From the NCBI GenBank assembly GCA_028752905.1, contig JAQNBH010000011.1:22786341-22850340 (forward strand): DNA of 64,000 nt, written 5' to 3'. The stretch is from Cladorhizidae sp. MBARI D1340-BT2 (Eukaryota; Porifera; Demospongiae; Poecilosclerida; Cladorhizidae). Shown here one piece after another: positions 1 through 64,000 of the stretch. The notes beneath the pieces are model-generated. The model searched no databases and was not told where the DNA came from. It saw nothing but the letters and a program-made list of their open reading frames with translations. Every line of letters begins with the position of its first letter. Positions within the stretch are counted from its first letter, which is position 1. Both the position numbers and the translations under genes were made by a program.

Positions 1-36
1 TTAAGGAAGCTTCATTGATTAGCCAGGCTTTCATTT

Positions 37-97
37 GGGGGGGGGGGGGTGGGGAGGGGGGGAGCCCTAGTATCTTCCCCCCCCCCTCCCCCGCCCC
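37..97. repeat. G-run followed by C-run (imperfect palindrome)
   Basis: A run of 13 G, then more G-rich sequence, is followed after a short spacer by C10, C5 and C4 blocks. The two halves are roughly complementary. It lies inside the piggyBac remnant. It could be slippage-prone low-complexity DNA, and it is a likely place for sequencing error. Confidence 0.7.
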
Positions 98-113
98 AAT
101 GCATATAATCACA

Positions 114-614
114 AAATGGGCCGAGTAGATATGGTAGATCAGCAGCTCCATAGTGTGAGTGTGGTCAGGAAAATGGTACAGAAAGATTGCTTTGAGGTTG
201 TTAATGCAGTGTGCCCTGTGTACCCACAAACTTTACCGCAAATTCTCCCCATCTACCAAAGTTTTCCTAGCTGACTTCAATGACCTCCTGACAGTGCCAG
301 CCCTAAACTGAACAAAGTTGTAGCAAGGCGAGAACCAGTACATAGGCTAACAGGGAGGCACTTCCCTGAGAAAAGAGAGGACAATTGGCCACACAACGCA
401 CAAGAAAGACCAAATGTGTCGTGTGTGCTGGGTACATGTATTCCGCACCAGAGCTGGTAGAGAAATCCGGACAGTGTGGATTTGCCCTGACTGTCCAAGT
501 AAGCCAGGTATCCATTCAGACAAAGATTGTTTCAGGACCTATCACACAAAATTGGACTACTCCAGAGGTCCTGACGGAGAGGATGATGGAGATACATCTG
601 ATAGAGATGAGTAA
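114..614 (+). pseudogene. piggyBac transposase C-terminal fragment
   Basis: Reading starts in a segment resembling the region just after the last catalytic Asp of piggyBac transposases (GRVDMVDQQLHSVSVVRK). It continues through frameshifts and stops to a motif like RLTGRHFPEK (about 340-380). It ends in a Cys-rich tail (CVVC, then WICPDCPS, then CFRTYHTKLDY at about 410-560) that fits the C-terminal zinc-binding domain of the family, which helps bind the element ends. The reading frame must change several times, so the gene is dead. Identification rests on the order of these three motifs, which is typical of piggyBac; the catalytic core lies outside the window. Confidence 0.65.
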
Positions 615-1591
615 ATGCTCAAAGTGTGCGGTGTCCTCCCCACATATTCACACTATGGAGCTGACTAAAGTTGAGGTTCTGAAATGAAGGAACAATATAG
701 TGGATGCAGTCAAGCAGTTTTATTTCATGAAAGACAATCATTATCGTTAAATTTTTTTACAAAATGAATTCAAAAAACTAAATCATGTTGTGGACAGAAA
801 ATCATAGTTTTCGTGTAAAGGGTTCTCCAGAAAGTGGTCGGTATTCACTGGAGTAAAGTTTTCTTACCATTCAATTCTAAAATATGATATCATCGCCAAG
901 TTTGGCGGTTTGTTTTCTTTATTATAAAGGATGTAGGCTTCAGAAAGAAGAACAATGTCATCATTATGTTACAGCAAAGGTTTTTCGAACTAAAATGGTG
1001 AAAAATTAATTGCATTTTCCAACGAAACGACATCAATGTGACCAAAATACATGGCTGCTAAAGGTTACATAACCAGATAAATGTTCAAAACACATTTGAA
1101 TATATGCATCTGAACTTCAAATACCTGCATTCCATCATCCCAGATGGTTGTACGGAGTATAAATGACTAATAATTATTGTTGGGAAAAACACATGTTACA
1201 GTGATTTTGTTTGGAAAATTTCATGTTTCACAATTCTGCCAACAAACGTTGATTTTTGTCAGTTTTTGAGAAAATTATTCTGTTTTTTATTCTTTTTATG
1301 TATCTTCATCATTATCCAGTGAAAAAAAAGCATCCCATAAGAATTTCTTGGAGAAAAAGTAATTTTTATCACAGATTTGATGAAAAAAAGTGAAAATTCA
1401 ATATGGCCACCATGGCCGCCATGCGATCACACGACGACCTAATTATGCAAAATACCAAATTTCTATTTTTCTCCCATAGACCAACCTCTTGCCCACCCAA
1501 ACACATAAAAAGATTTTCAAAATAACCGCTTTTAGTATTTTTGGGGCAATGATTTCAAAATCACCTTTTTACCTCCAAAAAGGGGGGGATT

Positions 1592-1615
1592 TACCTGCAG
1601 CAGTGAATGGGTTAA
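1592..1615 (-). repeat. piggyBac terminal inverted repeat with TTAA
   Basis: The minus-strand reading begins TTAACCCATTCACTG, and the TTAA is at 1612-1615. It marks the right boundary of the piggyBac remnant. The partner repeat is outside the window. Confidence 0.6.
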
Positions 1616-2063
1616 GATTGAATTTTGAAATTCCAATGCATGTTACAGTTATTGGTATTGTGTCAGCATGATGTACCTAGAGTTTCCTAATAATCAAATA
1701 AAATTGAACTGTAATTACAAGGTACCATTATGCTTGTACATGTACTTTGCTATTAGTATTTAATAATATTTTGGAGTAAGATTTGTAACTTGCTGCACTA
1801 ATCTGGTGAAAATACTTTCTATTTAAAATAGCTAAAAACAACAACAACAACAACAAATGACCCCCAACATGATACTTCCCCCCCACCCCCCCAAACAGTA
1901 ATCCTGTATGAAACCCTGTTAGCCTATTCTAAATTTGAAGGGTATGCTTAAGAGCATAGCTTTGTCTGAGTTGTGGCTTGGAGTTTAGCTTGGGTGCTTG
2001 AAGGACCAGCTTAACACAAGATAAGACCAGTCTTGCCTGCTTAGATTACTCTAGCAAACTTAG
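1616..2063. other. Non-coding spacer with low-complexity tracts
   Basis: I see no gene here. An (ACA)n tract lies at about 1836-1856 and C-rich runs at about 1861-1893. The rest is AT-rich sequence without a recognisable element. Confidence 0.6.
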
Positions 2064-2680
2064 CTACTCTTTGGCAAGCTTACAGCCCTTGACTTGTGGG
2101 TTCCATGAGAAGTGTTGTTTCAACTTTTCCTCGGCATAGTAATGGTCTAACAGCACAAAAACATCTGTGCGTTCACTGATAACTTTGATACTGCAGCATC
2201 CAAGGCTTGCCAGATATACTATATGGTGAGCAATGATATCATCTGCGTCTTCATGCATGGTCTTCAATGTCAGGTCTCAGGATTTGCAATCCATTAAATA
2301 ACCCTGTAGTTATTGGTGTTTTCCCAGTAACTACAAGACTGTTGGGAAGATTCGTTCTGCTGTAGACACAAGTTCATCACAAATCAGTTGTGTGTTTTTT
2401 TTGGTGACAGAGCAACTTGTTGAGGAGGCAGAGGAGAGCTGAGACACAGCTGATGCTCACGAGAGCATTTAGTTCCACTTTTAATACTGTATTCACAGCA
2501 GCAGTCTAATATTACGTGCACTCGAGTGCCACCTTTCAGTTTCCCTTTGACATATTTCACAAAATGTCTGACAAGGTCTTGCACACTTCCCTTACTTGGC
2601 CAATGAACAACCCACAGGATGGCACATCCATCTATGACAATAGCATCAGGTTGTCCTGTAGCATGAGCTGATTGTTCCAC
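2064..2680 (-). pseudogene. Decayed PIN/5'-3' exonuclease-like ORF (repeat-associated family)
   Basis: Two minus-strand pieces appear in the right order. The first (2680-2384) has a VIDGCAILWVVHWPSKG segment, like the first Asp motif of PIN/XPG-type nucleases, and continues through EYSIKSGTK. The second (2267-2064) has HEDADDIIAHHIVYLAS followed by RTDVFVLLDHYY, like the EAD..I and DTDv.vLL motifs of the same fold. Stops and frameshifts separate them at about 2270-2384. In the second motif the expected acidic residue before TD is replaced (SERTD), suggesting loss of metal binding. I recognise the pattern from uncharacterised, often repetitive invertebrate proteins; the molecular role is unknown. 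Family placement is by memory of motifs only. Confidence 0.45.
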
Positions 2681-2967
2681 TTGAAGTTTGTTCTTTAGTA
2701 TTGACTTGGACTTGGCAATACGGCAATCGCTAGTATTTTATTCAAACATTGAGGTAGGAACTGGTGCTAGTTCATAGCTGAGAATCTGTTCCACCTTAAT
2801 GAATTCTGCAATACCGCAGTTTACCCGGGAATTACCCACAACACCACTGGAGGATAAAAGAACATAAAATTAATGTCTCGAGAGTTCACGAGGGCCAGGG
2901 CCCTAGCAAATATCAGTCCTGAATCAGTATCTGTCCATGTTTTCTTCTTACACTCTTTCATTGTGCA
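2681..2967. other. Spacer without a recognised gene
   Basis: This may be decayed sequence linking the two halves of the minus-strand PIN-like family. I see no continuous frame and no clear element end before the pogo MITE at 2970. Confidence 0.4.
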
Positions 2968-2969
2968 TA

Positions 2970-3396
2970 CCGTATTTGCCGGAGTATAAGTCGCAGTAGT
3001 AGCTCCAAATCTTCTTCTCCAATTGAGGGGTGCGACTTATAATCCGAACATGCCGCTCCTTAAACAACTGGGCGGGGTCTCTAGTGGCACGTGTGTCGAT
3101 AAAATGTCTGGGAAGTACACTGCTGGCTTTAAGCTCAAAGTAGTTGGGTATGCAGAGAAGTTCGGAAACAGAGCAGCGGAAAGAGAGTATAGAGTCAGTG
3201 AAAAATCGGTCAGGGACTGGAGAAAGAAGAAGAGTGTTTTGACAACGCTGCCGAGATGCGCTAAAGGGTGGTATCGAAACTTTACCTATTGTCATTGCGC
3301 ATGCGACCTATACTCTATTATAGATTTTCAAAATGATGGCCAACTTTGGGGGGTGCGACTTATATTCCGGTGCGACTTATACTCCGGCAAATACGG
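2970..3396 (+). mobile_element. pogo-type MITE, 427 bp, TA target site
   Basis: The element is bounded by inverted repeats of about 27-30 bp (left begins CCGTATTTGCCGGAGTATAA; the right end is its complement with few changes). It is flanked by TA at 2968-2969 and 3397-3398, as expected for the Tc1/mariner/pogo superfamily. Inside, a short plus-strand ORF encodes only the N-terminal DNA-binding domain, and no DDE catalytic domain is present. It is therefore non-autonomous and would have depended on a transposase supplied elsewhere. It sits inside the decayed minus-strand ORF region, so it inserted after that sequence was in place. Confidence 0.8.
3104..3235 (+). pseudogene. pogo transposase N-terminal HTH fragment
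   Basis: The ATG at 3104 opens about 43 codons reading MSGKYTAGFKLKVVGYAEK and then a helix-turn-helix pattern ending SEKSVRDWRKKK. This is the Brinker/CENP-B-like DNA-binding domain found at the N-terminus of pogo-type transposases, which recognises the element ends. The catalytic domain is missing because the MITE ends 160 bp later. It may be non-functional, or it could still produce a DNA-binding peptide; nothing in the sequence decides between these. Confidence 0.6.
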
Positions 3397-3398
3397 TA

Positions 3399-4011
3399 CT
3401 CTCTTTTTGAGGGTTTGGTGGAATCCCTCTGGCCAGCTAGCTTCATACTCTTCTGTCTGTGGTTTGCCCAGGTCAACAGCATCATGTACATTTACATCAT
3501 CTGAGCATATACGTCCAGAAACTATGTTTACGGGAGCAGATGCTTGACCTGCTGTATTCAAGGGATAAATGCAATGCGTCAGTTTTTCCCTAATGACTAG
3601 CCTGTAATTTTTATAATATTTGATCAGTGATGCCAATCCCTCTTTGTGTGGGAGGTGATGTTTATTGATGAGGAATCATTAAAATTGGCCATGTCCTTCA
3701 TCAATCTGCTACAGGTTCATTGCCCATGGACAGCTTTCTCATCCAGTGTTATTCCAATAAGATAACCTGACCCGTGCCCATAATGCATAAATGTTGTCTC
3801 TATGAACATGTCTGTCCATATCCTGTTCCACAGTCCTTGTCTGTGGCATTGGACATGTTCTCCCTTCAGAAATCTTTAGGGTTTCACCATATACAGTAGC
3901 TTTTTTAAATCTCAGGTTGATTAGGCCATATCTGGCATAGTGAATGTGCCATGTAGCAAAGAAACACATGTATGGTATCATGTTAGTCTCCGCAAACCAC
4001 ATGCTGCACAC
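3399..4011 (-). pseudogene. Decayed minus-strand ORFs upstream of the PIN-like fragment
   Basis: Two open stretches run on the minus strand. One (3636-3399) contains ASWPEGFHQTLKKRV and is cut by the pogo MITE. The other (4011-3739) contains MIPYMCFFATWHIHYARYG. The second resembles the F..ACGNHNYAR-like stretch seen in the same loosely defined invertebrate repeat proteins as the PIN-like piece. Codon continuity is broken between and within the pieces. Assignment to the same former gene is an inference from strand, proximity and a weak motif resemblance. Confidence 0.3.
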
Positions 4012-4127
4012 AAATTACATGATAGCTAATGATTTGGATGTCAATCTTTCACACCTCTTCAGTGGCAGATAAAAGCAAAGGGATATGTATGCTCCACTGT
4101 CCAATAGCTTGGTATAGAAGGCTGGTT

Positions 4128-4266
4128 GCATAGCTCACCTGATAACACATGTTGTTAGTGACCTAGCTCAAATGATCCTACATATTGTCCTAGCTCATCT
4201 GATCCTACATATTGTTAGTTACCTAGCTCAACTGATCCTACATATTGTCTTCTGATCCTACATGAC
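4128..4266. repeat. Short tandem repeat with CTGATCCTACATATTGT units
   Basis: Three to four imperfect units contain GATCCTACATATTGT and CCTAGCTCA. No coding potential is evident. Confidence 0.55.
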
Positions 4267-5164
4267 CCGAAAACGGAAAACAACAAAATTCTGATTAAAA
4301 TATGAAACATTCATGTTGATAATCATATGTCGATTTACAGGTGATTGTCAGCTATTTTGGTGGCCATCTTGAATTTCTCAAATTCCTCAATGGTGACAGA
4401 GTGGCACCTGGTGGATTATCAATCTGGACCCTTCAAAACTCAAAATCCACTTATGTGTCAAGATCTTCAAAGAATAGGTGTCTGTCAACCGGACTACTCT
4501 GGGTTTATAGAGGTGTTTTTTATGGTAAGTCTTGCTAAGGTAATAGACGTTCTGTAAACTCTTCAACCTTGTAAGCTACCCTGTAAAGTCTCTCTAATGC
4601 AAGGCTTGCTAGCTACTAGAGGTCCTGTGAGGGCATTAAAAATGGGGGGCTTTGTTTGGCAAGCCTTAGTCTACACCGGGCTTTACCTAAAACTTTGCTT
4701 AGCAAACCTAACCTCTACAAAACTATACAGCACGACTTGTCTAAGATCTTGTCTAAACTGAGTAGCTATGAACAAGAAGGCAAAGTTACTAGCTAAAACA
4801 AGTAGAGCTGAAGGACACTAGTGGGCAGACCAAAAGGTTAGGAAAAGAAATAACTAATCTTACTTCTGTCAGCAATAAACATCTTGAAGGACAAAATTAC
4901 ATCTGGGAAGAAGAAAACAAAGTAGAGCAACAAAAAAAACACTCGCTAGATTTAGCATCGGGTTGTAATTCAACTAGCGCCTGCCCCATTTGCATGTGAA
5001 CATGTGCGCATGCAAATTGGAAATGTAAACTTAACGGCATTGTCGGGATTTTCTGCATTGATTCGGCATTTCTATTTCCTTCGACAATGTTGGAACTGGA
5101 AATTTATTTTGGTGACTATACTGTACATCGTGGGCACTTACTAAGCACTCTACAGTAATTCCCT
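4267..5164. other. Non-coding stretch, no gene recognised
   Basis: Only short unrelated open frames are present, with no motif I recognise. The sequence is AT-rich with scattered GCTAGC-type words. Confidence 0.5.
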
Positions 5165-5660
5165 TAAAAGGTAGAGCAAAGATAGATGATATATAATGAA
5201 GCAGGTATACATAACTTTTTCCTTGAGATATCTTTCTTTTCCTTCCAAAAAACATGTTTCTGAGAAATCGCCGTTTCAAGTTGGGCTACTATTATATTGG
5301 ACCACTAGACCATAAGTCTACTTTTTTGCACCTTTGCACTTATCTATTCTTCTGAGTAAGTAATTACCACTAGAATACAAGTATCAGATGGAATCTCTTG
5401 GAAGGTGGTGCCTCTGAAAAGAGCCGGGGGAAGAAAAAAAGGCTCTGAAAAGCAAATATATGAGCAATCAAACTTTACTGAAGCTGAACTAACCTCCTTC
5501 CTTAATTTTCAATGTGAATGTAATTGAGAGCCTGGATAAAATCCACCATTATACTAGAGACTTGTACATCCAAATGTTTTCAAATTTGAAATACAGTTTG
5601 TACAGATGTTTAGAAAGGATATAAGCCACAAAAAAATATTGTCAAAAAATTATAAATAAT
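5165..5660 (+). repeat. Dispersed repeat, copy 1
   Basis: This stretch matches, in reverse orientation, the sequence at about 54995-55445. Shared blocks include GTAGAGCAAAGATAGA, ATATAATGAAGCAGGTATAC, AAACATGTTTCTGAGAAA, CAAACTTTACTGAAGCTGAA and a shared tail GTACAGATGTTTAGAA through AAAATATTGTCAAAA. Similarity is clear but with many differences and indels. The element type is unknown. The other copy interrupts a retroelement, so the family is mobile or was once mobile. Confidence 0.7.
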
Positions 5661-5970
5661 GGCCTTAATTAATTAAGCATGAACACACGAACACACTGGT
5701 TGACACGGAATAGTTAACTAATTAATCTGTTGTCAATTTTTTTAATTATTATTATAATGCATGGGGCGGAATTATTTTCAAATGACCGCCTCATTCAGTA
5801 CAAGAGCGGGGAAACACCTGAAGCTTGGACTAGAGTTTTAAGAGCTTCAACTATTATTTGCCCTAAGGCAGAGCAGTGTTTTGACTCCCAGATTACGAAT
5901 ACAATCTAGTCTTCCACGCTTTAGTGGCTGTTTGTAGTTGTTAGTGCTTCTCGATCTCAAAGAATATCTT
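5661..5970. other. Spacer upstream of the Gmr1-like element
   Basis: AT-rich sequence with TTAATTAA-type words. It could hold the 5' LTR and leader of the element that follows, but I see no direct-repeat partner or primer-binding site to support that. Confidence 0.35.
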
Positions 5971-6069
5971 CTCTCACTCGCACCTCTCTCTGTCTCTTCT
6001 CACTCTCTCTTTTCTCTCTCTCCTCTCTCTCTTCTCTCTCTTCTCTCTCTTCTCTCTCTTCTCTCTCTA
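5971..6069. repeat. CT-rich microsatellite
   Basis: A TCTCTCTT/CTCTCT tract lies just before the gag-like frame. On the minus strand it gives an artefactual Glu/Arg-rich frame. Confidence 0.9.
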
Positions 6070-6074
6070 GTCCA

Positions 6075-6510
6075 GTACTGGCTGGCCAGCATGCTCCCCC
6101 TCCTTGACCCAGCTTTTCTCCGCCTCCAGGAAGGAATGACAGTCCACACAAAGTCTGACTTCCGCTCCTTCAGGACTGCACTGCTGGACTTCCATGGTAT
6201 CACCCGCAGCCACTACCAAGTGCAATGGTGGGACATGGAGATGTAAGTAAAGGAGACATGTCGGCAGTTGTGGCAGAGACTGGCACTGACATTCAAAACA
6301 TGGACAAAGGAAACTGCGAGCAAAGAAGAGTTGGAAGACTTGATGATTAAGGAGAAGCTCCTAGACTTGTTGCCCACAGCAGTCCAGAGCTCGGTTAGAA
6401 CCCAGAACCCTTACACAGCAGCAAAAGCAGTCCGACTGGGTGACGAGTACAGCCTCAACAAGCCCAAGCAGACTGAGCCAAAGAAGTGGAACTCAAACAG
6501 ACCAGAGTAG
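6075..6510 (+). pseudogene. gag: Gag with SCAN-like capsid segment
   Basis: The N-terminal part (about 6090-6240) reads into FRTALLDFHGITRSHYQVQWW, then a stop and frameshift. The second part (6268-6510) has WQRLALTFKTWTKETASKEE, then the segment KEELEDLMIKEKLLDLLP and VRTQNPYTAAKAVRLGDEY. This pattern (W, then T.E.L.D.....LL..LP, then VR...P....A..L) matches the SCAN domain of vertebrate zinc-finger proteins, which is known to derive from a Gmr1-like Gag capsid. Its role would be capsid oligomerisation. The frame break near 6240 makes it non-functional. Confidence 0.6.
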
Positions 6511-6565
6511 TCCAAGAACACAGGACCGGGACTATCCTACCGAAGTGATCCAACCACCGGCCAGA

Positions 6566-7000
6566 GATGCCCAGACTGCCCAGCTTTGATCCAGTGAAGA
6601 GACCCTGCTATTACTACTATGACATTGGGCATGTAACAGCCAAGTACCCGAAAAAGTCATGCCTGGTTACCCCTAACCCAAATTTTATAGCCTCTCCAGG
6701 GAAGATTAATGGGCAGGAGGTCAGCTAACTCTTGGTAGACACTGCCTGCAATATCTCACAGGTGCACTCTAGATGGCTCTCGGAGAATTACGCCAAGCAA
6801 CGAGCAGTGAAGATTCAGGGACCGAACCAGAGGACAACCTGATACCCGAGGACGATGATCATCTTGGTTGTCGAGGGAAAGACGATCAAACTACCCATGG
6901 CAGTGAAAGCCAATCTCATGTATGACGCCATCCTAAGAGTGGACATCCCCAATCTGCATACCCTGGTATCCCACACCACACCACGGATAGAGACAACTCC
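6566..7000 (+). pseudogene. Zinc-knuckle and aspartic protease remnant
   Basis: At about 6601-6655 a CYYYYDIGHVTAKY stretch looks like a CCHC knuckle that has lost two cysteines. At about 6729-6767 LLVDTACNISQVH resembles the protease active-site motif LLVDTG, with Ala in place of Gly. A further frame (from 6855) gives IILVVEGKTIKLPMAVKANL and a VDIPNL segment like the rest of a retropepsin fold. Stops and shifts lie between. In an intact element this would release Gag and Pol parts from the polyprotein. Confidence 0.5.
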
Positions 7001-7346
7001 TCGGCTGAGGAAGAAGCTCAAGAGAAAACGGCTGAGACATAAGTGCCATAGAGTGATTAATTATGAAATAAGTACCTTTCCTGAGTCAGGAAACAGTGGG
7101 TCTAGCCACCCCCCATTAGCCAGTGATGAGAGTGACCACCAATCTTCATCTCACTCCAACACCGAGGGAGAACCAAGCTATACAGACAACACAGTTGAGA
7201 ACAAGATGGAGTGGACAGCCGAGCAGGAACAGACCCCCAGCACAGGACTGGTTGACCTGCCAGACTTCAGTGATGACCTGTTCAAGAAAGCATCTGAGAG
7301 GAACAGGGTAGCATAACAGACTGGCTCGCCAGAGGTATGCCAAGAG
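7001..7346 (+). pseudogene. Pol linker between protease and integrase
   Basis: The frame stays largely open (to a stop at 7314) and encodes a basic patch (RLRKKLKRKRLRHK) followed by a long Ser/Asp/Glu-rich stretch. It joins the protease region to the integrase zinc-binding region and contains no reverse transcriptase motif. This absence in a nearly continuous frame is the main reason to think that integrase really follows protease here, as opposed to a deletion of RT. Confidence 0.5.
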
Positions 7347-8260
7347 ATGGGGGCAGTTGCTGCCATTGAAAGGTGGAAACATCAGTTAGTAGAAGCCCAG
7401 GAGAGCGACCCCACCATGGAGATCTGCAGGAGAAGAAGTGCTGTCCCTACCTCACCCTTTTTCTATCAGGATGACATCCTATGGAGTGAATCGCTACCCA
7501 CAAAACAGACAGAGATGGTGCAGCAGATTGTACTTTCCGAGGAATACAGTTAGACGGCGCTGTATATGGCACACCTGGTACCATGGGCCGGCCACTTCGG
7601 GAGAACCAAGACCATTAACAGACTACTGAAAAGGTTCTTCTGGCCAGGCATATGAGGAGAAGTAGCATCTGCAAGAGATGCCAGACCTGCCAGCATGCAG
7701 CCAAGGGAATAGTATACGTAAGGCACCCCTCATTACCTTATCTGTTGTTTCACAACCACTGGCAATGGACAATGGACATAGTGAGTTCACTGCTGCAGAC
7801 AGAGGAGGGCCATAGATATATTCTGACCATGTGCGACTATGGGAAACGCTATCTAGAAGCCTTCCGGCTGAAGACCACAACAAGCAGAGATGTTGCAGAT
7901 GCTCTGGTGGAGATGTTCTCCAGAGTGGGGTTCCCTGATGAGATTCTCTCTGACACGGGCTCCAACTTCTGCAGCAAACTGATGGAGGAATTCCTACGGA
8001 TGTTCGGGGTGTGCCACATCAAGACTGCAGACTATCATCCAGAGACGGACGGAATGGTAGAGTGCTACAATGCAACCCTAAAGAGTGGACTCCGTAAGTA
8101 TGTTGAGAGGTTTGAAGGATAGTGGCACATGAGCATTCCCTACTTACCTTTTGCATTATGTGAACTTCCCCACCAGAGCACAGGGTTCAGCCCATTTGAA
8201 CTGATGTATGGGAGGAATCCCCGAGGGCCACTAGACGTGTTGCAGGAACAGTGAAGGCAG
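7347..8260 (+). pseudogene. Retroviral-type integrase (Ty3/gypsy)
   Basis: The HHCC zinc-binding region spans about 7563-7690 (GHFGRTKTINRLL, FFWPGI, CKRCQTC), with a frame change near 7650. The core frame from 7652 carries all three catalytic acidic residues: Asp at about 7775 (WTMDIV), Asp at about 7952 (SDTGSNF) and Glu at about 8060 (MVECYN), with exactly 35 residues between the last two. The stretch STGFSPFELMYGRNPRGPLD (about 8178-8240) is the usual end of the core. It would insert cDNA into chromosomes. Stops near 7551, 8120 and 8252 break it, so it is a pseudogene that has kept its catalytic triad. Confidence 0.75.
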
Positions 8261-8805
8261 CCGACTAAGTGTAAGGAGAGTGTCGTCTCCTTCCTACTTA
8301 ACACCTACGAGAAGTTGGAGGCAGCTCGAGACCTGGCCTGCACCACTCAGTTGGGACAAGGACAAAATGAAGATCTAGTATGACAGGACAGCTCGTGAAC
8401 GCTGCTTCCAGGTGGATGACCTAGTCCTGTTTGCCTTCATCATCCAACAATTTGCTGGCCAGGTGCCAAGCACAATATCCTATCTCAGAAAAACTAAGCC
8501 ATAGTACATATAAGGTCAAAGGCAAGTAAGGAGAAGCCGAACATTTCATGTGAGTATGTTTGCCAGGTGGGAGTCACCATCAGCGGTCTGTCTTCTCAAT
8601 GAGACATCCCAACTACCACTGACTGAGTTCAAGGAGATCACGACCTGGAATGATCAATCTACATGATATCGTTAAGACAGAAGAGGAGATGGTTGCACTT
8701 GCTGTAGAGGGGGACAAAGATAATGTAGATGATGAAGAGAAAGAAGAGTAGTGTGTTCCAGCTGTATCCCATGCCCAGGCTTGCACTGCACTAGAGACAG
8801 TGCTA
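8261..8805 (+). pseudogene. Integrase C-terminal remnant and truncated 3' end
   Basis: Short frames such as CFQVDDLVLF (about 8403-8433) resemble the start of the integrase C-terminal domain. LNETSQLPLTEF follows at about 8595-8630. Beyond 8720 nothing recognisable of pol remains before the inverted-repeat arm starts at 8806. The expected RT is missing, so the copy is 3'-truncated. Confidence 0.4.
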
Positions 8806-9060
8806 GCATATGTTCAAGAGCAGTAGCATGGAATTCCAATGACCACAATGATGATGCTGAACAGTCTCTTGCTTGAAACTGAAAAAATAAGATCGATAAA
8901 TCAAAAGAAACAAAAGTTAGAGACAAAGCTTCAGACTCTAATACTTGTAATTAAGTTATTCACAATGTTGTTTAGATGCTGTCGTAATAATTGTACATGT
9001 GTTGTGGTTATTGTGGTAACTTAATGAACATTTTGTGCAACTTCAGTTATCTGAACATTT

Positions 9061-9121
9061 AAGTTATCCGAACACCCTCCCTCCGGTCCTAACATGTTCG
9101 GATAACTGACTTCCTACTGTA
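9061..9121 (-). repeat. pogo/Tigger-like transposon terminus (left arm)
   Basis: On the minus strand it begins TACAGTAGGAAGTCAGTTAT and continues with CCGAACA words and an internal inverted GTTATCCGAAC motif. This fits the termini of pogo/Tigger elements (TA followed by CAGTAGG..). It is a solo end or a very short MITE. Confidence 0.5.
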
Positions 9122-9426
9122 TAGAGTAATTAGGATGACAAAGGTGTTGATTGTTGGCTGCAAGCGCCTCAGCTCAGTGGTGGTTCTGACTATGTAGACG
9201 TATTTTGTGAGGTCTTATCTAACTTCAATGACTCGCTAAGTATTCAGCGACTGACCATGCTAACATTTGGTGGTAGCGGACCGAACCTATTGGCCCGTAT
9301 CTTTCCTTCGCTTGTTTTGATTGTAATTGTTACTTTAGTTAACTCTACCACTCAACAGAATGGAAGGAATTAGCTGACCGCAACACTCTGCTAGGCCACC
9401 ATCATGTTGTGAACTGATCTTAAATC

Positions 9427-9696
9427 ATGCTAATATATAAACATGGAGACAAATCCAGTGTCAGGAACCATGGTCTAATCTCTTTGCTTAGCTGTGTTCC
9501 AATAGGCCCAAAAGGATCATTCTCAAAAACAGCATTGCAATTACTATTTGGCAAATTTGGTTTCTTGAAAAACCTTTCTACAATGCAACAGTTCCTTCAT
9601 TGCATCCATTTATTGCTGATTATCTATCACTTGCTAATTGCTCACATATCTGGTTGCCCTAATGGTAGACAGTTAGGTTTAATTAGACATTTGTAA
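9427..9696 (+). pseudogene. LINE reverse transcriptase fragment (left arm)
   Basis: The frame reads IYKHGDKSSVRNHGLISLLS and later FGKFGFLKNLSTMQQFLH. These fit the kKGD.s...yRPISLLs and QfGFlk..ST..ql motifs of non-LTR retrotransposon reverse transcriptase (motifs 0-2). Only about 90 residues remain; the YxDD catalytic motif is absent. The Arg-Pro usually seen before ISLL is changed (HGLISLL), and a stop ends the frame. An inverted copy lies at 11257-11526. Confidence 0.6.
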
Positions 9697-9989
9697 TCTG
9701 ATGTCTGGTCATTTAGTGTAAATTAATTAATTAATTTTGTCAAGGCATATAAGTTGAAAGGAGATCACGATTCTCTCAAACAAACTCTGTGTGAAAATTT
9801 CTCTGCTATTGCTTTGGGATCATTCTCGTTCAGAGTTGGAAACTTCTGGCTTTACCTATACCATCGAAGACGTGGTTCAGAGAATTGTCCTTCAGTTGAC
9901 TTAATAATCAATGATACTTTATCTGCCTTTGATAAGCTTGACTCCTCTGAACAAATTCCACCAATTTACTTTGAAGCTATAGAGCTGCT

Positions 9990-10531
9990 GAAGCTCCCTC
10001 CATGGCTACTGATTTACATGCAGCCACTGTACAAGAATCAAACTTGTGTATTAGGGACTTGCAATCCAGTATGGAGGTTACTAACAATCAAGTTAGAGAC
10101 ATGCAAGTTAATCTCAGCAAACTTACATCCATTCTGTCAACTCAGACTTCTAGTCTTAGAGACTTGAAGGATTCAATTAATAGTCGTGTTCAGGAAATTT
10201 CTATTTCATTGAGTGATAAGATCTTCCTCTCTGAATAACTTGTCTTCTGATCCTACATCTATTAAGGATCAAGTTTCTTCTTCTACAGTTGCTGTTCCAT
10301 CACATCAAGAAATAAATCAATAATGTTTGCCCAAGACCTGACCTTGTGAAGTTTTGTACAGTGTGGGATAAAAGATTAATCTTAATCTCAAAACAGAAAC
10401 TCAAAGGGTTCAAGTTAAGTACAATCTTTGTTCGCCCAGATCTTTCACCAGATCTTTCACCACAAGAAAGAGCAGCAAGGAGACCTTATCATCGCCATCA
10501 CTACGATGAACATGCTTGCCTAGCCTAAATA
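9990..10531 (+). pseudogene. LINE ORF1-like fragment running into the spacer
   Basis: The frame from 10002 gives a heptad-rich, coiled-coil-like stretch (ESNLCIRDLQSSMEVTNNQV, then repeated SLRDLKDSI-type spacing). After a stop near 10238, a further frame (to about 10528) reads STIFVRPDLSPDLSPQERAA, which resembles the end of the RNA-binding domain in LINE ORF1 proteins (ifIRPDLT.eER). ORF1 normally precedes the RT, but here it lies downstream, so the arm joins pieces in a scrambled order or from two LINEs. Confidence 0.5.
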
Positions 10532-10632
10532 AATCCTTACCATCGAGTTAAACACAAATCTCATCAACCAAGCGACGAGTGTCCAGAAGGTTATGGAATT
10601 CCCAAAAATATGACATTGGCACTTCTATATAC
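10320..10632. other. Spacer (loop) of the large inverted repeat
   Basis: 313 bp of single-copy sequence lie between the arms. The first 210 bp continue the LINE ORF1-like frame of the left arm, so the left arm plus spacer looks like the parental sequence and the right arm like the inverted copy. Confidence 0.7.
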
Positions 10633-10714
10633 CTGATTTATTGATTGATGTGATGGAGCAGCAACTGTAGAAGAAGAAACTTGATCCTTAATAGATGTTA
10701 GATCAGAAGACAAG

Positions 10715-10960
10715 TTATTCAGAGAGGAAGATCTTATCACTCAAAGAAATAGAAATTTCCTGAACACGACTATTAATTGAATCCTTCAAGTCTCTAAGAC
10801 TAGAAGTCTGAGTTGACAGAATGGATGTAAGTTTGCTGAGATTAACTTGCATGTCTCTAACTTGATTGTTAGTAACCTCCATACTGGATTGCAAGTCCCT
10901 AATACACAAGTTTGATTCTTGTACAGTGGCTGCATGTAAATCAGTAGCCATGGAGGGAGC
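10715..10960 (-). pseudogene. LINE ORF1-like fragment (right arm copy)
   Basis: An inverted copy of the left-arm coiled-coil frame with identical translation over the 78 codons I compared. It lacks the downstream RPDLSPQER part, which lies in the spacer. Confidence 0.5.
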
Positions 10961-11256
10961 TTCAGCAGCTCTATAGCTTCAAAGTAAATTGGTGGAATTT
11001 GTTCAGAGGAGTCAAGCTTATCAAAGGCAGATAAAGTATCATTGATTATTAAGTCAACTGAAGGACAATTCTCTGAACCACGTCTTCGATGGTATAGGTA
11101 AAGCCAGAAGTTTCCAACTCTGAACGAGAATGATCCCAAAGCAATAGCAGAGAAATTTTCACACAGAGTTTGTTTGAGAGAATCGTGATCTCCTTTCAAC
11201 TTATATGCCTTGACAAAATTAATTAATTAATTTACACTAAATGACCAGACATCAGA

Positions 11257-11526
11257 TTACAAATGTCTAATTAAACCTAACTGTCTACCATTAGGGCAAC
11301 CAGATATGTGAGCAATTAGCAAGTGATAGATAATCAGCAAGAAATGGATGCAATGAAGGAACTGTTGCATTGTAGAAAGGTTTTTCAAGAAACCAAATTT
11401 GCCAAATAGTAATTGCAATGCTGTTTTTGAGAATGATCCTTTTGGGCCTATTGGAACACAGCTAAGCAAAGAGATTAGACCATGGTTCCTGACACTGGAT
11501 TTGTCTCCATGTTTATATATTAGCAT
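11257..11526 (-). pseudogene. LINE reverse transcriptase fragment (right arm copy)
   Basis: An inverted copy of the left-arm RT fragment with one visible amino-acid change (Leu to Phe in CIHFLLI). It has the same broken motif set. Confidence 0.6.
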
Positions 11527-11831
11527 GATTTAAGACCAGTTCACAACATGATGGTGGCCTAGCAGAGTGTTGCGGTCAGCTAATTCCTTCCATTCTGTTG
11601 AGTGGTAGAGTTAACTAAAGTAACAATTACAATCAAAACAAGCGAAGGAAAGATACGGGCCAATAGGTTCGGTCCGCTACCACCAAATGTTAGCATGGTC
11701 AGTCGCTGAATGCTTAGCGAGTCATTGAAGTTAGATAAGACCTCACAAAATACGTCTACATAGTCAGAACCACCACTGAGCTGAGGCGCTTGCAGCCAAC
11801 AATCAACACCTTTGTCATCCTAATTACTCTA

Positions 11832-11892
11832 TACAGTAGGAAGTCAGTTATCCGAACATGTTAGGACCGGAGGGAGGGTGTTCGGATAACTT
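11832..11892 (+). repeat. pogo/Tigger-like transposon terminus (right arm)
   Basis: The plus strand starts TACAGTAGGAAGTCAGTTAT, with TTCGGATAAC at the far end. It is the counterpart of 9061-9121. Confidence 0.5.
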
Positions 11893-12277
11893 AAATGTTC
11901 AGATAACTGAAGTTGCACAAAATGTTCATTAAGTTACCACAATAACCACAACACATGTACAATTATTACGACAGCATCTAAACAACATTGTGAATAACTT
12001 AATTACAAGTATTAGAGTCTGAAGCTTTGTCTCTAACTTTTGTTTCTTTTGATTTATCGATCTTATTTTTTCAGTTTCAAGCAAGAGACTGTTCAGCATC
12101 ATCATTGTGGTCATTGCAATTCCATGCTACTGCTCTTGAACATATGCACTCTGGTGTGCATCAATCCATGAACTCTGGTATGCATCAAGCCATGAACTCT
12201 GGTGCTATGAACTCTGGTGTACATCAAGAGATGAATTCTGGTGTGTTGCCTTCATGAAGTCTATAACTAGCCATGAA

Positions 12278-15200
12278 CTATAAATGTCTCAAGCCATGAA
12301 CTCTGGTGTACATCAAGCCATTAACTCTGGTGTGCATCAAGCCATGAACTTTGGTGTGCATCGAGCTAAGAACGATGATGTGCATGAAGCCATGAACTCT
12401 GGTGTAGTTCAAGCCATGAACTCTGGTGTGCATCAAGCCTTAAATTTTGGTGTGCATCAAGCTATGAACACTGTTGTGTAGCAAGACATGAACTCTGGTG
12501 TGTAGCAGTCATGAACTCTCTATCAAGCCATGAAGTGAGGCGTCTAAAGCCATGAACTCTGGTGTGTTTCAAGCCATGAACTCTGGTGTGCTTCAAGCCA
12601 TGAACACTGGTGTGTATCAAGCTATTAACTCTGGTGAGCATCAAGTCATAAACTCTGGTGTGCAACAGGCCATGAACTCTGGTGTGCATCAAGCCATGAA
12701 CTCTGGTATGTAGTAAGGCATGAACTCTGGCGTGCATCAAGCCAGTAACTCTGGTGTGTATCAAGCTAAGAATTCTGGTCTGTAGCAAGACATGAACTCT
12801 GGTGTGTAGCAGTCATGAACTCTGTATCAAGCTATGAACTCTGCTGTGTAGCAACCCTTGAACACTGGTATGTTAAGTCTTGAACTCTGGTGTGCAACAA
12901 GTCATGATCTCTGGTGTGCATCAAACCATGAACTCAGGTGTGCATCAAGCTATGAACACTGGCATGCAGCAAGCTATGAACTCTGATGTGTATCAAGCTA
13001 TGTAAGAACTATGATGTGTAGCAAGACATGAACTCTGGTGTATATCAGTCATTAACTCTGTATCAAGCCATGAACACTGGTGTCTTAAGCCATGAACTCT
13101 GGAGTGTGTCAAGCCATGAACTCTGGTGTGCATCAAGCCATGAACTCTGGTGTGCATCAAGCCATGAACTCTGGTCTGTATCAAGCTATATGAACTCTGG
13201 TGTGTAGCAAAACATGAATTCTAGTGTGTATCAAGCTATGAACTCCAGTCTCTATCAAGCTATATGAATTCTGGTGTGTAGCAAGACATGAACTCTGGTG
13301 TGCATCAAGCCATGAACTCTGGCGGGTTTCAAGCTATGAACTCTGGTCTGTATCAAGCTATCAACTCGGGTGTGTAGCAAGTTATGTGGTCTTGTGTGTA
13401 GCAGTCATGAACTCTGTATCAAGCCATGAAGTCTAGTATCTCAAGTCATGAACTCTGGTGTGTTTCAAGCCATGAACTCTGGTGTGCATCAAGCCATGAA
13501 CTCTGGTGTGAAGCAAGCCATGAACTCCGGTGTGCATCAAGCCATGAAATCTGGTGTGAAGCAAGCCATGAACTCTGGCGTGTATCAAGCAATGAATTCT
13601 TGTCTGTAGCAACACATGAACTTTGGTGTGTAGCAGTTATGAACTCCGTATCAGGCAATGAAATCTCATGTGCAGCAAGCCTTGAACACTGGTGTGTCAA
13701 CCATGTACTCTGGTGTGCCCCAAGCTATGAACTCTGGTTTGCATCAAGCCATGAACTCTGGTGTGCAACAAGCCATTAACTCAGGTTTGCATCGAACCAT
13801 GAACTCAGGTGTGCATTAAGCTATGAACAAAGAAATGAAGCAAGCTATGAACTCTGGTGTCTATCAAGCTATGTATGAACTCTGATGTGCATCAAGCCAT
13901 GAACTCTGGTGTGTATCAAGCTATTAACTCTAGTGTGTAGCAAGGCATGAACTCTGGTGTGTATGAGTCATGAATTCTGTATCAAGCCATGAACTCTGGT
14001 GGCTCGAGCCATGAACTCTGGTATGTGTCAAGCCATGAACTCTGGTGTGCATCAAGCCATGAACTTTTGTTTGCATCGAGCCATGAACTCTGGTGTGTAT
14101 CAAGCCATGAACAGTGGTGTGCATCAAGCCATGAACTCTGGTGTGCATCAATCCATGAACTCTGGTATGCATCAAGCCATGAACTCTGGTGCCATAAACT
14201 CTGGTGTACATCAAGAGATGAATTCTGGTGTGTTGCCTTCATGAAGTCTATAACTAGCCATGAACTATAAATGTCTCAAGCCATGAACTCTGGTGTACAT
14301 CAAGCCATTAATTCTGGTGTGCATCAAGCTATGAACTTTGGTGTGCAACGAGCTAAGAACGATGATGTGCATGAAGCCATGAACTCTGGTGTAGTTCAAG
14401 CCATGAACCCTGATGTGCATCAAGCCATGAACTCTGGTGTGTATCAATCTATTAACTCTAGTGTGTAGCAAGGCATGAAATCTGGTGTGTACGAGTCATG
14501 AATTCTGTATCAAGCCATGAACTCTGGTGTGCATCAAGCCATGAACACTGGTGTGCATCAAGCCATGAACTCTGGTATGCATCAAGCCATGAACTCTAGT
14601 GTACATCAAGCCATGAACACTGGTGTGCATCAACCCATGAACTCTGGTGTGCATCAAGCCATGAACTCTAGTGTGCATCAAGCCTTGAACTGTGGTGTGT
14701 AGTAAGCCATGAACACTGGTGTGCATCAAGCCATGAACTCTGGTTTGCATCAAGCCATGAACTCTTGTGTGTATCAAGCCATGAACTCTGGCTTGCATCA
14801 ATCCATGAACTTTGGTATCCAACAAGCTATGAACTGTGATGGGTATCAAGCTATGAACTCTGGTGTGTAGCAAGCTATGAACATTGGTGTGTGTCAAGCC
14901 ATGAACTCTGGTTTGCATCAAGTCATGAACTCTGGTATGCAGCAAGCCATGAACTATGGTGTGTATCAAGCTATATGAACTCTGGTGTGTAGCAAAACAT
15001 GAATTCTGCTGTGTATCAATCAAGCTATGAACTCCAGTCTATATCAAGCTGTATAAATTCTGTTGTGTAGCAAAACATGAACTCTTATGTGCATCAAGCC
15101 AAGAACTCTGGCGGGTATGAAGATATTCTAGTCTGTATCAAGCTATGAACTCGTGTGTGTATAAAGTTATGAGGTCTGGTGTGTATCAAGCTATGAACTC

Positions 15201-18200
15201 TGGGGTGTAGAAAGACATGAACTCTGGCGTACAGCAAGCCATGAACTCTGGTGTGCATCAAGCCATGAAATCTGGTGTGTATGAAGCTATGAACTCTGAT
15301 GTGCAGCAAGACATGAACTCTGGTGTGTAGCAGTCATGAACTCTGTAACTAGCCATGAACTATAGGTGTCTCAAGCCATCAACTCTGGTGTACATCAGCC
15401 ATGAACTCTGGTGTGCATCAAGCCATGAACTTTGGTGTGCATAGAGCCATGAACTATGGTGTGCATGAAGCCATGAACTCTGGTGTACATCAAGCCATGA
15501 ACTCTGGTTTGCATCAAGCCATGAACTCTGGTGTGCATCAAGCCATGAACTCTGGTGTGCATCAAGAGATGAATTCTGGTGTGTTGCCTTCATGAAGTCT
15601 ATAACTAGCCATGAACTATAAATGTCTCAAGCCATGAACTCTGGTGTACAACAAGCCATGAACTCTGATGTGCATCAAGCCATGAACTTTGGTGTGCATC
15701 GAGCTAAGAACGATGATGTGCATGAAGCCATGAACTCTGGTGTAGTTCAAGCCATGAACTCTGGTGTGCATCAAGCCATGAACTCTGGTTTGCATCAATC
15801 CATAAACTCTGGTATGCATCAAGCCATGAACTCTGGTGCCATGAACTCTGGTGTACATCAAGAGATGAATTCTGGTGTGTTGCCTTCATGAAGTCTATAA
15901 CTAGCCATGAACTATAAATGTCTCAAGCCATGAACTCTGGTGTACATCAAGCCATTAATTCTGGTGTGCATCAAGCTATGAACTTTGGTGTGCAACGAGC
16001 TAAGAACGATGATGTGCATGAAGCCATGAACTCTGGTGTAGTTCAAGCCATGAACTCTGATGTGCATCAAGCCATGAACTCTGGTGTGTGTCAAGCTATT
16101 AACTCTAGTGTGTAGCAAGGCATGAACTCTGGTGTGTACGAGTCATGAATTCTGTATCAAGCCATGAACTCTGGTGTGCATCAAGCCATGAACACTGGTG
16201 TGCATCAAGCCATGAACTCTGGTATGCATCAAGCCATGAACTCTAGTGTACATCAAGCCATGAACACTGGTGTGCATCAACCCATGAACTCTGGTGTGCA
16301 TCAAGCCATGAACTCTAGTGTGCATCAAGCCTTGAACTGTGGTGTGTAGTAAGCCATGAACACTGGTGTGCATCAAGACATGTACTTTAGTTTGCATTGA
16401 GCAATGAACTCTGGTGTGCATCAAGCTATGAACTCTGGTTTGCATCAAGCCATGAACTCTTGTGTGTATCAAGCCATGAACTCTGGCTTGCATCAATCCA
16501 TGAACTTTGGTATGCATCAAGCCATGAACTGTGATGGGTATCAAGCTATGAACTCTGGTGTGTAGCAAGCTATGAACATTGGTGTGTGTCAAGCCATGAA
16601 CTCTGGTTTGCATCAAGTCATGAACTCTGGTATGCAGCAAGCCATGAACTATGGTGTGTATCAAGCTATATGAACTCTGGTGTGTAGCAAAACATGAATT
16701 CTGCTGTGTATCAATCAAGCTATGAACTCCAGTCTATATCAAGCTGTATAAATTCTGTTGTGTAGCAAAACATGAACTCTTATGTGCATCAAGCCAAGAA
16801 CTCTGGCGGGTATGAAGATATTCTAGTCTGTATCAAGCTATGAACTCGTGTGTGTATAAAGTTATGAGGTCTGGTGTGTATCAAGCTATGAACTCTGGGG
16901 TGTAGAAAGACATGAACTCTGGCGTACAGCAAGCCATGAACTCTGGTGTGCATCAAGCCATGAAATCTGGTGTGTATGAAGCTATGAACTCTGATGTGCA
17001 GCAAGACATGAACTCTGTTGTGTAGCAGTCATGAACTCTGTAACTAGCCATGAACTATAGGTGTCTCAAGCCATCAACTCTGGTGTACATCAAGCCATGA
17101 ACTCTGGTGTGCATCAAGCCATGAACTTTGGTGTGCATAGAGCCATGAACTATGGTGTGCATGAAGCCATGAACTCTGGTGTACATCAAGCCATGAACTC
17201 TGGTTTGCATCAAGCCATGAACTCTGGTGTGCATCAAGCCATGAACTCTGGTGTGCATCAAGAGATGAATTCTGGTGTGTTGCCTTGATGAAGTCTATAA
17301 CTAGCCATGAACTATAAATGTCTCAAGCCATGAACTCTGGTGTACATCAAGCCATGAACTCTGATGTGCATCAAGCCATGAACTTTGGTGTGCATCGAGC
17401 TAAGAACGATGATGTGCATGAAGCCATGAACTCTGGTGTAGTTCAAGCCATGAACTCTGGTGTGCATCAAGCCATGAACTCTGGTTTGCATCAAGCCATG
17501 AACGCTGGTGTGCATCAAGCCATAAATTTTGGTGTGCATCAAGCTATGAACACTGTTGTGTAGCAAGACATGAACTCTGGTGTGTAGCAGTCATGAACTC
17601 TCTATCAAGCCATGAAGTCAGGCGTCTAAAGCCATGAACTCTGGTGTGTTTCAAGCGATGAACTCTGGTGTGCTTCAAGCCATGAATACTGGTGTGTATC
17701 AAGCTATTAACTCTGGTGAGCATCAAGTCATGAACTCTGGTGTGCAACAAGCCATGAACTCTGGTGTGCATCAAGCCATGAACTCTGGTATGTAGTAAGG
17801 CATGAACTCTGGCGTGCATCAAGCCAGTAACTCTGGTGTGTATCAAGCTAAGAATTCTGGTCTGTAGCAAGACATGAACTCTGGTGTGTAGCAGTCATGA
17901 ACTCTGTATCAAGCCATGAACTCTGGTGTGTAGCAACCCTTGAACACTGGTATGTTAAGCCTTGAACTCTGGTGTGCAACAAGTCATGATCTCTGGTGTG
18001 CATCAAACCATGAACTCAGGTGTGCATCAAGCTATGAACACTGGCATGCAGCAAGCTATGAACTCTGATGTGTATCAAGCTATGTAAGAACTATGATGTG
18101 TAGCAAGACATGAACTCTGGTGTATATCAGTCATTAACTCTGTATCAAGCCATGAACACTGGTGTCTTAAGCCATGAACTCTGGTGTGCATCAAGCCATG

Positions 18201-21200
18201 AACTCTGGTCTGTATCAAGCTATATGAACACTGGTGTGTAGCAAAACATGAATTCTAGTGTGTATCAAGCTATGAACTCCAGTCTCTATTAAGCTATATG
18301 AACTCTGGTGTGTAGCAAAACATGAATTCTGCTGTGTATCAATCAAGCTATGAACTCCAGTCTATATCAAGCTGTATAAATTCTGTTGTGTAGCAAAACA
18401 TGAACTCTTATGTGCATCAAGCCAAGAACTCTGGCGGGTATGAAGATATTCTAGTCTGTATCAAGCTATGAACCCGTGTGTGTATAAAGTTATGAGGTCT
18501 GGTGTGTATCAAGCTATGAACTCTGGGGTGTAGAAAGACATGAACTCTGGCGTACAGCAAGCCATGAACTCTGGTGTGCATCAAGCCATGAAATCTGGTG
18601 TGTATGAAGCTATGAACTCTGATGTGCAGCAAGACATGAACTCTGTTGTGTAGCAGTCATGAACTCTGTAACTAGCCATGAACTATAGGTGTCTCAAGCC
18701 ATCAACTCTGGTGTACATCAAGCCATGAACTCTGGTGTGCATCCAGCCATGAACTTTGGTGTTCATAGAGCCATGAACTATGGTGTGCATGAAGCCATGA
18801 ACTCTGGTGTACATCAAGCCATGAACTCTGGTTTGCATCAAGCCATGAACTCTGGTGTGCATCAAGCCATGAACTCTGGTGTGCATCAAGAGATGAATTC
18901 TGGTGTGTTGCCTTCATGAAGTCTATAACTAGCCATGAACTATAAATGTCTCAAGCCATGAACTCTGGTGTACATCAAGCCATGAACTCTAATGTGCATC
19001 AAGCCATGAACTTTGGTGTGCATCGAGCTAAGAACGATGATGTGCATGAAGCCATGAACTCTGGTGTAGTTCAAGCCATGAACTCTGGTGTGCATCAAGC
19101 CATGAACTCTGGTTTGCATCAAGCCATGAACGCTGGTGTGCATCAAGCCATAAATTTTGGTGTGCATCAAGCTATGAACACTGTTGTGTAGCAAGACATG
19201 AACTCTGGTGTGTAGCAGTCATGAACTCTCTATCAAGCCATGAAGTCAGGCGTCTAAAGCCATGAACTCTGGTGTGTTTCAAGCGATGAACTCTGGTGTG
19301 CTTCAAGCCATGAATACTGGTGTGTATCAAGCTATTAACTCTGGTGAGCATCAAGTCATGAACTCTGGTGTGCAACAAGCCATGAACTCTGGTGTGCATC
19401 AAGCCATGAAATCTGGTGTGTATCAAGCTATGAACTCTGATGTGCAGCAAGACATGAACTCTGGTGTGTAGCAGTCATGAACTCTGTAACTAGCCATGAA
19501 CTATAGGTGTCTCAAGCCATCAACTCTGGTGTACATCAAGCCATGAACTCTGGTGTGCATCAAGCCATGAACTTTGGTGTGCATAGAGCCATGAACTATG
19601 GTGTGCATGAAGCCATGAACTCTGGTGTACATCAAGCCATGAACTCTGGTTTGCATCAAGCCATGAACTCTGGTGTGCATCAAGCCATGAACTCTGGTGT
19701 GCATCAAGAGATGAATTCTGGTGTGTTGCCTTCATGAAGTCTATAACTAGCCATGAACTATAAATGTCTCAAGCCATGAACTCTGGTGTACATCAAGCCA
19801 TGAACTCTGATGTGCATCAAGCCATGAACTTTGGTGTGCATCGAGCTAAGAACGATGATGTGCATGAAGCCATTAAATCTGGTGTAGTTCAAGCCATGAA
19901 CTCTGGTGTGCATCAAGCCATGAACTCTGGTTTGCATCAAGCCATGAACTCTGGTGTGCATCAAGCCATAAATTTTGGTGTGCATCAAGCTACGAACACT
20001 GTTGTGTAGCAAGACATGAACTCTGGTGTGTAGCAGTCATGAACTCTCTATCAAGCCATGAAGTCAGGCGTCTAAAGCCATGAACTCTGGTGTGTTTCAA
20101 GCCATGAACTCTGGTGTGCTTCAAGCCATGAACACTGGTGTGTATCAAGCTATTAACTCTGGTGAGCATCAAGTCATGAACTATGGTGTGCAACAAGCCA
20201 TGAACTCTGGTGTGCATCAAGCCATGAACTCTGGTATGTAGTAAGGCATGAACTCTGGTGTGCATCGAGCCAGTAACTCTGGTGTGTAACAAGCTAAGAA
20301 TTCTGGTCTGTAGCAAGACATGAACTCTGGTGTGTAGCAGTCATGAACTCTGTATCAAGCCATGAACTCTGGTGTGTTGCAACCCTTGAACACTGGTATG
20401 TTAAGCCTTGAACTCTGGTGTGCAACAAGTCATGATCTCTGGTGTGCATCAAACCATGAAATCAGGTGTGCATCAAGCTATGAACACTGGCATGCAGCAA
20501 GCTATGAACTCTGATGTGTATCAAGCTATGTAAGAACTATGATGTGTAGCAAGACATGAACTCTGGTGTATATCAGTCATTAACTCTGTATCAAGCCATG
20601 AACACTGGTGTCTTAAGCCATGAACTCTGGTGTGCATCAAGCCATGAACTCTGGTCTGTATCAAGCTATATGAACTCTGGTGTGTAGCAAAACATAAATT
20701 CTAGTGTGTATCAAGCTATGAACTCCAGTCTCTATTAAGCTATATAAACTCTGGTGTGTAGCAAAACATGAATTCTGCTGTGTATCAATCAAACTATGAA
20801 CTCCAGTCTATATCAAGCTGTATAAATTCTGTTGTGTAGCAAAACATGAACTCTTATGTGCATCAAGCCAAGAACTCTGGCGGGTATGATGATATTCTAA
20901 TCTGTATCAAGCTATGAACTCGTCTGTGTATCAAGTTATGAGGTCTGGTGTGTATCAAGCTATGAACTCTGGCGTGTAGAAAGACATGAACTCTGGCATA
21001 CAGCAAGCCATGAACTCCGGGGTGCATCAAGCCATGAAATCTGGTGTGTATCAAGCTATGAACACTGATGTGCAGCAAGACATGAACTCTGGTGTGTAGC
21101 AGTCATGAACTCTGTAACTAGCCATGAACTATAGGTGTCTCAAGCCATCAACTCTGGTGTACATCAAGCCATGAACTCTGGTATGCATCAAGCCATGAAC

Positions 21201-22090
21201 TTTGGTGTGCATAGAGCCATGAACTATGGTGTGCATGAAGCCATGAACTCTGGTTTACATCAAGCCATGAACTCTGGTTTGCATCAAGCCTTGAACTCTG
21301 GTGTGCATCAAGCCATGAACTCTGGTGTGCATCAAGAGATGAATTCTGGTGTGTTGCCTTCATGAAGTCTATAACTAGCCATGAACTATAAATGTCTCAA
21401 GCCATGAACTCTGGTGTACATCAAGCTGGTGTGCATCAAGCCATGAACTTTGATGTGCATCGAGGTAAGAACGATAATGTGCATGAAGCCATGAACTCTG
21501 GTGTAGTTCAAGCCATGAACTCTGGTGTGCATCAAGCCATGAACTCTGGTTTGCATCAAGCCAGGAACTCTGGTGTGCATCAAGCCATAAATTTTGGTGT
21601 GCATCAAGCTATGAACACTGTTGTGTAGCAAGACAAGAACTCTGGTGTGTAGCAGTCATGAACTCTCTATCAAGCTATGAATTCAGGCGTCTAAAGCCAT
21701 GAACTCTGGTGTGTTTCAAGCCATGAACTCTGGTGTGCTTCAAGCCATGAACACTGGTGTGTATCAAGCTATTAACTCTGGTGAGCATCAAGTCATGAAC
21801 TCTGGTGTGCAACAAGCCATGAACTCTGGTGTGCATCAAGCCATGAATTCTGGTATGTAGTAAGGCATGAACTCTGGCGTGCATCAAGCCAGTAACTCTG
21901 GTGTGTATCAAGCTAAGAATTCTGGTCTGTAGCAAGATATGAACTCTGGTGTATAGCAGTCATGAACTCTGTATCAAGCCATGAACTCTGGTGTGTAGCA
22001 ACCCTTGAACACTGGTATGTTAAGCCTTGAACTCTGGTGTGCAACAAGTCATGATCTCTGGTGTGCATCAAACTATGAACTCAGGTGTGC
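12278..22090 (+). repeat. Higher-order units within the 24-bp array
   Basis: A distinctive variant string (an off-unit stretch CTATAACTAGCCATGAACTA, then ATGTCTCAAGCC, followed by units with GCTAAGAACGATGATG) recurs with starts near 12278, 14265, 15616, 15912, 17312, 18940, 19758 and 21386. Spacings are about 1987, 1351, 296, 1400, 1628, 818 and 1628 bp. The 17312-18939 and 19758-21385 blocks match unit for unit, and 18940-19757 is a shortened form. This shows kilobase-scale duplications on top of the 24-bp periodicity. Confidence 0.8.
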
Positions 22091-22311
22091 ATCAAGCTAT
22101 GAACACTGGCATGCAGCAAGCTATGAACTCTGATATGTATGAACTATGATGTGTAGCAAGACATGAACTCTGGTGTATATCAGTCATTAACTCTGTATCA
22201 AGCCATGAACACTGGTGTCTTAAGCCATGAACTCTGGAGTGTGTCAAGCCATGAACTCTGGTGTGCATCAAGCCATGAACTCTGGTGTGCATCAAGCCAT
22301 GAACTCTGGTC

Positions 22312-24391
22312 TGTATCAAGCTATATGAACTCTGGTGTGTAGCAAAACATGAATTCTAGTGTGTATCAAGCTATGAACTCCAGTCTCTATCAAGCTATAT
22401 GAATTCTGGTGTGTAGCAAGACATGAACTCTGGTGTGCATCAAGCCATGAACTCTGGCGGGTATCAAGCTATGAACTCTGGTCTGTATCAAGCTATCAAC
22501 TCGGGTGTGTAGCAAGTTATGAGGTCTTGTGTGTAGCAGTCATGAACTCTGTATCAAGCCATGAAGTCTAGCGTCTCAAGCCATGAACTCTGGTGTGTTT
22601 CAAGCCATTAACTCTGGTGTGCATCAAGCCATGAACTCTGGTGTGTATCAAGCTTTTAACTCTGGTGTGCATCAACCTATGAACTCTGGTGTGCATCAAG
22701 CCATGAACTCTGGTGTGCATCAAGCCATGAACTCTGGTGTTAAGCAAGCCATGAACTCTGGCGTGTATTAAGCTATGAATTCTTGTCTGTAGCAACACAT
22801 GAACTCTGGTGTGTAGCAGTTATGAACTCCGTATCAGGCAATGAAATCTAGTGTGCAGAAAGCCTTGAACACTGGTGTGTTAAGCCATGTACTCTGGTGT
22901 GTACCAAGCCATGAACTCTGGTTTGCATCAAGCCATGAACTCTGGTTTACAACAAGCCATGAACTCTGGTTTGCAACAAACCATGAACTCAGGTGTGCAT
23001 TAAGCTATGAACAATGAAATGCAGCAAGCTATGAACTCTGGTGTCTATCAAGCTATGTATGAACTCTGATGTGCATCAAGCCATGAACTCTGGTATGTAT
23101 CAAGCTATTAACTCTAGTGTGTAGCAAGGCATGAACTCTGGTGTGTACGAGTCATGAATTCTGTATCAAGCCATGAACTCTGGTGGCTCGAGCCATGAAC
23201 TCTGGTATGTGTCAAGCCATGAACTCTGGTGTGCATCAAGCCATGAACTTTGGTTTGCATCGAGCCATGAACTCTGGTGTGCATCAAGCCATGAACACTG
23301 GTGTGCATCAAGCCATGAACTCTGGTGTGCATCAAGCCATGAACTCTGGTCTGTATCAAGCTATATGAACTCTGGTGTGTAGCAAAACATGAATTCTAGT
23401 GTGTATCAAGCTATGAACTCCAGTCTCTATCAAGCTATATGAATTCTGGTGTGTAGCAAGACATGAACTCTGGTGTGCATCAAGCCATGAACTCTGGCGG
23501 GTATCAAGCTATGAACTCTGGTCTGTATCAAGCTATCAACTCGGGTGTGTAGCAAGTTATGAGGTCTTGTGTGTAGCAGTCATGAACTCTGTATCAAGCC
23601 ATGAAGTCTAGCGTCTCAAGCCATGAACTCTGGTGTGTTTCAAGCCATTAACTCTGGTGTGCATCAAGCCATGAACTCTGGTGTGTATCAAGCTTTTAAC
23701 TCTGGTGTGCATCAACCTATGAACTCTGGTGTGCATCAAGCCATGAACTCTGGTGTGCATCAAGCCATGAACTCTGGTGTTAAGCAAGCCATGAACTCTG
23801 GCGTGTATTAAGCTATGAATTCTTGTCTGTAGCAACACATGAACTCTGGTGTGTAGCAGTTATGAACTCCGTATCAGGCAATGAAATCTAGTGTGCAGAA
23901 AGCCTTGAACACTGGTGTGTTAAGCCATGTACTCTGGTGTGTACCAAGCCATGAACTCTGGTTTGCATCAAGCCATGAACTCTGGTTTACAACAAGCCAT
24001 GAACTCTGGTTTGCAACAAACCATGAACTCAGGTGTGCATTAAGCTATGAACAATGAAATGCAGCAAGCTATGAACTCTGGTGTCTATCAAGCTATGTAT
24101 GAACTCTGATGTGCATCGAGCCATGAACTCTGGTATGTATCAAGCTATTAACTCTAGTGTGTAGCAAGGCATGAACTCTGGTGTGTACGAGTCATGAATT
24201 CTGTATCAAGCCATGAACTCTGGTGGCTCGAGCCATGAACTCTGGTATGTGTCAAGCCATGAACTCTGGTGTGCATCAAGCCATGAACTTTGGTTTGCAT
24301 CGAGCCATGAACTCTGGTGTGCATCAAGCCATGAACACTGGTGTGCATCAAGCCATGAACTCTGGTGTGCATCAAGCCATGAACTCTCTAG
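22312..24391 (+). repeat. Tandem duplication of a 1040-bp block in the array
   Basis: 22312-23351 and 23352-24391 are nearly identical with an offset of 1040 bp. I noticed one difference (CATCAAGCC near 23087 against CATCGAGCC near 24117). It marks a very recent amplification step, or an assembly duplication. Confidence 0.8.
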
Positions 24392-27300
24392 TGTGCATCA
24401 AGCCTTGAACTGTGGTGTGTAGCAAGCCATGAACACTGGCGTGCATCAAGACATGTACTTTAGTTTGCATTGAGCAATGAACTCTGGTGTGCATCAAGCC
24501 ATGAACTCTGGTTTGCATCAAGCCATAAACTCTTGTGTGTATCAAGCCATGAACTCTGGTGTGCATCAAGCCATGAACCCTGGCTTGCATCAATCCATGA
24601 ACTATGGTATGCATAAAGCCATGAACTGTGATGGGTATCAAGCTATGAACTCTGGTATGTAGCAAGCCATGAACATTGGTGTGTGTCAAGCCATGAACTC
24701 TGGTTTGCATCAAGTCTCATGAACTCTTATATTAAGCAAGCCATGAACTATGGTGTGTATCAAGCTATATGAACTCTGGTGTGTAGCAAAACATGAATTC
24801 TGCTGTGTATCAATCAAGCTATGAACTGCAGTCTATATCTAGCTGTATAAATTCTGTTGTGTAGCAAAACATGAACTCTTATGTGCATCAAGCCAAGAAC
24901 TCTGGTGGGTATGAAGATATTCTAGTCTGTATCAAGCTATGAACTCGTGTGTGTATCAAGTTATGAGGTCTGGTGTGTAACAAGCTATGAACTCTGGGGT
25001 GTAGAAAGTCATGAACTCTGGCGCACAGCAAGCCATGAACTCCGGGGTGCATCAAGCCATGAAATCTGGTGTGTATTACGCTATGAACTCTGATGTGCAG
25101 CAAGACATGAACTCCGGTAAGCATCAAGCCATGAAGTTTGGTGTGCATCAAGCCATGAACACTGATGGGTAGCAAACTATGAACTCTGGTGTGTAGCAAG
25201 CCTTGAACTCTGTAACTAGCCATGAACTATAGGTGTCTCAAGCTATCAACTCTGTCTGGTGTACATCAAGCCATGAACTCTGCATGAAGCCATGAACTTT
25301 GATGTGCATAGAGCCATGAACTATGGTGTGCATGAAGCTATGAACTCTGGTGTACATCAAGCCATGAACTCTGGTGTGCATCAAGCCATGAACTCTGGTG
25401 TGCATCAAGCCATGAACTCTGGTGTGCATCAAGCCATGAACTTTGGTGTGCATCAAGCCATGAACACTGATGGTGTGTCAAGCCATGAACTCTGGTGTGC
25501 ATCAAGCCATGAACTATGGTGTGCATCAACCCATGAACTCTGGTGTGCATCACCAATGAACTCTGGTTTGCATCAAGCCGTGAACTTTGGTGTGCATCAA
25601 GCCATGAACTCTGGTGGGTATCAAGCCAAGAACTCTGGTGTGTAGCAAGCCATGAACACTGAAGTGCAGCAAGCCATGAACTCTGGCATGAATCAAGCCA
25701 TAACCTCTGGTGTGTATCAAGCTATCAACTCTGGTGGTTAGAAGACATGAACTCTGGTGTGTAGCAGTCATGAACTCTGTATCAAGCCATGAACTCTGGT
25801 GTATCAAGCCATGAACTCTGGAGTGTGTCAAGCCAAGAACTCTGGTGTGCATCAAGCCATGAACTCTGGTGTGCATCACCAATGAACTCTGGTTTGCATC
25901 AAGCCGTGAACTTTGGTGTACATCAAGTCATGAACTCTGGTGGGTATCAAGCCAAGAACTCTGGTGTGTAGCAAGCCATGAACTCTCATGTGCATAATGC
26001 CATGACCTCTGGTGTGTAGGAAGCCATAAACTGCGTGCATCAAGCCATTAACTCTGGTGTGCATCAAGCCATGAACTCTGGTTTGCATCAAGCCATGAAC
26101 TCTTGTGTGTATCAAGCCATGAACTCTGGTGTGGATCAAGCCATGAACTCTGGTTTGCATCAATCCATGAACTTTGGTATGCATCAAGCCATGAACTGTG
26201 ATGGGTATCAAGCTATGAACTCTGGTGTGTAGCAAGCCATGAACATTGGTGTGTGTCAAGCCATGAACTCTGGTTTGCATCAAGTCATGAACTCTGGTAT
26301 GCATCAAGCCATGAACTATGGTGTGCATCAACCCATGAACTCTGGTGTGTATCACCAATGAACTCTGGTTTGCATCAAGCCGTGAACTTTGGTGTGCATA
26401 AAGCCATGAACTCTGGTGGGTATCAAGCCAAGAACTCTGATGTGTAGCAAGCCATGAACACTGAAGTGCAGCAAGCCATGAACTCTGGCATGAATCAAGC
26501 CATAAACTCTGGTGTGTATCAAGCTATGAACTCTGGTGGTTAGAAGACATGAACTCTGGTGTGTAGCAGTCATGAACTCTGTAACAAGCCATGAACTCTG
26601 GTGTATCAAGCCATGAACTCTGGAGTGTTACAAGTCATGAACTCTGGTGTGCATCAAGCCATGAACTCTGGTGTGCATCAAATCATGAACTCTGGTGGGT
26701 ATCAAGCCAAGAACTCTGTTGTGTAGCAAGCCATGAACTCTGGTGTGCATAATGCCATGACCTCTGGTGTGTAGCAAGGCATAAACTGCGTGCATCAAGC
26801 CATTAACTCTGGTGTGTATCAAGCTATGAATTCTGGTGTGTAGCAAGACATGAACTCTGGTGTGTAGCAGTCATGAACTCTGTATGAAGCCATGAACTCT
26901 GGTGTGCAGCAAACCATGAATGCTGGTGTGTTAAGCCATGTACTCTGGTATGTACCAAGCCATGAACTCTGGTATGCATCAAGCCATGAATTCTGGTGTG
27001 TATCAAGCGATGAATTCTGGTGTGTAGCAAGACATGAACTCTGGTGTGTAGCAGTCATGAACTCTGTATCAAGCCATGAACTCTGGTGTGCAGCAAACCA
27101 TGAAATTTAGTTTGCATCAAGCAATAAACTCTTGTGTGCATCAAGCCATGAACTCTGGTATGCATCAAGCCATGAAATTTAATTTGCATGAAGCAATGAA
27201 CTCTGGTGTGCATCAAGCCATGAACTCTGGTGTGCATCAAGCCATGAACTCTTGTGTGCATCAATCCATGAATTCTGGTGTGCATCAAGCCATTAACTCA

Positions 27301-28075
27301 GGTGTGCATCAAGCCATCAACTTTGATGTGCAACAAGCCAAGAACTCTGGTGTGTATCAGGCTATGAACTCTGGTGTCATGCACTCTGGTGTATATCAGT
27401 CATGAACTCTGTATCAAGCCATGAACTCTGATGTCTTAAGCCATGAACTCTGGAGTGTGTCAAGCCATAAACTCTTGTGTGCATCAAGCTAGGAACTCTG
27501 GTCTGTATCAAGCTATATGAACTCTGGTGTGTAGCAAAACATAAATTCTGGTATGAATCAAGCAAGCTATAAACTCCATTGCTATATGAATTCTGGTGTG
27601 TAGCAAGCCATGAACTCTGGCGGGAATCAAGCTATGAATTCTGGTCTGTATCAAGCTATGGACTCTGGTGTGTAGCAAGTTATGAGGTCTGGTGTGTAGC
27701 AGTCATGAACTCTGTATTAAGCCATGAACTCTGGTGTCTCAAGCCATGAACTCCGGTTTGCAGCAAGCCATACACTCTGGTGTGCATCAAGCCATGAACT
27801 TCGGTGTGCATCAAGCCATGATCTCTGGTGGGTATGAAGCTATGAACTCTGTTGTGTAGCAAACCATGCACACAGGCATGCAGCAAGCCATGAACTCTGG
27901 CATGCAGAGGCCATGAACTCTGGTGTGTATCAAGCTATTAACTCTGGGGTGTAGCAAGACATGAAATTTGGCGTACAGCAAGCCATGAACTCCGGGGTGC
28001 ATCAAGCTATGAAATCTGGTGTGTATCAAGCTATGAACTCTGGTGTGCAGCAAGAGATGAATTCTGGTGTGTTGC

Positions 28076-29903
28076 CAGAGTACATGGCTTAACACACCAG
28101 CATTCAAGGTTTGCTGCACACCAGAGTTCATGGCTTGATACAGAGTTCATGACCGCTACACACCATAGTTCATGTCTTGCTACACAGACCAGAATTCTTA
28201 GCTAGATACACACAAGAGTTACTGGCTTGATGCACGCCAGAGTTCATGCCTTACTACATAGCAGAGTTCATGGCTTGATGCACACCAGAGTTCATGGCTT
28301 GTTGCACACCAGAGTTCATGACTTGATGCTCACCAGAGTTAATAGCTTGATACACACCAGTGTTCATGGCTTGAAGCACACCAGAGTTCATGGCTTGAAA
28401 TACACCATAGTTCATGGCTTTAGACGCCTGACTTCATGGCTTGATAGAGAGTTCATGACTGCTACACACCACAGTTCATGTCCTGCTACACAACAGTGTT
28501 CATAGCTTGATGCACACCAAAATTTATGGCTTGATGCACACCAGAGTTCATGGCTTGATGCAAACCAGAGTTCATGGCTTGATGCACACCAGAGTTCATG
28601 GCTTGAACTACACCAGAGTTCATGGCTTCATGCACATCATCGTTCATAGCTCGATGCACACCAAAGTTCATGGCTTGATGCACACCAGAGTTCATGGCTT
28701 GATGTACACCAGAGTTCATGGCTTGAGACATTTATAGTTCATGGCTAGTTATAGACTTCATGAAGGCAACACACCAGAATTCATCTCTTGATGCACACCA
28801 GAGTTCATGGCTTGATGCACACCAGAGTTCATGGCTTGATGCAAACCAGAGTTCATGGCTTGCCGTACGCCAGAGTTCATGTCTTTCTACACCCCAGAGT
28901 TCATAGCTTGATACACACCAGACCTCATAACTTGATACATACACGAGTTCATAGCTTGATACAGACTAGAATATCTTCATACCCACCAGAATTCTTGGCT
29001 TGATGCACATAAGAGTTCATGTTTTGCTACACAACAGAATTTATACAGCTTGATATAGACTGGAGTTCATAGCTTGATTGATACACAGCAGAATTCATGT
29101 TTTGCTACACACCAGAGTTCATATAGCTTGATACACACCATAGTTCATGGCTTGCTGCATACCAGAGTTCATGACTTGATGCAAACCAGAGCTCATGGCT
29201 TGACACACACCAATTTTCATGGCTTGCTACACATCAGAGTTCATAGCTTGATACCCATCACAGTTCATGGCTTGATGCATACCAAAGTTCATGGATTGAT
29301 GCAAGCCAGAGTTCATGGCTCGATGCACACCAGAGTTCACGGCTTGATACACACAAGAGTTCATGGCTTGATGCAAACCAGAGTTCATGGCTTGATGGAC
29401 ACCAGAGTTCATTGCTCAATGCAAACTAAAATACATGTCTTGATGCACACCAGTGTTCATGGCTTACTACATACCACAGTTCAAGGCTTGATGCACACTA
29501 GAGTTCATGGCTTGATGCACACCAGAGTTAATGGGTTGATGCTCACCAGAGTTCATGGCTTGATGCACACTAGAGTTCATGGCTTGATGCATACCAGAGT
29601 TCATGGCTTGATGCACACCAGAGTTCATGGCTTGATGCACACCAGTGTTCATGGCTTGATGCACACCAGAGTTCATGGCTCGATGCAAACCAAAGTTCAT
29701 GGTTTGATGCACACCAGAGTTCATGGCTTGACACATACCAGATACAGAATTCATGACTCGTACACACCAGAGTTCATGCCTTGCTACACAGAGTTAATAG
29801 CTTGATACACACCAGTGTTCATGGCTTGATGCAAATCAGAGTTCATACATAGCTTGATAGACACCAGAGTTTATAGCTTGCTGCATTCCATTGTTCATAG
29901 CTT
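28076..29903 (-). repeat. 24-bp minisatellite array, inverted block
   Basis: The same 24-bp unit runs in the opposite orientation, starting abruptly after GTGTGTTGCC at 28075. It includes an inverted copy of the higher-order marker (near 28732-28775). The longest open stretch (243 codons, 29074-29805) is only the repeat read on the plus strand. The block ends at about 29903, where the 180-bp satellite begins directly. Confidence 0.95.
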
Positions 29904-32114
29904 CTTACGGGTTAAAAAAGGAAGATTTCTCACCAAAAGACCTTTCATGTCATTTAAAGAGTAGAAACAGTTCTATATTGTTGAACAGGAAGCTGAAGTG
30001 CCAATTTTGACTCAAAACCCTTAAATGGAGGTTAAAAAGATAATATTTCTCAACAAAAGACGTTTTCTCTCATTTAAAGAGTAGAAACAGTTCCATAATG
30101 TTGAAGAGGAAGCTAAAGTGCTATTTTGACAAGATTTGCGATTTCAGATAATTTTTCTTCAAAGACGTACCAATTGGAGCAAAATAGAGCTTCTTTCGGT
30201 TTAAAACGGAAGATTTCTCACCAAAAGACATTTACTATCGTTTAAAGAGGTAGAAACAGTTCCATAATGTTGAAAAATAAGCTGATTTCAGACTTTTTTC
30301 CCTCAAAATGCTCAAAAACGACCTTATTGGATCTTATTTCGTTATAAAGGGAAGATTTCTCAGAAACCTAAAGATGTTTTTGTCATTAAGAGACAAAGAG
30401 TTCATAAATGTTTAAAAGGAAGCCATTTTGAAAAGTTTTAGCGACGTAAGAGAGTTTTTACTCAAAATCCTCCTATTGGAGATCTTTTTTTGGTTAAAAA
30501 TCGGAAATTTAACTTTTTCGATCGTTTAAAGAGTAGAAACTGCTCCAAAATATTGAAAAGGAAGCTAATTCTGTAATTTTGAAAAGATTGAGCGACTTAA
30601 GACAGTTTTCACTCAAAATGCTCAATAATGTTCTAGGACGGATAAAAATGGAAGATTTCACACCAAAAGACATTATCTGATGTTTAAAGAGTAGGAACAG
30701 TTCCATATTGTTGACAATAACATATATGCATATATGCATATTTTAGCATTTAAGACAGTTTTTCTTTGCTTAAAATGTATTAAAATAAACCAATCGCTTA
30801 AAAAGGGGAGATTTCTCACCAAAAGACATTTTCTGACATAAGAGTAGAAGTAGTTCCATAATGTTAAAAAGGAGCCATTTTGGGCGATTTCAGACAGTTT
30901 TTCCTCAAAACGCTCAAAAAGGACCCAATTAGGAGCTTAAATAGGAAGATTTCTCACGAAAAGACGTTTCTGTCGTTTAAAGAGTAGAAACAGTTTTATA
31001 ATGTTGAAAAGGAAGCTAATGTGCCCATTTGGACAAGAATGAGCGATTACACAGTTTTTTCCTCCAAAAGCTCAAAAAGATCCCATATTGAGTAAAATAG
31101 AGCTTCTTTGGGTTTAAAAGACGTTTTCTATCATTTAAAGACTAGAAACAGTTCCATAATGTGAAAAGGAAGCTTATTTGCCATTTTAACAAGATTGAGC
31201 GATTTCAGACCTTTTTCCTCAAAACGCACTAAAAGATCCTGTGAGCTGTTAAAAACAGATTTCTCACAGTGTAAGACAGTTTTTCGAGTACAAACAGTTC
31301 TATAATGTTCAAATGGAAGCTAATTGCAAGAATGAGCGGTCAGACTGTTTTTCTTTAAAACGCTTACAAACGTCCAAAATGCATTAAAATAGCAAAAAAA
31401 AATTCTGACATTTTAAGAGTACAGTTCCATAATGTTGGCTAATTTGCAATTTTGATAAAATTGAGCGATTGCAGACAGTTTTTCCTGAAAACGCTCATAA
31501 ACGTCCCAATTGGAGCAAACGAGTTTCTTTCGGGTTAAAAACGAAATATTTCTAAGATTTAAACAGTTTTTCTTCAAAACGCTCTAAAACGTTCCAATTG
31601 GGAGCTTCTTTCTTTTTAAAACGGAAACTCTTGTTTAAGGAGGTAGAAACAGTTCAATAATGTTGAATGAAATGTAAGCTAAAGTGCCCATTTTGACAAG
31701 AATGTGCGATTTCAGACAGTTTTTCCTCAAAACACTCAAAAAGTCCCAATTGGATCAAAGTAGTTACTTTCGGTTAAAAACGGAAGATTTCTCACCAAAA
31801 GACGTTTCCTGTCGTTTGTAGAGTAGAAACAGTTCTATAATGTTGAAAATGAAGCCATTTTGAACAGAATGACAGGTTATTCCTCAAAACGCTCAAAATA
31901 GAGCTGCTTTCAGTTAAAATGGATATTTCTATAAAAAAAGACGTTTTCAGTCATTTAAAGAGTAGAAACATTTCCATAATGTTGAAGAGGAAGCTAATGT
32001 GCCATTTTGACAAGATTTAGACCGTTTTTCTTCAAACCGCTCAAAAACGTACCAATTGGGAGCTTCTTTCCGTTTAAAACGGAAGATTTCTCACCAAAAG
32101 ACATTTAACCTTGT
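29904..32114 (+). repeat. 180-bp satellite, block 1a
   Basis: Tandem, degenerate monomers carry conserved words in a fixed order: GATTTCTCACCAAAAGACG, TTTAAAGAGTAGAAACAGTT, CCATAATGTTGAAAAGGAAG, GAGCGATTTCAGACAGTTTT, CCTCAAAACGCTCAAAAACG, CCCAATTGGAGCAAAATAGA. A full monomer adds to about 180 bp; many are shortened to 120-170 bp by internal deletions. There is no coding potential. The same family returns at 58836. Confidence 0.85.
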
Positions 32115-33059
32115 TTAACCGTTTCACCGCCGTATCCGCCATATGGCGGAGTTGTAAATGACCGCGACAAAAACAAATATATAAAATCGTTAGTTTTAGC
32201 TACGCATGTGCTAAATATACCTGGGGGTGTCCCTTGCTTTCCTAGAGCTGGAATTAAAATAGCTGACGTATGGTGCCTAGGTAACCAAGGTATTCGTGAC
32301 GTCAAATTCAGCTGATCGATTAAAAAATGGCTTCTAGACTAAATTGGACGATGTTTTGGCAATGCTGGATGACGACGAATTCGGTCTATCTGAGGTTGAA
32401 AGCAGTGATGAGGAAGGAGAAGGGCCTACCACGGAGAACAGACTAGAGATCCTGAAGAGCTAGCAACTCTGAATGACATCGTAGATTCAGAACCTTTTTT
32501 TGCCAGTCCAGAGATAGTAGCGCTGATTTGCGTAGGGATCCAGGTCTTGAGACTGACGATGGTGAAGAACAGGAACAAGATGTCCCAGGAAAATAAATAG
32601 CCATACACATGAAAGATCCTTTAGGCATTACTGCTTTTTTTCTGACTTGTATAAAAAATAGCATTTACCTGGGTACTTCGCGGGTACTAGCTATCCATCT
32701 ATATAGCTATAATAATATAAAGCTAGTAGGTAGTTTGTTAGCTATGGTTTCTAATTATCTGCCCTAGTAAAATATGACACTGTCATTTTATTATATTTAC
32801 ATCATGATGTAATCTCTGTCCATATTCTGCCTAAAAATACAATCAAAACAAACAATCAAATGGTATAATGATATTCATCGTATGTGGTCAGTTGCTAGGC
32901 AACCTACAGTTGACCACAATGTTTGTCAACACCAATGCTATAACATCAACCATGGTTGCTAGGGACATTTGTGCACTCCTGGTTGAATATAAAATATTAT
33001 GTAAAATAACGTCACTATTTAAATAAAGTGCTGTGTAAATCCAGCGGTGGAAGGGTTAA
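32115..33059 (+). mobile_element. piggyBac-derived non-autonomous element, 945 bp
   Basis: Flanking TTAA copies are at 32115-32118 and 33056-33059. The terminal inverted repeats match imperfectly (left TTAACCGTTTCACCGCC, right complement TTAACCCTTCCACCGCT). The satellite monomer is interrupted exactly at its TTTAAAGAG word and resumes after the right TTAA, so a target-site duplication is supported. Inside, from 32327, lies a plus-strand start (MASR) and, after a frameshift, an acidic stretch (LDDVLAMLDDDEFGLSEVE) typical of piggyBac N-termini. The catalytic domain is absent. Confidence 0.75.
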
Positions 33060-34290
33060 AGAGTTAGAAACAGTTCAATAATGTTGAAAAGTAAGCTAAA
33101 GTGCCCATTTTGAAAAGAATGAGCGATATCTGACAATTTTTTCTAAAAATGCTCAAAAACTTCCCTATTGGAGCAAGGTAGAGCTTCTTTCAGATAAAAA
33201 TGTGAGATTTCTCACCAAAATACCTTTTCTGTCGTGAAATGCTGAAAAGTAACGTGCACATTTTGAATTGAATTAGCGATTTCTTAAAACGATTTAAAAT
33301 AATCATAAAAGGGAGAGATTTCTCACCAAAAGACGTTTTCTGACATTATAAGAGTAGAAACAGTTCCATAATGGCTAATTTGCGATTTCAGACATTTTTC
33401 CCTCAAAACACTCAAAAACGTCACAATTGGGAGGTTAAAAACGGAAGATTTCTCACCAAAAGACGTTTTCAGACGTTTAAAGAGTAGAAACAGTTCTATA
33501 ATGTTGAAAAGGAAGCTAATGTGCCCATTTTACATAAATGAGCGAAATACGTCCCAATTGGAGCAAAATAGAGCTGCTTTCGGTTAAAAAGGTGATATTT
33601 CTCACCAAAATGTTCTGTCATTTAAAGAGTAGAAACAGTTCACTGTTGAATAGTTCCATAGAAGCTAAATAGCGATTTTGAGATACTTCAGCCTTTTTTC
33701 CCTCAAAAACTACCAATTGGAGCAAAATAGAGCATCTTACGGATAAAAAGTTGATTTCTCACCAAAAGAAGTTTTCTGTAGTTTAAAGAGTAGAAACAGT
33801 TCCATAATGTTGAAAATGAAGCTAGTTTGCACCTTTGGAAAAGATTGAGCGATTTAAGACAGTTTTTTCTCAAAATGCTCTAAAACATCCCAATAGGAGG
33901 GACATTTATCACTTTAAGAGTAGGAACAGTCCTATAATTTTGAAATGGAAGCTAATTGCCCATTATGATGAGTGATTCGAGACAGTTTTTCCTCAAAATG
34001 TTGAAAAAGTCCCAATTGGAGCAAAGTAGAGGTTTTTTCAGTTAAAACGGCAGATTTCTCATAAAAAGACATTTACTCTCATTTAAAGAGTACAAGTTTG
34101 AGCGATTTCAGACTTGTTTTTTTAAATTGCACTAAAATATCCCAATTGTCGCAAAATATAGCTTAAAAATGGAATATTTCTCACAAAAGTCGTTTAAAAG
34201 AGTAGAAACAGTTTTATAATAACAAGAATGAGCGATTTCAGAGATTTTTTTCTCAAAACACTCAAAAACGTCCCTATTGGCTCAATTTTA
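33060..34290 (+). repeat. 180-bp satellite, block 1b
   Basis: The satellite continues after the TTAA element in the same orientation and with the same word order. It decays towards about 34290. Confidence 0.85.
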
Positions 34291-34312
34291 TTTATAACAA
34301 AAATATATCCTT

Positions 34313-34333
34313 GGGGGGGGGGGGGGGGGGGGG
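34313..34333. repeat. Homopolymer run of about 21 G
   Basis: It lies just past the last recognisable satellite monomer. The exact length is doubtful because such runs are error-prone. Confidence 0.85.
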
Positions 34334-35370
34334 AAGTTACTGACAAAATGTTTTTAACCTGTAGTACCCATTAGTACCCCTTGCAAGACATCTTGTTCTC
34401 TTGCAAGAAGGGCGAGTTCAGATTACCAGGGCATTGCATATCAGAAGTAAGGAGGTAAGCTTTGCATTATATGATATCCTTATTAAAAAATTATTTCCCA
34501 TAACAATCATCATTTGATATCGACCCAATGGGAGAAGTGGAGCACCATTGTAGTTAAGGTGATGCGAAGGTGATGTGATAGTGATTTCATACTCAGATGT
34601 AATAGTGGCCTGATCATCTTGGTGCATTTGTGGTTCTAACTGCAAGTGTTGAGATGCTGCCTTGAGACCTAGTACTTGATAAACTAACAGAATGTATATA
34701 TCTGAAAAATTAAATGTTTTGTTGTGTGAAATTCTGAAGTTCAGAAATTAACAATATAATTCTTCATAAAAGTTTATTCTAAGCAATCTGCAAGAAGAAG
34801 AAGAAGAAGAAACATCAAGAAAGGAAGTCATCCAGACCATTGGCAAGACTTTAGCTATTCCTCTGTGTGATATGTTGCATAGAATCCTCCAAACTTCTCA
34901 AACTGGCCACCAAAAGAGTTCTAATCATAACTGTGGCCAATGTTGGACTATCATGGTGCATTATACTTGTACTTATCATGGTGCGAGTGTTTTCAACATC
35001 TGGTAAGCAATGTGGTGGGTGGGAAAATTGCAATAACCTTCAGCACTAAGATTCTAAGATTGCCCAGGATAAAAACTCACTATATGTGCGGATGGGGAGG
35101 GAATTTTTTTCCACGGTTTTGAATTTTCACACTATTTGTCATAACTTTTTTGTTCTCCATTTCTTATAAGTTATTTTGAAGACAACTGTAGTGCATTTGC
35201 TGCTCTTTCTAAATCTAAAGGTTTGTGCATAGCTACTTCCTAAGTCAAGATATGGTAACTTGATTGCCTCACTTGTCTGTGCTTTGAAGTTGAGCTTACC
35301 TGACTTTCCCACTTTAATGTGGTTGGCAGAACCACTGATGTGGAAAATGCATTGAAAGAATCAACAAATC
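34334..35370. other. Non-coding spacer, no element recognised
   Basis: Only short open frames without known motifs are present. There is a short GAA tract at about 34794-34811. Confidence 0.5.
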
Positions 35371-35680
35371 ATCTGTCACAAGGTGCATGTCCTTAGGTGC
35401 ATGTCCATGATGGTGAGCCAGGTCAGAGCATCATCTCTCACAAGGCTCATGTCTTGATGGTGGGCCAGGTCAGAGCATCATCTCTCACAAGGTGAATGTC
35501 CTTGATGGTGAGCCAGGTCAGAGCATCATCTCTCACAAGGTGCATGCCCTTGATGGTGTGAGTCAGGTCAGAGGATCATTTCCCACAAGGTGCAAGTCCT
35601 TGATAGTGGGCCAGGTTATAGTCATCTCTCACAAGGAGCATGTCCTTGATGGTGAATCAGGTCAGAGCATCATGTACAAG
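35371..35680 (+). repeat. Minisatellite with ~47-bp unit, about six copies
   Basis: Units contain GTCCTTGATGGTGAGCCAGG and then TCAGAGCATCATCTCTCACA. Spacing of the GTCAGAG word is 47-50 bp. A 95-codon plus-strand frame across it is a by-product of the repeat. Confidence 0.8.
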
Positions 35681-36059
35681 TGTATCAAATTTTTATGTCC
35701 CTCTACTTTTTTTCGGCTTTACACTGACCACCCACCTAACCCACAGCTTTTAAAAGTAGACCATTTGACCGTTTACTAATCATGAGGGAGTAACTGAAGA
35801 ACACTGTTCATGATTCTAGAAACTCTGCCATTCAATATCTCATGTTTTAGTGAATGCATTAATTGAACTAAAACACTTTTGAGTTTGACAAAGGGAAAGG
35901 AAAAAAGCTGCCTTTATAGAGTGATGAGGTAAATGTCATTGTAACTCTAATGATGCAATGTCATGGGGATGCAATGTCATGGGTCAAAAAATAAAATGAT
36001 TTTTTTTGGTCCTGGATGGATAAAAAATGCCAATCTCAATAGGTTGGCTGCTTTGCTAG
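35681..36059. other. Spacer before the piggyBac element
   Basis: No gene or repeat recognised. It contains a small direct repeat (GATGCAATGTCATGGG) at about 35952-35983. Confidence 0.5.
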
Positions 36060-36639
36060 TTAACCGATTATACGCGGTATTAATTAATTCAATTGTACCG
36101 CATGACGCGGAACCTTTTTCATGTGACCTTAGGGTGTGGCGAGTACCAAACAAAACGTGCTAGATCTTTGTCTTGAAGGCTTTTCAGCCTTAGCGGTATA
36201 TTGCCTGAAGAGAAAGCGTGTCCTTGGCTACCCGATTACAAAAGAAGTTAGTCTTGCCAGCTTTTGTGCCCGCTGTGGATAACAAATTTCGAGGACCAAA
36301 GAGTATAATCGAGCGTTCAGCTAAAGATCGGAGTTCTTTGATTCTTCAGAAACCTTCGATGGCGTGTCCAGTTACACTTGCCTGAGCCTTGGAAGCTCCT
36401 GGACAGAAGATGACCCCACGCGCTAGCAATGGACAAAGAAAGGTAAGATATAAATAATTTTAATATTTGGAACGCGTAGCTGCTAGCTTAGCTAAGTTGA
36501 ACTCGAGGTATGATACTGAATATTGTACGTGCATCCATAGGTTCTTTGCCGGTCAAGTCCCAATACAATGTCCTGCTAACCTACCATCATCCCCATGGGT
36601 GGGCATGAAAAGGAGAGAGCAGTGGAGCTGAATCAAGAA

Positions 36640-39449
36640 ACCCTAACCCCCTGAACCATGAAGCAACTTGAATTTGCCACTTTCTCACAGGTATTACATA
36701 TCATTTTATATGAATACAATGTAGTACATTGGTACATAGGAGAGAGAAGGTTATATTCCAATAACAGGACTATAATTTGTTTTTGTGCCACAATAGATCG
36801 TGGGTGCTCGCGATTCCAGCGTGGCATAGCCATATGCCACATTCCTGGCAGTATCACTGGCTGTCAGATCGCTTCTGTTGCTGGTAGTATAAGTGCAACG
36901 TCCTCGACTGCACTTCCCAGATGTTGCAGGGGTCTTTATTGGGAAGTGGAGGAAAGGAAGCCTCTTGATAATGGAGCTGCACCCAGCTCTGCGTCAGCTA
37001 CAATAACTTCCTATTATCTCCTTGGCCAGCTGAATCCTAACTTCTTGATCGTAAGTTCACTTCCGCTTCCTGACCATCCTTTGTGCAGAATGAAGGTGTT
37101 TGTGATAGCCACATTGATCAGAAAGTAAAATATGTATTTGTAGAATTTCTGCTTTTCACCTGACACCTATAATATCCTTTGATCTGATCACCTTTGTCCA
37201 CGCCTCCCATGTATTTATTGTAGGCTAGGGGGCAGCTTATTTCCTCTGCTGCCAATGCTCTTATACCTAATCACTGAGGTGACACTCTTGGGGTCGCTGT
37301 TGATACATAAGCATGACGATCTTTCTTTTTGTGTGCTCTATAGCTCCATCTGTGTGTTCTATAGCTCCATCTGTGTGCTCTATAGCTCCATCTGTGTGCT
37401 CTATAGCACCATCTGTGTGCTCTATAGCTATATCTGTGTGCTCTATAGCTCCATCTGTGTGTTCTATAGCTCCATCCGTGTGTTCTATAGCTCCATCCGT
37501 GTGCTCTATAGCTCCATCTGTGTGTTCTACAGCTCCATCTGTGTGTTCTATAGCTCCACCTTTGTCCACGCCTCCCATGTATTTATTGTAGGACTGTATA
37601 GCTAGGGGGCAGCTTATTTCCTCTCTGCTGCCAATGCTCTTATGCCTAATCACTGAGGTGACACTCTTGGGGTCGCTGTTGATACATAAGCATGACGATC
37701 TTTCGGTCCTGCCATGCATTTGCACACACTTTTCCACATTGCGTGGTTAGTGACTGGCCCCTAAAAATGTTTAGAAGTTCATATAATGTGTATCTCATAG
37801 TTGGGGTAAATAACATGCATGACCTGATATACAACCCCAAAATGTTTGTGGCATAACACTAACTTGTGTTTATCTAGTGCAATTTTACCTTTTCTTGAAT
37901 TTGGCTTTCTTCAGCTCCTCGGGGAAACCACGCCTGTCTTTCCTGGCTGTCCCACATCCATAAATCCCTCTCCTCTCCAAATCAACCAACAGACTATGCG
38001 AGGTAAAAAAGCTGTCAAAGTACATGTGGTGCCACTTGCCCTGTAGGTCCTCAGTTAGCCACTCTTGCCCCCAAGTGGTGCTCAACTGCACCTTTCTTTT
38101 CCCCCGTGTAAATCTCGAACTGTGTGAAAAAACCGTTTCGGCTATCAGCCCGAACCCACACCTTGATTCCTCTTTTGATGGGTTTCATTGGCATGTATTG
38201 CTTCAGTGATGAATGACCTTGAAAGTTTATCATAGCCTCATCGATTGCAATCTCGCAGTTAGGCCTGTATATTGATGAAAATTTGTGTTGAAAATGGCTG
38301 AGAAGAGGTCGGATTTTACCCAGCCTGTCATAATTTTCACTGCCCCTTGGGGAAAGTGTACAATTGTCTACAAAATGTAGAAACCTTGTAATTGTCCTGT
38401 ACCTATCCCTGGATATTCTTTGGGATATCGGTTTATAATTGTGGATGGGATCCCTCTTCCAATAGTCGTCTGTGGATGGCTGGTGATTAATTCCCATAAG
38501 AATGCTGAAGCCTATGAATGCTCGTATATCATCCTCTGTAATTTCTTTCCAAGAAACATAGGCTTCAGCACCCATGACTTCTTCAGCATACTTATTTGTT
38601 TGATCCACTATCTCTTCCACTATGTTAGGTGTTTAAAAAAAGTTCAAATACCTCCAGTGGTGATTCCTGTATAGGAACTGTAGGTCCTACGGAATATGTG
38701 AATGGATGAATTGTAGGGGTCACTAGGTTTGGTGACCAAACTGGAGGCAATGTCTGTGTGGAAGAGACAGTGGATGGCAAGGCTGAGGAGGTGGCAGTGG
38801 AAGGAATGAAAGAGGGTGATGGTTGGATTTGTTGTTGAGTTGGTATAATGTTGAGTTGGGGCTGGGGTGTGTAAGTAGGTGTGGTTGATACTGATGTTGG
38901 TTGAGGCATGGGTGTGGTTGATTCTGATGTAGGTAGAGGTGGAAGTCATTGTGGTCAATACCGATGTGGTTTGAGGCTGGGGTGTGGTTGATACTGATGT
39001 GGTTTGAGGCTGGGGTGTGGTCGATACTGAAGTAGATATGGAAGTGCATGTTGTCGATAGCGATGGTGGTAAAAGGTGGCAGGTAGCAGTAGTGTTTACA
39101 GAGTCTGATGTGAAAGCAACCACGGAGTCTTTTACTGAGATGGGTGTGATAAAAGCGGCATTCATTTGGGTCGATGGGTTGGGTAAAGGTGTCTTGTGTA
39201 ATGCGGCAGGTATCGCGAAGGAATGAGCATCTTCCTCTTCCATGTCTAAATATATATATTATATATACATGTATATATAATTATTTTATATATATTTTTT
39301 ATTATATTATTCAACATTTGTTCACTAAAATTTCCTTACCTTCCTGCAGATTCCTCATCACTTCCATCTGCAAATGGCTCATCCAAGTCCCCATCTCCAT
39401 CCAATGCCTTGAGGACCTCCTCCAAAGACAAACATTCTCTTTTTGCCAT
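36640..39449 (-). pseudogene. piggyBac transposase, two or more exons, broken
   Basis: Exon 1 (39449-39340) starts MAKRECLSLEEVLKALDGDG and is acidic; it ends at a GGTAAGG donor. A Pro/Thr/Ser-rich segment follows (about 39245-38640, after a TTTAG acceptor). The core then begins VDQTNKYAEEV (about 38610). The first catalytic Asp is in EIAIDEAMINFQGHSS (about 38240), the second in HMYFDSFFTSHSLL (about 38025), and the third region is SYNKYMGGVDKG (about 37560-37600). The C-terminal part (about 37180-36640) is poorly preserved. Frame changes occur near 38630 and 38050. The enzyme would cut at TTAA-flanked inverted repeats. Confidence 0.75.
37191..37704 (-). repeat. Direct duplication flanking a 21-bp repeat inside the transposase
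   Basis: 37191-37325 and 37559-37704 are near-identical copies of transposase sequence. Between them (37331-37558) lie about eleven copies of a 21-bp unit (GTGTGCTCTATAGCTCCATC plus one base) that read on the minus strand as the heptapeptide EHTDGAI. The duplication puts a second copy of the third catalytic region downstream and disrupts the gene, although the repeat itself keeps the frame open. Confidence 0.85.
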
Positions 39450-39642
39450 TATAGTTATCCTATTTTTAATATGTATAAGTCGTAATTGTTTTCAAGTTTT
39501 CTAAAAAAATGTTATAGTAAGTCCTATATAATAAAGGCACTATCATGAACTTACAGTGTTATAGAGCAGTATCGCAGCAATGGATCCTTCGTAAAGAGTA
39601 AGACAGCTAGCCGATCGCGCGAATAAAAAGGCTGCTTGGTAT

Positions 39643-39702
39643 GACGCCAATTGGCGTCTACCACCGTTCAGAGCACGCACGGGCGTGACGCCAATTGGCG
39701 TC
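39643..39702. promoter_or_regulatory. Paired subterminal palindromes of the piggyBac element
   Basis: The 16-bp palindrome GACGCCAATTGGCGTC occurs twice, at 39643-39658 and 39687-39702, about 20-60 bp inside the right terminus. Subterminal repeats in piggyBac elements are typical transposase-binding sites; that role here is inferred. Confidence 0.6.
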
Positions 39703-39722
39703 TATCGCCGTTAATCGGTTAA

Positions 39723-40273
39723 ACTGCGTTAGTCGACTACTATAATCGCCTCAATTGAACTTTACGTAATTGCGGAGGGCCGCCCGCTCCTTGCTAAATT
39801 ATTAGTTGGATCTCGAGCATTGGAGCTAAACTTAGCTTTGCGCATCATGTTTTTTTGGTGCGGTGATCGGCACCTGCTTGTTCTAGAGCAGACGTTTCTT
39901 ACGTTGACTTGCCATTCTAAGCTTCTTACTTGCTTTTGCAGCGCCGACTATTCCAGCTCACAAATTCTTTCTCTTTTCCAATCTTGCTCACCTCGCCGAA
40001 CCCTGAACTCTAAACTGTTTGCAAGCTCTGCGCAGTTCTAGTTGCTGAACTCCACCTTCTTGATCTCACAACTCCACCCTCCAAATTTACCAACAAGCTC
40101 CTCCCTGAAGAATTTCATTATTAGCAATTATTCTGAACCCTAGACCTTATCAAGTTCATGGTGATATATATGAGTGATGGAGACTTTGATGGTTACCTTG
40201 AAGGAAAGTTATTTACTACAGCAAGAGCAATAAAATACAATATAAATAACCAATAAATATTCTTTTTATTATA
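39723..40273. other. Spacer between two piggyBac loci
   Basis: No gene recognised. It could be the 5' region of the following piggyBac fragment, whose terminus I could not locate. Confidence 0.4.
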
Positions 40274-41655
40274 GATGTTGGAGATGAAGGTGCTGATAAT
40301 GAATGTGAAGAGGGCGAGGTTCCAGGTGAAGAGGGCGGCGAGGTTCCAGGTGAAGAGGGCGGTGAGGTTCCAGGTGAAGAGGGTGAGGTTCCAGGTGAAG
40401 AGGGGGTGAGGTTCCAGGTGAAGAGGGTGAGTTCCAGGTGAAGAGGGTGAGGTTCCAGGTGAAGAGGGTGAGGTTCCAGGTGAAGAGGGTGAGGTTCCAG
40501 ATGAAGAGGGCGAGATACGAGATGAAGAGTGCGAGGTTCAAGGTGGGGGGCATGAGGTTGAATGTGATGGGTGGGATGATGTTAGTTTGCATAGTGAGGA
40601 TGGAGCGGGAGGTGGTTATGACATAGACGAGGAAGAAGGCGATGCAAGTGGCATGGTGGTATCTTCTGTTCTTCTGTTGGTGGGCCTAATAAGGTGTGGT
40701 CGAGCCTCTGGATACTTTCGAACAATTATTCACGTCAATATCATCAAGGATATCTGGTGTGAAACGAACCGGTATGGGAAACAGTACTTGGCAAGTCACC
40801 AGCAGCACCTTGATGAACACCCACAAGCAAGAGAGCATGACTTCATCCGCCACCTGTTCACGCTGGAAGAAATGTATAGGTAAATGACATAAGGCCAGTA
40901 AGCTTACAATAAAATATTAATTAGCAATTGTTACACACCTCTAACCTTGTCACTCTCACACACCTCAATATTTGCATAAATACATGATGGTGCAAATATT
41001 AACCCACAAAGCTTTCATCTTATATCAAACCTGTGCAACCTCAGATTACATGCAAAACACACATTACAGGCAGCATTTATTTTTTGCCACCAATGACAGG
41101 ACACACAGTTATACTTTACTATACAGATTCATCGCAATGGTGATTCTAATGTCTAATGGGAGTGCTGGATTATCCCACTCCCCAGAGCTACTGGAGCAGA
41201 AGTTGCCCATTACATATCCCTACATTCTCCACCATAATGTCAGGAGATAGGTTTTTGTTGTTGCTCAATTTTTTACACTTGACCAACAATGAGAATCAAG
41301 TAGGACGAGGTCAACCAGGACATGATCAGCTATTCAAGATCCGGACATATATGACAGCACTGGTGTAAAGGTTTCAGGCATCTTACACGTTGCATCGGGA
41401 AATTGCATGACTGGTTTCAAAGGGCGTTTATCCTTCCTTCAATACATGCCCCCAAAACCCACAAAAGTGGGCATTGGTACTGGCCAACTCAAAGACAGCA
41501 TATACATGGAATTGGTCACTATATGCAGGAAGGGAGGACTATACCTCCAAATATTCATTGGCCACACGCGTTGTGTTACATCTAGTAACAAAATTACATA
41601 ACTTTGGACATCACCTCCAGGATTTCATCCAGAAGTTCTTGCAAGAGGGGGCATA
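40274..41655 (+). pseudogene. Second piggyBac transposase, 5' two-thirds, broken
   Basis: An acidic N-terminus begins with a repeat of GEEGEVP heptads (about 40300-40500) that loses frame in a G-run near 40405. Next comes ETNRYGKQYLASHQQHLDEH (about 40757-40820) and a FTLEEMYR end at a possible GTAAAT donor (about 40878). A core portion (about 41125-41365) has YILHHN, RDRFLLLLNFLHLTNN and FKIRTYM. Further on, NSKTAYTWNWSLYAG (about 41490) matches the segment after the first catalytic Asp. The sequence stops being recognisable at about 41655, before the second catalytic Asp. Several frame changes are needed. Confidence 0.65.
40298..40520 (+). repeat. 21-bp in-frame minisatellite (GEEGEVP heptads)
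   Basis: About nine units of GAAGAGGGTGAGGTTCCAGG plus one base, some with an extra GGC codon. The first four stay in frame with the transposase start; a five-G run then shifts the frame. Confidence 0.85.
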
Positions 41656-42130
41656 ATGGTGTGTTCCAAAATTTAGGGGGGACAACATGTACTGTAAGCA
41701 TGTGAAGTGTGGCCGTAGCTAGTGGGGTCTCCCCCGGGAAATTTTGAAAAAATTGATTCTCTGAGACGCATTCTGGTGCATTCTCAGCACAATATTCAAT
41801 GTTTTAGTCATCATAAGTACTGCATATGATGGATAGATTCCTCCTCACCAAAAGCCCATAATCAGCATGATTGTGCAGCTAATTCAGCTAAGTATTGTCT
41901 CAGAAAGTGTATTTACAGAGTACATAATGTATTACATTAATAGTTTTGTAGCTAGATGCAATTGTGTCATAATCTAGAACGTTCTGTTCATGTGCTATTA
42001 TTCTGTGGTTGTACTCTTTGATACTAAAATATTTTTCATGGGTATAAAGATAGCCAAGTTACTTTAGCTAAAGTGGGGGTACCTAAAAACCTGAATGCCT
42101 GTGGTTCTGCATAAATATCCAGATTGCTAA
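41656..42130. other. Non-coding spacer
   Basis: AT-rich sequence with no gene recognised. A GGGGTCTCCCCCGGGAAATTTTGA-like dispersed-repeat word occurs near 41725. Confidence 0.45.
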
Positions 42131-42515
42131 GTGTTAACGATTTCAAATAAGTACCTGAGGCTAGAGAAAGCTATACTCTACGCAATGAGTGTTTTCATTA
42201 GGCACAAAAATGTAGGTACGTGGTCAAGCATGCAAAAGGAAAAAATTATCGATCACTACGGTGCATATGATGCAGAGCTGCCTGCGGAGACTGTGCAGAG
42301 TGATGAATATATACCAAGGAAGCTCTGATATCCACTGAACTCAGAACAGAGTGGAAAACATTTCGTAGCTACCTATCCAAGCAGCCGAAAGGAACTTTGT
42401 ACTCAGAGCAAACCAAACTCAGTAGTGAGGAAATGCTGAGAACAATCTTCCCCAACATCAGCACTCTGGCAAACATCTGTCTCACTATTCCTGTTAGCAC
42501 TGCCACTAGTGTCTT
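42131..42515 (+). pseudogene. hAT transposase C-terminal fragment
   Basis: The frame starting at 42131 includes KIIDHYGAYDAELPAETVQS and ends at a stop near 42328. After a shift the next frame reads ELRTEWKTFRSYLSKQPKGT, then LANICLTIPVSTATSVFSH. The last piece matches the hAT dimerisation domain near the C-terminus (LA.iclsiPvStA..ERsFS), with the ERSF part replaced. The catalytic part is missing upstream. The last codons merge into the first unit of the satellite that follows. Confidence 0.65.
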
Positions 42516-44006
42516 CTCTCATTTATATATATATTGAGCAAGTTATGATGGCGTGCCACTAGTGTCCTCTCTCATTATATATATAGAGCAAGTTATGATG
42601 GCGTGCCACTAGTGTCTTCTCTCATTATATATATATATAGAGCAAGTTATGATGGCGTGCCACTAGTGTCCTCTCTCATTATATATATATAGAGCAAGTT
42701 ATGATGGCGTGCCACTAGTATCCTCTCTCATTATATATATAGAGAGCAAGTTATGATGGCGTGCCACTAGTGTCCTCTCTCATTATATATATATATATTG
42801 AGCAAGTTAGTTATGATGGCGTGCCACTAGTGTCCTCTCTCATTATATATATATATAGAGCAAGTTATGATGGTGTGCCACTAGTGTCCTCTCTCATTAT
42901 ATATATATATAGAGCAAGTTATGATGGCGTGCCACTAGTGTCCGCTCTCATTATATATATATATAGAGCAAGTTATGATGGCGTGCCACTAGTGTCCTCT
43001 CTCATTATATATATATATATAGAGCAAGTTATGATGGCATGCCACTAGTGTCCTCTCTCGTTATATATATAGAGAGAGCAAGTTATGATGGCGTGCCACT
43101 AGTGTCCTCTCTCATTATATATAGAGAGAAAGTTATGATGGTGTGCCACTAGTGTCCTCTCTCATTGTATATATAGAGAGAGCAAGTTATGATGGCGTGC
43201 CACTAGTGTCCTCTCTCATTATATATATATATATATATTGAGTCAGTTATGATGGCGTGCCACTAGTGTCTTCTCTCATTATATATATGTATAGAGCAAG
43301 TTATGATGGCGTGCCACAAGTGTCCTCTCTCATTATATATATATATATTGAGCAAGTTATGATGGCATGCCACTAGTGTCCTCTCTCATTATATATATAT
43401 ATAGAGCAAGTTATGACGGCGTGCCACTAGTGTCCTCTCTCATTATATATATATATATATATAGAGCAAGTTATGATGGCGTGCCACTAGTGTCCTCTCT
43501 CATTATATATATATATATTGAGCAAGTTATGATGGCATGCCACTAGTGTCCTCTCTCATTATATATATATATAGAGCAAGTTATGACGGCGTGCCACTAG
43601 TGTCCTCTCTCATTATATATATATATATATATAGAGCAAGTTATGATGGCATGCCACTAGTGTCCTCTCTCATTATATATATAGAGAGAGCAAGTTATGA
43701 TGGTGTGCCACTAGTGTCTTCTCTCATTATATATATATAGAGAGCAAGTTATGATGGCGTGCCACTAGTGTCCACTCTCATTATATATATATATAGAGCA
43801 AGTTATGATGGCATGCCACTAGTGTCCTCTCTCATTATATAGAGAGCAAGTTATGATGGCGTGCCACTAGTGTCTTCTCTCATTATATATATATATATAG
43901 AGAGAGCAAGTTATGATGGCGTGCCACTAGTGTCCTCTCTCATTATATATATATAGAGAGCAAGTTATTATGGCGTGCCATTAGTGTCTTCTCTCATTAT
44001 ATATAT
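42508..44006 (+). repeat. 54-bp (TA)n satellite, left block
   Basis: About 27 tandem units share GCAAGTTATGATGGCG, TGCCACTAGTGTCCTCTCTC, then ATTATA..TATA of variable length ending in GAG. Unit length varies between about 45 and 65 bp because the (TA)n tract varies. The array was later split by the 44007-50038 transposon. Confidence 0.9.
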
Positions 44007-44041
44007 GTGACAGGATTTGGGAAAAGGGACCTTATCGCGCA
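44007..44041 (+). repeat. Left terminal inverted repeat of the 6-kb element
   Basis: 35 bases identical to the reverse complement of 50004-50038. It begins GTGACAGGATTT and ends in a GCGCA word. Confidence 0.9.
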
Positions 44042-44609
44042 AAAATAAATATATGAGTTAGCTATACCATGTTGAAGCCCGATTTATAAGGTTCAAAATA
44101 AGCCTTGTATCAAGTCTAGAGCTGCTCTGACACCGAAGATATGAGCGAGAGCTTCAGGTTTAAGTATTGGCTAAAACCGTGACTATTTCAATAACTGGGC
44201 GTTGTAGTGGACGACGAAAGCTAAAATGTTTACTCCGTAAATTACCGTGTTACGAACGGGTGGGGCTACTTTTGCTGGGAAAGAAACGATGTAAATAGCT
44301 ATAGCTGTTGTCTGACAAAGTGAAACTATGGAACGCTGGCTATCTAAAACTATAGAACGCTGGCTAACTAACTAAGACTGTGGACTTCGAAGCAGACGCT
44401 GTCGAAAGTGGGGCGGTACTTTCGGGAAAGAAGTGATCGAAGACTGTGAATTTCTAGTCATTCGCTTAAAGATTCATCCAAAACAGTCTGGATTTGTACT
44501 GGGAGTAAGCGCTAGCCAGGTCTAGCACTAGGCATAAATAAGTAGAGTATGTACAGGCTAGCATTAATAATTATTAGCATACATTAAAAAAGGACAAATT
44601 TGCAATGTA

Positions 44610-46987
44610 CAGTAGCGGCCAAAAAAAACTTTACATACCGTTGCGTTGGGTAAACGTTCAACGCAGAAACGTTTCTTAAGAAACGCTCAAGCAACGCTCA
44701 AGGAACGCACAGATAACGCTCAAGCAACGTATTGCGAACGCAACGCACGATCCGTTATTTAATTACCCGAAACGCGCAATCAACATTCGGTATCCTACAC
44801 CAAGTGTTCGATAGAGCGCGTAAAGTCAAGTCAGTCGGCCTACTGTTGATTACTGTTCTGTTTTGTTGCAGCTTCTACTTTTGATTTGTCCTGGGAATGG
44901 CTCACAGAAGAACTCTCGCTGCCACCTTCCTCTGAGCAGTAAGTATAACACTAGGTAGAACTCCAATGGCTAGCGCCTATCTGTGGTAGTTACCCAGCCT
45001 TTACTTCAGTCTAGTTGTTAGTGTTACATACAGTATTTAAAACGAAACCCCCCAAAATAAAAGCTAGAACAGTGGATCCAGTAATGATAATTATACTGAC
45101 TATCGTTTGGTCTTCTGGCAGAATGAAAGTTCTGGGTGGCTGTACCAAGCAGCAATGTTTTAGGGTGCTCCTCAATGGGAGTGGGAGGCCAAGGCAGTGA
45201 GGGTGATATATAATGGCAAGATTTCAGCTATTGTTAAGTTTTAAATCAAATTCTTTATATCAAGTTCAGGTGTGATTTAATATTTTGAAATGCAGTTACC
45301 AGGCAGCCATGGAGGAAGAATTCAAGCCTGTCATGGAAGACGAGGATTACAGTTCTTCACTCTACATCTGTGGTGGCGGGGTCAGGACTGGACTTGTTCA
45401 ATAACTATATAGTTGTTTTTGAAATTATCATTATTTTATATCTTCTTATTGATAATTTAATAAGAAAATTTAACATCTCTAACTACCCAAACACACGAAA
45501 GTTTTGCCAACTTGATATCACAAGTGATTTCCAAATAAACCTCCCCATGGCAGGTGTCTGTTCTACTTCTGACATCTACAGTTAATCAAAATTGTGTTAT
45601 GCTGTCCACCAATTCAGCTTTGGACTTGGGCTTCACCTCTCCTGATGTACTCTTTCAAACTCGTGTCACAGGTCTTCAATGGGGTTGGCATCTTGAAACT
45701 CAGGAGGCATCCTCCATCAATTTATATCGAACTCTTTAGCCAGCCTGGATGTACGTTTGGGGTCAGTGTCCTGCATGAAGCGGTGATGGGAGCAAACATC
45801 CTTTACAAAGGGTAACAAGGGTCTAGTGAAGAATTTGAACAAAAAGTGGGGCTCTCATAATACTGGCCCACACATTTACCTTCACCAAATGTTTCACGCT
45901 ATAATAAAATAAACAGGTTTAAAACAAGAGTATAAATCTACACCTTATTACACACACAACCATAATACAACATGAATCATATCTTAGCTTGTTCTTTCGT
46001 GTCTGCCTTATACAACAAAAAAAAGCCTATATATGTGTTTCCAATTGAACTGTGCACTCGTCTGTCCTCTTCAAGGTTCTGTATCTCGCTCAAATCTCTT
46101 GACCTAGGACAGGGATAAATGATACTGCTATTGATCATGTTATTACATTAGTCACTATACCAATTCACCAGTGTTCTATATCAATATCTTGCCCTAGACT
46201 TATGCCATAACATCTACAAAGTCCCTAAACTATATATATATATATATTTTTTTAAATCCAATGGCTTATCCCCATCAGCACATTGGCTCTAACCAAAATA
46301 CCATCAAGACCCAGGCCTAGATTATCATTAGCCACTAACAACCAACATAGCTTCAGTGTGACACAGAAAGCTTCTACACTAGATATTAACTTTCACATAG
46401 TTCCATCCCAAAACTAGTTCAACACAAGCGTCTCTTATCAGTTGGCATTACCTCTGCCTCAAAATATCAACATAAGCAATGTCCTGCAAAGCAAGACTGG
46501 GTTCCCTTCGCTGTGAAGGAGAACTGCAGTTGGTATGCTGTCTTCTCATCATCTTCCAGCATCTTTTCCACCACCGCTCCACGGCTGTAAGGCGATACCT
46601 GTCTCGCAGTGCTTGACAAAACTGGATGCATTGCCTTGTTGCTGTCAGGCTCTCCTTCAAAATACAGACGATAGCTGCAGCCTTGAATCCTCTAGATCCT
46701 AAAGAATACAATTCTGTTTCTTCTAATAGAATAAGGCATCTTGATTCTGAAAAAGAATAAACGCTAGAGCAATGACAGTTAGCCTTCGTCGATCTGGTAT
46801 GCGCTAGAGAAATTCAATTTTACAACGCTCAATTAACGATCCCTGCCTAACGTTTTTGGCCAACGTTTAGCGAACGTATGGCGAACGTTCGGCGAACGTT
46901 TGTCTAACGGTACAGCAACGCTGCGACTCAAACGTACCACAAACGTCCAACGCAAACGGTACGTAAAGTTTTCTTTTACCTCTACTG
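44610..46987 (-). mobile_element. Nested Tc1/mariner element, 2.4 kb
   Basis: Flanked by TA (44608-44609 and 46988-46989). The inverted repeats begin CAGTAGCGGCCAAAAAAAAC on the left and CAGTAGAGGTAAAAGAAAAC on the right complement, then share CTTTAC.TACCGTT.GCGTTGG. Subterminal regions (to about 44760 and from about 46820) are rich in AACGTT/CGAACG and CAACGCTCA-type words. A decayed Tc1-like transposase lies on the minus strand. It inserted about 17 bp beyond the stop codon of the host element's gene, so that gene was not cut. Confidence 0.8.
45620..46711 (-). pseudogene. Tc1/mariner transposase remnant
   Basis: The N-terminal HTH region (46711-46480) reads GSRGFKAAAIVCILKESLTA and then a TRQCIQ..RYRLT segment, as in the paired-like domain of Tc1 transposases. 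The catalytic part (45810-45620) has HRFMQDTDPKRTSRLAKEFD and, beyond a stop, PPEFQDANPIEDL, matching the second Asp (QDNDPKHTS) and the final acidic block (SPDLNPIENLWHE). Between them (about 46450-45830) little can be aligned. Multiple stops mean it is dead. The enzyme family cuts and pastes at TA. Confidence 0.65.
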
Positions 46988-47004
46988 TAGCTTCCTACTG
47001 TTAG

Positions 47005-49696
47005 TTATGTGGTGTGTTTGAGATTGAGATGAGATTCCACTTCATTGTTCAGAAGTTGGGGGGTACTGCTCCTGCTTGTTGGTTTTGGATTTGGGGGTAA
47101 TGGACAGGTAGTGTCTTTGTCAGAGTCAGGACAAAATTGCCTGATATTCTCATACAGGTACCATTGCCGTTCAAGAGTAAGACCCTTGGAATGTATTACA
47201 AGTGGCAAACCATTCTGTTGCGGTTTCCAAGTATGTTTGAAGAGTTTGATCTCCTGTTCCACTGTGTCACATCGGTCCCTCACGAACACACTGTCAGGAA
47301 CACGGCTATCAAAGAAAAAGTGATGGAGTTTTTTAATGCCAATGATCTTCTTGAAGTGAGTTGCAAAAAGAGTACTCCAATCGAATGTTGGTACAATGAC
47401 TGCTTCATCTTCGGTTGCAACTAACTGAGCGAAGTTACAATCTGCAGATAAATTGACAACACTTGCTAGGCCACTCAATGTCCCTATCTTCGTCCTTCTG
47501 TATTTCCTCTTCAGAAGACCAAAGCACCAATCTGGTGAGAACTTTGTGTGCCCTACCACCAAAAATGACAACGTGATTTTGTTGTACCTTCCTGTTAGAG
47601 TCCTCCACAACAAGTACTGCATCATACAATTGTTCTTGTTCTGTCCTGTGCAATTATCAGCATGGAGGAACACTTCTGTCTCTCCAAGTCCATGAGTCTC
47701 AAGGAAGTGATGAAGCTGGCTCACCACAACATTGGCGCCTTTGCCACAATCGCTGACCTCATCAGTCAGGTAGTTCACCTGCCTCGGAATTCCTTCGCAG
47801 TGTACACCAAAGATACTGCACTTCCGAGGTACAAGAAAGTACATGGGACCTGGCTGGAGAGGATCTGAAGGATAGTGCACCTATCAAAGAAGGTAACAAT
47901 GTCATGTGAATAAATCTTTATTCCCCTACTATCCAAAATATATCCAAAGTAGTATGATTTATATTTTTTGTCTCATGCAGTTATCAGTAACACTTCGTCT
48001 CTTCTGGGTAATGCATATCCAAGAATTATGGCACATGATTAAAAGAAACCAAGGAGTGCAGGTAAACCAACATAAATATCCTATGACACTCCCACACTTT
48101 TGTCAATAACTGAATGTTAAGGTGCTATTCTAGTGTGATAATACTCTCAACACCCAAATAAATGACCCCTCTCTGACATTGTACACATTGTAGATACACA
48201 ACCATGGGATAAGCTACTTAACACCCTGTTGAACATAGCTAGTACCTATAGGATTTATAGTAATACACACCATTTGTGTAATACATACCATTTGTGCGTA
48301 ATCAAAGGAATAATGAGCTTTGATGTCTCTCGAATTTGCAGGTGTGAGTGCAGACAAAGGAGGTGGCTGGAATGAGACATTGGTTGGGAAGAGAGATCTG
48401 ATTGACCTCTTACATTCGTCAGATTTGGTCCTATAAAATGACCTTTCGGTTGTCACAATTCGGAGATGCTCCAGTGCACTGGCAAGTGCTTCTTTCTGTC
48501 TTCTCAGACTCTGAGGAATTTACAGCTCGCACAACAGTGGTACTATTACGCTGGCGTTGCCAACACAAATCCGACATTGGCCGCATGAGAATGATCGAGG
48601 GAAGAAGAGTTCGCCACAAGTTACAGAACGTCGAGTATGCAACAGCATGAAAAATGGTCATTTCCACTGCTGCCATGTATATATTCCATATGCCACGTTT
48701 GGAGGTGCTTGAGAGTAGAAGCTTGATGTCACTCTGTCGATAACCTGGGATGCGACCTGGAAGAAGCAAGCCATTCTCTTCTGTGTAATTGAGTAGGAAA
48801 TGTACCATGTTCTTAATCGACACTAGTGATAGAGTGTACTTTGGTAAACGCTTCGTATTTCCATGTACGCGAGGAAGAATACCGTTGTCAAGGAAGCTCT
48901 TGGTGATGTTTTTGAAACGCTTCAGACCAATGGTATGTAAAAAGAGGAATGTTTCTTGACAAATTTGTCGACTCTGGTGTTGGTACGATACGCGAATTCG
49001 AACTCTTTTAGCAGCAGTGTGCCTGGCTTCCGTGGAGGTTGACTCACTAGTGTTCGCCAAAGCCAGAAGTTGCCCCATGATCAACATGTCAAGTTTACAG
49101 TGTGAGAGCTCGAAGCATTTTGATCTGACTTCCTGTACATGACCCACAGAAAACTGTGCTGAACAGCTCCGTCCCCTCCACTTCAGGCAACCACAACCTG
49201 CAGACATGAACATTGTGATTGATTTTTCCTCGTCTAAGTCAGTCGGCCGATACTCTACTTCTGTATCACAAAGACTGGACAATCGTGCCAAGGCCAAATC
49301 GGTCTCTGATGGAGTTCCTGGTTCATCCAACTCGCCATGCAGATCATCAGTTTCACTATCATCCATTGCATCCATTACTCCCTGCACATCCATCTCATCA
49401 TTTCTGTCACCCTGCTCATCCATTGCATCCATCTCATCTTTTCTGTCACCATGTTCTTCAGATCCTTCCTTGTCAAGTTCTATATCAATTTATTTTATAA
49501 TAATTATCTAAATCTTAATGAGAAATGAGGTAGCTACCATTGTCTACTTACCTTCAAATGGAGGATCATTGTCCTCATCATCCTCATTGGTGAAATACTG
49601 CTCAATTACATCTAGCAGTGCCAGCTGGTCTCCTGAGGAATAGCTGCTAAAAGAATTAATAGCCTTAGCTGCCTCATTACTACTTATCCAAGCCAT
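47005..49696 (-). CDS. DUF7869-like protein, candidate transposase, three exons
   Basis: Exon 1 (49696-49552) starts MAWISSNEAAKAINSF and ends at a GTAAGT donor. Exon 2 (49479-48289) continues in the same frame (acidic, DE-rich, then CGCLKWRGRSC, CQETFLFLHTIGLKRFKNI, LPRVHGNTKRLPK) and ends at a GTATGT donor. Exon 3 (47880-47005) joins in phase: HYPSDPLQPGPMYFLVPRK, then HADNCTGQNKNN and VVGHTKFSPDWCFGLLKRKY. One frameshift lies at about 48485-48515. The predicted length is about 740 residues. The HADNCTGQNK motif and layout match uncharacterised DUF7869-type proteins of invertebrates. As the only gene between the TIRs it probably encodes the transposase; its Asp/Asn motif may belong to an RNase-H-like active site. 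That role is inferred. Confidence 0.7.
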
Positions 49697-50003
49697 TGCA
49701 GCTGGCAGTGTTTATGTGGTTCCATAACAACCGCAGTATGCCGGCCGTATGCTAATTGGAGAATGACGTAATGCTAATTGAACTTTTACTGCGAAGTCAC
49801 TCCGTATACGCGTTATTCTACGCAATGGAAAACTTGACGACAAGTTTTCGAACTGTTATTTTAACCTGTTCTGGACTCAACCTAGACACCAAACTTGGCA
49901 CAGAGGTAAAGGAAAGATTGTAGAGAGTGCTAAAGTTAAAAAAATATATATAAGAAAAAGTGACCCATGCATACTTTTTGTGCTATAACTCAAAATCATT
50001 TTC

Positions 50004-50038
50004 TGCGCGATAAGGTCCCTTTTCCCAAATCCTGTCAC
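50004..50038 (-). repeat. Right terminal inverted repeat of the 6-kb element
   Basis: Exact reverse complement of 44007-44041. It is followed at once by ATATATAGAGCAAG of the satellite. Confidence 0.9.
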
Positions 50039-50643
50039 ATATATAGAGCAAGTTATGATGGCGTGCCACTAGTGTCCTCTCTCATTATATATATATATAT
50101 ATATATATTGAGCAAGTTATGATGGCGTGCCACTAGTGTCCTCTCTCATTATATATATATATTGAGCAAGTTATGATGGTGTCCCACTAGTGTCTTCTCT
50201 CATTATATATATATATAGAGCAAGTTATGATGGCGTGCCACTAGTGTCTTCTCTCATTATATATATATAGAGCAAGTTATGATGGCGTGCCACTAGTGTC
50301 CGCTCTCATTATATATATAGAGAGCAGGTTATGATGGCGTGCCACTAGTGTCTTCTCTCATTATATATACATTGAGAAAGTTATGATGGCGTCCCACTAG
50401 TGTCCTCTCTCATTATATATATATTGAGCAAGTTATGATGGCGTGCCACTAGTGTCCTCTCTCATTATATATATATAGAGAGCAAGTTATGATGGCGTGC
50501 CACTAGTGTCCTCTCTCATTATATATATATTGAGCAAGTTATGATGAGTGTCCTCTCTCATTATATATATAGAGAGAGCAAGTTATGATGGCGTGCCACT
50601 AGTGTCTTCTCTCATTATATATATATATATATAGAGCAAGTTA
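50039..50643 (+). repeat. 54-bp (TA)n satellite, right block
   Basis: About eleven units of the same satellite as 42508-44006. The last unit breaks off after GAGCAAGTTAT at 50643. Confidence 0.9.
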
Positions 50644-51150
50644 TCTACCTAGGCACAGCTTATAAGTAATGTAGCAAGTGAACTTCGATGAGAGCTAAGA
50701 AGCTTGATTTACCCGCTAGGTTCACTGTTGTATCACTACAATTACTACCAGTAAAACAAACGCTAGCGCTAGCTAGAGCTACTGCTGGATAGAGCGACAC
50801 TAGCTAGCTAGATTTACTGCTAGCTACAAATGAATGACGCTAGCGCTATCTAGATGGACTGCTGGCTACCAAAGAAACTAAAAGCTTGATTACTAAAAAC
50901 GAAGGCTGGCTATAAGGATCACAAAACAAGCAAAAAGAAAGTAACTAAACAATTCTAATTACAGCTCACCATTTATCTTTACACGAAGAAAAATCCAGAG
51001 TCCAAGGTAGAGTTTATATTCTCCCCCAATCTTTGATGAGTCTTCAAGGCAACTTTTCGAACCCGGAAGAACAGAGAAAGGCGAAATAGAGAAAAGAGAA
51101 AGAAAACTGGGTTAGGACAAGTAGCCGGCTTATTGCTGAACTGAAACTAA
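50644..51150. other. Non-coding sequence rich in GCTAGC words
   Basis: No gene recognised. Several imperfect copies of CTAGCTAGA.TTACTGCT-like words occur at about 50770-50880. It may be the inner part of a mobile element that ends at 53341. Confidence 0.4.
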
Positions 51151-52882
51151 GTTTAATAAACACTAACTGTAGGCTAGAAAGAAGTTAACTATGGGCTAGA
51201 AACTAAACACTAACTATGGGCTAAATAAATAAAGGCTAACTGTGGGCTAGAAAACAAGTTAAACAAAGGCTAACTGTGAACAAGGCTAACTGTGGACTAG
51301 AAAACAAGTTAAACCAGGCTACCTGTGAACAAAGGCTAACTGTGGGCTAGAAATCAAGTTAAACAAAGGCTAACTGTAGGCTAGAAAGCAAGTTAAACAA
51401 AGGCTAACTGTGGGCTTCTTAGAAAACAAGTTAAACAAAGGCTAAATGTGGGCTATCAAACAAGTTCAATAAAGGCTAACTGTGGGCTAGAAAACAAGTT
51501 AAATAAAGGCTAACTGTGGGCTAGAAAAGAAGTTCAATAAAGGCTAACTGTGGGCTAGAAAACAAGTTCAATAAAGGCTAACTGTGGGCTAGAAAGCAAG
51601 TTAAACAAAGGCTAACTGTGGGCTTCTTAGAAAACAAGTTAAACAAAGGCTAACTGTGGACTACAAAACAAGTTAAATAAAGGCTAACTGGGCTAGAAAA
51701 CAAGTTAAATAAAGGCTAACTGTGGTCTAGAAAACAAGTTAAATAAAGGCTAACTGTGGGCTAGAAAACAAGTTAAATAAAGGCTAACTGTGGGCTAGAA
51801 AACAAGTTAAATAAAGGCCAACTGTGGGCTAGAAAACAAGTTAAACAAAGGCTAACTGTGAACAAGGCTAACTGTGGGCTAGAAAACAAGTTAAACAAAG
51901 GCTACCTGTGAACAAAGGCTAACTGTGGTATAGAAATCAAGTTAAACAAAGGCTAACTGTGGGCTAGAAAGCAAGTTAAACAAAGGCTAACTGTGGGCTT
52001 CTTAGAAAACAAGTTAAACAAAGGTTAACTGTGGGCTATAAAACAAGTTCAATAAAGGCTAACTGTGGGCTAGAAAACAAGTAAAATAAAGGCTAACTGT
52101 GGGCTAGAAAAGAAGTTCAATAAAGGCTAACTGTGGGCTAGAAAACAAGTTCAATAAAGGCTAACTGTGGGCTAGAAAGCAAGTTAAACAAAGGCTAACT
52201 GTGGGCTTCTTAGAAAACAAGTTAAACAAAGGCTAACTGTGGACTACAAAACAAGTTAAATAAAGGCTAACTGTGGGCTAGAAAACAAGTTAACTAAAGG
52301 CTAACTGCGGGCTAGAAAACAAGTTAAATAAAGGCTAACTGTGGGCTAGAAAACAAGTTAAATAAAGGCTAACTGTGGGCTAGAAAACAAGTTAAATAAA
52401 GGCCAACTGTGGGCTAGAAAACAAGTTAAATAAAGGCTAACTGTGGGCTAGAAAACAAGTTCAATAAAGGCTAACTGTGGGCTAGAAAACAAGTTCAATA
52501 AAGGCTAACTGTGGGCTAGAAAGCAAGTTAAACAAAGGCTAACTGTGGGCTTCTTAGAAAACAAGTTAAATAAAGGCTAACTGTGGGCTAGAAAACAAGT
52601 TAAATAAAGGCTAACTGTGGACTAGAAAACAAGTTAAATAAAGGCTAACTGTTGGCTAGAAAACAAGTTAAATAAAGGCTAACTGTGGGCTAGAAAACAA
52701 GTTAAACAAAGGCTAACTGTGAACAAGGCTAACAGTTAACTGTGGGCTAGAAAAGAAGTTAAACAAAGTCTACCTGTGAACAAAGGCTAACTGTGGGCTA
52801 GAAAGCAAGTTAAACAAAGGCTATCTGTGGGTTTCTTAGAAAACAAGTTAAACAATGGCCAACTGTGAGCTAGAGTACTAGT
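51151..52882 (+). repeat. 34-bp minisatellite array, about 50 units
   Basis: Units read GGCTAACTGTGGGCTAG then AAAACAAGTTAAATAAA with a 34-bp period. A variant containing GGGCTTCTTAGAAAAC recurs near 51412, 51622, 51988, 52205, 52548 and 52830, and GTGAACAAGGCTAAC variants recur too, so longer units are superimposed. There is no open coding frame. Confidence 0.9.
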
Positions 52883-53280
52883 TTAACTAAAAAGTTACAG
52901 TTGGTGGTTCAACACAGCTAGTAAAATCTCTCACCTGCTTTTCCTCCTAAGAATAGCTGCTTGATTCATGGAGGCCTGAAGTTTTTGGTGGCTCTAGTGG
53001 TGTTCTAAGTCCTGGGCTGCGCCGTGGAATCGAAGAAAAGCTCCAAGTAGCGTTACTTTTCTCCACGAACAATGAAAGGCGTATCTTGTAGAATCACGTG
53101 CTACCCCAAAATGCGTAACGCGGAAGATTACGGAAATCAAAATTGTCGTAAACATTCAAAGGCCGTTTTCTTGCCTTGTACTTAGCTGTGTTAGATCGGT
53201 CGTAGCTCAGCGAACCAACCTGCTATGATGACGCTTCTTAGACCATTTTGAAGGTAATAAGGTGTGCTATATCATAGTGC

Positions 53281-53341
53281 CAATAACTCAAATTTTATAT
53301 CTGGCGCGAAGTGGGCCCTTTTCGCAGAGCCTGTCTGTCAC
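53281..53341 (-). repeat. Terminus related to the 6-kb element's TIR
   Basis: On the minus strand it begins GTGACAGACAGGCTCTGCGA and then AAAGGGCCCACTTCGCGC. Compared with the 44007 element it shares GTGACAG, GAAAAGGG.CC and CGCGC in the same order. The inner flank (ATAACTCAAA before GCGCG) is also shared. It marks the right end of a related but different family; I could not find a left partner in the window. Confidence 0.6.
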
Positions 53342-53779
53342 ATAATTATGATAATGAAGGGATTACTAGCTAACAATAATATAATATTAAAATAATATAT
53401 GCATGTATTAAGTCTATACACATTCTAACATAATCATTTCCCCCTTTATTTCCTCTTCTCTCCAGATCATCACAATCATTGGAGTAGGAGTGATTGATTG
53501 TTTTGGTTGTCTACAGTTGGAACTGTAGCTTTTCTGGTAAAAAAATATCAAAGAAAAGGACATTAACATATATGATTTTTTGGTCAATAGGGATTGTAAA
53601 TTATTGAATTTTGTGGGATAAATTATATACTATACATATGTGCAGCTTTAACTTTTTTCACTGATGTTATAGTAAACCTCTCTAATTGTCTCCCCCCTTA
53701 GTGTATATTGTTCCCCCCAAACACGGGAGGCACAGGCATAGTATGGTGGTGACATTAATTAGGGAATAGTATATTCCTA
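53342..53779. other. Non-coding spacer
   Basis: AT-rich sequence with no recognised gene. It may include the degraded downstream part of the RT fragment that starts at 54166 on the minus strand. Confidence 0.4.
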
Positions 53780-54166
53780 GGACAGTTTTACTAGTTATAA
53801 ATGGCATATGCATGAAGGCATACTTGCCCCACGGTGTGCAAAATGCTGTTTTGTCCTGGCTTTTTCTACTCAAGGGAACCTGATAGAAGCCTTTGTTAAG
53901 GTCCAGTTTCGATAACCAGCTGAGACCTGATTTAGTAAGTCCTCAATACATGGCATTTGATAGGGATCCGAAATAGTAATCTTGTTTAGCCTTCTATAGT
54001 CGATGCAAAGCCTCACCTGTCCAGTACTCTTTTTTCTGAGAGGCACCATTGTTGATGACCATGGGCTCTTTGATGGAACAATAATGCCTTTCCTAAGGAG
54101 ATCATCAATCTCTCCCTTCAAATCATCAACCATGCCTGGAGCAATACGATAAGGGTGAGTTCTCAA
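53780..54166 (-). pseudogene. Ty3/gypsy reverse transcriptase N-terminal fragment
   Basis: The frame reads PYRIAPGMVDDLKGEIDDLL, then GIIVPSKSPWSSTMVPLRKK and CIDYRRLNKITISDPYQMPC. After a frame change near 53870 comes KTAFCTPWGKYAFMHMPF (about 53850-53800). These are the first RT blocks of Ty3/gypsy elements (PYR.P, GII.PS.SPW.S, DYR.LN..T, PMP.I.D.L, TAF.TP.G.YEF..MPFG). The YxDD block is not present. The fragment lies downstream of integrase on the same strand. Confidence 0.75.
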
Positions 54167-54387
54167 AGGATAATCTTCTTTGACATTAATTCATTCTCTT
54201 CAAATTTTGCAACACCTATAACTCGATCACTGAATTAGGCAAGCCGCAGGTCTAACCTGAGGTGCTGTTCCTCAGTTAAGTGAGTACCACTCATGCTAAC
54301 CTTCCCAATAGGTTCAGGATTGACTTCAGACTCATCTGCCACTATATACAACACGAAACAAGTTGGCAGTTGGGGTCTTCCAAGCTT

Positions 54388-54988
54388 TTAACCTATTGAT
54401 ATGCACAGTGACATGTCTAGATCTTTTGCCTTGGAATGCAATAGTGTATAGTTGCAGTTAGATAGTTTAGCACTCACTACATATGGGCCATCCCAGATTG
54501 AATGCAATTTTCCCATGAGCCCAGGGGTGTGGCATAACACAAGATCCCCTGGCTCAAAGCTACAGGCCTTGGATCTAGCATCATATGCTGTCTTGGATTT
54601 TTCTTTTGCAATAGCCTGATTGGCATGAGCTACTTCGTGTAGAGCTACTAGGGTCTCCCTCAATACCTGTACCCACTCAACCGTGCTGGTAAAGCTTATA
54701 TCTCCACTTATCCATCCCACTTTAACTGCCTAAAGGGGACCTCACATGCTCTTACCATGAACTAATTCATAAGGTGAAAACCCTGTGGCTGTGTGGAGGG
54801 TAGCTCTGTATGCTAACAAGCAATACTTTAGGCCATTCTTGGTCTTTGCCCTGGATCTTACGAATCATACTCTTCAAACAACCATGCCACCGTTCTAGTA
54901 TCCCGTTGGTCTGGGGGTGGTAGGCTGTGATCTTTATCTGTTTAATATTCAAGAGCCTACATAACTTCTTAAGGCCAGCGTTGCCCAT
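54388..54988 (-). pseudogene. Integrase, core end and C-terminal domain
   Basis: 54988-54767 reads MGNAGLKKLCRLLNIKQIKI, then TAYHPQTNGILERWHGCLKS, which holds the final catalytic Glu (ILERW). 54720-54388 has KTAYDARSKACSFEPGDLVL, then LMGKLHSIWDGPYVVSAKL, the GPY/F-type C-terminal domain of Ty3/gypsy integrases, followed by a VHINRLKAW-like end in another frame. Just after it come an LTEEQHLRLDLRLA-like stretch (about 54285-54240) and then RT. The first part of the core is displaced beyond 55823 by an insertion. Confidence 0.7.
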
Positions 54989-55842
54989 TATTTTGACAAT
55001 ATTTTTGGGGGGCTTATATCCCTTCTAAACATCTGTACAATCTGTCTTTCAAATTTGGATGCACAAGTCTCTAGTTATGGTGAATTTTATCCATTACATT
55101 CACCTTGAAAATTGAAGAAGGTTAGTTCAGCTTCAGTAAAGTTTGATCGCTCATATCTACTACCACTTACCCTGGATACTTTATTCAAGTACTAGAATGC
55201 AGCTCATTGCACGTAGAATCATTGCATTCTAATTGAGCATAAATATACGAAAAATTGAAGTACTGCACATGTGTGACATGTGAGCAGTAGTCTGGTGGTG
55301 GCCCAATATAGTAGTAGCCCAACTTCAATAGCAGTTTCTCAGAAACATGTTTTTTTGAAGGTAAAGACAGATATCTCAAGGAAAAATGTATGTATACCTG
55401 CTTCATTATATATCATATTGTAGCTCTATCTTTGCTCTACGATTGTAGAGCGGAGTTTTTCAATTTTTAAGTGCTAGTCCAATTATAAAGTCATGTGTAT
55501 ATACCCTGATATGCCCATATTATTGTTGACCTTGTCATGAAAACTCCGTTAGTGTTGAGGTTAAAAAATTTCGCTGGAATCAAGCTTTCGTGGTTGCTCT
55601 ACTACATCCATAAAAGGTAAGTGTGTATAGGGCATATCTTAGGAGAGGGACATTTTATTGTGACTCTAGTCAGAATTTTTCCAAACCTCTATACTTTACT
55701 GAAACTTCTTAATAAAGCACATTATTAGAAAGCTCTTGCAGAGAGCTGTATTCTGGTACCAAAATAAAATGTAGGGGAAGAAGGACAACAAAGTTATGGA
55801 CGTTTACATAAACTATGATAAAATGGGCAACGCTGGCCTTAA
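54969..55842. repeat. Inserted dispersed repeat (copy 2) with 20-bp inverted flanks
   Basis: The integrase gene is interrupted here. The segment is bracketed by a 20-bp perfect inverted repeat (54969-54988 and 55823-55842; TTAAGGCCAGCGTTGCCCAT). About 54995-55445 matches 5165-5660 in reverse orientation. The rest (to 55822) has no match I could find. The inverted flank copies integrase coding sequence, so it may come from a foldback event and not be a true transposon end. The catalytic-Asp segment (SD.G..F) of integrase is missing around it. Confidence 0.65.
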
Positions 55843-56514
55843 TAACCTTTCCCAGAAGAGACTGATTACTCCCATTAACCCCTCTGCTACTGATTTAGCA
55901 TCTACCCATTTCAAAGGAATAGTCATTGTCCAAGCCCTAACCCTAGTCCCAAGACACAATGGTCAGGATATACCTGTGACCTTCTTTGGTTTTTTCTACC
56001 AGATCCCAGGCCATCCTTTGGTAAGGTTCTGTCTGATATGGTTGGTGTAACTACCATAGGTACTCTAAGTTGTAGCTGCCTCCCTGCCTTTTCACATTCT
56101 GGGCAGGCACTACAGTATGCCCTAATGTCTTTCCTAATACCAGGCCATGTGAAGTGGTGAGATAGGATGGCAAGCATCTTATTGTGTGCAAAATCCACCA
56201 ACTAACCCTCTGTGCCCAATGTCCAACACCTCTTTCCTTCTACAAGATGGCACGACAATTCTGGACAACTCCTTTTGAGGATCTACCAACTTGACATGCA
56301 CTAGTACTCCGTTCTCCCTACAATAATCATCTTCCTGCTTTTCAGCTTTACTCCTCATCTCCGACAGGCTACCATCTTCCACATGCTGAGCAACTAGCTT
56401 CCTAACTTCTTCCTCGCTTTTGCTAAGCACCGGAATTGGCTGGTCACTAGATTGAGCTCCCTCTAACCCATTAAGGACAACTTCCTCAACCAAGACCGAA
56501 GAGTCTTCTTCCAC
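55843..56514 (-). pseudogene. Integrase N-terminal part and preceding pol linker
   Basis: From 56514 the frame runs through an acidic linker (SSVLVEEVVLNGLEGAQSSD) to RKEVLDIGHRGLVGGF and, after a frame change near 56190, KMLAILSHHFTWPGIRKDIR and YCSACPECEKAG. This is the HHCC zinc-binding domain. It continues to a core start (about 56000-55860) with PLKWVDAKSVAEGL. No protease or Gag of this element remains upstream; the frame instead runs on from a piggyBac fragment. Confidence 0.7.
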
Positions 56515-57290
56515 CTCATCTACTACCTCATCTGCACTCGCATACAGCCTGTCCCTATCGGGATCTCTGGGGTCATGGGTGGGGTCCTCATTATTTGCAA
56601 AATGTAGGAATTTCAGGAGGAGAAAGAACCTATCCCTTCTAATTTTAAATTTTGCCCGAATATAGGGATTTCTATCAGATCATCCGTGGACCAACACATG
56701 TCCAGCCTTGGCTTGTGAATAACATCCATCAGTCCAAGTAAACCGAAGAATGTCTTCATTTCATCAACGGTAGTGTCCACCCAGTCATGAACCCTGGAGA
56801 AATCCTTCAGATTTTCACAACTTGCCTCGATGAACTGCTGAGCATATCGGTTGGTCTCCTCTACAATATGCCTAAAGATATTGTTAGTGAGTACTGGGCG
56901 AAGAATTCATCTAATAGTTGCATTGGCACCAAGCCTAACTTTGAGTTGCTCGCCACCAACGAATGGAATTTGCTTTGGCTCATAACTGTCATTCGGGCCA
57001 ATGTCCCAATTTATCCTGGGTTTCTGAGCCCTTACAGGCCTGCGCCCCTGTCCTCTAGTACGAGGCCGGCCCCTCTGACCTCTTACAGGCCCCCCTCTGC
57101 CACCGCCTAGGCCACCACGAACCTGCATGAAGTGGCCACGAATCACACCACCATGAACACGTGGATTACGTTTGGCCTGTTTGGCCTGCACTGGCTAGTC
57201 TTCTGCATCACTTTCATTATCTGTATCACAGTTCTTGCCGTCTAAGAGGCTTAATTCATCATCTAACGGAACAGCGGTCGAACGGTTATG
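56515..57290 (-). pseudogene. piggyBac transposase N-terminal fragment
   Basis: The minus-strand reading begins with an acidic stretch (about 57280-57195, DDELSLLDGKNCDTDNESDA). It continues through an Arg/Gly-rich region (GGVIRGHFMQVRGGLGGGRG) and IPFVGGEQL, then NIFRHIVEETNRYAQQFIEA (about 56895), VHDWVDTTVDEMKTFFGLLG and MDVIHKPRLDMCWSTDDL. A frameshift precedes RDRFFLLLKFLHFANNE (about 56640-56585). These are the N-terminal blocks of piggyBac transposases; the catalytic Asp residues are missing because the sequence switches to Gmr1-like pol near 56520. RG-rich N-termini are not usual for the family. Confidence 0.65.
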
Positions 57291-57379
57291 CCAGATCCAT
57301 GACTTCAAGTTTGACAGGCCAGTTCCCTTGGTTACCTTACATATGAGCTCTTAAAATCAACTTCTCAATAATCAACTTC

Positions 57380-57427
57380 AAATTTCTCGACGTTTCGACT
57401 AGATGCACTAGTCTTGATAAGGAATAA
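57380..57427 (-). ncRNA. Degenerate hammerhead-like motif (Penelope-type repeat)
   Basis: On the minus strand the order is CTTATCA, AGACTAG-loop-CTAGTC with a perfect six-pair stem, then GAAAC and GTCGA. This is the layout of a hammerhead core (CUGAUGA, stem II, GAAAC), as carried by Penelope-like elements. Two conserved G positions of CUGAUGA are changed, so self-cleavage is unlikely. No Penelope RT was seen nearby. Confidence 0.4.
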
Positions 57428-57600
57428 TGGAATGCTAAGGCTCACGTTAGCATGTTATATAGCTAGCTATCCACCATGTGCCAGTACACGTACCTAGCAC
57501 ATGCACCAGTTGTAAAATATCAATAATAATACATGTACCAAAAAAATGGACAATCCAAAAAAATTGTATAATAAACAAGTAAATTAAACAATTACATATA

Positions 57601-57934
<334 letters not shown>

Positions 57935-58022
57935 GCTGCAGTGCTTGGATCCAGCTCAGTACCTGATGATCATTATTTCTTAAATTAAATGGTATTCTCT
58001 ATCTATATGCATGATTAATTAA

Positions 58023-58170
<148 letters not shown>

Positions 58171-58196
58171 TATGTATGATTTTTATTGTTTGAAAT

Positions 58197-58472
<276 letters not shown>

Positions 58473-58475
58473 ATA

Positions 58476-58621
58476 TTGGCCGCCGACTAGCCAGGATTAT
58501 GGGTCAGGAGAGTTGTACCACCTTCCTCATACAAAGGCTCTCTGTTGCTGTACAACGTGGTAATGCGGCCTCAGTGTTGGGATCGGCTGATATGTTAACC
58601 GTTACTGACTTCTTCAACTAA
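58476..58621 (+). pseudogene. Short C-terminal peptide resembling a retroelement ORF tail
   Basis: The frame reads DIGRRLARIMGQESCTTFLI and then QRLSVAVQRGNAASVLGSAD, ending in a stop at 58621. The FL.QR.S.A.QRGNA..VLG pattern is one I associate with the C-terminal tail of invertebrate non-LTR retrotransposon proteins. If so, the neighbouring AAT repeat replaced everything upstream. The assignment is weak and rests on memory of the motif. Confidence 0.35.
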
Positions 58622-58704
58622 TATCATTACTTCAACTTATATAATTTAATTGTATAACTATCAATTGATTATTAAATAGTTATTGCAATAAAATTTTTTT
58701 AATA

Positions 58705-58835
<131 letters not shown>

Positions 58836-61078
58836 CATGCTTCAGTATCGCAAACAGTTCCATAATATTGAAAGGGAAGCTTATTTGCCATTTTGACAAG
58901 ATTGAGCGATTTCAGACAGTTTTTAATGGAGAAAATTTCTCACCAAAAGACATTTACTGTCGTTTAAAGAGTAGAAACAGTTCCTGTTGAAAAGGAAGCC
59001 ATTTTGACAAGAATGAGACAGTTTTTCCTCAAAACGCTCAAAAGAATCCCAATTGGAGACAAATAGAGCTTTCGGTTATAAAGGGGAGATTTCTCACCAA
59101 AAGACATTTTATCATTTAATGTTCAAATGGAAGCTAATTGCCCATTTATACAAGAATGAGTGATTTCAGACACTTCCCAAATGGAGTAAAATAGAGCTTC
59201 TATTGATAGATTTGTCACAAAAATACGTTTTCTGACATTTTAAGAGTAAAAACAGTTCCATGATGTTGAAAAGGAAGCTAATTTGCCATTTTGAGCGATT
59301 TCAAACAGTTTTTCCTCAAACGCTCCCAATTGGAACAAAATGGAGCTTCTTTCTGGTTAAAATCGGAAGATTTCTCACCAAAAGACCTTTCCTGTCGTTT
59401 AAAGAGTAGAAACAGTTCTATAATGTTGAACAGGAAGCTAATGTGCCCATTTTGACATTAATGAAACAGTTATTCCTCAAAACCCTCCAAATAGAGCTGC
59501 TTTCAGTTAAAAAGATGATATTTCTCACCAAAAGTCGTTTTCTGTCATTTAAAGAGTAGAAACAGTTCCATAATGTTGAAAAGTAAGCTAAATTGAGTGA
59601 TTTCATAGTTTTTTCACAAAATTCATTAAAAAAGAGGCAAAATAGATCTTTCGGTTAAAAAGGGCAGAAACCAAAATATGTTTTTTGTCATTTAAGGCGT
59701 AGAAACAGTTCATAAATGTTGAAAAGGGAACTAATTTGTCCATTTTGAAAAGTTTGAGCAATTTAAGACAGTTTTTACTCAAAATCCTCCTATTGGAGAG
59801 CTTATTTCGGTTAAAAATCTGAAATTTGACTTTTTCTGTCGTTTAAAGTAGACTTGTTTCAGTTAAAAATGGAAGATTTCTTATCAAAAGACGTTTTCTG
59901 ACAAGATGAGTAGAAATAGTTCCATAATGTTGAAAATGAAACTAATTTCCCATTTTGAGCGATTTCAGACAGTTTTTCCTCAAAACGCTCCCAATTGGGT
60001 CAAAATAGAGTTAAAATCGGAAGATTTCTCACCAAAAGACGTTTACTGTCGTTTAAAGAGTAGAATCAGTTCTATAATGTTGAAATGGAAGATAATGTGT
60101 CCATTTGGACAAGAATGAGCGATTTCAGAGTTTTTTCCTCCAAAAGCTCAAAAACATCCCAAATTGAGTAAAATAGAGCTTCTTTGGGTTAAAAAGACAT
60201 TTTCTGTCATTTCAAGAGTAGAAACAGTTCCATAATGTTGAAAGGGAAGCTTATTTGCCATTTTGGCAAGATTGAGCGATTTCAGACCGTTTTTCCTCAA
60301 AACGCAATAAACATCCTAATTGTGAGCTTTTGGTGAGATTTCTCACCAAAACACATTTACTGTCGTTTAAAAAGTAGAAACAGTTCAATATTGCTGAAAA
60401 GAAAGCTGTGCCCATTTTGACAAGAATGAGAGTTTTTCCTCAAAACGCTCAAAAAAAGTCCCAATTGAGACAAATAGAGCTTCTTTCGATTAAAAAGGAG
60501 AGATTTCTTTCCAAAAGACATTTTCTTTCATTTAAAAAATAGAAACAGTTCCCTAATGTTCAAATGGAAGCTAATTGCAAAAATTAGTGATTTCAGACTG
60601 TTTTTCTTTAAAACGCTAAAAAAACGTCCCAAATGCAGTAAATAGAGGTACCAAAAATATGTTTTCTGACATTTTAAGAGTACAGTTCCATAATGTTGGC
60701 TAATTTGCCATTATTCAAAATACTATAAAAAACGTCACTATTGTAAGCTTCTTTCAATTAAAAAGTGTAGATTTGTCACCAAAAGACGTTTCCTGTCATT
60801 TAAATGGTACAAATAATTCAATAACGTTGAAAAGGAAGCTAAATAGCCATTTTGAGCGACTTCAGACAGTTTTTCCTCAAAATGCTCAAAAACGTACCAA
60901 TTGGAGCAAAATACGGTTAAAAAGGGGAGATTCACCAAAAGACGTTTTCTCTAGTTTAAAGTGTAGAAACAGTTCCATAATGTTGAAAAGGAAGCTAGTT
61001 TTCCCATTTTTGAAAAGATTGAGACAGTTTTTTCTCAAAATACTCAAAAACATCCCAAAATAGAGAACATTTATCATT
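58836..61078 (+). repeat. 180-bp satellite, block 2a
   Basis: The same monomer family and orientation as 29904-34290, with the same conserved words and similar internal deletions. The two blocks are 24 kb apart, with transposons and other repeats between them. Confidence 0.85.
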
Positions 61079-61160
61079 TTAACGCTTTAGGGCCGATAAT
61101 TGAAATAACGCCGCGCAAGCGTCTGCCGGAATTAATTGAGTAATTCGTTTTATTAGCCCG

Positions 61161-61805
61161 AGAGAAAAACACCTTGGGCTCTTGAAGTTCATGGGACAGC
61201 TTCTTCGCTTCAGGACTCAATCAGGTTAGCGTGTTGATAGCTTACATGGCCCTTGAAGTCATGGGACAGCTTCTTCGCTTCAGGGCTCAACTAGGTTAGC
61301 GTGTTGCTAGCTTACCTGGCTACTTCTAAACAAAGCACACTAAGTTTTTTTGCTTTTAGCGATCTCTGCGGTCTGTTGGCTTCGAAATCTTTTTACTATA
61401 GAGCTAGAGCTGCCATTATGCCATGGTAGTAGTTTCATCCACGTAAATAGTTTCAAAAAGGTAAGCTAGATAATTGATTGAGTATATAATTAGTAGTAAT
61501 TAGTTTTAGTCGCGCGAGAGAAAAACACCGTGGGCACTTGAAGTCATGGGACAGCTTCTTCGCTTCAGGACTCAACCAGGTTAGCGTGTTGATAGCTTAC
61601 ATGGCCCTTGAAGTCATGGAACAGCTTCTTCGCTTCTGGGCTCAACTAGGTTAGCGTGTAGCTAGTTTACCTGGCTAATTCTAAAGAAAGCATACTGTTT
61701 GTTTTGCTTTTAGCGATGTCTGTCGGCTTCGAGATCTTCTTACTATAGAGCTGCCATGATGCCATGCTACGTAGTTTCATGACGCAAATAGTTCCAAAAA
61801 AGTAA
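61161..61805 (+). repeat. Direct duplication inside the TTAA element
   Basis: Two copies (about 61161-61460 and 61518-61805) share GAGAAAAACACC, TTGAAGT(T)CATGGGACAGC and TTCTTCGCTTCAGG. Each copy itself contains a doubled GTCATGGGACAGCTTCTTCG segment. Confidence 0.8.
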
Positions 61806-62150
61806 GCGTGAAGCTTACCTCCGATCAGTATTTTTGTTGTCAGTACTCTGTTCACATTCAAAGGAAAGGACATGATGTTACCAATATTTTCAGGACAAGA
61901 CACATGGATATAAGACACATGGATATACTGATAAGTTGCTGAGATATTGAATGTCAATAATATATTGTTTTGCTAGGTAGAAGTAAGTTGAGCATGAAAC
62001 ATAATCATATATATAGCTAGCTATTATTATTGAATGTGAGAAATAGTGTGCCAGCTTGTAGCAGTCCTCTTTTAGGCATAGATGTGGCTTCCGAGGACAG
62101 GCATTGCATACCCATACGCTCTGTCGGGAGGGCACACATTTTTGGGGGCA

Positions 62151-62819
62151 CTAGATGCATCTCCTAGATATATTGCCTCTTGCAGGAAAGTGGTCTAGTC
62201 GAGGAAGTGTTGGTGGTAATAGTTCTGTGACAGAGCTACTTGGCCTCTGAGAAGAGAGCAGTGGCTGGTTGGTCGACTGAGAGAGTGGTTGTGGTGGATT
62301 TGGTGGCAAGGGTAGGGTTTGTTGAGATATGTGTTGTGGTTGAGGTGTGTTGGTTGACGACTGAGATGGTTGTATAGTTGGTGCTATAAGTACATGTATA
62401 GCACTGCTGAAGAACATCTATAGTGTATTGACATTGTTATGTATTGACATGGTTATGTTAAATGTTTGTTGTTGTTGTTTCACCCACCTGTAGAAAATGT
62501 AAATCCTGGACTGAGCTGTGTACCAGTATCATTCTGACCTATAGCTGGTGGAGGTGAAGCTCACTCCTCTGAAAATATTTATTTTTGTAAATATAATCAT
62601 TGAATCATAAAGAAACCATTGATGTTGGGGTGAAGTTCTGAATCACTTGATCACTTGCTGGAGGAGGTACAATATTTAAAAAAAACATTACCATTGTCTT
62701 CCATAACTTCAAGGTCATCATCACTTCCTTCTGCTATGTATTCAATGTTGCTGTTGTCATAACCAGAAAAAAAGTCTACAACACACTCTAGAGAAAATCT
62801 TTTTGCCATTATCACTTGT
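62151..62819 (-). pseudogene. piggyBac transposase exon 1 and Pro-rich segment
   Basis: Exon 1 (62819-62692) starts MAKRFSLECVVDFFSGYDNS, is acidic at its end (EGSDDDLEVMEDN), and ends at a GTAATG donor. A Pro/Ser/Thr/Gln-rich frame follows at 62417-62151 (STNTPQPQHISQQTLPLPPN). The same arrangement, starting MAKR with an acidic end and then a TTPQPQ-rich exon, is seen in the 36060-39722 element, so this is an internal-deletion derivative of a related piggyBac lineage. Nothing of the catalytic core is left. Confidence 0.6.
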
Positions 62820-62990
62820 GGGCAGAGCAGCTACAAGTAAACACAGCTGCAAAATATTAGATTACGCAATGGCCATGTAAATATAGCGGCGCTAAAGTGA
62901 TTAGTGTTTCTCCGTGACAAAAGTCGCTATCGTCGTTATGGACAATTAAAATGTGCGCGTGAAAAGTCGCTATCGGCCCTAAAGAGTTAA

Positions 62991-63827
62991 GAGTAGGAAC
63001 ATGTTGAAATGGAAGCTAATTGCTCATTTTTACAAGAATGAGCGATTCGAGACAATTTTCCCTCTAAATGCTCAAAAACGTCCAATTTTGGGAGCTTTTT
63101 TCGGTTAAAACGGCAGATTTCTCACCAAAAGACCTTTTCTGTCGTTTAAAGAGTAGAAACAGTTCCATAATGCTAAAAAGTTACATATGTGCACATTTTT
63201 AGACAGTTTTTCCTTAAAACGATTAAAATAGAGCGTCTATCAGTTGAAAGGGAGAGATTTCTTACCAAAAGACGTTTTCTGACACTATAAGAGTAGAAAC
63301 AGTTCCATAATGGCTAATTTGCGATTTCAGACATTTTCCCCTCAAAACACTCAAAAACATCCAATTGGGAGGTTAAAAACGGAAGATTTCTCACTAAAGA
63401 GTAGAATCAGTTCTATAATTTTGAAAAGGAAGCTAATGTGCCCATTTTGACAAGAATGAGCGAAATACATTCCTATTGGAGCAAAATAGAGCTGCTTTTC
63501 GTTATAAAGGTGATATTTCTCACCAAAATATGTTTTCTGTCATTTAAAGAGTAAAACAGTTCCATTTTGACGAGATTTAGGGATTTAGACGGTTTTTCTT
63601 CAAAACGCTCTAAAACGTTCCAATTGAGCAAAACAGTCTTACATTTATAACAAAACACATTTACTATCATTTAAATAGGTAGAAACAGTCCATAATTTTT
63701 AAAAGGAAGCTAGTGTCCATTTTGACGAGAATAAGTTTTTTTCTCAAAATTCTCACCTATTGTAGCAAAAAAGAGCTTCATTCGGTTAAAAAGTGGAGAT
63801 TTCTCACTAAAAGACGTTTCCTGTCAT
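62991..63827 (+). repeat. 180-bp satellite, block 2b
   Basis: Continuation of the satellite after the TTAA element, up to the next TTAA insertion. Confidence 0.85.
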
Positions 63828-64000
63828 TTAACCCTTTAAATACGCCGGGGGGTCAAAATGACCCGGAAAAATGGTCACGCTTCTAAGCATGCGCAGCCAA
63901 AGTCGGGTAAGTTCAATCATTGCGCACTAAGCATTATTGGATAGTGTGCTTTTAAAGGAATCGAATGAACTATAGAAGTGTATAGGTTTCGATCGGGTTT
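63828..64000 (+). mobile_element. Left end of another TTAA element (runs off window)
   Basis: The satellite is interrupted at its CATTTAA word by TTAACCCTTTAAATACG, a piggyBac-style terminus. It is followed by a small hairpin sequence (GGGTCAAAATGACCC, 63852-63866). The right end lies outside the window, so identification rests on the TTAACCCTTT start and the break in the satellite. Confidence 0.6.

Follow-up and report, generated by a model that had tools for sequence, protein, structure and literature searches.

A damaged DNA transposon from a cladorhizid sponge, most likely of the Sola2 group, that points to DUF7869 as a probable DDD transposase

Bao et al. are said to have described, in 2009, the Sola superfamily, which includes the Sola2 DNA transposons. 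According to one account, Sola elements encode a DDD enzyme, generate 4-bp duplications and are distributed from bacteria to metazoans (PMC10741241), and another gives the Sola2 duplications as AWWT, written ATAT, AAAT and ATTT (PMC3627910). The window analysed here, that is, the whole stretch of 64,000 nucleotides taken from contig JAQNBH010000011.1 of the sponge Cladorhizidae sp. MBARI D1340-BT2, contains a feature that we read, with a probability of about 0.93, as a damaged copy of an autonomous cut-and-paste DDD transposon of about 3.65 kb, most likely belonging to the Sola2 group.

The window copy and its relatives in the sponge genome

The initial annotation of this DNA described terminal inverted repeats (TIRs) of 35 bp without mismatch, a satellite on both sides, and a single three-exon gene with sound splice sites and one frameshift, all of which were confirmed (Table 1). 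The satellite has a 54-bp unit (42501-44006 and 50096-50628 by Tandem Repeats Finder; the first right-hand unit starts at about 50043), the exons have GT/AG borders, and the frameshift is caused by a 4-base insertion that is absent from all 12 other copies inspected. The DUF7869-like identity of the protein was upheld by a match of exon 3 to the Pfam model (E 1e-18), and the end of the frame in the window copy is unlike that of most other copies translated. Two features had been overlooked: the ATAT on either side of the element and a nested element, found by alignment in L026, L027 and L028, that has 11-bp subterminal repeats besides the TA on both sides and no Pfam domain above the cut-off in the two ORFs tested. 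Its ends are like those of Tc1/mariner. Because this nested element is no part of the DUF7869 element, the latter measures about 3.65 kb.

Table 1. Positions in the window of the transposon copy, its gene and the nested element
Feature	Position	Strand	Remark
Left target duplication ATAT	44003..44006		4-bp length taken from empty sites of other copies
Left TIR, 35 bp	44007..44041	+	First 34 bases present 95 times in the genome
Nested 2.38-kb element, ends CAGTAG...CTACTG, TA on either side	44610..46987		Absent from 17 of 20 fetched copies
Exon 3, DUF7869 (PF25273) domain, motifs HADNCTGQNKN and HTKFSPD	47005..47880	-	
Third candidate catalytic Asp codon (HTKFSPD)	47530..47532	-	
Second candidate catalytic Asp codon (HADN)	47656..47658	-	
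Exon 2	48289..49479	-	Frameshift near 48495 in the window copy
First candidate catalytic Asp codon (SFDYAQ)	48301..48303	-	
Exon 1, including the start codon	49552..49696	-	
Right TIR, 35 bp	50004..50038	-	
Right target duplication ATAT	50039..50042		

The sponge genome (857 Mb in 325 contigs) contains 47 forward and 48 reverse exact matches to the 34-base TIR and none to the reversed control, so that the TIR is more abundant than chance (95 versus 0), and the first 100 bp of the element are 100% identical at all 40 places scored, out of 108 candidates. The exact TIRs form 37 pairs less than 8 kb apart, with spans of 2,700-6,044 bp. The annotation had asked whether the gene always lies between the TIRs, and a DUF7869 match was found inside at least 35 of these 37 pairs, with 150 matches listed; nine further matches among those listed lie within 7 kb of one exact TIR. 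Both ends were present in 18 of the 20 full stretches fetched, and one end was seen in L023 and L027. The copies occur as a canonical form of about 3.6 kb, a form of about 2.95 kb that lacks window positions 48430-49119, other forms, and the forms with the nested element on the contig called C2. The deletion 48430-49119 is common to L010, L012, L017, L024 and L025, which measure 2.94-3.13 kb and occupy distinct sites; this derivative was presumably moved in trans. Open frames of about 720 aa were found in L013, L021 and L022 among the 12 other copies translated, the remaining nine having stops, shifts or deletions. The element had also been called recent, a description that fits moderately: identity to the window copy is about 96-99% over the main segments of the fetched copies but 88% at the left end of L018/L019, and copies of another DUF7869 family (L064, on three contigs) are closer to each other, at 99.8-99.9%.

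A constant target duplication and empty sites had been proposed as a further check. ATAT stands on both sides of 17 of the 18 two-ended copies (L013 is off by one base). As flanks are common to L014 and L016, to L018 and L019, to L021 and L022 and to L026 and L028, these copies mark about 14 different sites. A single end found elsewhere (L057) has no ATAT. Because ATAT is palindromic, empty sites were sought. L009 is inserted in a tandem repeat in which three neighbouring units have one ATAT and the filled unit has two, a fourth unit being different, and in the repeat that holds L014 the paralogue beside L021/L022 has one ATAT; these two sites give a 4-bp duplication. A length of 4 bp also fits L010, which lies in a 61-bp satellite, although less clearly, as the number of TA varies there. 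Because of the (TA)n run around the window copy, a TA or a 6-bp duplication was also considered, and both are excluded by the empty sites.

Contig C2 holds 22 of the 37 TIR pairs, six measuring 5.19 kb and 16 measuring 5.99-6.04 kb, and it is likely that its copies (20.06-29.65 Mb) come from one or a few insertions that were multiplied together with the surrounding satellite and did not transpose. The flanks of seven C2 pairs were sampled (the window copy, L026, L028, L047/L048, L049/L050, L051/L052 and L053/L054), and six of them have their 54-bp satellite flanks in common, for which reason the cluster probably grew with the satellite and not by jumping; the presence of the nested element in L026, L027 and L028 points the same way. 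Against this, L047/L048 lies in a different satellite, of 24 bp, and outside C2 the flanks of the copies are different. In any case, satellite amplification bears on the C2 cluster only and not on the nature of the element. The copy on contig C17 (L041/L042) also lies inside the 54-bp satellite. In the window itself a 24-bp satellite extends over about 17 kb (12289-29903, with a flip of orientation at 28071-28075), and the one around L047/L048, elsewhere on C2, resembles it. Window positions ~29910-34100 and 58900-63600 hold dispersed repeats that measure some 160 bp and are approximately 66-82% similar to one another, and such repeats also adjoin several transposon copies on other contigs.

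DUF7869 genes with other termini and the predicted fold

Starting from the gene and not from the TIR breaks the circularity of a TIR-based search. The DUF7869 model gave 150 scored matches among 655 candidates in the sponge genome, and no match in 14 control genomes. Fifteen loci were picked from these matches for their long open frames or several copies, hence non-randomly, and 12 of them have both ends, so that other DUF7869 families, too, have their gene between TIRs. L067 is without its ends, and L073 and L076 showed no TIR pair in the stretch fetched. The 12 loci have seven different TIR sequences, whose ends start with GTG (the 5' base of L072 is not visible) and which carry (A/G)AAA at bases 16-19 in five cases and AGAA in the L064 and L072 families. 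L072, whose left end lies at the edge of the stretch, was excluded from the flank analysis; the 11 testable loci are all flanked on either side by a 4-bp AWWT, which is ATAT in eight, AATT in two and ATTT in one. The last, in L069, is a direct repeat without palindromic symmetry, and the duplications of the remaining ten are palindromes. The frame of L078 contains a stop. In the L064 and L072 families the protein is 17-18% identical to that of the window family and retains DN and HTKF[SA]PD, with the first Asp (ADYQ) two columns off in the alignment.

The annotation had also foreseen an RNase H-like fold containing the Asp of HADN, and AlphaFold models of an animal and of a bacterial relative agree with this, as the predicted layout is RNase H-like and three Asp stand at the DDE/D places. 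These residues (D366, D445 and D487 in L029 numbering) are invariant in all 16 aligned bacterial and animal proteins. Since Foldseek alone gave nothing at E 0.001 or better, the argument from the fold rests on matches obtained by VIA re-alignment, which covers the chains ranked by Foldseek. Sequence searches of PDB chains gave no relative, with no row at E 10 in one case and one unrelated row at E 0.24 in another, and no NCBIfam model was above its cut-off in the five proteins tried. Weak Pfam matches below the cut-off, such as those to DDE_Tnp_ISAZ013 (E 0.018 for L032, E 0.13 for one member of the A1 alignment), were not used.

The proposal that DUF7869, as the sole gene between the TIRs, is a DNA transposase is thus supported by linkage, empty sites, fold and the families found from the gene. 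DUF7869 very probably is a DDD transposase, judging from its position as sole gene, the modelled fold, the conserved Asp and its linkage to TIRs in many families. It would constitute most of the RNase H-like catalytic domain of the enzyme, and the N-terminal helical and Cys-rich part would bind the 35-bp TIRs. The three aspartates (in SFDYAQ, HADNC and HTKFSPD), together with metal ions, would then cleave at the GTG ends, and the element would be inserted with a 4-bp stagger into AWWT targets, ATAT being preferred in the sponge genome; host repair would convert the stagger into the 4-bp duplication. We infer catalysis and end binding by this protein, movement of the cut-and-paste rather than the copy type, and the Sola2 name.

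DUF7869 might instead play an accessory role, with another transposase, encoded outside the element, mobilising the TIRs; in favour of this, the deletion derivatives found at several sites hint that members of the window family can move in trans. This reading is nevertheless highly improbable: besides DUF7869 no long gene was found in the element, the protein has the layout and the residues of a DDD enzyme, and it is carried by eight TIR-defined sponge families (that of the window and seven found from the gene) and by six bacterial elements. It is the test started from the gene that ranks a helper transposase so low.

Bacterial relatives

A scan of a species-genome collection yielded 12 loci, including Desulfocicer vacuolatum DSM 3385 and Thiomargarita, mostly on metagenome-assembled contigs. 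TIRs were searched in 11 of them, with L039 left out, and long TIRs surround an intronless frame in six (635-668 aa from stop to stop, in elements of 2,056-2,715 bp). In a tree of 52 rows, a branch (100/99) sets eight bacterial proteins apart from the rest, and the three Asp are kept between bacterial and animal proteins at about 27-36% identity. The bacterial ends were placed by eye at the junction of AWWT and G, an exact duplication fixing them in L030 and L032 only. So aligned, they agree with the TIR of the window copy at 14-20 of 34 bases (p 0.0001-0.040 by shuffling for 12 ends, which are not independent, as there are two ends per element and some elements are related), and the in-register position is the best offset for ten of the 12 ends (five of six elements); L036 departs from this at both ends. 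The TIR anatomy, beside the adjoining AWWT, comprises a G at the terminus, AAAA at bases 16-19 and, at about 24-27, a block resembling CCTT; the AAAA was found in seven of seven elements.

When an end motif was tried on loci outside the motif set, the right ends of L034 and L038 scored 41.4 and 31.7 (shuffled maxima 10.3 and 9.8), L034 being close kin of L032, which was in that set; L035, L037 and L039 gave nothing above the shuffles in this search, L040 was marginal (10.8 versus 10.2), and the left end of L037 was not found. Exact duplications are present in two of the six bacterial elements (AATT and AAAT) and the remaining four match at three of four bases. These inexact flanks are AAAT/ATTT in L029, where the inverted repeat continues through them, ATAT/ATTT in L031 and in L036, and ATAT/ATGT in L033.

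In Desulfocicer its end pair occurs only once, and 198 genomes sampled from one bacterial phylum gave one match, Desulfocicer itself, so that the bacterial form is rare in the phylum sampled. No relatives were found in viral contigs, nor, with the L029 protein as query, in plasmids and phages. A homologue search from L035 returned 409 proteins, of which the best 120 mostly come from records whose longest contig is 2-5 kb and are called hypothetical protein where named; these contigs may be collapsed insertion sequences. L037 and L039 are contigs of a metagenome-assembled genome named as a Cycloclasticus symbiont of a Poecilosclerida sponge and carry animal-like DUF7869 genes, and the end near the gene in L037 is identical to that of L069 over 29 bases. 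These two loci are likely to derive from the host, although filed under a bacterial genome.

Relation to known transposons

The family had been said to be usually listed as uncharacterised, and this agrees with a homologue search that gave 876 matches, most of them unnamed: those among the best 120 listed that carry a name belong to sponges, corals, a snail or bacterial records, under the label uncharacterized or hypothetical. No paper on DUF7869 was found in the literature searched, which fell short of most subscription journals and preprints, and a literature search for GQNKN gave unrelated matches only. The superfamily is probably known, and it is the link between transposon and DUF label that was not found in the literature searched. 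Hundreds of database proteins would be better read as transposases, which would give cleaner gene counts and caution against taking them for host genes. Moreover, the similar in-register ends in bacteria and an animal, together with the kept Asp, offer a good case for studying how a single end-recognition code can persist across domains, and the bacterial elements, about 2.1-2.7 kb long, can be treated as a testable insertion-sequence family.

Several known systems can be compared with this element. In Tc1/mariner transposons (Mos1, Sleeping Beauty) the duplication is TA, whereas the empty site here is 4 bp shorter and not 2, and no sequence match to them was found among PDB chains. Retroviral integrases (HIV, SIV, PFV) use Asp-Asp-Glu, in contrast to the three Asp of DUF7869; they gave no sequence match, and DUF7869 is a single gene between TIRs. 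The piggyBac transposons have, like the DUF7869 element, a 4-bp target made of A and T only and a DDD enzyme, but their target is TTAA and not ATAT, AATT or ATTT, and no piggyBac model appeared among the Pfam matches of the 43 members of the A1 alignment.

It might be argued that DUF7869 elements form a separate superfamily, apart from Sola1, Sola2 and Sola3, with which they would have no more in common than an AT-rich 4-bp target and a DDD enzyme. Such a DDD superfamily would span animals and bacteria with its TIR anatomy in register across both domains, and would include a bacterial insertion-sequence family called hypothetical proteins. The named relatives among the best 120 listed per search, none of which is called Sola or transposase, the lack of an NCBIfam model above cut-off in five proteins, and TIRs that exceed the 12-21 bp stated for Sola2 of dictyostelids (PMC3627910) speak for this separation. 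We consider it unlikely, since the AWWT target, the DDD enzyme, the element size and the bacteria-to-animal range are all as in the Sola and Sola2 descriptions, and the Pfam label may simply diverge from Repbase naming. As compared with these published descriptions, the sponge element differs from Sola2 in its TIRs (35 bp, against 12-21 bp in dictyostelids; PMC3627910) and in its protein (720 aa against 888 aa). It resembles Sola2 in the 4-bp AWWT duplication, the TIRs, a DDD transposase as main gene, the range from bacteria to animals and a size within 2-9 kb (PMC3627910, PMC10741241). Labelled by these features, the element is very likely of the Sola2 type, and therefore probably a member of a transposon class that is already known and not a new one.
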